A stretch of DNA of 35,476 nucleotides from a virus. Every line of letters begins with the position of its first letter. Position 1 is the first letter of the stretch. The stretch is taken from positions 1 through 35,476 of IMG/VR virus record IMGVR_UViG_3300048050_000025, one strand, 5' to 3'. Under the pieces are notes generated by a model that searched no databases, was not told the DNA's origin, and saw only the letters and a program-made list of their open reading frames with translations. Positions 1-35,476 of the stretch are shown piece by piece. A program made the position numbers and the translations under genes.

Positions 1-1213
1 CCGATACGCGTGTCCACAGGAATCTCGTTGAGGGCAGGGTGTCTGTGATATCCTCTTCATTATAGAATACATGTAGCGACAAAGTGGCTTTATAGGTGGT
101 TTGTCCTTCTGTGTAGGATTCATATCCGGGAGAAGTGAATTTCTCTATCCTATATCCCGTATCACCTTTCGATACTTGTTTTATCCACACGGTGGAAGTT
201 TCCGTCGGCTCTTCCGTCGTGGTCTTTCCCTCTACTGCTGTACAAAGCCAAAGCGAACCGTTGTGACTGACACGATTGTAATAGGAGTATGGTTTGTCTT
301 TTATCCACTCGCCGCGCTCAGTTGGAACTCTGACCGTATCATCGCCTACCTGTATGCAGAAGCTCTTTGCTACGAACTTATTGCCCGAAGGGGATATGAC
401 CGTATCATCCTTTCCGGATAAAGAGTAGGAATTGACACCCTTATATTGGATGAAGGCGGGAGCATCATCACCTGTAACAACCAGCATGATGGCATTTTGC
501 CGTGAACTGTCCGTACGGTTACCCAGCTGTACCAGCGAATCACCGAACTCAGGCACATCTGAATTCGTGTCACAATCCGTTTTGCTCAGTTCTATGTAAT
601 CGTCTCCAACTGCTGTAACTAATCGCCAATAATACTTATTCGACACATCGGTATATTTGCCTGCCTTGATGTTGAAAGTCTGACAGCGTGCCTGATCTCC
701 GGCAACAAAGTCGTTAGTTGTAGCCGTCGTTCCGTCATCGGCATAGAAATAGCAGCGATAAGCGTTTGAAGTCTCTTCCACGCGAACAATCTTCGAACCT
801 GCGGACGAGAAGATAATGTTACCGCCCACATAGCTAAGCTTTCGTATTTCAAGCGAAGTAAATACGGCCTTTACCCTAACCAGCAATTCATCAACTTCCA
901 ACTTTCTTAGTTCACCATTTCCTGAACCATCAATGTATCCACCTTTCCCATTAGCCCCACTGACATATTCCTTTCCAAACTGCAAACCTTTGATCATCGT
1001 TGCAACTTCGTCAGAGGTCAATCCGAGAATAAATTCAATCAGCCCTTTTGCCTGATCATCATTCAATCGGCTAAGAAACAGTTGATCTGAAAAACCGAGA
1101 TTCAAAATACCTTCTAAAACACGGCCTATTCGTTCAGCAGTATTCTCTCCAATCTCTGTCGCATGTCTAACCTGTGCAGCAATCTCTTTTAATGTGTTTA
1201 AAGTATCTGCCAT
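1..1213 (-). CDS. Phage tail/fibre-like structural protein (N-terminal 404 residues, runs off left edge)
   Basis: The reading frame is open from the ATG at 1213 to the left edge, so only the N-terminal part is visible. It starts MADTLNTLKEIAAQVRHATE, with an amphipathic helical N-terminus of about 70 residues. A glycine-rich stretch near residue 95 follows, then a beta-rich region with repeated short motifs of the kind seen in phage tail-tip and fibre proteins. The segment around KGDTGYRIEKF near residue 365 recalls the linker of Bacteroides phage minor structural proteins. The ATG overlaps the stop codon of the upstream adaptor gene (TAATGG), so the two are translationally coupled. It is the last gene seen in the late operon, a usual place for tail or receptor-binding genes. 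No enzymatic motif was recognised; the function is inferred from position and composition. Confidence 0.6.
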   Translation of the reverse strand, partial: MADTLNTLKEIAAQVRHATEIGENTAERIGRVLEGILNLGFSDQLFLSRLNDDQAKGLIEFILGLTSDEVATMIKGLQFGKEYVSGANGKGGYIDGSGNGELRKLEVDELLVRVKAVFTSLEIRKLSYVGGNIIFSSAGSKIVRVEETSNAYRCYFYADDGTTATTNDFVAGDQARCQTFNIKAGKYTDVSNKYYWRLVTAVGDDYIELSKTDCDTNSDVPEFGDSLVQLGNRTDSSRQNAIMLVVTGDDAPAFIQYKGVNSYSLSGKDDTVISPSGNKFVAKSFCIQVGDDTVRVPTERGEWIKDKPYSYYNRVSHNGSLWLCTAVEGKTTTEEPTETSTVWIKQVSKGDTGYRIEKFTSPGYESYTEGQTTYKATLSLHVFYNEEDITDTLPSTRFLWTRVS

Positions 1214-1719
1214 TAGTCCCCAATTGCTAAAAATCTAACCCTTGAACCTCGAATAGGCTTTACATTGTCCTTCCCATAGATGAATTTCATGTAATTCAGA
1301 CAGTCTGAAAGGTACTTTTCGGCCACATTCATACAATCATTGTACTTGTTTACCCTGTTTTTATCGTCCATTCTTGCCGAATATTTATCATTATGCTGCA
1401 TGAATCCCGATCTTCCAACCACTGCACCGTCATTTTTAGCCATTTTTGCGTACACGAAATACGCTAAAGCGGTCCTAATACCCCTAATTATGTGCTTTTT
1501 TTGCCCATTATCGGTATATTGGCCACCATCCAATAAAATGATAAGCTTATCGTCTAAATTGGCGGCACAAAGCTGTAAAAACAGATCATCACCGATTGCG
1601 GGAATAATATATATATCCTCACATTCCTTGATAAAGAGGTTTATATCATCCTCATCCATGTTTACCGACGACGGACGCGTTAATTTCGCCCAATCACTTG
1701 CTTGTAATAGATGTTCCAT
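1213..1719 (-). CDS. Putative head-tail adaptor/connector protein
   Basis: A protein of about 168 residues beginning MEHLLQASDWAKLTRPSSVN. It is mostly helical, with the central motif AKNDGAVVGRSGFMQHNDKY. Small helical proteins directly after the portal gene are normally head-completion or neck adaptors (gp6-like), and this one has the right size and place. The start at 1719 lies 26 bases inside the end of the portal gene; an earlier ATG at 1734 would add five residues. The gene also overlaps the next gene by one base. The adaptor role is inferred from gene order and size, not from a catalytic motif. Confidence 0.6.
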   Translation of the reverse strand: MEHLLQASDWAKLTRPSSVNMDEDDINLFIKECEDIYIIPAIGDDLFLQLCAANLDDKLIILLDGGQYTDNGQKKHIIRGIRTALAYFVYAKMAKNDGAVVGRSGFMQHNDKYSARMDDKNRVNKYNDCMNVAEKYLSDCLNYMKFIYGKDNVKPIRGSRVRFLAIGD

Positions 1720-2902
1720 TTTTATTATCATCAACACTGATATATTTCAACGGCTGTAAACTAAAATCATTAGTAGCATTTGCTGCTTCTTTCCAATATT
1801 TGAAAATCAAATCAAATGCCCTTTCGATAAATCTCTGCTCATTAGTGACTTCTCCGGCATATTGTTCATAAGCATCACGCATTACGTCACCTGTGAACCC
1901 CAATTTCCCGATACGAATAGAATAAAAAAGTTCCTGATGGAATGATGCATAGATTCTTTCAACTGTCGACTTTTCCGTTATCTGAAAATCTTTATCATAG
2001 TTCGCTACAGGAAAACTTACAATCGTCGGGGCTTCTTCATCCTCTTCCAATTCCACATAAAGAATCTTGTTTCCATTTGTGTCTCCCTGAAATTTTTTCA
2101 AATCTTCAGGTTCTATCATTTTTCTCTCTACCTCTTCACCTCTGTCATCAGTCAGCGGATCACCTTTTTCATCGGTCAATGGTGCGCCCTTTTTGGCGAT
2201 AAGCATACAGGCAACCAGAAAATTATTGCGTACATTTCTATTCTTCACATTGCTCAACCCTTCATCTGTACTCATCTCCGTAATCACACTGTCATAGATA
2301 GGTGTGGGGTAATTCTTTCCACCTCTCATACTTACCCACAGAATTTGCCCATTGTACTTATCTATTCCTCCGACAGCCTTTATCTGTGCCATCACGACAT
2401 CCGGCTTCGGATTAAACACGCAGAACTTTTCAACGTTATCCTTATTTACCTGCACTGCTTTACCGTTCCGCGTTTTCCTGCCTCTCCAATCAGGGTGCAC
2501 CAGAATATGACCGACATAGCCATTTTCATCTTCCTCTTCAAGTCTGCAATTCTCAAATGGTACATACCACATTTCCACAACCTGACATAAAATATTATAG
2601 TTGACATGTATCGCAAACCCACCGAATCTCGCTATGTCTTCAGATGTATTATGAAGTATCGTATCTGCTGTTTCTCCATCTCTATTGACTACATACTCGG
2701 AAAAGTTAACATCCTTAAAGCCATTGCCTTCTATGAATTTTGAATATCGGCCAAGACATAAACTTCCTGTTCCCGACGCATCAGTTATGACCATCAGATT
2801 TTGTGGGTATAAATTATCTTCACCATACGTCTGCATGTTGAATTGTGAAGAAAACTTATTCCCAAATCGTGGTTCCGGCTTTTTGGCTGTCCTTACATTC
2901 AT
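1694..2902 (-). CDS. Phage portal protein
   Basis: A 402-residue protein, a normal length for compact portal proteins of Bacteroidales phages. Portals form the dodecameric ring at one capsid vertex through which DNA is packaged. The N-terminal part contains FGNKFSSQFNMQTYGEDNLY and a beta-rich segment (GGFAIHVNYN, VEMWYVPFENCRLEEED). The C-terminal third carries a helical stretch (STVERIYASFHQELFYSIRI, then MRDAYEQYAGEVTNEQRFIE) resembling the portal stem and crown, where such proteins read 'E.Y.G...NEQR'. Its neighbours, capsid genes upstream and an adaptor downstream, fit. It is separated from terminase by the whole tail module, which is unusual. The assignment rests on sequence pattern and context. 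Confidence 0.75.
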   Translation of the reverse strand: MNVRTAKKPEPRFGNKFSSQFNMQTYGEDNLYPQNLMVITDASGTGSLCLGRYSKFIEGNGFKDVNFSEYVVNRDGETADTILHNTSEDIARFGGFAIHVNYNILCQVVEMWYVPFENCRLEEEDENGYVGHILVHPDWRGRKTRNGKAVQVNKDNVEKFCVFNPKPDVVMAQIKAVGGIDKYNGQILWVSMRGGKNYPTPIYDSVITEMSTDEGLSNVKNRNVRNNFLVACMLIAKKGAPLTDEKGDPLTDDRGEEVERKMIEPEDLKKFQGDTNGNKILYVELEEDEEAPTIVSFPVANYDKDFQITEKSTVERIYASFHQELFYSIRIGKLGFTGDVMRDAYEQYAGEVTNEQRFIERAFDLIFKYWKEAANATNDFSLQPLKYISVDDNKNGTSITSK

Positions 2903-2908
2903 CTTCGC

Positions 2909-3658
2909 TTATTTTTTTTGAAGTTCCACAACTATGTCTTCTGCTTCTTCCAGATACTTGTCTAAATTTTCTTGGGTGATCTTAACCCCTTGCACGACAT
3001 AGTCTTTGTAGTCATCCTGTAATTGCTTGACAGTGCTACCATCTTCTAGTCTGTCTACTAGTTCTTCGATAAGTTCTTTTTTCAACTTATCTTCATTAAC
3101 GACTTTATCGATAGCCGCTTCAGTCTTTGAATCTTCGGCATTGGTAGCCTCTACCTTTTTATCCATTACTTCTGTTTCGACAGTTCCCTTATCTTCTACC
3201 GTTGCTTTATCTGTCGACACTTTTTCCTTTTCCGCATCCTCCTTATCAATAGGTGTTTGTGTCTCTTCCTTTTCCACATCCTTAATTCTTTCTTCCCAAT
3301 CATCGGGATGCTCCCCGAACATTTCTATTTGAGCCGGAAACCGTTTAAGATATTCTTCTGCCACTTCATCCGTCAAATTATCATTCGTGTATATCTTGCT
3401 GTTTTCAAAGTCCTGTATGATGACACCACCCAAGAGGCTATATGAACACTTCTCTTTCATTTTCTTATTCGTTTTAAGGTAATTGTATATTGAAATAAAT
3501 GCGTCCCGATAGCAATCGTTACAATTCGTTGGAGTGAATTTCTTTCCCGACACTTCATAATATAATTCCTCTATCTGACGTTTATCGGATGATGAGAACC
3601 CGGCATCAAACCGAGCTCTCATTTCCTCAACCATATTTATAGCATCACTGTATTCCAT
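2909..3658 (-). CDS. Phage structural-region protein with highly acidic linker
   Basis: A 249-residue protein of unknown function between a structural gene and the portal gene. Residues 1-110 look folded and include a cysteine pair (NCNDCYRDAFISIYNYLK). Residues about 120-190 are a low-complexity Glu/Lys/Asp/Thr segment (repeats such as VEKEETQTP and KVSTDKATVEDK). The C-terminal 55 residues are helical (LKKELIEELVDRLEDGSTVK). The layout suggests two binding modules joined by a flexible acidic linker, as in some capsid-associated or neck proteins. It starts at an ATG five bases after the stop of the upstream gene. I do not recognise the family. Confidence 0.55.
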   Translation of the reverse strand: MEYSDAINMVEEMRARFDAGFSSSDKRQIEELYYEVSGKKFTPTNCNDCYRDAFISIYNYLKTNKKMKEKCSYSLLGGVIIQDFENSKIYTNDNLTDEVAEEYLKRFPAQIEMFGEHPDDWEERIKDVEKEETQTPIDKEDAEKEKVSTDKATVEDKGTVETEVMDKKVEATNAEDSKTEAAIDKVVNEDKLKKELIEELVDRLEDGSTVKQLQDDYKDYVVQGVKITQENLDKYLEEAEDIVVELQKK

Positions 3659-3662
3659 GAAC

Positions 3663-4262
3663 TTATGCTGTTACGGCTGTTTTCAAAGTTTCGAACTGTG
3701 TAGCCGTAGTTGCCGAATCAGTATTGAAATAGAACATTGCAGCTTTCGGCGCTCCAGTCTCTTTCAATGTACATTTCCAACCACCATCAGTATCTTCCGA
3801 ATACTTATCATTTTCAATCGATTCAGCGATAAGCCCTTGATAATATCCATATACTTGGTACTCTGAACTTCCGTCCGCGCCCTTGAATTTATTCTTCAGA
3901 ATGACTACAAACGTACCATTCGCAAGCCCTTCAATGACATTAGCGCAAACAGCTGGCCCATTATCCAACACTACAACAGGTATCTCATGTTCCCATGAAT
4001 TTTTATACGTTCCCTTTTTAAGGGTTGTCTTAGTACCTGTGAAAGGAGTAGAGCCGGGACATACAATCGCATATCCCTGATTCCCCTTTGTCAGTACTAA
4101 TGTCTTGATGAGGTCTTTATTAGTCGCATCGAATACTGTCTTTGAAAAGTCAATATGCGCGCGGTTAATAATTATCCCAGCTTGCTCAAATCCTTTCGTC
4201 ACCATACTATCGCAATCTGTTGCGATATCGGCTTTCAATAAACTTTCACAAATTCCTGACAT
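3663..4262 (-). CDS. Phage virion protein, tail-tube or head-decoration candidate
   Basis: A 199-residue, beta-rich protein beginning MSGICESLLKADIATDCDSM. It contains blocks such as HIDFSKTVFDATNKDLIKTL and VYGYYQGLIAESIENDKYSE. Size, low charge and beta content fit a tail tube subunit or a capsid decoration protein. It sits directly after the major capsid gene and before the portal. Since the other tail genes lie in a separate upstream block, a capsid-associated role is as likely as a tube role. It begins 19 bases after the capsid stop and ends just before the next ATG. No family could be named with certainty. Confidence 0.55.
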   Translation of the reverse strand: MSGICESLLKADIATDCDSMVTKGFEQAGIIINRAHIDFSKTVFDATNKDLIKTLVLTKGNQGYAIVCPGSTPFTGTKTTLKKGTYKNSWEHEIPVVVLDNGPAVCANVIEGLANGTFVVILKNKFKGADGSSEYQVYGYYQGLIAESIENDKYSEDTDGGWKCTLKETGAPKAAMFYFNTDSATTATQFETLKTAVTA

Positions 4263-4281
4263 GTCTTAATTATTTAAAAGA

Positions 4282-5346
4282 TTAATAAGCAGCTTGAAAC
4301 ATATCATTTTCAAGAAGGTTCGTCCCGATCTTCCCTTGAGAATAGATATAATTTCTTCTCTCTTTCTTTTCAAACCAGATATCCAAATCAGAGATTAAAC
4401 CATCCTGATCAGAACCTACCAAGAAGTTATTTATGTTACCCAACACTGCACGATACGGCAAATTGAGCTTCGTACCACTATTCTCATAAGCAGTGATGAA
4501 TCTGTCCCAGATGCTTACTCTGGCGATTTTGACACCGTCATAAACAGATACATCGAAGCCGTCGAATACCGTCGTCCATTCCATACGATCATGGAACTTT
4601 TGTTTGATATCCCAGTGCAACGCATCAGCCATCGCCTTTGTCATAAGCACAAGCGCATTGCTATCAGATGTAATCCTGCTGTCCGCATCCATCAATATCT
4701 TATCCATGATTCCCGTTGCTACACCTTCTGTCAGCATAGCAGCCTTTGTAGCCGCATAAGTGGTCTGTGCATTTGCCGCAATTACCGTCAACTGCTTTGC
4801 GTTTGCCGTACATTGTGCGAAGATACGTTTGAAGAAACCATCACATGTCGTGAATAACTCCTTACGGGTAACCGTATCAGTGAGTACGCCGCCATCTTTT
4901 ATATTTGCAATGCTCTTATTACCAAACCATGCAAATCTCCAGATCATTCTCTTCATCTGACGCTCCAAAGCCGGACGAATGATATAACTCAAGAACTCTG
5001 TGGAAGTCAAGTCACCTATATCCGTACCTGTCTTTAAAGTATACTCGGCTATTGTGCCTTTTAATGCTTCGTAACAGATTTTGATAGGGATATTCCAACT
5101 ACCTAACTCCCATCTTTTTTGAGAGTTGACTATTCCCACTTCCTGATATGTCGGGTCGCAACCGCCACCTGCTATACCTACATCATCCATATCTCCGATA
5201 TATCCAATCGGGTCGCCATTCTTCACCTTCTTCAGGTTGATATACTTTTGATAATCTTCATCCTGATCAATACTCAACGGTATCAACTCCTTCAGGTCTA
5301 ATACATCTTTCGGGTCTACCGAAATGTTCTCAAAAAAATTTGCCAT
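4282..5346 (-). CDS. Phage major capsid protein
   Basis: A 354-residue protein following a ClpP-like protease/scaffold gene with an eight-base gap, the classical place for the major head protein. It shows the mixed alpha/beta pattern of HK97-fold capsids. A long central helix region (SYIIRPALERQMKRMIWRFA) is followed by an alanine-rich stretch, and a C-terminal beta part ends in YIYSQGKIGTNLLENDMFQA. Glycine-rich GYIGDMDDVGIAGGGCDP near residue 50 could be in the N-arm or E-loop. If the neighbouring protease processes heads, an N-terminal part may be cleaved. Assignment is from length, context and general pattern. Confidence 0.8.
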   Translation of the reverse strand: MANFFENISVDPKDVLDLKELIPLSIDQDEDYQKYINLKKVKNGDPIGYIGDMDDVGIAGGGCDPTYQEVGIVNSQKRWELGSWNIPIKICYEALKGTIAEYTLKTGTDIGDLTSTEFLSYIIRPALERQMKRMIWRFAWFGNKSIANIKDGGVLTDTVTRKELFTTCDGFFKRIFAQCTANAKQLTVIAANAQTTYAATKAAMLTEGVATGIMDKILMDADSRITSDSNALVLMTKAMADALHWDIKQKFHDRMEWTTVFDGFDVSVYDGVKIARVSIWDRFITAYENSGTKLNLPYRAVLGNINNFLVGSDQDGLISDLDIWFEKKERRNYIYSQGKIGTNLLENDMFQAAY

Positions 5347-5354
5347 ATCTCAAA

Positions 5355-6587
5355 TTATTTTTTCTTGTTAAACGTTCCTTCTCTTCTCTCTCTTATCTCT
5401 TTTTCCAAAGGAGTCTCATCTGCTCTGTCCTGCACTTGCTCGGTAGTCTTATGCGATGTCACATTCACATTACGTCCTTTTGGTTTATAAGTGCTGCAAT
5501 ACTTTGCAAGGAATTTTTCACCGCCAGCCATTGCAACAGCATTCAGAATCTTCAGATCATTCGAACTCTTCGCTTTTGTTTTCGCATCATCCAATTGTTG
5601 CTTCAAATCTTCATTCTCTTGCTTCAGTTGCTCATTCTCCTGCGTCAGCTCATCTATCTTCTTTTGATCTGCACTACCATCACCGCCTGCACCGTCGCCA
5701 TCACCACCTGCCTTATCATCTTCAGGAGGAGTAATTTCTGTAATAGCTCCATCCTTGACAACGATAGTAGAACCATCAGGCATTACATGCTCCCCGTCAG
5801 GACTTGCTGCATCACCAACTTGCGGCTCACCATCTTCTCTTTCAACCGTCAAAGTGCTGCCATCGGCAGTACTTAAATCCATCGCTACAACTACATCCTC
5901 AATCTTTTTGTAGCCACATTTTGCCAAAAGATAATCCACTACGGACTTCTTCGCTTTTACTTCCTCTTTCCCATCTTTTTTACTCATACTCGTTTTTTTA
6001 TTATTGATTAAATTGCCCTTCTTCTTTGCCGAAGCAGGAGGTATAATAGTAGAAATAATGCCATATTCCTTAGCCTTATTGACATCAATATATTTGTCCT
6101 CGTCCATCAATGCCTGCATCTCTTCTCTATCACATCCGCATCTTTCGACATATAGGTCAAGTATCTTATCTTGTTGCTCTTGTAAATTAGTAGCGGCTTT
6201 TTGCAGATCATCGGCATTTAAAGATTCTCCCAAAGCACCACCTTCAACCCACGGATTGTGAACGCATATATTAGCTGACTGATACGCATACCTTTTTTCT
6301 TTCGGTGCTGCCATCATGATGATTGTTGCCATTGATGCAACCGAACCTTCAGCAGTTGCGGATATGTCTTTCCCTGATGCTCTTAACTTATCATATATCG
6401 CCCATCCTTCTTTACATGAGCCACCATCACAATGCAAACGCAAATCGATAATGTTATCCTTCTCATCCATCGACGAAAGAAATTCATCGATATCCTTGAA
6501 ACATACTCCATCGATTCCCATGCACCACTTCATGAACTGCTTATCTTCTTCCGTGACTATGTCATTGTAAATCTTCAATACTGCCAT
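5355..6587 (-). CDS. ClpP-like head maturation protease fused to scaffold domain
   Basis: A 410-residue protein starting MAVLKIYNDI; the ATG at 6587 is preferred over an upstream TTG. Residues 1-190 are a ClpP/SppA-type serine protease. The nucleophile is Ser85 in AEGSVASMA, the likely catalytic His is His110 in NICVHNPW, and an acidic residue lies near DEDKYIDVNKAKEYGII. After residue 190 comes a basic linker, an acidic Gly/Asp-rich segment, then a coiled coil (KIDELTQENEQLKQENEDLK), the usual scaffold layout. An internal ATG at 5987 (MSKKDGKEEV) sits at the protease-scaffold boundary and could give a free scaffold protein, as lambda C/Nu3 does. A new promoter and an upstream terminator mark it as the first gene of the head transcription unit. 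Confidence 0.85.
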   Translation of the reverse strand: MAVLKIYNDIVTEEDKQFMKWCMGIDGVCFKDIDEFLSSMDEKDNIIDLRLHCDGGSCKEGWAIYDKLRASGKDISATAEGSVASMATIIMMAAPKEKRYAYQSANICVHNPWVEGGALGESLNADDLQKAATNLQEQQDKILDLYVERCGCDREEMQALMDEDKYIDVNKAKEYGIISTIIPPASAKKKGNLINNKKTSMSKKDGKEEVKAKKSVVDYLLAKCGYKKIEDVVVAMDLSTADGSTLTVEREDGEPQVGDAASPDGEHVMPDGSTIVVKDGAITEITPPEDDKAGGDGDGAGGDGSADQKKIDELTQENEQLKQENEDLKQQLDDAKTKAKSSNDLKILNAVAMAGGEKFLAKYCSTYKPKGRNVNVTSHKTTEQVQDRADETPLEKEIRERREGTFNKKK

Positions 6588-6605
6588 ACCTGTAACCTTT
6601 TTATA

Positions 6606-6613
6606 CAAAGTTA
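6606..6613 (-). promoter_or_regulatory. Possible -7 element of head-module promoter
   Basis: Read on the minus strand the bases are TAACTTTG, an exact match to the Bacteroidetes -7 consensus TAnnTTTG, 18 bases before the protease ATG. No good TTTG -33 element lies at the usual 19-21-base distance, so the promoter may be weak or need an activator. A small HTH gene sits just upstream. Confidence 0.4.
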
Positions 6614-6673
6614 CTTTCCTTCAACTCAAGCGCACTATCCAGCTTCCATATTCCACTATCACCTTTTGATAGC

Positions 6674-6710
6674 AAAAAAATAGGGGATACCGCGTTTTGC
6701 AGTACCCCCT
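6674..6710 (-). terminator. Rho-independent terminator after tail module
   Basis: On the minus strand a GC-rich hairpin (GGGGGTAC, loop, GTATCCCC, with one bulged base) is followed directly by TATTTTTTT. It ends the tail transcription unit after the HTH gene at 6736-6969 and separates it from the head module. Confidence 0.8.
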
Positions 6711-6735
6711 TACATAAAAGCATTAAAGTAACAAA

Positions 6736-6969
6736 CTACACCTTCACAGGCTTCCCGAATTTTTCTACTATCCTATATATCGTCGCTTGCCCTACATTGT
6801 ATTCATCCTGAAGGAATGCAACTATATACGTCAACTTATGACCTTCACCTTTCATCCTTGTGTACTCTTCATAGAGCTTTATATACTTAACATCCGATAA
6901 GCTGATGTTCGCTTCATTAAGGGCATTCATCGCCCCCTCACATACTTTCACTAATTCATATGCCCTCAT
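6736..6969 (-). CDS. Small HTH protein, possible late-gene regulator
   Basis: A 77-residue protein beginning MRAYELVKVCEGAMNALNEA. The C-terminal half reads HKLTYIVAFLQDEYNVGQAT followed by IYRIVEKFGKPVKV, a clear helix-turn-helix pattern of the type found in Mor-like or small phage regulators. The start is taken as the ATG at 6969 rather than a TTG at 6987 within the tape measure gene; the latter would create a longer overlap. It is the last gene before a strong terminator and lies immediately upstream of the head-module promoter, so it could control head gene expression. That role is inferred only from position. Confidence 0.6.
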   Translation of the reverse strand: MRAYELVKVCEGAMNALNEANISLSDVKYIKLYEEYTRMKGEGHKLTYIVAFLQDEYNVGQATIYRIVEKFGKPVKV

Positions 6970-6973
6970 ATCA

Positions 6974-9628
6974 TCAAATATTACCAAGTGATTCTATATA
7001 CTTAACCCTATTGCTTACCCTCGTAAACTCTTCAACTGATAGGACAGGGGAGGGGGCACGCATAAATCCTTTAGCTACTGCATTTGCCAACATCTCTTCA
7101 CCCATTGCCGCATTATTACCAGCTACCATTATCGGTACACCTCCGCCGATCTGATTAAAAGTCGATAGGACAGGGGAGAACATGCTTGTTGCCGCCGCCG
7201 TCATCACACTCTCTCCGTTCGATAATTGTGCAGGCACTGAATCACTCGTTTCTGTTCCCGAACCGGACACCAAACCACCATTGGCAAACTTCGCCCCATT
7301 GACTGTCTTTATCGCCGTTGCTATATTGGTCAATACTGTTGCAACCGTAGTAGAAATAGCCACTAACATTGCTGGCCATGGATGTACAGTAGTGGCAATG
7401 GCGATACCAGCCGAAAGAGCCTGACCTGTATTAATTGCTATTTGCGCCAAAGCTAATACCTTACTTAGCTTTGCGAATGACTTATTATGTTCTCCCAAAG
7501 CATCCGTTAATGAAACTAATCCGCCCATGACATTGGATATTGCTTCATACTTCGCTTTTTCAATCTCAATTTCTTTAGTAGATAATTCCTTTTTGGCTTT
7601 CATCCAATCATTCCCGGCTTTTGTCCTTCTTAAATAGAAATCCTTATCACTTTCACCCGCCATCTGCTGAAGTGTATCATATTCTTTCTGGGCTTCATCT
7701 ACTTTCAACTTTAAAACAGCTTCTTCATTGTCGCCGACTTCTGCAATCTTTGTTTCGAATTCCAACTTTATTGCATCCTGCTCTTTTTTTATCCTACTGT
7801 TAGCCTGATCATCTGCAACGGCACCCAATAACAAATCATATTTTTGTGTAATTGCATATTTCTTCTCCAATTTTTCTTCAGTAGTAGCAATTTCTATATC
7901 TGCGGCATGCATTTCCGCTTCTTTCTGCTTTTCCAATTGGTCATATTTCAACTGATATTCTTTATCACAGCCTTTCTTTACAGCCTGTAAGAACAATTCG
8001 ATGTTCTTTTCTTCCTTATCAATCTTCTTTGTTATCTCATTATTATCATATTCCTGTAGCTTTTTATTTTTTTCCTCTTCTAACGTGATAATCTCCGAAT
8101 TCATTGCTGATCTTGCTTTACTTGTGAGGTTCTTCTCGGTAGCCAATTTATCTTTTAAATCCTCTATTTTCCTATCATAGCCTTTTGCTACCCTTTCGCG
8201 CTGTTTCTCGGCATCATCACTCAATAGGTCATATAAAGCATCTTCCGCTGCCCGAATAGCTTCTTTCTCTTTTTGCTTTGCGTCCTTTATTGCCGCCAAC
8301 CTTTTCTTTGCCTGTTCCTTTGCCTTCCTTTCGGCTTCCGTAGCTTTCTGCTGGGCTTCACTCGCTTCCGATGTATCATAAGTTGACAATTCTTTTTGCA
8401 TCCTTCTGGTAGAATTATAATATTCCGTGTCCGCTCTAATTACAGCTGCCTTTGCTTCAGCCAATCTATCAAGCATATCCTTGTTCTGGTTTCCTTTATA
8501 AAATTCTATATCAAGCAACATGAAATTTTGCATTGCCAATTTCTTTCTCTCTGCGGATTGCTGCCTCTCAATATTTATAGCTTGCTGCAAATAACTTCTT
8601 CTTTCCGCTGCATTATATTTTCCTTTTTGAGCCACCTTATCCCTTAGCTCTGCAACTTCTCTTTCTCTTGCCGCTGATTCTACAATCTCATTCCTTGATT
8701 CTTTGGCATATTGATTTGCCATCTTTTGATATTCAATGCTCTCTTTCACTTTATCATTCACCGACTTTATGGCATCTCCAACCAATGGCAACTTCTCCGC
8801 CATAGTCATTACCCATCCGATCAACTTCTCACCATTATCAACAACCGTAAGAATCACAGATGCGGCTTGTATCAATACATTGATAACTGCTTCCATCACT
8901 ATTTTCAACGGTGCAAGAACTTCTTTCAATTTCGCACTGTTAGCCGCACTTGCCGATATACCTTCCTTCAACAACATTAAAGCCGCTACAATGGCTGCAA
9001 TAGTAGCCACAATAGGATTAGCCAATAAAGAGAGTAAATGCTTACCAAAAGAGCTTACGGCCTTTCCTGCCGTCTCTAATCCTCCGGTCAATCCATGCCC
9101 GAACACATCGCTTATGTTTCTTAAATCCGTATACCACTTGCTGTCAACTCCCAATGCTCCTTTTATCGAATTTTCATAGTTACCGACACTACGATAATAG
9201 CGTTGCGTTTCTTCTTCGGCCTGCCTTATCTCATTTGTTACCATGTTGATATGAGCTTTCAAATCCTGTCCCTTCGCCCCCTCGCGTTCTGATCTGCTCA
9301 ACTCATCGAACCCCTTTGTCAGGTTGCTCAATTCGGCTCTAAGTCCTTTCATGGAACCTTCTTCTTCCTTCTCTGTTTTCATATTGTTCTGAATCTCTTT
9401 CTCCAGAACACGCACATTGTCTTTATATTCCGTGATGACAGACTTTGTCGTGGCCATCTCTGCATTGTATTCCTGTTGAGATATGCCACCTTCCTTCAGC
9501 TCTTCCCGAAGTTCTTCCTGCTTCTTTTTCAAATCCTGAATAGCTCCATTATATTTCGCTATGCCATCTATTGCATCTGTATACTTAACTCTGATGCTTA
9601 AAATTTTCTCCTCTTCATTATTCATCAT
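6974..9628 (-). CDS. Phage tail tape measure protein
   Basis: An 884-residue protein with long coiled coils at residues 20-140 and about 320-660, rich in Lys, Glu and Ala. Two hydrophobic zones lie near residues 195-225 (LANPIVATIAAIVAALMLLK) and 235-265, and a glycine/alanine-rich C-terminal region includes GLVSGSGTETSDSVPAQLSN. This is the standard layout of tape measure proteins, which set tail length and may help DNA cross membranes. By the rule of about 1.5 angstrom per residue the tail would be near 130 nm. The start codon is preceded by a strong ribosome-binding site (AGGAGG). It lies downstream of baseplate-like genes rather than upstream of them, which is unusual. Confidence 0.88.
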   Translation of the reverse strand: MMNNEEEKILSIRVKYTDAIDGIAKYNGAIQDLKKKQEELREELKEGGISQQEYNAEMATTKSVITEYKDNVRVLEKEIQNNMKTEKEEEGSMKGLRAELSNLTKGFDELSRSEREGAKGQDLKAHINMVTNEIRQAEEETQRYYRSVGNYENSIKGALGVDSKWYTDLRNISDVFGHGLTGGLETAGKAVSSFGKHLLSLLANPIVATIAAIVAALMLLKEGISASAANSAKLKEVLAPLKIVMEAVINVLIQAASVILTVVDNGEKLIGWVMTMAEKLPLVGDAIKSVNDKVKESIEYQKMANQYAKESRNEIVESAAREREVAELRDKVAQKGKYNAAERRSYLQQAINIERQQSAERKKLAMQNFMLLDIEFYKGNQNKDMLDRLAEAKAAVIRADTEYYNSTRRMQKELSTYDTSEASEAQQKATEAERKAKEQAKKRLAAIKDAKQKEKEAIRAAEDALYDLLSDDAEKQRERVAKGYDRKIEDLKDKLATEKNLTSKARSAMNSEIITLEEEKNKKLQEYDNNEITKKIDKEEKNIELFLQAVKKGCDKEYQLKYDQLEKQKEAEMHAADIEIATTEEKLEKKYAITQKYDLLLGAVADDQANSRIKKEQDAIKLEFETKIAEVGDNEEAVLKLKVDEAQKEYDTLQQMAGESDKDFYLRRTKAGNDWMKAKKELSTKEIEIEKAKYEAISNVMGGLVSLTDALGEHNKSFAKLSKVLALAQIAINTGQALSAGIAIATTVHPWPAMLVAISTTVATVLTNIATAIKTVNGAKFANGGLVSGSGTETSDSVPAQLSNGESVMTAAATSMFSPVLSTFNQIGGGVPIMVAGNNAAMGEEMLANAVAKGFMRAPSPVLSVEEFTRVSNRVKYIESLGNI

Positions 9629-9636
9629 CCACCCTC

Positions 9637-11604
9637 CTATAATTGTAATAGTTCAACTTCTGCGATACCCGTATCTTCTGCCTTCATGCTGATAATTGCA
9701 TAATACTTTCCATACTGTCCCAGATAAACAGGTATACTCTCATCAAAATCTTTTAAATCTATTTCAGACACCAAAATGTTTTCCTTGATAATCTTACACG
9801 TTTGCAATATGCTCGATAATTTTTTATACCTATTTGAAAGAATTGTATTAAAGTCCATCCCATCAAATATTCCATAACTTAATGATTTGGATGCATCTCC
9901 ATATCTTCTGCTCCCATAAAAATAAACTCCGCCAATCTCCTTTAGCAAACGAGGTTTAACACTACTAGCCGTATAGGTGACTACACCCGCATCATCAGTG
10001 CTCTTCGTATACACTGGTATATTGCACCCATCTGTTGCCGCGAATGGCATTGTGATAATCTCCTTTTCATAATCAAGTGATTTATTATTTACTTCCAGAT
10101 CACCATCATAGTCACCCTTTACTGTATCATCTTCTTTCCATTTGTAATAATTGTTCCTTGCATAATTATCAGATACTTTGAAAGATATTTCTTTCGGTTC
10201 ATTATCCCGATATGACGCCACAACTCTCTTCGTCCAATTCTTTGCCTTACTGATATTGTTATAAATATCATCTATCGATAGGAATGTTATTTCTCCATCA
10301 TCTTGCTTGTTTTGCTTAGCAAATACACCTGTCAATGCACATAATGCTTTTAGTAAATCAATAACCTTTATCTCTGGAAGGTTAGAGATGATAGGGTAAT
10401 AAGATTTCACTGGCACTTCATCAGGAATATTCGGTGCCACAATAATGCTTGCGTCATGCACTTTTACATCCTCCATTAATACTTTCAATACGCTATAACT
10501 TATTTCCACATCCATCTTCGCCAATTGCCCAGCCAATAATGGTACATCGCAATATCCACTTAATAAAATCGTATTATTTCCCTTAAAATCATTTAGAAGT
10601 AGACTTGGTGAAGCCATCAGTGTCTCTTTATTTTCCACCTCTACAAGATTCCCATATACGTCAACATATCCAACAATTTTAATTTTAGCACTAATACCTT
10701 TCCATGTTTCCCATTGTTTATTATCCGTATAGTGAAAAGTAACTAATGCACTGAATTTAAACCTAACAGTCATCGCTGCTTTTGCTTTGAAATATAATGC
10801 TGTTACTCCGACTGTATTCGTTTCGAACGAATCAAGGCCACCTGATACAATCGTATATTGTAGATCACCAAATCCATTTCTATCTTCAACCTTGCACGTC
10901 ATGTTCTTACCAAACGTCAACTCATTGGCTTTCCGCTCTGTCAAAGGAATCAAAAGAGAATCTACGATATCTTTGTTTGTACCTGTGAAATTAAATGCTA
11001 CTCCGGTTTGTTCCTCTATCTTTTTCAATATCCACGACACTCTTACTACAGGATTCATCGGACATGAATCATCTCTATTCGAATACGTGGGCCTTGTTCT
11101 GTCTATGGTATCAATAGATAATTCACTATCTTCATATTTCCTATAATTTATATAAGTATAAAAGTAATCTTTAGTATTTGGGTATGCTTCTATCAAATTA
11201 TTCTCTTCGAAATAAATCTTATCATCACCTGTCAATTCATTTATCGACAATCCATCATCAATAAGGCTTTTCAAATTAGTGTAACATCCCCATACCAAAG
11301 TTATTTCTATCTTATCTGACACCGTTAACAATACCGCCACACCATTCGGTATTATCTCTACGCCACTTCTGAAATATCTTGCTGCATGATTCTCATAAGG
11401 GAAATCATCAATGTGTGCAGGCGAATTCGAATAACCGATAATCTTCTGATTCCTCACCGTCTTCGGCAATTTGATCGTATACGAGTTGTTACTAACAATC
11501 TTCGATACTTCAGTGAATATGTTACTATTCAAATTAAGCGTGATCTTCGTATCCTCATCCAGATCAACGAGTTCACCATCGATATATAACTCATCCGTTC
11601 TCAT
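9637..11604 (-). CDS. Phage baseplate hub / tail-associated protein
   Basis: A 655-residue, beta-rich protein beginning MRTDELYIDGELVDLDEDTK. The opening (ITLNLNSNIFTEVSKIVSNN followed by SYTIKLPKTVRNQKIIG) is a pattern I associate with tail-tip proteins of Bacteroidales siphophages. The middle contains PIISNLPEIKVIDLLKALCA, resembling the gp27/Tal hub domains that recruit peptidoglycan-acting or fibre parts. No lytic motif is evident. It overlaps the upstream gene by four bases (ATGA) and is nine bases from the tape measure gene, so it is part of the same coupled tail operon. Confidence 0.6.
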   Translation of the reverse strand: MRTDELYIDGELVDLDEDTKITLNLNSNIFTEVSKIVSNNSYTIKLPKTVRNQKIIGYSNSPAHIDDFPYENHAARYFRSGVEIIPNGVAVLLTVSDKIEITLVWGCYTNLKSLIDDGLSINELTGDDKIYFEENNLIEAYPNTKDYFYTYINYRKYEDSELSIDTIDRTRPTYSNRDDSCPMNPVVRVSWILKKIEEQTGVAFNFTGTNKDIVDSLLIPLTERKANELTFGKNMTCKVEDRNGFGDLQYTIVSGGLDSFETNTVGVTALYFKAKAAMTVRFKFSALVTFHYTDNKQWETWKGISAKIKIVGYVDVYGNLVEVENKETLMASPSLLLNDFKGNNTILLSGYCDVPLLAGQLAKMDVEISYSVLKVLMEDVKVHDASIIVAPNIPDEVPVKSYYPIISNLPEIKVIDLLKALCALTGVFAKQNKQDDGEITFLSIDDIYNNISKAKNWTKRVVASYRDNEPKEISFKVSDNYARNNYYKWKEDDTVKGDYDGDLEVNNKSLDYEKEIITMPFAATDGCNIPVYTKSTDDAGVVTYTASSVKPRLLKEIGGVYFYGSRRYGDASKSLSYGIFDGMDFNTILSNRYKKLSSILQTCKIIKENILVSEIDLKDFDESIPVYLGQYGKYYAIISMKAEDTGIAEVELLQL

Positions 11605-12692
11605 AAACTTTGTACTTTAGTTTCCGGCAATACTACCGATGCCACAAAATCCTGCAAATCTTTCTTAGTCTTGGCAAATGTTCCCACCGCCAGATTAACA
11701 GATATCCATTTGTGTTTACCCTTATCATCCAATCCCATATACATATCGACAACTGGGCTTATCTGCAAATCAAAGAGAAAATCGAACGTGTCCGAATCAA
11801 CCAACGGGGCACATATGGGCACTGTGTTCTCACCGATCTTCCTTTGCTTTCTTCCTGTACCTCCATGATACCCATTAAGGGCACTATAATCCATCATATT
11901 GTTACGAAGGAACTCACCATCATCCGATACCTTCTTGCTCTCATCACCCCGCTCAAAAAGCCAATAACAATATACTCCATGCCGATTTATCCAACGAACA
12001 TATATCCCTTTATCTGCATCATTAACAGCACATGTCACTTTACATGCCCCACTTCCTACAGCCTTAAATGTCAAGTCAAACGTACTGTCGAATGTTGACG
12101 GTGCCGTATCCGTTGCATCCATCGATACCACTAACTCATTCGTTGCCGTCAACCCTATGACCGGAATATTCCATACCGCTTGCTTTATCAACGATATGTC
12201 CGCCGCCGCAACTCCATCACAATACCTCTTTACAGTTCCTGCCATCCCTGAATAGATGCCTACCGTGAAAGGATAATTCTTGAACCACGTTAATTTTCTT
12301 TCTCCGTTATACCTCTCACCTATACCCATCGCTCCCCAAACAAAGAACGTGAAGAAAGAAAAGGAATCCTTCAGTGTGTCATCCGTATAGAACGATACCG
12401 ATATATCAAACAGATGCCCTAAATTCGTGTCCTCTGCCGCATCCTCATACGCCAATGTCTTTATGTCTACCGAATCAAAAGAACCTTGAATGTACTGATG
12501 CAAATCAAAGAAACATGATGTCCCGAACATCTCTCTTTTCTCCGTATACACTTCACCTGTCACCTTATCCTCAACCTTCGCTATAATATAATCATACGCT
12601 TTCCCATATACATTTATCACAGCCGGATTAAAAGCCATCCCTATCATATCAGGATACTCAACTGTCGTATCACTCACCACTGTCGTTCTCAT
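11601..12692 (-). CDS. Distal tail / tail structural protein
   Basis: A 363-residue, beta-rich protein beginning MRTTVVSDTTVEYPDMIGMA. Blocks such as FFDLHQYIQGSFDSVDIKTL and VDMYMGLDDKGKHKWISVNL fit a virion beta-sandwich protein. Position between an HK97-gp10-like gene and the hub gene suggests a distal tail (Dit-like) or tube-associated component. It overlaps the upstream gene by 23 bases and the downstream gene by four. The exact role is inferred from order; no family-defining motif was found. Confidence 0.55.
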   Translation of the reverse strand: MRTTVVSDTTVEYPDMIGMAFNPAVINVYGKAYDYIIAKVEDKVTGEVYTEKREMFGTSCFFDLHQYIQGSFDSVDIKTLAYEDAAEDTNLGHLFDISVSFYTDDTLKDSFSFFTFFVWGAMGIGERYNGERKLTWFKNYPFTVGIYSGMAGTVKRYCDGVAAADISLIKQAVWNIPVIGLTATNELVVSMDATDTAPSTFDSTFDLTFKAVGSGACKVTCAVNDADKGIYVRWINRHGVYCYWLFERGDESKKVSDDGEFLRNNMMDYSALNGYHGGTGRKQRKIGENTVPICAPLVDSDTFDFLFDLQISPVVDMYMGLDDKGKHKWISVNLAVGTFAKTKKDLQDFVASVVLPETKVQSL

Positions 12693-13209
12693 CTTTCAAA
12701 TTCAAATTTATATGTTCAACCTCGTTACTTATACCCATATATATTCTTTCAATGATATTCTTCAAAGTCGTTGATACCTCTTTCGAATAAATATCATTCC
12801 TTCCTCCGGAACGAAACAACTTCGTCCCTTCATGTTCTATCTTATACGCTATTGCTCCGGCCAATGACATCGTACCTCTTTCTTCAGGTGTATACTTAGG
12901 TTGCCATTTATCGCTCGGCGTTCTCTTATACGCAATGGGTGATGCCACAATACCCTTATCACTCATCCACTGCCTTATGACATCCCTAAACTTGTATGGC
13001 ACTTTCCCCGCCTTCCTTCCTGTTTCCAACGTCCCGAAGAACATTCTGCCAAATAATGCTCCTCCTTGCTCATTCATCTCCACCCGAATACTATTCATCG
13101 TCTTGCCTGATGCTACTTGCCCTGCCGAAATATGGTTGGCCACAATTCTTTTTTTCAACGCTTCAAGTTCTTCACCTACTATCTGTGACTGTTCTTCATA
13201 CTCGCTCAT
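12670..13209 (-). CDS. HK97 gp10-like head-tail joining/tail completion protein
   Basis: A protein of 179 residues starting MSEYEEQSQIVGEELEALKK at 13209. This start overlaps the upstream stop as ATGA and is preferred to a longer reading inside the upstream gene. It contains the pattern VASGKTMNSIRVEMNEQGG followed by FGRMFFGTLETGRKAGKVPY, typical of gp10-like and minor capsid/tail-completion proteins (helix, 'TG.L..SI', strand, 'E.G'). The C-terminal half ends with a helix following AYKIEHEGTKLFRSGGRNDI. Such proteins join the head neck and tail. It is coupled with the preceding tail-terminator-like gene, as in most siphophages. Confidence 0.6.
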   Translation of the reverse strand: MSEYEEQSQIVGEELEALKKRIVANHISAGQVASGKTMNSIRVEMNEQGGALFGRMFFGTLETGRKAGKVPYKFRDVIRQWMSDKGIVASPIAYKRTPSDKWQPKYTPEERGTMSLAGAIAYKIEHEGTKLFRSGGRNDIYSKEVSTTLKNIIERIYMGISNEVEHINLNLKDENDSGE

Positions 13210-13637
13210 AAACAAACTCCTCTCACTTCTTTTAATGTTACCGATAAGGCTATACCGGATACGATACACGACAATTTCTCATATATGATACTATATGGCA
13301 CATCTCCATCGATTGCTTCGAAATAACCGCATGAGTTAATCTCCCTGATGAATCTCTTTGCCTCATCCTTCATCCTTTCATATACTTCCTCATTGTCACT
13401 ACCGTTCGCATCCTTCTTTACTTTATCGATAAATACCAATAAGCAACTCGGATTGTCTTTTGTCATTCCCCTCTTAATCGTAAAAGAACCACTAACAGGC
13501 ATGATACTCAATATCGCTGGCAAAGTCATCTTATCCAATGCTCGGTCAGCTGCACCCCAATCATCAAACACAAAAGAATACCCTTGAAACTTTTGTGCTG
13601 CAATCTCTTCAATCTTACTTTCTACGCTTGTCTTCAT
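13206..13637 (-). CDS. Putative tail terminator protein
   Basis: A 143-residue alpha/beta protein starting MKTSVESKIEEIAAQKFQGY. It includes TLPAILSIMPVSGSFTIKRG and the pattern LLVFIDKVKKDANG, reminiscent of tail terminator or neck proteins that cap the tail tube. A clear ribosome-binding site (AAGGAGGG) precedes the ATG at 13637, inside the end of the upstream gene. It is placed directly before the gp10-like gene, consistent with a neck/tail-completion pair. The function is by size and neighbourhood. Confidence 0.5.
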   Translation of the reverse strand: MKTSVESKIEEIAAQKFQGYSFVFDDWGAADRALDKMTLPAILSIMPVSGSFTIKRGMTKDNPSCLLVFIDKVKKDANGSDNEEVYERMKDEAKRFIREINSCGYFEAIDGDVPYSIIYEKLSCIVSGIALSVTLKEVRGVCL

Positions 13638-14187
13638 ACACCCTCCTTAATCTATCTTCATATTTTGCTTTATCCGTGTCCATTTGAAGGCATTTATATA
13701 CTCTTAACCAAGGTACACTCATCACCTCCTCATGGTCTTTTATTCCCATCCTCATTGCATACCAATCGACCAAACCGAACGTACCAAAATTCAATTGATC
13801 TATTCCTGCCTGTACCTCTTCTGTTTTCGGCTTCCTGTTCGTCGAAGCAAATAACTTGTTTATCCTCTCCACTTCACCAGATACCCACCCACTGAACCTG
13901 ACTACTTCCGTTGCCTTGCAACTCATCAACTTCTTTTTGTCTATACCCAGTATTACCTTTGCCGGAACTTCGAACAACGAAGGTACATCCTTCGTGCTCT
14001 GCAACTCTATCAACTGTCCCATGTTCAACTCATTCAAATCATTCGGACAACACTTCCCACCGACTGCAAATGGCTTCGTCAATTTCTTCATCTCGAACCT
14101 ATCCATGAAATCACCGAACTTTATCATCAATAACCATTCACCAAACTTCTTTTGCTTACACTTTGCTAATACTTTACCCTTGAACAT
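13615..14187 (-). CDS. Phage tail-assembly-chaperone-like protein
   Basis: A 190-residue, mostly helical, basic protein. The segment GFGTFGLVDWYAMRMG-like (LNFGTFGLVDWYAMRMGIKD) followed by HEEVMSVPWLRVYKCLQMDT is, from memory, a pattern found in small proteins of Bacteroidales phage tail modules. Tail assembly chaperones coat the tape measure protein before the tube polymerises, but here the gene is far upstream of the tape measure gene and directly after terminase. Alternatives are a packaging accessory or head-assembly factor. The ATG at 14187 lies 34 bases past the terminase stop. Confidence 0.45.
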   Translation of the reverse strand: MFKGKVLAKCKQKKFGEWLLMIKFGDFMDRFEMKKLTKPFAVGGKCCPNDLNELNMGQLIELQSTKDVPSLFEVPAKVILGIDKKKLMSCKATEVVRFSGWVSGEVERINKLFASTNRKPKTEEVQAGIDQLNFGTFGLVDWYAMRMGIKDHEEVMSVPWLRVYKCLQMDTDKAKYEDRLRRVYEDKRRK

Positions 14188-14220
14188 ATCCCATTTATCC
14201 CTTGTTTTACTTACACTTTG

Positions 14221-15411
14221 CTAATCAACTTCCGTATAATAAGCTCTTGGCCCATGCAATATCTTACGTGCCGATAGCTTTTTCAATGCCACATACCTTA
14301 CCGCATCCATCGCATGATTCCAGATATCTACCGGCTCATTCTGCATCTCTCCATTCTTATCAACCTTCCACTTATATCGCTTCAATTCCTTTATCGTTCC
14401 GGTCGATCTTCTCGTTACATTCCATTTATACCTCTGCAATATCTGAATACCGTTCTTAATCGAATCATTGCCCTTTGCAGAAGGAATCACACTGAAGCCG
14501 AACGCATTCACTTCCGAAATACTCTTAGGCTCTGCACAATCAGCTATCACAGTGTCAAGACGCTTTATCCCTCCACTCTTCATCACCTTTGCTATCATGC
14601 TATTGTCATAACCTACCTCATACAATAATTCATCCGTCCATATCTCACCATGAGCCAAAGCCACATTGATAAGTGACGTGGGGTCATTCACAAACCCGAA
14701 GTCCATTCCATACCAATTGCCTTTCCTCTCCGATATCTGCGGCATACTGTCCACTATTCTGAAATCAGGGAATATCAAACCCACTAACTTACCTGTCAAT
14801 CCCCTTGCATATACTTTCCATAACTCTTTATCCTCTATGCCCTCAATCTTCTCATGTTCTTCCTTTGACAGGAACGGATTACTACGATGGTCACTTATGA
14901 TCAACTTGACACCATTTCGACCTATCAACTTATCATGTACCCAGAACCTCGACGTCGGGTTATAATCAAGGAACACCTTCTTTCTCGTTCGCATCTCCAA
15001 CTGAAAATATACGCCATAACTCATACCGTCCACTTCATTCATGAACAGGTAATCACGTTTACCTGACTTCGCATCCTGCCCATCCTTGAAAGAAGAGAAT
15101 TCCAATACAGAACCATTTATGCACCTTATCAACCTGTCCCCTTCATTGATATATGGAAACCACTTTCTCAACTCTTCACTTCCGGCCAATATCCTTTTCG
15201 CATCTCGATACGCACCCTTCTTCAAGTTAGGCACATCTTGACCGACTATCGTTATCACCTGCTCCGCTTCCTGTATCGCCAAAACAAAAAGGAGCTGCAT
15301 AATAGAATAAGTCTTGCCGGAAGATGTTCCGCCTTGATTAACTACTACACGCTCCTTTGCTTCTAAATTCGCTCTATACAGATCACTAACCTGAAATAAT
15401 CCATCATACAT
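14221..15411 (-). CDS. terL: Terminase large subunit (PBSX/Terminase_3 type)
   Basis: A 396-residue DNA-packaging motor. It uses ATP to pump DNA into the prohead and cuts the concatemer. The Walker A motif is GGTSSGKT at residues 27-34, Walker B is LFMNE at 122-126, and the coupling motif is near DYNP at 149-152. The C-terminal RNase H-like nuclease has acidic residues Asp237 (YGMDFGFVNDPT), Asp291 (IADCAEP) and Asp369 (NHAMDAVRY). All key residues are present, so the enzyme looks intact. The ATG at 15411 overlaps the small subunit's end by eight bases. It is the most confident phage hallmark here. Confidence 0.96.
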   Translation of the reverse strand: MYDGLFQVSDLYRANLEAKERVVVNQGGTSSGKTYSIMQLLFVLAIQEAEQVITIVGQDVPNLKKGAYRDAKRILAGSEELRKWFPYINEGDRLIRCINGSVLEFSSFKDGQDAKSGKRDYLFMNEVDGMSYGVYFQLEMRTRKKVFLDYNPTSRFWVHDKLIGRNGVKLIISDHRSNPFLSKEEHEKIEGIEDKELWKVYARGLTGKLVGLIFPDFRIVDSMPQISERKGNWYGMDFGFVNDPTSLINVALAHGEIWTDELLYEVGYDNSMIAKVMKSGGIKRLDTVIADCAEPKSISEVNAFGFSVIPSAKGNDSIKNGIQILQRYKWNVTRRSTGTIKELKRYKWKVDKNGEMQNEPVDIWNHAMDAVRYVALKKLSARKILHGPRAYYTEVD

Positions 15412-15826
15412 CTACCTCATCCTCCGTATTAGCAAACTTCGCCGTTCCGCTCGATACATACTTTATCTTCACATCACCGCTAAAATTATTGTCGATCACA
15501 TCCTTCGGCTTTTCACCCATTATGTCCCTTATTGCATTGAAGGCACAGACATCACCCTGCATGGCCTTCTTATACAATCCGATCACCGTTGCCATCTTAT
15601 TCGTCATATCATTTTCAGATATTCCCATCTTCGACATCGCATCCTTCATCCTCTCCGTCGTTGGCATTTCACCGAACAACTCAACCAACTCTTTCAGCTT
15701 CTTTTTCCTTCTTTTCGATTCAACTGATGCCAATCCTCCCAATCTTCCGCGTTCCTTTGCTTCTTCACTGCTTATCCCGCCTTTTTCGAAAGGTTTCAGA
15801 TTACCATTTATCCTTTTCTCTTCCAT
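15404..15826 (-). CDS. Terminase small subunit-like DNA-binding protein
   Basis: A 140-residue protein beginning MEEKRINGNLKPFEKGGISS. The ATG at 15826 is preceded by AAAGGAGA at good spacing and is preferred over a TTG further upstream. It has the GRLGGLASVESKRRKKKLKE segment common to small terminase subunits and other phage packaging proteins that start with Lys/Gly-rich tails, then helices ending before IRDIMGEKPKDVIDN. Its stop is inside the terminase large subunit gene, the typical order. It would recognise the packaging site and bring the large subunit to it. Confidence 0.75.
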   Translation of the reverse strand: MEEKRINGNLKPFEKGGISSEEAKERGRLGGLASVESKRRKKKLKELVELFGEMPTTERMKDAMSKMGISENDMTNKMATVIGLYKKAMQGDVCAFNAIRDIMGEKPKDVIDNNFSGDVKIKYVSSGTAKFANTEDEVDV

Positions 15827-15840
15827 GACACTATCTCCTT

Positions 15841-16629
15841 TCAAACCCCCTTTATAGGTATACTAATTATAGGGTTATAATCATCCAATTTCTTCTTCTT
15901 TGTTTTCCCTTTATTCGACGTATCGAATCTAATAATATCAGAACCCCATTTCTGACGTAACGCTTCCATCTGCTGCTTTTCTCTCTCCCTGTTACGATAC
16001 GTTGCACATCCACCTTTATTCGTCGACTGCCTGCATATGTAATGATACGCATCTATACGCAAAATGACACGCTCAAGGTTTAACTGTTGCAATGTCATAT
16101 CATAATCTTCTTTCAGTGGTAAACTCTCATCATACATGCACCTGTTCCCTTTTAAAAAACACTGAAACGGTCCTAATACAGGTGATATCGTTGAGAATGG
16201 GCACGCATGCCTGTATGCCATCGGATCACTGTTTATGTTCACTCCCCAAAACTTAGCACCTATCTCTTCTGCCATTATCGAATACTTCTCGACAAATAAA
16301 AGAAACTCATCCGTCTCTACCTTCTCCTTGATATACCCGAAATCACTTCCCTCCATCTTAACATATCTCTCCAATCGATACAGATCATCATCTACCAATA
16401 CTACCACATCATTACCCGCCTCAAATTCCTTTTCCAATATGTAGTTCCTTACCCTTGACACATTCCCCTGAATGCCATTGGAACACGCTATAATCTTCGC
16501 CTCCGGATAATTCTTCCTGTAATCATCCTCTTCATCACCACTGACATAAACTCTCCCAAATGGAAGATATTTCAATGTGAGTACATCATCACATCTATGA
16601 TACGAAGGTATGTTAACCGATATTTTCAT
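15841..16629 (-). CDS. Phage GT-A glycosyltransferase (TAGT-like), candidate DNA base modifier
   Basis: A 262-residue protein with a GT-A nucleotide-sugar transferase pattern. It opens with MKISVNIPSYHRCDDVLTLK, carries a DxD-type metal site at residues 80-82 (VVLVDDDLYRLER) and has an acidic KEDYDMTLQ motif at about 173-179 where the catalytic base is expected. The pattern (IPSY.R, R.N.IL, DDD, D-C..L..G, ED.D...Q) agrees, from memory, with TET-associated glycosyltransferases, which sugar-modify hydroxymethylated bases in phage DNA. The basic tail (NKGKTKKKKLDDYN) may contact DNA. It overlaps a ParB-fold gene by 17 bases and precedes terminase. No TET/JBP or hydroxymethylase gene is in the window, so a DNA target is inference; a virion protein target is possible. 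Confidence 0.65.
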   Translation of the reverse strand: MKISVNIPSYHRCDDVLTLKYLPFGRVYVSGDEEDDYRKNYPEAKIIACSNGIQGNVSRVRNYILEKEFEAGNDVVVLVDDDLYRLERYVKMEGSDFGYIKEKVETDEFLLFVEKYSIMAEEIGAKFWGVNINSDPMAYRHACPFSTISPVLGPFQCFLKGNRCMYDESLPLKEDYDMTLQQLNLERVILRIDAYHYICRQSTNKGGCATYRNREREKQQMEALRQKWGSDIIRFDTSNKGKTKKKKLDDYNPIISIPIKGV

Positions 16630-17305
16630 CCTTGCTCTTCTTTAAAATGGCGTTGATGGCTTTCGGCCCACTCAACACCCGGCCTACTGCATATTTCTCT
16701 CTCCCTTTAGGTATCTTACCATCCGATCTTGTCGACAGACATTTAACCTGCTTTATCCCGAATAACGTCTTTGCCTGCAACCAATCGACATTATTATCAA
16801 AATACAAGACTATGATATTATGTTCTTCATTCAACACTTCCGTGAAATCCACATCACCCTCTACTTTTTCCTTTCCCTGTTGGTTATCATAGATATCACA
16901 ATCAATGTTCCATTTCGACAACTCATCACCATTCCAACATTCAGCTAACACATCCAAATCATTCTCCCCGAACTCGTTGTTATCCTGAATGATGTATTCC
17001 CTAATCTTCTCCGCCTTTGTATCCTCCGGAAGAACTTTGCATAATATCTTCTTATAACCGAGCTCCCTGTAAGCCTTAAGCCTCATGTTACCACCAATAA
17101 CGATATACTTTCCACCGAACGGAAGCACTTTCACTTCATTCAGCTTCTTCATCTCCGGCGAGTTCTGAATGCTCTCTTTTAATTCCTCAAACCTCCTCTT
17201 ATTTATCTTTCTCGGATTCTTCGGAACATCAGGAATCTGACCCTTGTTTTCCACAATCTCATTAATCGGAATTTCCCTTATCTCAACCTTGAAATTATCT
17301 TCCAT
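16613..17305 (-). CDS. ParB/sulfiredoxin-fold phage protein
   Basis: A 230-residue protein whose N-terminal 100 residues match the ParB N-terminal (ParB/Srx) domain, with the ParB box-like motif VIGGNMRLKAYRELGYKK (residues 69-86). There is no obvious HTH of classical ParB. The C-terminal part (DNNVDWLQAKTLFGIKQVKC and GRVLSGPKAINAILKK) is not recognised. Phage proteins of this kind sit beside DNA methyltransferase, glycosyltransferase or terminase genes and may bind nucleotides rather than partition DNA. It is the first gene after a promoter and overlaps the glycosyltransferase gene by 17 bases, so the two probably act together. Confidence 0.7.
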   Translation of the reverse strand: MEDNFKVEIREIPINEIVENKGQIPDVPKNPRKINKRRFEELKESIQNSPEMKKLNEVKVLPFGGKYIVIGGNMRLKAYRELGYKKILCKVLPEDTKAEKIREYIIQDNNEFGENDLDVLAECWNGDELSKWNIDCDIYDNQQGKEKVEGDVDFTEVLNEEHNIIVLYFDNNVDWLQAKTLFGIKQVKCLSTRSDGKIPKGREKYAVGRVLSGPKAINAILKKSKDENIG

Positions 17306-17326
17306 CTCTTATTCATCTAATCTAAG

Positions 17327-17358
17327 TAAAGTTACTAATTTTCAATAAAATACGCAAA
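17327..17358 (-). promoter_or_regulatory. Bacteroidetes-type promoter for the ParB-like/GT/terminase operon
   Basis: Read on the minus strand: TTTG (17358-17355), 20 bases, then TAACTTTA (17334-17327), one base from the TAnnTTTG consensus. The expected start is near 17320, giving a leader of about 15 bases before the ATG at 17305. A terminator lies just upstream, so this begins a new transcription unit. Confidence 0.7.
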
Positions 17359-17407
17359 TAAAAAGCGACGAAAATTCATCATTTTTTATGACTTTTTCCC
17401 GCCGCTT
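17357..17407 (-). terminator. Rho-independent terminator after early genes
   Basis: On the minus strand AGCGGCGGGAA pairs, with G-U pairs, with TTTTCGTCGCT across a loop, and is followed by TTTTTATTT. It ends the unit containing the genes at 17438-19828 and abuts the promoter of the next unit. Confidence 0.65.
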
Positions 17408-17437
17408 CCAATCACTCATAAAAGTATTATTCACCCA

Positions 17438-17653
17438 TCATTCGTTCCCTCCCATATCTTCAACGACGATATCAACTTCATCATTTCTATACGCCTTGCT
17501 CTCTTGGTTATATATCATCTTCCTCCTTATCGATTCTATAAGAAGATACCTCCCATCCTGTGAGATAATCGCCGTTCCCCTTTCAGGTATACTATCACAT
17601 TCATAATCAAACTGAAATTTTCCATTGATATCGCTTACTCTACATTTCGTCAT
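17438..17653 (-). CDS. Small phage protein of unknown function
   Basis: A 71-residue protein, MTKCRVSDINGKFQFDYECD followed by SIPERGTAIISQDGRYLLIE, predicted to be mainly beta-strand with an acidic C-terminus (DEVDIVVEDMGGNE). It starts four bases after the stop of the large ParB gene and ends before a terminator, so it is the last gene of that unit. It is not recognised. The even codon structure and tight packing argue for a real gene. Confidence 0.55.
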   Translation of the reverse strand: MTKCRVSDINGKFQFDYECDSIPERGTAIISQDGRYLLIESIRRKMIYNQESKAYRNDEVDIVVEDMGGNE

Positions 17654-17657
17654 CTTT

Positions 17658-19349
17658 TTAATCCTCCTTTGATTTTTCCAGCTCCTTTATCTTCTTATCG
17701 ATATTCAATTTTCTTTTATTATATACCGTCTCATATTTTTCGACACATGTATCATAAGAGGGTTTGTCATAATCTTCCATCACGGCCTTTAAACAACTTT
17801 GCGGGACTTCATCATACGTCACCGAACCTCCGGTCGCAACTTCCCTGATAAAACCTCTGCAAATCTGATTGAAATCTTCTTCAGAGATATTGACGTCAAA
17901 CACATCCTTGCCTTTGCTCTTCTTCGTTAGATCAAAAATAGCTTTTATACCACAGCCCGAAAGATACAACACCGCCAACTTGAAAGCCTTTTCTTCTTTC
18001 GGTGACAGCTTCTCTCTCTTTTGAAGATAATCATGCCCCTCAACCATCTTTCCTCGCAAATCCCTAATGATGTTCTCATTCATCTTTGCTTTGTTGGCCT
18101 CATCCTTGCTCTCCAAAGCGACAATCTCCACATCTTTTTGGCACTTGCCATTTTCTCCATCGCTTCCAATATCTGCCGTGTCCCCTGTTTTCACTGCTAT
18201 TATTTCTTTCCATGTGATTCCTCTATATTCTTTGATGCTGATAACCTTTTCACCTTCACCTGAAGCTATCAACTCTTCGTTATTCTTCACATATGCCTTA
18301 TAATCTTTCTTATATTCTTCATCATCTTTTCCCTTATCATAACTACTCTCATTAGGTTCCATATTGTCATAATTCCAACGATGGTTTAAATAGAAATCTT
18401 CTGCCTTTATGCCCGCCGCATTCAGCATGTTTATCAGGTCCTTGTCCTTATCGAAATATACATACTTCGTTCCTTTCGGCTCTTTTGCTATTTTCTCAAG
18501 CAAAGCCTTCAGTATCTTCTTATCCAGACAACCCCCATCACTGCAATAATGCTCCTTTTCCTCTTCTTCACCGAATAACCTACCTTGACATGCCGAATTG
18601 CAGGGACATATATTGCAAACAGGGAACCCCTCAATCTTTTCATCCTCTTTGAATATGACATCATTCAACCTCCTTTGTAAGCAATAATTAATACTTCCCC
18701 GTATAGTCCTTTCACTATCTCCCTCTTTAATTAATCCTTTTTTGATTATGCTCTTCTGCACTTTCTCATCAAACCTTGATATATACATCGCTGACGATAA
18801 CCCGATCTTGTTTTCTCTAACCATCTTCCGGAACTCAGGAAGCAATTTGTTTAATTGCATCCTCCCACGGATGAACACCTCACTCTTACCGAATTTCAAA
18901 CTTAAATCAGATATGCTCTTCCCTCCGGATATCATCCTTTCAAAACCGTAACTTTCTTCAAACGGATCTACATCCTTGCGCATCATATTCTCCGTCATCA
19001 TCGCATCAAGCGCTTCCTCATCCGACATCTCAACAATGATACAGGGAATCGTTCTATATCTGTCATCCTTCACATCCCCATCGTCCATCAGCATCTTATA
19101 TGCCTTGTATCTTCTCTCCCCGCATACTATCTCATATTCATCAGGGATGCTGATAACCTTTACCGTATTTTTATTTAGGACACTCTTATCACGTTTTTCC
19201 CTGACCGTTATCGGATTTATGAGCCCGAATTGTCTGATGTTATCTGCTAACTCTTTGATACTTTCTTTATCTATCGTCCTACGATAATTCAAAGGAGATG
19301 GGCTAATCTTCGCCATCTCCAAATGCTTTACTGATAATTGTAACTCCAT
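17658..19349 (-). CDS. Large ParB-like DNA-binding protein with cysteine cluster
   Basis: A 563-residue protein. Residues 1-115 form the ParB N-terminal domain (LADNIRQFGLINPITVR and VCGERRYKAY at 75-84). The segment TENMMRKDVDPFEE (119-132) is the second ParB motif, and an HTH follows at about 140-165 (GGKSISDLSLKFGKSEVFIR). A cysteine cluster at residues 245-274 (CNICPCNSAC, then C269 and C274) suggests a bound metal. The C-terminal 290 residues are charged and helical and not recognised. It is more than 1.5 times the length of chromosomal ParB, and no ParA was seen. Phages use such proteins for plasmid-like maintenance, for gene control or as packaging partners; partition cannot be claimed without ParA and parS. 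Confidence 0.85.
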   Translation of the reverse strand: MELQLSVKHLEMAKISPSPLNYRRTIDKESIKELADNIRQFGLINPITVREKRDKSVLNKNTVKVISIPDEYEIVCGERRYKAYKMLMDDGDVKDDRYRTIPCIIVEMSDEEALDAMMTENMMRKDVDPFEESYGFERMISGGKSISDLSLKFGKSEVFIRGRMQLNKLLPEFRKMVRENKIGLSSAMYISRFDEKVQKSIIKKGLIKEGDSERTIRGSINYCLQRRLNDVIFKEDEKIEGFPVCNICPCNSACQGRLFGEEEEKEHYCSDGGCLDKKILKALLEKIAKEPKGTKYVYFDKDKDLINMLNAAGIKAEDFYLNHRWNYDNMEPNESSYDKGKDDEEYKKDYKAYVKNNEELIASGEGEKVISIKEYRGITWKEIIAVKTGDTADIGSDGENGKCQKDVEIVALESKDEANKAKMNENIIRDLRGKMVEGHDYLQKREKLSPKEEKAFKLAVLYLSGCGIKAIFDLTKKSKGKDVFDVNISEEDFNQICRGFIREVATGGSVTYDEVPQSCLKAVMEDYDKPSYDTCVEKYETVYNKRKLNIDKKIKELEKSKED

Positions 19350-19366
19350 TGCTTTTATGATTAAAA

Positions 19367-19561
19367 TTAAAAATTCTTATTCAATTTATTTCTTATTTGA
19401 ATAAACCCTCTTCGTTCCGTCTCTTTCAATACCTTCATATCTTCTTCACTTACATCTGCCTTCGCTTCACGATTCACCGATAAGCCGGATGCTCCAAACC
19501 TTTTCTCTATCCTTTCGATCTTTTCATAATCCTTCGTCACAAAATATATCACTACTTTCAT
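19367..19561 (-). CDS. Small phage protein of unknown function
   Basis: A 64-residue protein beginning MKVVIYFVTKDYEKIERIEK, with a beta-alpha pattern and a basic C-terminus. Its ATG abuts the stop of the upstream gene (no spacer), and it ends 18 bases before the large ParB gene, so it is likely part of the same operon. The function is not recognised. Confidence 0.5.
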   Translation of the reverse strand: MKVVIYFVTKDYEKIERIEKRFGASGLSVNREAKADVSEEDMKVLKETERRGFIQIRNKLNKNF

Positions 19562-19828
19562 TTATTTACCTCCGATAATATTATTCAATCCTATACTGGC
19601 TAACGTGGGAAACTTCCCTTCACTAATCGCCCTTTTTAGTTCATCACGGGACATCATATCCTTTTTCCAACTCTCCCTTTCTTCCTTTTCCTTTTCTTCC
19701 TTTCTCTTCTCATATTCCTTTTCAAGGACATATCTTCTCTCTACCATGAATTTCTTTATGATAGACATGAACCTCACCGTATCAAGTATGCCGTAAAATT
19801 CGCCGAAATCTCCGCCTTTCACCTTCAT
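19562..19828 (-). CDS. Charged coiled-coil phage protein at the phage/host junction, possibly truncated
   Basis: An 88-residue protein from the ATG at 19828, MKVKGGDFGEFYGILDTVRF, then a very charged helix (KEYEKRKEEKEKEERESWKK). The frame stays open upstream to 19963, but that part is antisense to the DUF1848 fragment and cannot be original phage coding sequence. The true phage gene may therefore have had a longer N-terminus now lost. ATGs at 19834 and 19840 are alternatives at the join. The function is unknown. Confidence 0.45.
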   Translation of the reverse strand: MKVKGGDFGEFYGILDTVRFMSIIKKFMVERRYVLEKEYEKRKEEKEKEERESWKKDMMSRDELKRAISEGKFPTLASIGLNNIIGGK

Positions 19829-19837
19829 GAACATTAA

Positions 19838-20188
19838 TGCATTGATGGTGATTTGATCACACGATTGGCATGGGATGATAAAAAACTTATGAATTTTATG
19901 AAAGTCAAAATTCAATCCATGCCAGCGCCTTCTCTTTTTGATAATACTCCGTCGCTTCCCCAAGGGGCTATAGTTCTACCCAACAACCAGTTCTTCTTAA
20001 GTGCGCATAAGAAAGACCCTGGACAGAGACCCTTATGTGGATGTATGGCTGCAAAGGATATTGGAGAATACAACACATGCCCACATTTGTGTGAATACTG
20101 CTATGCAAATACGACAAAGCAGTTAGCTTTAGATAATTGGAAACGTCACCAGCAGAATAAGAATGCTGATACAATAACAGGAAAGTGA
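19838..20188 (+). pseudogene. DUF1848 protein, C-terminal fragment (5' truncated)
   Basis: The plus-strand frame from CIDGDLITRL to the TGA at 20186 matches the end of DUF1848 proteins. The family's cysteine signature is present: CGCMAAKDIGEYNTCPHLCE then YCYAN. That C-terminal cluster resembles the iron-sulfur site of radical SAM enzymes. The intact family is about 300 residues; only about 115 remain, and a TAA at 19835 precedes the homology. A TTG at 19853 is the first possible start. The stop lies two bases before the helicase ATG, so the intact gene was probably the first member of the helicase operon. The missing part is replaced by antisense phage sequence. Loss of the N-terminal domain almost certainly inactivates it. 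Confidence 0.75.
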
Positions 20189-20190
20189 AG

Positions 20191-23100
20191 ATGCCCAACT
20201 TTATAGAAACATTCAAAACAAACAGAAATTTCTCGTTCTTGGGAATGAGACATACAGCTATAGCACTACTTCCGCAAGACCGGACGAAACGCAATAAACT
20301 GTATCAAGACCTTGAGCGGGGTAAAGGCATATTGGATGACGACGATCACCTCAATATGTATTTGCATAGCTTTGGCAAGATGCATAAAGCGAAATTGGAT
20401 GTTGCTTTTAACAGCCTTTCTAATATATCCGACATTTTCTCAGAAGAAGTGGAAATATACGATTGGGGATGTGGACAAGGTACTGCTTCTGCTTGTTTGT
20501 TGGATTTTCTTAAATCGAAGAGAATAACTCCAAACATCAAACAATTCTGTATGGTTGAACCGTCGTCTGAAGCTGTTAAGAGAGCGACGCAGGTTATAGA
20601 ATGTTTCAACTCCAATTATACGATCAATTCCATAACTAAGGACTTCGACCATTTAACCCCAGAAGATTTCAAGACATCAGATGTTAAGAAAGTACACCTT
20701 TTCAGTAATATTCTTGATGTTGAAGCTTTTGACCTGGCACAGTTTATCCATCTATTTCAACAGTTATTTGGCGGCGATAATTATTTTATATGCGTTGGTC
20801 CTTTTTATAGCAATAATAGACGCGTAGATGAGTTCGTTGCAGCGACTGCTCCTGATACGATATATGCCACCATGAATAAAGAGCGTGGGGCATGGCAGGG
20901 AGATTGGACTATTTCCATGCGTATTTTCCTTAAACACTTTGACCGTATTGAAACAGTCGAGAATATCAGGAAACGAATAGAAGATTCTCATAAAAAAGAA
21001 CAATTCTTTGCTGGCTACATTCTCGATGCAGTTGCTGAAGAATATGGTAAGTCGGACAAAGAGTCTCTGTCCGAAAGTTTATACCATGCTCTGTCTGCTT
21101 TCGATGTAAAGTCAAATATACCACTTGACTATAACACCAATGCAGATTCGAAACTTGCAGTTCTTGCCAATATCATTTCGCGAGGTCTTCCCACAAAGGC
21201 TCCAATCTTACTGGAGAACACGTTTGCTGACATATTCCAAATCTCATCAAAACCTAAAGAGGGTTTTGTACTTGATTATAAGTCCACTCACAAAATATCT
21301 GCACAAGAAATTTATGAAGCACTCCATATTATAGACCCTCGTTTCAATGTGGACTTTTATAATGGTGATATGCTTGACAGTTCTTTTGAGAAGAGCTTCA
21401 TAGATTCATATCTAAAGGGTTCGCAAAGCGAATATCTTATACAACTGTTTGAACCTCAACGCCCACTTTCTTCCATAGTGGACATTCCTGACAGGAAATT
21501 CAGCAAAGACCAGCGTGTGGATTTTGCCTTAGAGATTCCCTACGGAGATGCTCGGACAGGTTTTATACTCGAAATGGACGGAAGACTGTACCACTCTAAC
21601 ATATTCCGTCGTATCAACGATGAGCGTCGTGATCGAATTTCATTGCAAGGTGGATGGGATACATATCGCATTGAACAACTAAATAACATGTCGTTCATGC
21701 AAAATTGGGAGTCCGACGCTACTTCTGTGGACTATCTGAAATACATCAAATCCAATTTCGCCAAGCATCTGACCGGGGAATGGTTGAATACTTTGCAAAT
21801 CGTTCTTGCTCCATTAACAATAGCAAGAGTTGAACGTATGCTGGTGGAAGCTATGATGTCAGATGCACTCAGCCTCAATGCTGATGTCTGGAATATTGCG
21901 GTTGTTGAGCGTGATATTCCATGTGCTGCATTAGCGATAAAAGATCTGAAAGAAAAGTATGAACATATCTGTGAACTTGCTGGTTCTAATGATAAGATGC
22001 CAAAGATTCATCTGAGCATAGTAACAACTGACGAATTTAAGAATTCACCTTTGCATTTGGGCCATGATGTGGTTACACAAATGCCAAAAGAACATTTCGA
22101 CCTTTGTGTGGATATATCCATGCTGCTTCGAGACAATATCGATGCTCTGCCTTTGAACATTGATACTGATACAGTATATCTGATTCGCTCTTCACATTAC
22201 AAGAAACGGGAGCGTACAATTTGTGCAGCTGAGAATATTCAATATCCACCTTTGGTAAAGAAGGGCGGAACGGGATCTTATGTGAACATTGAAGAAAGAG
22301 AGAAAGTCCTAATTTACTTTCTATGGGATATTTTCCGTAAATTATCATTCCGCCCTGGACAGCTGCCTATACTTAACCATACTTTAGCAGACAAAACCAC
22401 CATTGGGCTGCTCCCCACTGGAGGTGGCAAGTCTTTGACTTATCAGTTGTCTTGTATGTTACAGCCTGGTGTATCAATAATTGTTGATCCATTGGTATCG
22501 CTTATGGTAGATCAAGTGAGAGGATTGAGGGAAGCCAAGATTGATGCCTGTGACTGTGTGAATAGCGGTATGGATGCTAAGGAGAAAGCCACAAAACTGA
22601 ACCGACTTCAAAATGGCGCAGTATTATTCATGTTGCTTTCTCCAGAGAGATTCATGATGGAGAATTTCCGTTCAAGTCTGTTGACTATGACAGAGAAGAA
22701 TCATGTTTGCTTTTCTTATGGCATCATTGATGAAGTACATTGTGTGTCAGAATGGGGACACGATTTCCGGACTTCATATCTGCATCTCGGACGAAACATG
22801 ATTAACTTTATGAAAACTAAGTCAAGACGTCCTCTTTCAATAATCGGGCTGACTGCAACAGCGTCCTTTGATGTCCTTGCCGATGTCGAACGAGAACTTA
22901 CGCTTGGAGGTAATCTAACAATGGATAGCGAAACTATAGTTCGTCCAGATTCCGATTCACGTCCAGAACTAACATATCGTATTATAGAAATACAATCAAA
23001 TTTTGATGAACTGAGAGATCCGAATCAACAGTTTTTGTTGAAGGCTAAATCTGATTGGGATATAAAAGATATTGTCGCCACTGCAAAGAAAAACAGAATG

Positions 23101-25398
23101 TACGAACTGTTGCATGAAATTCCTGCAGACATCGAGTATCTTAACCAAAATGAAACGGACAAAACAAATGTCGCTCATATCGAAGATTTCTCAGCCAAGA
23201 ACTTCTATGTTGCAGACAGCGAACAGCATTACAATAACGCAGGAATAATATTCTGCCCACATGCTCATGGAACTTTTGGAGTTGAAGACAATGTATGGGG
23301 AACCAGAATGGGTATCTCAACAGAACTCAGAGAGCATGAACAAGAGGTGGCAATGGGTACTTTTGTTGGTGGAGACCGACCTTCCGGGGATATGAAGCTA
23401 TTTAACGAAAACACTCTGAATTTGATGGTTGCTACTAAAGCTTTTGGTATGGGGATTGACAAGCCGAACATCCGATTCGCCATAAACTTCAGCCACCCAT
23501 CATCTATAGAAAGCTATGTTCAGGAAGCAGGCCGTGGTGGGCGTGATAAGAAACATGCTATATCGTATATTCTCTATGATCCAACAGAGTATATAGAATT
23601 GACAATTGATAAAGTTAATGACATTCGATATTTAATGGGCCAAGATGACCCAACGTGGCTCGAAAGCTACATTAATAAATTCGTTCTCGCGGATGATCTT
23701 TCTGCTTTATGCAGACAAAACGGAGCTTCAAAAGAAGTGACTGACAGAATACTTGATATTATCAGGAAGCAAGGCTTCCTTGACAATGTTGATAAGGATA
23801 TTACCTTATGGTTCCACAATAATTCTTTCCGTGGTCTATATAAGGAAAAAGTTATTCTTGTGGAGCTGACAGATCGAATTATCAATGCCAAACATACACA
23901 TTTGACAGAAGTGCAAGCCAGACTAAGAGATGAGACAGGTAATGAAGATATTTGCCTAAAGGTTGACACGCGAAAGAATGCGGTCAAGATCCTTTCTGAG
24001 GAAGACAATAATAGGCAATATGGTTATATATTCCTTGAAAACCTACATTCCACATACAACTACCTTGGATTTGAATATACAGTTTGTTCATACATCTCTA
24101 ACTGCTTGATTCAGATTCTTCAGACGCATGAAGACCATTCAGCCCAGGCTCTCATCAAACCTTTGGAAGGCGAAGACAACATCACAGAAGGTATATATCA
24201 AGCCATGGCACATGCTGATGAAGATGGTATAGCAAGCGTTATTGTTTCGTGGGAAAACAACGTGCAACAAGATCCGGACGGCTTTGAGGCTTTCATTAAG
24301 AAGGAAATCTTCACAATATCTACAGATCAAGATTGGCAAAATATCAATGAGGATAGATATGGCAAGTTAGATTTAAAGAAAATTGGAGATTTTGATGAAT
24401 TGATAGCAAAGATTGCGAAATGCTCCGGTGACTCCAGATGGCTTCGAAATCATGCGAATGAGGCTATTTATAAAAAACTTAGAATGGCTTTCTGCAAGAA
24501 ACGTGACAAAGATGACACAGACAAAGCCATATATCGCATGTGTTGCATAGGATTGGTTGATGATGTGACGATTGATTACCTTTCCCAGACTTACGAACTC
24601 AAAATACATAGGCATACTGATGAAGTGTTTAAACAGTTCATGCTAGATTTCTTTCGTAAGTATTACTCTTTGGAACAAGCTCAGAAAAAAGTGGATGAAA
24701 TAGACGCACAGCCTGGACGCAACTACTTAGATCGATGCTTGGGATACCTGACTGCCTTCGTTTACGAAAACCTTGAAAAGAAGCGGTACCGTGCCATCGA
24801 GGATATGCGCATTGCTTGTGAAGACAGCATTATAGAGCGACAGACAAATGGTAATGATGAATGGCTGAAAGAATTTATCCATCTTTACTTTAATTCAAAA
24901 TATGCTCGAACTGGCTACGAAGTGAACGGGAAACCGTATTCGCTGAAAGATGACACTGACATCGAAGGAAAAGACGGTTTTGATGTGGTAAAGAAATATA
25001 TTGAAGTTGTTGACCCACAGCACGATAATTCTGGTAGTGAAGTGGATAATATAAAACACCTGTATGGTGCTACTCTTCTTTGCCTTAGAGCTCATCCTGA
25101 TAATGCGGCACTTCAGCTCTTACTGGCCTATTGTATTACTTTCTTAGGTGCAGGAAACAACCAGACTTTAAAGAATAACGCGAACAATAATTATATCGAG
25201 GGCTTTATGAGTTTATACCATAAGGGCAGTACACAAGTTTGGAATGATATAGATAGCTTTACGTCATTTCTCAAGGCAAAAGTCCGAAGTGAGGATAAGT
25301 TTATCAAGGAAAATTTGATTGAGAACGGCAAGAAAACAATTACGCTGTTCGCTCATGAGGCAAAAATAAATGAGATTACTGAGAAATATCTAAAATAA
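20191..25398 (+). CDS. Giant RecQ-type helicase with methyltransferase-like and Vsr/DUF559-like nuclease domains
   Basis: A 1735-residue protein; the ATG at 20191 is chosen over a GTG at 20185. Residues about 85-230 look like a class I SAM-dependent methyltransferase (IYDWGCGQGTAS at 89-100, then FCMVEPSSEA). Residues about 440-480 show a PD-(D/E)XK/Vsr-type pattern (Asp444 in QRVDFAL, then LEMDGRLYH with Glu461, Asp463 and His468, then RRDRISLQGGWDTYRIE), as in DUF559 endonucleases. Residues about 715-1140 are a RecQ-family SF2 helicase. Its Walker A is PTGGGKS (742-748), its DEVH box is 847-850, motif III is GLTATAS, motif V is TKAFGMGID and motif VI is QEAGRGGRD (1111-1119). The last 600 residues are helical and unrecognised. 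The combination suggests DNA recognition and processing in anti-phage defence, but the methyltransferase may be inactive. It is followed five bases later by the coiled-coil gene. Confidence 0.85.
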   Translation: MPNFIETFKTNRNFSFLGMRHTAIALLPQDRTKRNKLYQDLERGKGILDDDDHLNMYLHSFGKMHKAKLDVAFNSLSNISDIFSEEVEIYDWGCGQGTASACLLDFLKSKRITPNIKQFCMVEPSSEAVKRATQVIECFNSNYTINSITKDFDHLTPEDFKTSDVKKVHLFSNILDVEAFDLAQFIHLFQQLFGGDNYFICVGPFYSNNRRVDEFVAATAPDTIYATMNKERGAWQGDWTISMRIFLKHFDRIETVENIRKRIEDSHKKEQFFAGYILDAVAEEYGKSDKESLSESLYHALSAFDVKSNIPLDYNTNADSKLAVLANIISRGLPTKAPILLENTFADIFQISSKPKEGFVLDYKSTHKISAQEIYEALHIIDPRFNVDFYNGDMLDSSFEKSFIDSYLKGSQSEYLIQLFEPQRPLSSIVDIPDRKFSKDQRVDFALEIPYGDARTGFILEMDGRLYHSNIFRRINDERRDRISLQGGWDTYRIEQLNNMSFMQNWESDATSVDYLKYIKSNFAKHLTGEWLNTLQIVLAPLTIARVERMLVEAMMSDALSLNADVWNIAVVERDIPCAALAIKDLKEKYEHICELAGSNDKMPKIHLSIVTTDEFKNSPLHLGHDVVTQMPKEHFDLCVDISMLLRDNIDALPLNIDTDTVYLIRSSHYKKRERTICAAENIQYPPLVKKGGTGSYVNIEEREKVLIYFLWDIFRKLSFRPGQLPILNHTLADKTTIGLLPTGGGKSLTYQLSCMLQPGVSIIVDPLVSLMVDQVRGLREAKIDACDCVNSGMDAKEKATKLNRLQNGAVLFMLLSPERFMMENFRSSLLTMTEKNHVCFSYGIIDEVHCVSEWGHDFRTSYLHLGRNMINFMKTKSRRPLSIIGLTATASFDVLADVERELTLGGNLTMDSETIVRPDSDSRPELTYRIIEIQSNFDELRDPNQQFLLKAKSDWDIKDIVATAKKNRMYELLHEIPADIEYLNQNETDKTNVAHIEDFSAKNFYVADSEQHYNNAGIIFCPHAHGTFGVEDNVWGTRMGISTELREHEQEVAMGTFVGGDRPSGDMKLFNENTLNLMVATKAFGMGIDKPNIRFAINFSHPSSIESYVQEAGRGGRDKKHAISYILYDPTEYIELTIDKVNDIRYLMGQDDPTWLESYINKFVLADDLSALCRQNGASKEVTDRILDIIRKQGFLDNVDKDITLWFHNNSFRGLYKEKVILVELTDRIINAKHTHLTEVQARLRDETGNEDICLKVDTRKNAVKILSEEDNNRQYGYIFLENLHSTYNYLGFEYTVCSYISNCLIQILQTHEDHSAQALIKPLEGEDNITEGIYQAMAHADEDGIASVIVSWENNVQQDPDGFEAFIKKEIFTISTDQDWQNINEDRYGKLDLKKIGDFDELIAKIAKCSGDSRWLRNHANEAIYKKLRMAFCKKRDKDDTDKAIYRMCCIGLVDDVTIDYLSQTYELKIHRHTDEVFKQFMLDFFRKYYSLEQAQKKVDEIDAQPGRNYLDRCLGYLTAFVYENLEKKRYRAIEDMRIACEDSIIERQTNGNDEWLKEFIHLYFNSKYARTGYEVNGKPYSLKDDTDIEGKDGFDVVKKYIEVVDPQHDNSGSEVDNIKHLYGATLLCLRAHPDNAALQLLLAYCITFLGAGNNQTLKNNANNNYIEGFMSLYHKGSTQVWNDIDSFTSFLKAKVRSEDKFIKENLIENGKKTITLFAHEAKINEITEKYLK

Positions 25399-25403
25399 AA
25401 AAT

Positions 25404-26195
25404 ATGGCTTACGATATTAATGCTACATTGGAAAGGTTGGAACAGAACCTAAAGCAACTTGATTCCGCAAGGGAACAGGTTCAGAAAACTGTTCGCGCGA
25501 GTAACGAACTGCAAGTAACTGTTGCTGGATATGTCGCTTCCATCAAAGAACTTGTGGGAGAAATAATAGAATGGGAGAAACAATTAAAAGGTGCACAAGT
25601 CGGCTTTTCAGAAGAAATGCAAAATACTTTGTCAGAGTTGAAGACCTCCTGCGATAAGATTACAGACACATTTGCTTCCTCTGTAGAGAGCTCTTTAAAG
25701 AAATTTTCTGAACAGAACACACTCCTTGAAAAAAGAGTGAAAGACTTAAGTACTCTTCGTGAAGAGATTAAATCTGCCACTAAAGAAATTCAATCTATTA
25801 AAGAAACGCTTTCAGACATTTCCAAAGATTTGACGGATTCACAGAAGAAACAAGATGAGACACTAGAGCACATTAATCAGCAAGTATCCGAGCTACCTGG
25901 AACAATTAAAGGCTATGCCGATGGCATCAAAGAACATGCGAATAGTTTAAAAGATGATTTGAAAAGAATCCTAGACGAAACACATTCTATTATACGTGCC
26001 ATAGACAAAAAATTGGATGCCCTGACACAAGCCGTAGCAACTCTTCAAAATACAAGTAATGGTATTCAGCAATCCTGTGATAATATAAAATCTGATATTT
26101 TGTCTTCCAATAATGCGATTAAGAAATCAATTAGCATTAATCGCTGGATTTTAATCGCTGGAGTTATTATTCTCATTGTCCTACATTTTGTCTAA
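25404..26195 (+). CDS. Coiled-coil protein with C-terminal transmembrane anchor
   Basis: A 263-residue protein. Residues 5-240 are almost wholly heptad-patterned helix (LERLEQNLKQLDSAREQVQK and many later repeats). The last 18 residues, RWILIAGVIILIVLHFV, form a membrane segment ending at the C-terminus, so it is tail-anchored with the coiled coil in the cytoplasm. No signal peptide or enzymatic motif is seen. It starts five bases after the helicase stop, so the pair is almost certainly co-transcribed. It could tether the helicase to the membrane or act as a membrane effector; both are inference. Similar shapes occur in several defence systems, but I do not recognise the family. Confidence 0.75.
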   Translation: MAYDINATLERLEQNLKQLDSAREQVQKTVRASNELQVTVAGYVASIKELVGEIIEWEKQLKGAQVGFSEEMQNTLSELKTSCDKITDTFASSVESSLKKFSEQNTLLEKRVKDLSTLREEIKSATKEIQSIKETLSDISKDLTDSQKKQDETLEHINQQVSELPGTIKGYADGIKEHANSLKDDLKRILDETHSIIRAIDKKLDALTQAVATLQNTSNGIQQSCDNIKSDILSSNNAIKKSISINRWILIAGVIILIVLHFV

Positions 26196-26323
26196 CGCTC
26201 TATATTTGCTTACTATATCAATAAATAAAGAATAGTCATATAATATCCGAAAAAACAGAAGATTCTCATTTACTTTTCCCCTATTTCTGGAATAAAGGAG
26301 TATAACAACAAAATTAGAATGAT

Positions 26324-26791
26324 ATGGAATTACAAAGATTTGACAAAGAAAGACTTGAAGATGGACATGCATATTCTGGTTGGTGATATATCTCAGATGG
26401 AGAAGTTATTCAACAAGGTAGTGGTACAAAGTATTTTGATGGTTATTATGTTCGTGGCAATTTCCATGATGGAATTTTAAATGATCCTGGAATAATAAGT
26501 CATGATTACTATATGACAAGTGGCCAATTTAAAAACCATGTATTAAATGGGGGGGGATTAAGCATTAACCGTGGTACACTAACCGAATTCGGATATTATA
26601 ATAATGGAGAATTGAGAAACAATTTGATAGATTATGTATATTGGTATGCTACAAGACTTCAAGAGTCTGGGCGGGGTAACGAGAATATGCTTAATCTTGA
26701 AGTTATATCAGCAGTGGAAACCTATTTCCATTTGACAAAAAATATTGCAAGTTTTCTGTTCAGTATTTTGGTATTGTTCATAAATCTATGA
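26324..26791 (+). pseudogene. MORN-like repeat protein interrupted by an in-frame stop
   Basis: One frame runs from ATG 26324 to TGA 26789-26791 but is broken at codon 21 by a TGA (26384-26386) directly after a TGG Trp codon. Both sides show the Gly/Tyr/Phe spacing of MORN repeats (GHAYSGW before; DGYYVRGNFHDG and TEFGYYNNGELRNN after), so the frame was once continuous. A run of eight G residues at 26549-26556 lies in the gene and could slip. The last residues are hydrophobic (FLFSILVLFINL), perhaps a membrane segment. The end of the gene overlaps the first AbiE operator. A downstream ATG at 26513 could give a 92-residue piece. The intact function is unknown. Confidence 0.6.
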
Positions 26792-26793
26792 AC
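26776..26793. promoter_or_regulatory. Upstream AbiEi-type operator (palindrome O1)
   Basis: GTTCATAAATCTATGAAC has 7-base inverted arms around AATC. It matches the second copy at 26854-26871 in 16 of 18 positions. It lies 24 bases upstream of the -33 element of the AbiE promoter. AbiEi antitoxins are known to repress their own promoters by binding inverted repeats. Confidence 0.7.
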
Positions 26794-26817
26794 TATCATT
26801 ATTTTTTAAACAAATAG

Positions 26818-26849
26818 TTTGGAGGTTCTAAAAATGTTCACTACATTTG
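26818..26849 (+). promoter_or_regulatory. Promoter of the AbiE-PP2C operon
   Basis: TTTG at 26818-26821, a 20-base spacer, then TACATTTG at 26842-26849: a perfect match to the Bacteroidetes promoter consensus. Transcription should begin near 26855-26858, inside the second palindrome, about 38 bases before the antitoxin ATG. Confidence 0.85.
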
Positions 26850-26853
26850 CAGT

Positions 26854-26871
26854 GTTCATAAATTCATGAAC
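26854..26871. promoter_or_regulatory. Downstream AbiEi-type operator (palindrome O2)
   Basis: GTTCATAAATTCATGAAC has 6-base inverted arms. It covers the predicted transcription start, so a bound protein would block initiation. Together with O1, 78 bases away centre to centre, it could allow cooperative or looping repression. Confidence 0.75.
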
Positions 26872-26893
26872 AAATATTTAAAAATGAACAGAT

Positions 26894-27877
26894 ATGGTAA
26901 ATGAAAGGGAATTATCTTTAGAAGCCACTGCGAATTTAAAGAGTTTAACTCGACGTGATGACATCACCGTGAAACCTGCTAGTAAGGGAAATCACGATGT
27001 GGACATCAACATTGGTGACATAAAAATGTCTGGCGAAATCAAAAGCTTTGTAACTAAGGCTAACTTTAACCAGGTGATTCTCCAATTACAAAAGATAAAA
27101 AAGGATGGCTCTGCACCTGTACTATTGATTGCTGGTTATATTTCCCCTCAACAAATGATGAAATTTGTAGAGGAAGGATTTAATGTATTGGACAATGCTG
27201 GCAACTGCTATATCAACATTCCACCATTATATATATACATTACAGGGCAGAAACAGGACAAGCCCAAAGAGGCTGAAACGAAAGTGTTCAGTGAATCTGC
27301 GATAAAACTTATTTTCTATTTCCTGCTAGACAAGGCAAATATAGGAAAAACATATAGAAAAATTGCAGAAGAAACTGGATACTCTCTTGGAACCATTAAA
27401 AATGTTATTGAGGATATGATCCGACACCATCATATTATAAAAACTCCTAAAGGAAGAGTTCTGATGGATTGGAGAAAATTACTTAATGAATGGCAAGTGA
27501 CATATAACCAGTCTTTAAAACCAAAATTGTTCTTGAAGAAGATGAGACTTGGAGGTCCTGAACTTAGACGAAATTGGCAGGATATAAAATTACCAAAGAA
27601 CTCTTATTGGGGTGGCGAAAGCGGTGCCAATCTTACTGATGGATATCTAACTCCAGAGATACTAACGATCTACACGGATGGAGATAGTGTTGATTTGATT
27701 AAGACGGCAAAGATGTTACCCTCTTCTGATGGCGACATTCTTGTTTACAAGAAATTCTGGACAGGAGAAGCGGATAGTAAAATGGTCCCAAAAATATTAA
27801 CCTATGCAGATTTAATGGGAACGACAGACAGCCGCTGTCTTGAAGCTGCCAAAAGAATCATCGATGATGAAAAATAG
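26894..27877 (+). CDS. Type IV toxin-antitoxin antitoxin, AbiEi family
   Basis: A 327-residue protein. The N-terminal half contains GNHDVDINIG and MSGEIKSF (a D...ExK-like pattern), then LIAGYISPQQMMKFVEEGFN and VLDNAGNCYIN, the signature I associate with the longer AbiEi family (AbiEi_2). A winged helix at about 133-190 (TYRKIAEETGYSLGTIKNVI) should bind DNA. The C-terminal part has YWGGESGANLTDGYLTPEIL and ends LTYADLMGTTDSRCLEAAKR, also typical. AbiEi proteins neutralise the AbiEii nucleotidyltransferase without direct binding and repress their own operon. Two palindromes flank its promoter, matching that. The stop lies 14 bases inside the toxin gene. The nuclease-like residues in the first half may be structural only. 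Confidence 0.9.
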   Translation: MVNERELSLEATANLKSLTRRDDITVKPASKGNHDVDINIGDIKMSGEIKSFVTKANFNQVILQLQKIKKDGSAPVLLIAGYISPQQMMKFVEEGFNVLDNAGNCYINIPPLYIYITGQKQDKPKEAETKVFSESAIKLIFYFLLDKANIGKTYRKIAEETGYSLGTIKNVIEDMIRHHHIIKTPKGRVLMDWRKLLNEWQVTYNQSLKPKLFLKKMRLGGPELRRNWQDIKLPKNSYWGGESGANLTDGYLTPEILTIYTDGDSVDLIKTAKMLPSSDGDILVYKKFWTGEADSKMVPKILTYADLMGTTDSRCLEAAKRIIDDEK

Positions 27878-28751
27878 CCTAAGTAAAAAAGAACTGGAGA
27901 ATGATGCCTTATATGAGACTCTCAAGGCTCTTAGCGACTGCATTACAAGTATAGGACTGAAACTCTATGTAGTAGGTGCTACGGCTAGAGATATCATGAT
28001 GAAGTTGCTTGATGAGTATCCTTCAAAACGCAAAACAAGAGATCTCGATGTGGCTATTGCCTTGTCTGATTGGTCGCAATTCGATAATCTTAGCGAAATT
28101 CTTCAAAATAACCACTTCAGAAAGGCTCCTGCTAATCAAAAATTCTATTACGAAGGAGAATATCATGATAATGATTACGAGGTAGATATTGTTCCCTTTG
28201 GTGATATTGCCGAAGAGAATGAAACCTTAGTTTGGCCTCCCGAATATGAGTTGGAGATGTCGGTCAAATGCTTTACTGATGTAATGGACCATTCTATTGC
28301 GGTATCTATCAACAACTCGTTTGACGTAAACATCGCGACATTGGCAGGACAGTTCTTTATTAAGCTGGATTCCTACATGGACAGACACACCAAAAATCAT
28401 AAAGATGCCGATGATATGTTTTTCATTCTTGAAAAATATTATGTCTCCAAACTACTTGATAGCGATGTGATTCCTGATGACGTAACCTTAGAAGGAGATA
28501 AGGAAATCATTTGGGGCTCTCAATGGTTAGCAAGCGAAATCAAGCACATACTGAGCAATGAACACCTTGCCGATTACTCTGATATGATAAAAACAGAACT
28601 TGATAAAGGAACTGAAAGCGACCTTATAAAAGACTTCATCAAATTATATGGTGATGAAGAAGATGATGCCTATGATGTCAGCTTGAGTATCTGGACAAAT
28701 ATATACGATATTCTAAACAAAGAAATTGAGGAAAGAAATGAAGATAAGTGA
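27864..28751 (+). CDS. Nucleotidyltransferase toxin, AbiEii/AbiGii family
   Basis: A 295-residue protein; the ATG at 27864 overlaps the antitoxin stop (ATGATGAAAAATAG) and is preferred to an upstream TTG. The nucleotidyltransferase core is seen in VVGATARDIMM (38-46) and TRDLDVAIA (58-66), with metal-binding aspartates, and a third aspartate in YEVDIVPFG (Asp108). The middle (FFIKLDSYMDRHTKNHKDAD) matches the AbiEii lysine/aspartate region. Such toxins transfer nucleotides to an RNA or protein target (the related MenT toxins modify tRNA acceptor ends) and stop growth during phage infection. All core residues seem intact. The stop is inside the start of the PP2C gene, so the three genes are translationally coupled. 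Confidence 0.88.
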   Translation: MMKNSLSKKELENDALYETLKALSDCITSIGLKLYVVGATARDIMMKLLDEYPSKRKTRDLDVAIALSDWSQFDNLSEILQNNHFRKAPANQKFYYEGEYHDNDYEVDIVPFGDIAEENETLVWPPEYELEMSVKCFTDVMDHSIAVSINNSFDVNIATLAGQFFIKLDSYMDRHTKNHKDADDMFFILEKYYVSKLLDSDVIPDDVTLEGDKEIIWGSQWLASEIKHILSNEHLADYSDMIKTELDKGTESDLIKDFIKLYGDEEDDAYDVSLSIWTNIYDILNKEIEERNEDK

Positions 28752-29373
28752 TTTTTCCATCGGAAGTTCAGATACCAATGAAGATTATCTTCTGTATAGG
28801 AATATGGGTATTAATGGCTATGTCATTGCCCTAGCCGATGGAATGGGAGGATTATCTTATGGTGATATAGCTGCACGCTTAGCATGTGAAGCCGCTGTAG
28901 AATATATTGTCAACAACTACAAGGGTTTTCATTCTGAAACAAGAATGTTGAAGGATGCTCTAAAAACAGCTGACAATGCGATTGCAACAAAAGGACTTGC
29001 AGAGTACAAATGCCCAATGGGTACAACAATAGCATTAGCAATTGTTTCTGATTACCAGATGTTCTATACATGGCAGGGAAATGTGCGCATCTACCTTAAG
29101 AATGATAATGGACTTTCGATATTAACTTCTGACCACATATTAGATGTGGGTTATGGTCACACGCGAGTTACCAGATGCATAAAAGGCACAGGTTTACGTG
29201 AAAATATACCAGTAAGAGTTGCTAAACTATCTCGTAATGACAAAGTATTCTTCTGCACCGATGGTTTCTACAATATTGCAGAATCTATGCTGAGCAATAA
29301 ATCCATAACTGAGATTAAGAAGGCAATCATCAATCCTGATGACGACGTTTCACTAATCCAGGTTAATATTTAA
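28738..29373 (+). CDS. PP2C-family Ser/Thr protein phosphatase
   Basis: A 211-residue protein starting at ATG 28738, overlapping the toxin gene by 14 bases; AGGAAAG lies just upstream. Metal-binding PP2C motifs are present: ALADGMGGLSYGD (32-44), FCTDGFYN and DDDVSLIQV near the end. The Thr-Asn-Glu-Asp (TNEDYLLY) near residue 13 matches the family's N-terminal acidic site. It is a minimal single-domain enzyme with no kinase partner in the window. Position as third gene of the AbiE operon suggests it acts on the toxin, the antitoxin or a host protein phosphorylated during infection. That link is inference. Confidence 0.85.
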   Translation: MKISDFSIGSSDTNEDYLLYRNMGINGYVIALADGMGGLSYGDIAARLACEAAVEYIVNNYKGFHSETRMLKDALKTADNAIATKGLAEYKCPMGTTIALAIVSDYQMFYTWQGNVRIYLKNDNGLSILTSDHILDVGYGHTRVTRCIKGTGLRENIPVRVAKLSRNDKVFFCTDGFYNIAESMLSNKSITEIKKAIINPDDDVSLIQVNI

Positions 29374-29374
29374 G

Positions 29375-29429
29375 GTAAAATCATGTAAATGTCTCTTAAT
29401 TGAGATTTGGAACTTTTTATACATTTTAC
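29375..29429 (+). terminator. Structured 3' end of the AbiE-PP2C transcript
   Basis: Directly after the PP2C stop, GTAAAAT (29375-29381) pairs with ATTTTAC (29423-29429), with an inner TGTA/TACA and a TCTC/GAGA hairpin followed by ACTTTTTAT. The T-run is inside the outer stem, so it is an imperfect intrinsic terminator. Nothing else was recognised from 29430 to 29530. Confidence 0.4.
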
Positions 29430-29534
29430 ACCCTACTATTGAGTTCTTATTTCGTCATCTTATCGAGTAACGGGATAAAAAACAAATCAAAGTCCGAACA
29501 GATTAGCATTCTTGTTAATCATTAGTATTATTTT

Positions 29535-29765
29535 CCCACCCAAGCGAAGCGTCTTTAAACAGTTTGTCTGAGAGACTTCGCTGACTTAGAGGATTTTCAT
29601 TCCTCTGCGCATCAAAGACACTCAGTAAAAGGCCAAACACGAAACGACTTTCCACTACTGACAGCAAGAATGTGATGACCTAAACGACCATCACAATTAT
29701 CTTGCTATCTGTTGTTACAAGTCCATTCGTCAAAGAAGTTTGGCAGGCTGTTTATGACTGCTTCA
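29535..29765. ncRNA. Highly self-complementary non-coding segment: candidate structured RNA or transfer origin
   Basis: No usable ORF is present on either strand. The paired segments are AGCGAAG/CTTCGCT (29543-29549 with 29576-29582), AGAGGA/TCCTCT (29588-29593 with 29601-29606) and TCAGTA/TACTGA (29622-29627 with 29656-29661). A nested hairpin pairs AGCAAGA/TCTTGCT (29663-29669 with 29700-29706), enclosing GTGATG/CATCAC (29672-29677 with 29689-29694). A long-range pairing joins GCCAAAC/GTTTGGC (29632-29638 with 29738-29744). GTCTTT (29551-29556), in the loop of the first stem, pairs with AAAGAC (29614-29619) outside it, giving a possible pseudoknot. Such density is far above what chance suggests. 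It could be a folded RNA on either strand, or a single-stranded-DNA element such as an oriT or single-strand origin, given the primase next to it. Confidence 0.55.
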
Positions 29766-29830
29766 CTTCCCACCCTGTTTGGGAATAGTTCATTAATAAA
29801 ATAAATTCTTCTCAATAGGATATATTTTGC

Positions 29831-30076
29831 TTGTCTTACTTGTCTTTGCTGTCATGATTCTCTATAATTTAGTGTAATATATTGATTATAAATAATATAT
29901 ATCAATATGTGATTATGACAAGATTTCTATTATTAATGACAAAAGTATGATTTTTATGACAAAGCTTAAAAAGTGAGCGAATAGTTTCCGATCAAATTGT
30001 GACAAGCGATGACAGCATTTGACTAAAGGGAAAATAGTTAATTCATTGATTTTCATATAAAAGACAAGTAAGACAA
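29831..30076. repeat. Iteron-like origin candidate: phased TGACAA repeats inside a 17-bp inverted repeat
   Basis: TTGTCTTACTTGTCTTT (29831-29847) is repeated in perfect inverse at 30060-30076. Between them lies AT-rich DNA with four TGACAA copies starting at 29916, 29937, 29957 and 30000 (spacings 21, 20 and 43, multiples of about two helical turns) and a TGACAG at 30010. The arms themselves contain further GACAA units. Phased repeats, an AT-rich core and an adjacent primase-ATPase gene are the standard make-up of a replication origin of P4-like or NBU-like elements. Confidence 0.6.
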
Positions 30077-30119
30077 ACAAGACAAAGAAATAGTGGTTTT
30101 ATATGAATAAATTATTTTT

Positions 30120-30160
30120 TAAAGAAAAACTGCCACACAACTTCACAGCTACATGGCAGT
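30120..30160 (-). terminator. Rho-independent terminator of the primase operon
   Basis: On the minus strand ACTGCCA pairs with TGGCAGT (30160-30154 and 30135-30129) and is followed by TTTTTCTTT. It lies 35 bases after the primase stop and separates that transcript from the iteron region. Confidence 0.7.
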
Positions 30161-30194
30161 AAAAATCTATGTTGATATGATTTTCCTATGTTTA

Positions 30195-33100
30195 TTATTC
30201 TTCTGGAGTTTCAGTGTTCCCCAATTCAAGATTAATTTCAAAGGTCTCTGCCAACAACTGGTAATCGAAACAATACGACCTTTGTTGAACACTCTTCTTT
30301 ATTGGTTCATTTACTCCATTGTGATGCTCATAATCAATAACCTGTACTCCCTTTTTGAAGACATGATAGGTCATTCTCTGTTCTCCAAGAAAACATTTGC
30401 TATTCTCCAGATAATACTTAAGTGTTTCTTCAGGTAAGATTTTATCTCCTATTTTGTGGCAATTCTGTTTGTATAACATGAAGATTCTGGTCTTTTGAAG
30501 ATAAAGGACTTTTCTCGGTTCATTCCAGTGTATATCTTTGAATCGATCAGAATGGAAACGGGCAAGGACACGTATTTTGAAATCTCCGTCTTCAATGATT
30601 TCTCCTTCACTGACAAGGAACTGAACAACACGCCAGAAGGCTCCAATTTCATCGGAGACTCTGCATTCGGCATTCTGCTTTCTGATGCCTTCTACCGTGA
30701 TGTCAAACATTTCTTTGTAAGAAAGAGGAACATCTATTGACTTTTCAAGACAACGATAAGCAGTAAGTGGTATTGCCCAGTTCATCACAATCCTATCCAT
30801 GACAGGAATATCTATAAACTTATCATTTACGTCTTTGCATGTGGAATGGAATGTATCGAAAAAAGTGGTCGCTATTTCTTTGCGTTTGGCCAATATACCA
30901 ACCGTTAAGTGTGTCATTCCTTTTGAACGCATTTGAAGCAAATGCTGATAGGACGCTTTTTCTTCTGTATTAAATTCAGATTTGGAGAAAGACAGAAAAA
31001 TAAGGCGGCTGAACAAGGCTATATCTGCCGTTGGCATTTCCTGTCCAGAAAGGATAATACCTGCATCCACAGCCGTAGTTTCCTTTTTCTTATCTAAATC
31101 CATATTCATACGGGTGCGGCCTGTTCCATCCCACATTCCTTTAAGGAATTCAATCTTCAATGGATCAACTCCATTCTTATATTCGTCAATATGTACAAGA
31201 CCGTCTGAGACAGCTGCTACGGTATCGTTCAATGCGGGAATAGTCGAATTCTGCATATTTGGGGGAATATTTTCTATCATAAAAAACGACAGCAGCGTAT
31301 GTCCCAATTCGGTCTTGCCAGAGCCTTTGGGTCCGAACAAGTTTAAAATGGGGAATGAACGAGTAGTCATCGTAATAATATCACGGAATAAGGTGGCCAG
31401 GTAGAAGCAGAAGGCTATTTTCCCATTATTGCCGAAGACTTTAAATATTTGTGCAGAGAAATCTCTTAATGGCGTTGTGGAAAAATTGAGGTGAACAAAA
31501 CGCCTTTCAAACTTGAATAAGTCTATTTTATCTTTGTATATCTTTGAATAGGCAGGCAAATAATAATTCCCTTTTTCTCCTAAACGAACGATGCCATAGT
31601 CATCCACCGGAATGAAACGTCCATCGTAGAAGACTCCGTTCCCAAAAGCATAGAATTCTTTTCGGTTCCATCCAAGTTGCTTGACTTCTATCGCAGTCTC
31701 CGTATTTTCATACAGATAGCATTTAAGTTTTGTCAATTCCTTATCACCTGCTTTCCAGATAAAATTTCCAAGACTTTCTATCTTCTGTTTGAACTTTTGC
31801 AAAGAAATAAGGTCCTCTTGGCGCATTTCCACTAATTCTTCTACTCCGAGTTCATTTCTGAAGATATAAATGCGTTTGGCCATAATGGAATCTTTGATAT
31901 GAAAGAGCGGCTTCATGGTGAAGTTGGACCATTCATAAATACCATTTTTCTCCGAAGAAGAAAAATATTTACCATGTTCGATCCAAAAGCCATACTTCTT
32001 GTTCAGGTCTATTTCATGCTTTTCATTACTGCTTTTGTCTTTTTGTTCACAAGCATATTCTATGGCTTTCTTCCAGATTACTTTCGACTTGTTATATTTG
32101 GTAAGAGAATTGATATACAGGGAGACCTTAGTATCATCATCTATGAGAGAAAGCAGATAGGCCAACTGTTTGATGACGTCGCTTTTCTGTTCCGTGTTTT
32201 CGCATAAGGGAAATAATTTATCGGCCATCCAAAGCACATAATCGACTTCTTCGGTTTTTCTGAAAATATCCATATCCGTATAATAGGAATCTGGATCTTT
32301 CTTTCCCTGATGTTCATCATCCGGTATTTCTTTGATGAAAACAGACAAATGATGTTCCATAGCCGATTTCCCTGCTTTCATAACTGTCTCAATTCCAGTG
32401 CCGAATGATTGGCCATCTTTGGGTGGATCATCATCGGGAAGAAAACAAACTTTGCTCGCTGCTCTTGATATCAGTTGAAACTGCTCATCAGTCCATGCCG
32501 AACCGAGAGATGCCATCGTGTTTTCCAGACCGAGGAGATGCATTCTCATGCAATCGGGTGCACCTTCTACAAGATATAACTTCTTATCTTTACCGGCTGC
32601 ACGCCATGCTACATCAAGGCCGAACAATGAATTACGCTTGCTATAAAGAAGAGATTCCTTACTATTAAGGTATTTGGGCTGTATATCATCTAAAGCACGT
32701 GCAGTAAATCCAATAACTTTCTGAAAGCGGGAACGTATGGGAATGACAATACGATTCTGATAGAAATCGTAACCACTTTTATTAATCAGTCCCAATTTCA
32801 TCATCAAGTCTTTTTGATTGGGAAGAACCGCGAGAGCCTTTCCGTCTTTGGGAGCATAACCTATTTCAATCTCATCACAGTATTTTTTACTCCACCTTGC
32901 ATAGGTATATTTCTGAGCTTCTTTGTTGAGCAAAAACTGTTCTCTGTAAAACTTGTGTACGGATTCATTCACAATCTGCAGAGATTCTATTTCTAATCGT
33001 TGCTTCTTCTCTTCAATGCCTTCTTCCTGTTCATCTACCTCTATTCCATATTTACGACCAAGCCATTTGACCGCTTCGGGATACGTCATATTCTCGTGTT

Positions 33101-33317
33101 CTATCAAAAAAGTGATAGCATCACCTCCTTTCTTACAACCAAAACAATAAAACATGCTTCGATGAGGAGTCACGGTAAACGAAGGTGTACATTCTTCATG
33201 GAACGGACAAAAGCCCTTAAAGAACCTGCCACTTCTGTGAAGCGTGACAAATTCTCCGATTACATCTTCGATTTTGGTTGCATCGAGAATTCTTTCAATT
33301 ATAGAACGAGAAATCAT
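30195..33317 (-). CDS. Multidomain CHC2 primase-Toprim-ATPase (P4 alpha/NBU primase-like replication protein)
   Basis: A 1040-residue protein. The N-terminal DnaG-type zinc ribbon is complete (Cys37, His40, Cys58, Cys61; GFCPFHEECTPSF and FYCFGCKKGGDAI). The DnaG catalytic core follows (YQNRIVIPIRSR, PKYLNSKES), with the Toprim motif VEGAPDC at 250-256 and acidic FLPDDDPP at 293-299. After a linker comes an ATPase domain with Walker A FGPKGSGKTE (661-670) and Walker B HIDEYKNG (709-716), then ILSGQEMPTAD, which looks like sensor 1. The layout is that of self-sufficient element replication proteins that prime and unwind at their own origin; an iteron array lies just past its 3' end. It is downstream of an excisionase-like gene, as in NBU-type mobilizable elements. 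No frameshift was seen. Confidence 0.9.
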   Translation of the reverse strand: MISRSIIERILDATKIEDVIGEFVTLHRSGRFFKGFCPFHEECTPSFTVTPHRSMFYCFGCKKGGDAITFLIEHENMTYPEAVKWLGRKYGIEVDEQEEGIEEKKQRLEIESLQIVNESVHKFYREQFLLNKEAQKYTYARWSKKYCDEIEIGYAPKDGKALAVLPNQKDLMMKLGLINKSGYDFYQNRIVIPIRSRFQKVIGFTARALDDIQPKYLNSKESLLYSKRNSLFGLDVAWRAAGKDKKLYLVEGAPDCMRMHLLGLENTMASLGSAWTDEQFQLISRAASKVCFLPDDDPPKDGQSFGTGIETVMKAGKSAMEHHLSVFIKEIPDDEHQGKKDPDSYYTDMDIFRKTEEVDYVLWMADKLFPLCENTEQKSDVIKQLAYLLSLIDDDTKVSLYINSLTKYNKSKVIWKKAIEYACEQKDKSSNEKHEIDLNKKYGFWIEHGKYFSSSEKNGIYEWSNFTMKPLFHIKDSIMAKRIYIFRNELGVEELVEMRQEDLISLQKFKQKIESLGNFIWKAGDKELTKLKCYLYENTETAIEVKQLGWNRKEFYAFGNGVFYDGRFIPVDDYGIVRLGEKGNYYLPAYSKIYKDKIDLFKFERRFVHLNFSTTPLRDFSAQIFKVFGNNGKIAFCFYLATLFRDIITMTTRSFPILNLFGPKGSGKTELGHTLLSFFMIENIPPNMQNSTIPALNDTVAAVSDGLVHIDEYKNGVDPLKIEFLKGMWDGTGRTRMNMDLDKKKETTAVDAGIILSGQEMPTADIALFSRLIFLSFSKSEFNTEEKASYQHLLQMRSKGMTHLTVGILAKRKEIATTFFDTFHSTCKDVNDKFIDIPVMDRIVMNWAIPLTAYRCLEKSIDVPLSYKEMFDITVEGIRKQNAECRVSDEIGAFWRVVQFLVSEGEIIEDGDFKIRVLARFHSDRFKDIHWNEPRKVLYLQKTRIFMLYKQNCHKIGDKILPEETLKYYLENSKCFLGEQRMTYHVFKKGVQVIDYEHHNGVNEPIKKSVQQRSYCFDYQLLAETFEINLELGNTETPEE

Positions 33318-33423
33318 ATCATCATAAGATTCAAATATTCAACAAATAAATTGCCCTGACTGATATTCTTCACAGGGTACCAGCCAGGGACTTGATTAAC
33401 TACCTTGCTATTTAGAGGGATAG

Positions 33424-33723
33424 TTAAATATTTCTGAGACCATCAACAAACTCTGATTTGAGAATATACCAGCAGCGACCGACTTTATGGGCAGGCAGGA
33501 GGCCGTTCTCAATACGTCTGCGTATGGTGCATTCCTTCCTACCAAGCATGCTCGCTACGTCTCTAACGGTATATACCGTGTCAGAGGCATTGAGTATGAC
33601 CTTGCTACTGGAATCAGAATTCATATTCAGTTCCTTCATCGAGCGGTTCCTTACCAAGGCACCACCGGGGAATAAGTTCTCTCCACTTTCTTTCATTTCC
33701 TTTGGTTTTACATAATTGTTCAT
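33424..33723 (-). CDS. Excisionase-like helix-turn-helix protein
   Basis: A 99-residue protein. The C-terminal half is a MerR/excisionase-type winged HTH: VYTVRDVASMLGRKECTIRR followed by RIENGLLPAHKVGRCWYILK. The N-terminal 45 residues are polar and may be disordered; the ATG at 33723 is used, with later Met codons as alternatives. In Bacteroides mobilizable units similar small proteins act in excision or control of the primase gene that follows. It lies 106 bases upstream of the primase ATG on the same strand, with its first 110 bases overlapping the previous gene. Confidence 0.75.
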   Translation of the reverse strand: MNNYVKPKEMKESGENLFPGGALVRNRSMKELNMNSDSSSKVILNASDTVYTVRDVASMLGRKECTIRRRIENGLLPAHKVGRCWYILKSEFVDGLRNI

Positions 33724-33946
33724 GTTTTTCTAATTTTTCCACAACAATAACCACCACTTGCTTGTAATAATTATAGCTGTAATGTACATACCTTCCGATG
33801 GTGCGGCCGTAAGTTGTATTATACCTACTGGCTAAAATTCCAAAACTGTTTCTATACTGCAATGGAAGTATTCCCACTTTTACTTGTCCTGGAACTGATT
33901 TTTGAATCCAACCGGACATGTTCTGAATTGATTGTAATTTACTCAT
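33614..33946 (-). CDS. Small protein of unknown function overlapping the HTH gene
   Basis: A 110-residue frame starting MSKLQSIQNMSGWIQKSVPG, with a plausible folded stretch (ILPLQYRNSFGILASRYNTT followed by YGRTIGRYVHYSYNYYKQVV) up to about residue 75. The last 36 residues are encoded by the same DNA as the start of the HTH gene in another frame, so either the two overlap by 110 bases or one start is later. It is the first gene of the presumed excision/primase operon. No family is recognised. Confidence 0.45.
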   Translation of the reverse strand: MSKLQSIQNMSGWIQKSVPGQVKVGILPLQYRNSFGILASRYNTTYGRTIGRYVHYSYNYYKQVVVIVVEKLEKHEQLCKTKGNERKWRELIPRWCLGKEPLDEGTEYEF

Positions 33947-33993
33947 AATCTAACTGTTTAAAGTTGTTATATATGGCTTATTACAATACAAAA

Positions 33994-34025
33994 AATCGAA
34001 AAAAGCACCAAGCCTATTTTCGATT
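33994..34025. repeat. Inverted repeat upstream of the excision/primase operon
   Basis: AATCGAAAA pairs with TTTTCGATT across 14 bases. On the minus strand it is followed by TTTTTTG, so it could be a terminator or attenuator before the ATG at 33946, or an operator. Confidence 0.5.
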
Positions 34026-34409
34026 GTATATTAAAATGATATATCAAGCAAGAATTCTTCAATCCCCTTATCATTTTTGATGATTACTATTCGAAATCTC
34101 TATAACCTCTTCAATCAGATCTAGTGGAATCTATATTAAAGTGATACTTTAGGCGTTCTCGAGAATTTCTTGCTACAAAAATATACTGAAAAAATGGGAA
34201 TCTTAAAAGAATTTCATTCTAAAACTACTTACTTACTAACATTTTAACGCTATTGAGCGTTTTCTAAAGGGAATGACGGTGTGGTCAGATGATTGGAGAG
34301 TATAAAAAGAGTGATGTAATAACATTCAAAATGATTAAGTGCTCAGCAATTTTTCTTCTTTTAGAGGACGTATAATTATAGCAACTTGATACATAGTATT
34401 TAATCACTA

Positions 34410-34449
34410 AAATTGCACATAATCATTGCTATCTGATTTTGTGCAATTT
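34410..34449. repeat. Perfect 10-bp inverted repeat
   Basis: AAATTGCACA (34410-34419) and TGTGCAATTT (34440-34449) are exact inverse copies 20 bases apart. The spacing of arm centres is about three helical turns, which fits protein binding on one face better than an RNA hairpin. Confidence 0.6.
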
Positions 34450-34480
34450 CAAATAATATCAATCATAATTGATAATTAGG

Positions 34481-34513
34481 TACATAATCCGGATCATATC
34501 GCCGGAATATGTA
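34481..34513. repeat. Recombinase-core-like dyad flanked by direct repeats
   Basis: TACATAATCCGG (34481-34492) and CCGGAATATGTA (34502-34513) are inverted with one mismatch around a 9-base spacer. AATTAGGT flanks both sides. Arms of about 12 bases with a short spacer resemble a tyrosine-recombinase crossover site, but an operator is equally possible. Confidence 0.4.
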
Positions 34514-34858
34514 AATTAGGTGCTTTTACTCATTAGAGAGTGCACATTTTACAATACCATTTTATCCGAAGCCTGTATTAAAAAAGTATCTTGAGTAGAC
34601 AATTGTTCATAATTTCAACAGAAATATATATAAAAGTATTGCAAATACGCATACAAAATAAAAAGATTTGATACAAACGGTTGAGGAATGGAAGTATAAC
34701 CAAAAGTATAAAATCACCAAATATTCTCATGTATATTTGGCTGAGTACGAATAAAAGATTATTGTACATAAATACTAATAACAGCACAATTGCAAATACT
34801 AATATCCGATCGATAAAATATACTAATAGTAACACGTGCTGAATACTAAATAGAAATT

Positions 34859-35017
34859 ATGATAACGGTAAATGAATCATTAGCAGAGTATCTTCGGGTG
34901 CTGAAGGAATACCAGGGAAAAAACAACTTTTCTGTGATTCATAGAAAGAGTGTACTTGTGACAACACAGGGTGCGTCAACTGAACTGTGTCATAGGCTAT
35001 CTGCAACCAATCATTAA
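34859..35017 (+). CDS. Small orphan ORF, possible gene remnant
   Basis: A 52-residue frame, MITVNESLAEYLRVLKEYQG then KNNFSVIHRKSVLVTTQGAS. The first 33 residues look like a genuine helical start, and the GC content is higher than in the preceding 900 bases; the tail after that looks random. It may be the 5' end of a gene disrupted by later rearrangement or by the insertion sequence to its right. No family could be assigned. Confidence 0.3.
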   Translation: MITVNESLAEYLRVLKEYQGKNNFSVIHRKSVLVTTQGASTELCHRLSATNH

Positions 35018-35225
35018 GAGTTGGTATGTGTTATCGCTTCCCGGCAATGAGGGTGACATCACGATTTGGTACTCTTCCTATTGGTATTTTAGCTGAATGC
35101 GCTCTAATTTCTTTAGTAATTTCTTGAATCCATAAATATGCAATCAAGATGCTAAAAAGGTAATATGACTCCAATAAATAGTATTATTGTTGTCCGGTAA
35201 AAACGAAAATGCATAAAATATCTAT

Positions 35226-35263
35226 CCGAATTGCCCCTAAAAAGGCAATTCGGAGTTTTCTTT
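35226..35263 (+). terminator. Strong intrinsic terminator at the IS edge
   Basis: CCGAATTGCC (35226-35235) and GGCAATTCGG (35244-35253) form a perfect 10-bp stem with an 8-base loop, followed on the plus strand by AGTTTTCTTT. It lies 27 bases beyond the transposase stop and probably belongs to the insertion sequence, protecting the transposase gene from incoming transcription. Confidence 0.75.
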
Positions 35264-35279
35264 AAAAAAGCAAGCCCCC

Positions 35280-35476
35280 TTAATCAAAGAGTGTTGGTTC
35301 CGGAGGTGATAAATTGGACTGATTAATGATTTTCAGCCATGCTTTTTCTGGATTTTCGCAGAACATATAGAGGTCAATGTAATACATGAGTGTCTGCCTT
35401 ATCATTGTTACAAGATTTGAGAAACTCCATTTCCGTCTAATTCGTTTTCTTATGACAGATAATAACAGGTTTGCAA
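35280..35476 (-). CDS. IS4-type transposase, C-terminal 65 residues (runs off right edge)
   Basis: The minus-strand frame from the right edge to the TAA at 35280-35282 reads ANLLLSVIRKRIRRKWSFSN, continues LVTMIRQTLMYYIDLYMFCE and ends PPEPTLFD. That pattern (leucine-rich start, RRKW.FSN, MIRQ, LMYYI, terminal TLFD) is typical of the C-terminus of IS4-group transposases of Bacteroidetes. The catalytic DDE residues are outside the window. The end of the element may lie near 35187, where TTGTCCGGTAAAAACG looks like a terminal repeat, but the other end is not visible to confirm it. Confidence 0.75.
   Translation of the reverse strand, partial: ANLLLSVIRKRIRRKWSFSNLVTMIRQTLMYYIDLYMFCENPEKAWLKIINQSNLSPPEPTLFD

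Follow-up and report, generated by a model that had tools for sequence, protein, structure and literature searches.

Y-shaped structured elements on Bacteroidales mobile DNA: an uncatalogued family with a possible role in single-strand initiation

Introduction

The sso of rolling-circle plasmids and the primosome-assembly sites are folded single-stranded DNAs at which synthesis of the complementary strand is started. Single-strand promoters are, to our knowledge, known mainly from F-like plasmids, and we know of no Bacteroidales example of the Frpo/ssi kind. On F-like plasmids, the Frpo/ssi elements are long secondary structures formed by non-coding DNA in the vicinity of SSB and establishment genes; a conjugative element can have several of them, and the adjacent operon uses the folded strand as its template (PMC11541004, citing Masai and Arai 1997). 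SSB stimulates Frpo, which precedes SSB genes and imitates a DNA duplex (PMC11541004, the text of which makes no mention of Bacteroid*). Tandem structured repeats termed STAXI, usually two or three in a row, occur near genes for SSB, topoisomerase, antirestriction proteins and integrase; a single-stranded DNA role was also weighed by their authors (PMC2864571). The same survey lists Bacteroidales-1, Bacteroides-1 and Bacteroides-2 as candidate structured RNAs from the bacterial group considered here (PMC2864571).

The element that concerns us lies in a stretch of viral DNA of 35,476 nt, all of which we call the window. It is Y-shaped, it belongs to a family found on Bacteroidales mobile DNA, and we refer to it as the Y element. 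Y elements share with Frpo/ssi the long secondary structure, the non-coding position on conjugative elements near SSB and establishment genes, the occurrence of several copies per element and, in 10 of the 11 contexts beyond the window and L019, the use of the template strand of the adjacent operon as the folded strand. They differ from Frpo/ssi in their Y fold with flanking G-tracts and in that no more than weak or partial matches to a –35/–10 pair were found in the stems, and the window copy differs further in not being upstream of a gene. Membership of the Frpo/ssi class is suggested by analogy, and unproven.

Other described systems are less close. STAXI consists chiefly of a pseudoknot and often carries UUCG tetraloops, whereas Y is a nested three-way structure of ~250 nt, and cmscan found no STAXI match in the window gap (to E 10), in the L160 region (E 1), or in those of L163, L166 and L170 (E 0.1). 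The likeness to sso and primosome-assembly sites, which we compare by description only, is that the window copy adjoins an origin; unlike sso, Y has no rolling-circle Rep identified in its neighborhood. The Rfam entries for Bacteroidales-1 and Bacteroides-1 gave no match in the window gap or in the other element regions scanned. No Rfam entry is given for Bacteroides-2 in PMC2864571, and it therefore falls outside the Rfam comparison.

Fold of the window copy

The window copy occupies part of an 821-base gap (29374–30194) between convergent genes, one for a PP2C-like phosphatase (28726–29373, plus strand), the other for a CHC2 primase/helicase-like protein of the replication module (30195–33317, minus strand; Zn_ribbon_DnaG, DNAG_N and Toprim_2). 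The gap holds no meaningful ORF, the longest that starts with ATG being 47 aa. Within it, positions 29535–29790 have minimum folds of –94.7 kcal/mol (minus strand) and –79.8 kcal/mol (plus strand); compared with dinucleotide-preserving shuffles the z-scores are –5.83 and –5.76, respectively, and none of 200 shuffles was as stable. An earlier note on this DNA had reported dense pairing in a gene-free segment at 29535–29765. The pairing is real, and was understated; the left edge of the segment holds, and the right edge has to be moved slightly outward, the natural limits of the element being ~29535–29775.

The helices of the window copy are parts of a single nested structure of ~80 pairs, and the conserved structure of the Y element is likewise fully nested. 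As modeled on the minus strand (29535–29790, 235.6 bits by the covariance model R2 described below, of which the window copy is itself a training sequence), the folded part is predicted to span 29543–29767, with G-tracts on either side. A closing stem of 8 + 3 + 7 bp forms its base, the 5′ half at 29748–29767 (29767–29760, 29758–29756 and 29754–29748) and the 3′ half at 29543–29562 (29543–29550, 29551–29553 and 29556–29562). The stem opens into two arms. Arm 1 (29632–29744), which corresponds to helices 3–8 of the 26-copy alignment discussed below, begins with a 7-bp helix and continues, beyond a bulge of ~7 nt on the 5′ side only (29737–29731), through helices of 5 + 5 + 5 + 10 + 10 bp; the same one-sided bulge reappears in the predicted folds of other copies. 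Arm 2 (29568–29625) corresponds to helices 9–11 of the same alignment.

Outside the stem stand two pairs of G-tracts, both GGGTGGG on the minus strand, the 5′ pair at 29769–29775 and the 3′ pair at 29535–29541. A paired tract is present on each side in 24 of 25 copies, against a background of 2.2% of 34-nt windows. In the relatives the 5′ tract is mostly GGGTGGG or GGGAGGG, and the 3′ tract is often GGTGTGGGG. Brought together at the base of the stem, the four tracts could possibly form a G-quadruplex clamp.

Covariation

Among 26 distinct copies, 90.4% of the pair cells hold standard pairs, compared with 57.7% when partners are shuffled and 35.9–39.4% when they are slid. Two-sided compensatory change occurs in 80 of the 82 pairs, doubly changed cells number 607 where 188 would be expected, and covariation scores 0.668 compared with 0.185, figures that are somewhat inflated because the alignment was fitted to the model. 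Helices 1 and 2, which make up the closing stem, have two-sided changes in 11/11 and 7/7 pairs; helices 3 and 4, in arm 1, are paired in 98.9% and 98.5% of cells. A plain MAFFT alignment of four copies, made with no model fitting, displays double changes in 19 of 49 predicted pairs. The Y structure is maintained, then, by strong compensatory evolution on Bacteroidales mobile DNA. Compensatory change among homologs was a test that the earlier note had itself set, and the element came through it strongly.

Might the element act in double-stranded form, as a cruciform, or as a set of sites for partition, recombination or regulatory proteins? Measured against shuffles, the two strands are about equal in fold strength, ParA/ParG-like partition genes occur near the plasmid copies, and copies in tandem look like centromere-like arrays, all of which would suit duplex DNA. 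The three-way fold, the one-sided bulge in arm 1 and near-universal compensatory change exceed what binding sites need, however, and the G-tracts are strand-specific and fixed in position. We consider a duplex role improbable.

The Y family and its distribution

Exact DNA patterns, and blastn with the window sequence, turned up nothing convincing in phage, plasmid and IMG/VR collections, and 16-nt matches from these searches were unconfirmed by the covariance model. A first such model, R1, built from the copy in the window and that in its nearest relative, L019, found no further copies in 393 genomes of the order and 399 of a family, with one marginal match (E 0.09). R1 did pick up one diverged copy elsewhere, in G914, a Bacteroides genome that has a tandem pair at this locus, and similarity searches with the G914 region led to more copies in plasmid and fecal-virome records. 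The second model, R2, detected Y elements in 9 of the 150 Bacteroides genomes sampled, including G001 and G914. E-values extend down to 7.5e-33 (G485) in genomes that are neither training copies nor near-identical to one; the still lower value for G804 (1.5e-46) belongs to the same sequence as a training copy, L163. There are matches, too, in plasmid records of Parabacteroides distasonis and Segatella hominis. In 99 genomes of the order, R2 matched G001 only, so most matches sit in Bacteroides. Some of the plasmid records may be fragments of chromosome assemblies; NZ_OY725908, for one, has chromosome-like genes.

Across the family, Y elements are ~200–260 nt long, with a closing stem of ~18 bp that opens into two arms and with paired G-tracts on both sides. 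A locus has one to five copies, often two to five in tandem. A MITE or other dispersed repeat was considered and rejected: the L019 genome has a single copy, and the order and family samples contain no near copies. The earlier note was right to regard the segment as structured and undescribed. It was right, too, to set aside tmRNA, RNase P and 6S RNA: no Rfam 15 family exceeded its gathering threshold in the window gap or in the other element regions scanned. A literature search that had few subscription papers within its scope found no description of the family. The family is a real and previously uncatalogued one, and its structure and its standing as a family we regard as near certain.

At the margins of the family are units that resemble Y and score poorly. 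On pBUN2 there are units with a GGGTGGGTGGG-type tail that are possibly related to Y, two of them at only 20–30 bits by R2, and for that score they were left out of the membership. Further structured units with similar G-tract tails and weak Y-model matches, interspersed with Y units or in their place, occur in L160 (10027–10210), in L163 (12762–12945), and in L164 near 14837, 16268, 19288, 23939 and 27009. A plasmid of Phocaeicola dorei, L200, has the same gene neighborhood and a weak, 20-bit match only; at 7504–8504 in this plasmid, a gene annotated as an AcrIIA9-family Cas9 inhibitor adjoins the SSB gene, and a gene annotated as a DNA methylase is nearby.

Gene context and orientation

Leaving aside the window and L019, there are 11 contexts, and in 10 of them the gene that flanks the Y element 5′ is encoded on the opposite strand, its start codon 244–599 nt away; in eight of these ten the distance is 244–343 nt. 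L166 is the exception. Because the 5′-side gene is divergent, its operon has the folded strand as template, which is the geometry expected, by analogy, of a single-strand promoter of the Frpo type. Most of the divergent operons include a gene for a phosphoribosyltransferase-like protein followed by one for a YpsA/SLOG protein, and SSB and ParA genes are often close by on plasmids and plasmid-like regions. Y arrays thus share the genetic setting of Frpo/ssi, and ten of the eleven contexts share its strand. The window copy shares the setting only by way of the module it has in common with L019, and the template-strand arrangement is lacking in the window, in L019 and in L166, neither of the first two copies being upstream of a divergent gene.

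The Y-like units of pBUN2 are upstream of SSB, PcfK-PcfJ, phosphoribosyltransferase-SLOG and methylase genes. A motif of the form ATACTCTTTT...AAAAGGAAGATT, absent from the window, recurs ~90–170 nt upstream of the start codons of SSB, phosphoribosyltransferase and related genes: in L160 at 9365 and 11179; L164 at 15406, 15487, 18590 and 18671; L170 at 3629; L188 at 7624 and 9328; L189 at 10330; and L190 at 11162. This motif is possibly the promoter proper.

The hairpin-rich, non-coding character of Y, and its presence on mobile DNA, would also befit a phage packaging site or an oriT, the nick site of a relaxase, and the earlier note had included oriT among its suggestions. That suggestion is not supported: the elements number one to five per locus, they keep company with SSB, phosphoribosyltransferase and SLOG genes, and the window copy adjoins an origin. 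On pBUN2, moreover, mobC-relaxase lies at 8980–10715 (relaxase, 9315–10715), tens of kb from the weakly related units at ~102–105 kb. We think it most improbable that Y is either.

The window and its closest relative

Next to the window copy, at 29810–30110 and outside the Y element, is a probable replication origin in which inverted GACAA/TTGTC repeats surround an AT-rich core. A 21-nt inverted repeat (29827–29847/30060–30080) is 95% complementary; the origin-like repeat array of the earlier note is real. Similar inverted arrays come after a number of related primases in other phages. Those downstream of the primases of L005, L006 and L011–L015 are probable origins composed of short inverted repeats, the unit of which varies from phage to phage (TGCAACA, TTACACACA, CAGACACA), round an AT-rich core, TTATCAATAA for example.

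The same note proposed a comparison of homologs beside CHC2 primase genes, an association that proves not to be general. The primase relatives compared were 16 viral and 80 genomic; element and primase occur together only in the window, L019, truncated L018 and G700, and the other relatives, several of which have origin-like arrays downstream, lack Y. Linkage to the operon on the other side of the gap, AbiEi–AbiEii-like–PP2C (26894–29373, plus strand; Pfam AbiEi_2 and PP2C_2, with AbiEii-like assigned by similarity to annotated AbiEii proteins), was rejected as well: in the related operon on a Prevotella nigrescens plasmid, PP2C is followed at once by a convergent gene and the model finds nothing there beyond chance, and the relative in G371 is without a strong fold. 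The three genes are a conserved unit in their own right, present in L147 (5022–7471, same order), L116, the P. nigrescens plasmid and G371; in L019 the PP2C reading frame is broken.

To the left of this operon lies larger cargo. The region 19853–26195 encodes a C-terminal fragment of DUF1848, a DpdF/RecQ-like helicase protein of 1737 aa and a coiled-coil membrane protein that resembles ZorA, together a candidate defense unit. A ParB-like protein is encoded at 17658–19349, within the phage region, and may point to a phage-plasmid lifestyle. The last ~1.5 kb of the window (33946–35476) is nearly free of ORFs, and ends in an open frame of 64 aa that resembles, by eye, the C-terminus of a transposase.

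L019, from a Bacteroides sp. MAG, matches the window from 26775 to 34331 at 93.5% identity, and its contig bears genes that, judged from their sequences and no database search, resemble those of conjugative transfer. The Y segments of the two are about 96–97% identical, and parts of the adjoining origin are visibly less so, at roughly 80% by eye. Ten differences separate the two Y copies: six are at unpaired positions, two convert G.U to G-C, and two convert an A.A mismatch to A-U.

DNA or RNA

Is the working form of Y DNA or RNA? The window/L019 pair suggested a proof, based on G.U pairs, that the modeled strand is RNA; this we rejected when the 26-copy alignment pointed the opposite way. Over all pairs of the 26 copies there are 108 G.T and 63 A.C mismatches, whereas nine tRNAs scored with their own model have 19 and 2 in 189 pairs (Fisher P = 0.013). 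G.T makes up 4.4% of cells in the helices with the best support and 10% in tRNA (P = 0.007), and the ratio of G.T to A.C in those helices alone is not significantly different (P = 0.18). RNA is expected to tolerate G.U and to avoid A.C in every helix; helix 1 behaves in this manner (31 G.T, 3 A.C), and helix 11 does the reverse (5 G.T, 22 A.C). The mismatch counts therefore favor DNA over RNA, in a comparison of related sequences with a model-fitted alignment and a small tRNA control.

A structured non-coding RNA or divergent leader RNA, made from the modeled strand, perhaps out of tandem precursors, and controlling replication or transfer genes, would explain several observations nonetheless. 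The modeled strand is the more stable of the two as RNA in 19 of 26 copies, G.U outnumbers A.C overall as well as in helix 1, and upstream of the window copy, on the minus strand, is a near-consensus Bacteroides-type promoter, TTTT-N21-TACTTTTG, with its –7 box at 29947. The counterpart of that stretch in L019 is conserved only in part, though, and a search of the window copy's 3′ end for an intrinsic terminator gave nothing. Copies in tandem can be a mere 4 nt apart (L188, 9741/9745), leaving no space for individual promoters, and to this must be added the frequency of A.C and the lack of an Rfam match. An RNA is a possible reading, and in our judgment an unlikely one.

Proposed mechanism

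The reading we prefer, and hold to be about as apt to be right as wrong, is that Y is a single-strand DNA initiation or promoter element similar to Frpo/ssi. A single-strand initiation site was among the candidates of the earlier note, and it is now the best supported. The working form would be single-stranded DNA, exposed either when a conjugative element enters its recipient or on the lagging-strand template near an origin. The strand would take up the Y fold, for which a G-quadruplex of the four flanking G-tracts might serve as a clamp, and RNA polymerase or primase would recognize the double-stranded stem and start RNA there. That RNA would be the primer for complementary-strand synthesis and, in the plasmid and ICE copies, would also give early transcription of the neighboring operon. 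Frpo/ssi of plasmid F operates in this way.

The window copy would perform a narrower task. Beyond it come the origin and then the 3′ end of the primase gene, and because there is no gene downstream in the promoter direction, its role would be limited to that of a single-strand initiation site, or else of a passenger in the module shared with the conjugative element L019. Counting against a single-strand promoter, the sole sigma-70-like match inside the stems is weak (29725–29696); a scan of the stems for Bacteroides-type motifs, which covers the promoters of such hosts poorly, gave partial matches only; and neither pBUN2 nor NZ_OY725908 gave a clear indication of the polarity of transfer.

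Significance

Gut Bacteroidales trade plasmids and ICEs heavily, and none of the papers we found describes how the single strands that they take in acquire a primer and have their first genes switched on. The Y family, often arrayed in tandem next to genes for SSB, phosphoribosyltransferase and SLOG proteins, is a testable candidate for this missing priming and expression step. Tentatively, and with rather less confidence than in the initiation reading itself, Y elements might constitute a widespread, undescribed class of single-strand regulators in Bacteroidales, in which tandem Y structures with bipartite G-quadruplex clamps would let priming and transcription of incoming single-stranded plasmid and ICE DNA begin ahead of second-strand synthesis, one such element having been captured by the phage-type module of the window. 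Arrays of Y elements may also mark establishment regions, and these would be worth searching for new anti-defense genes.
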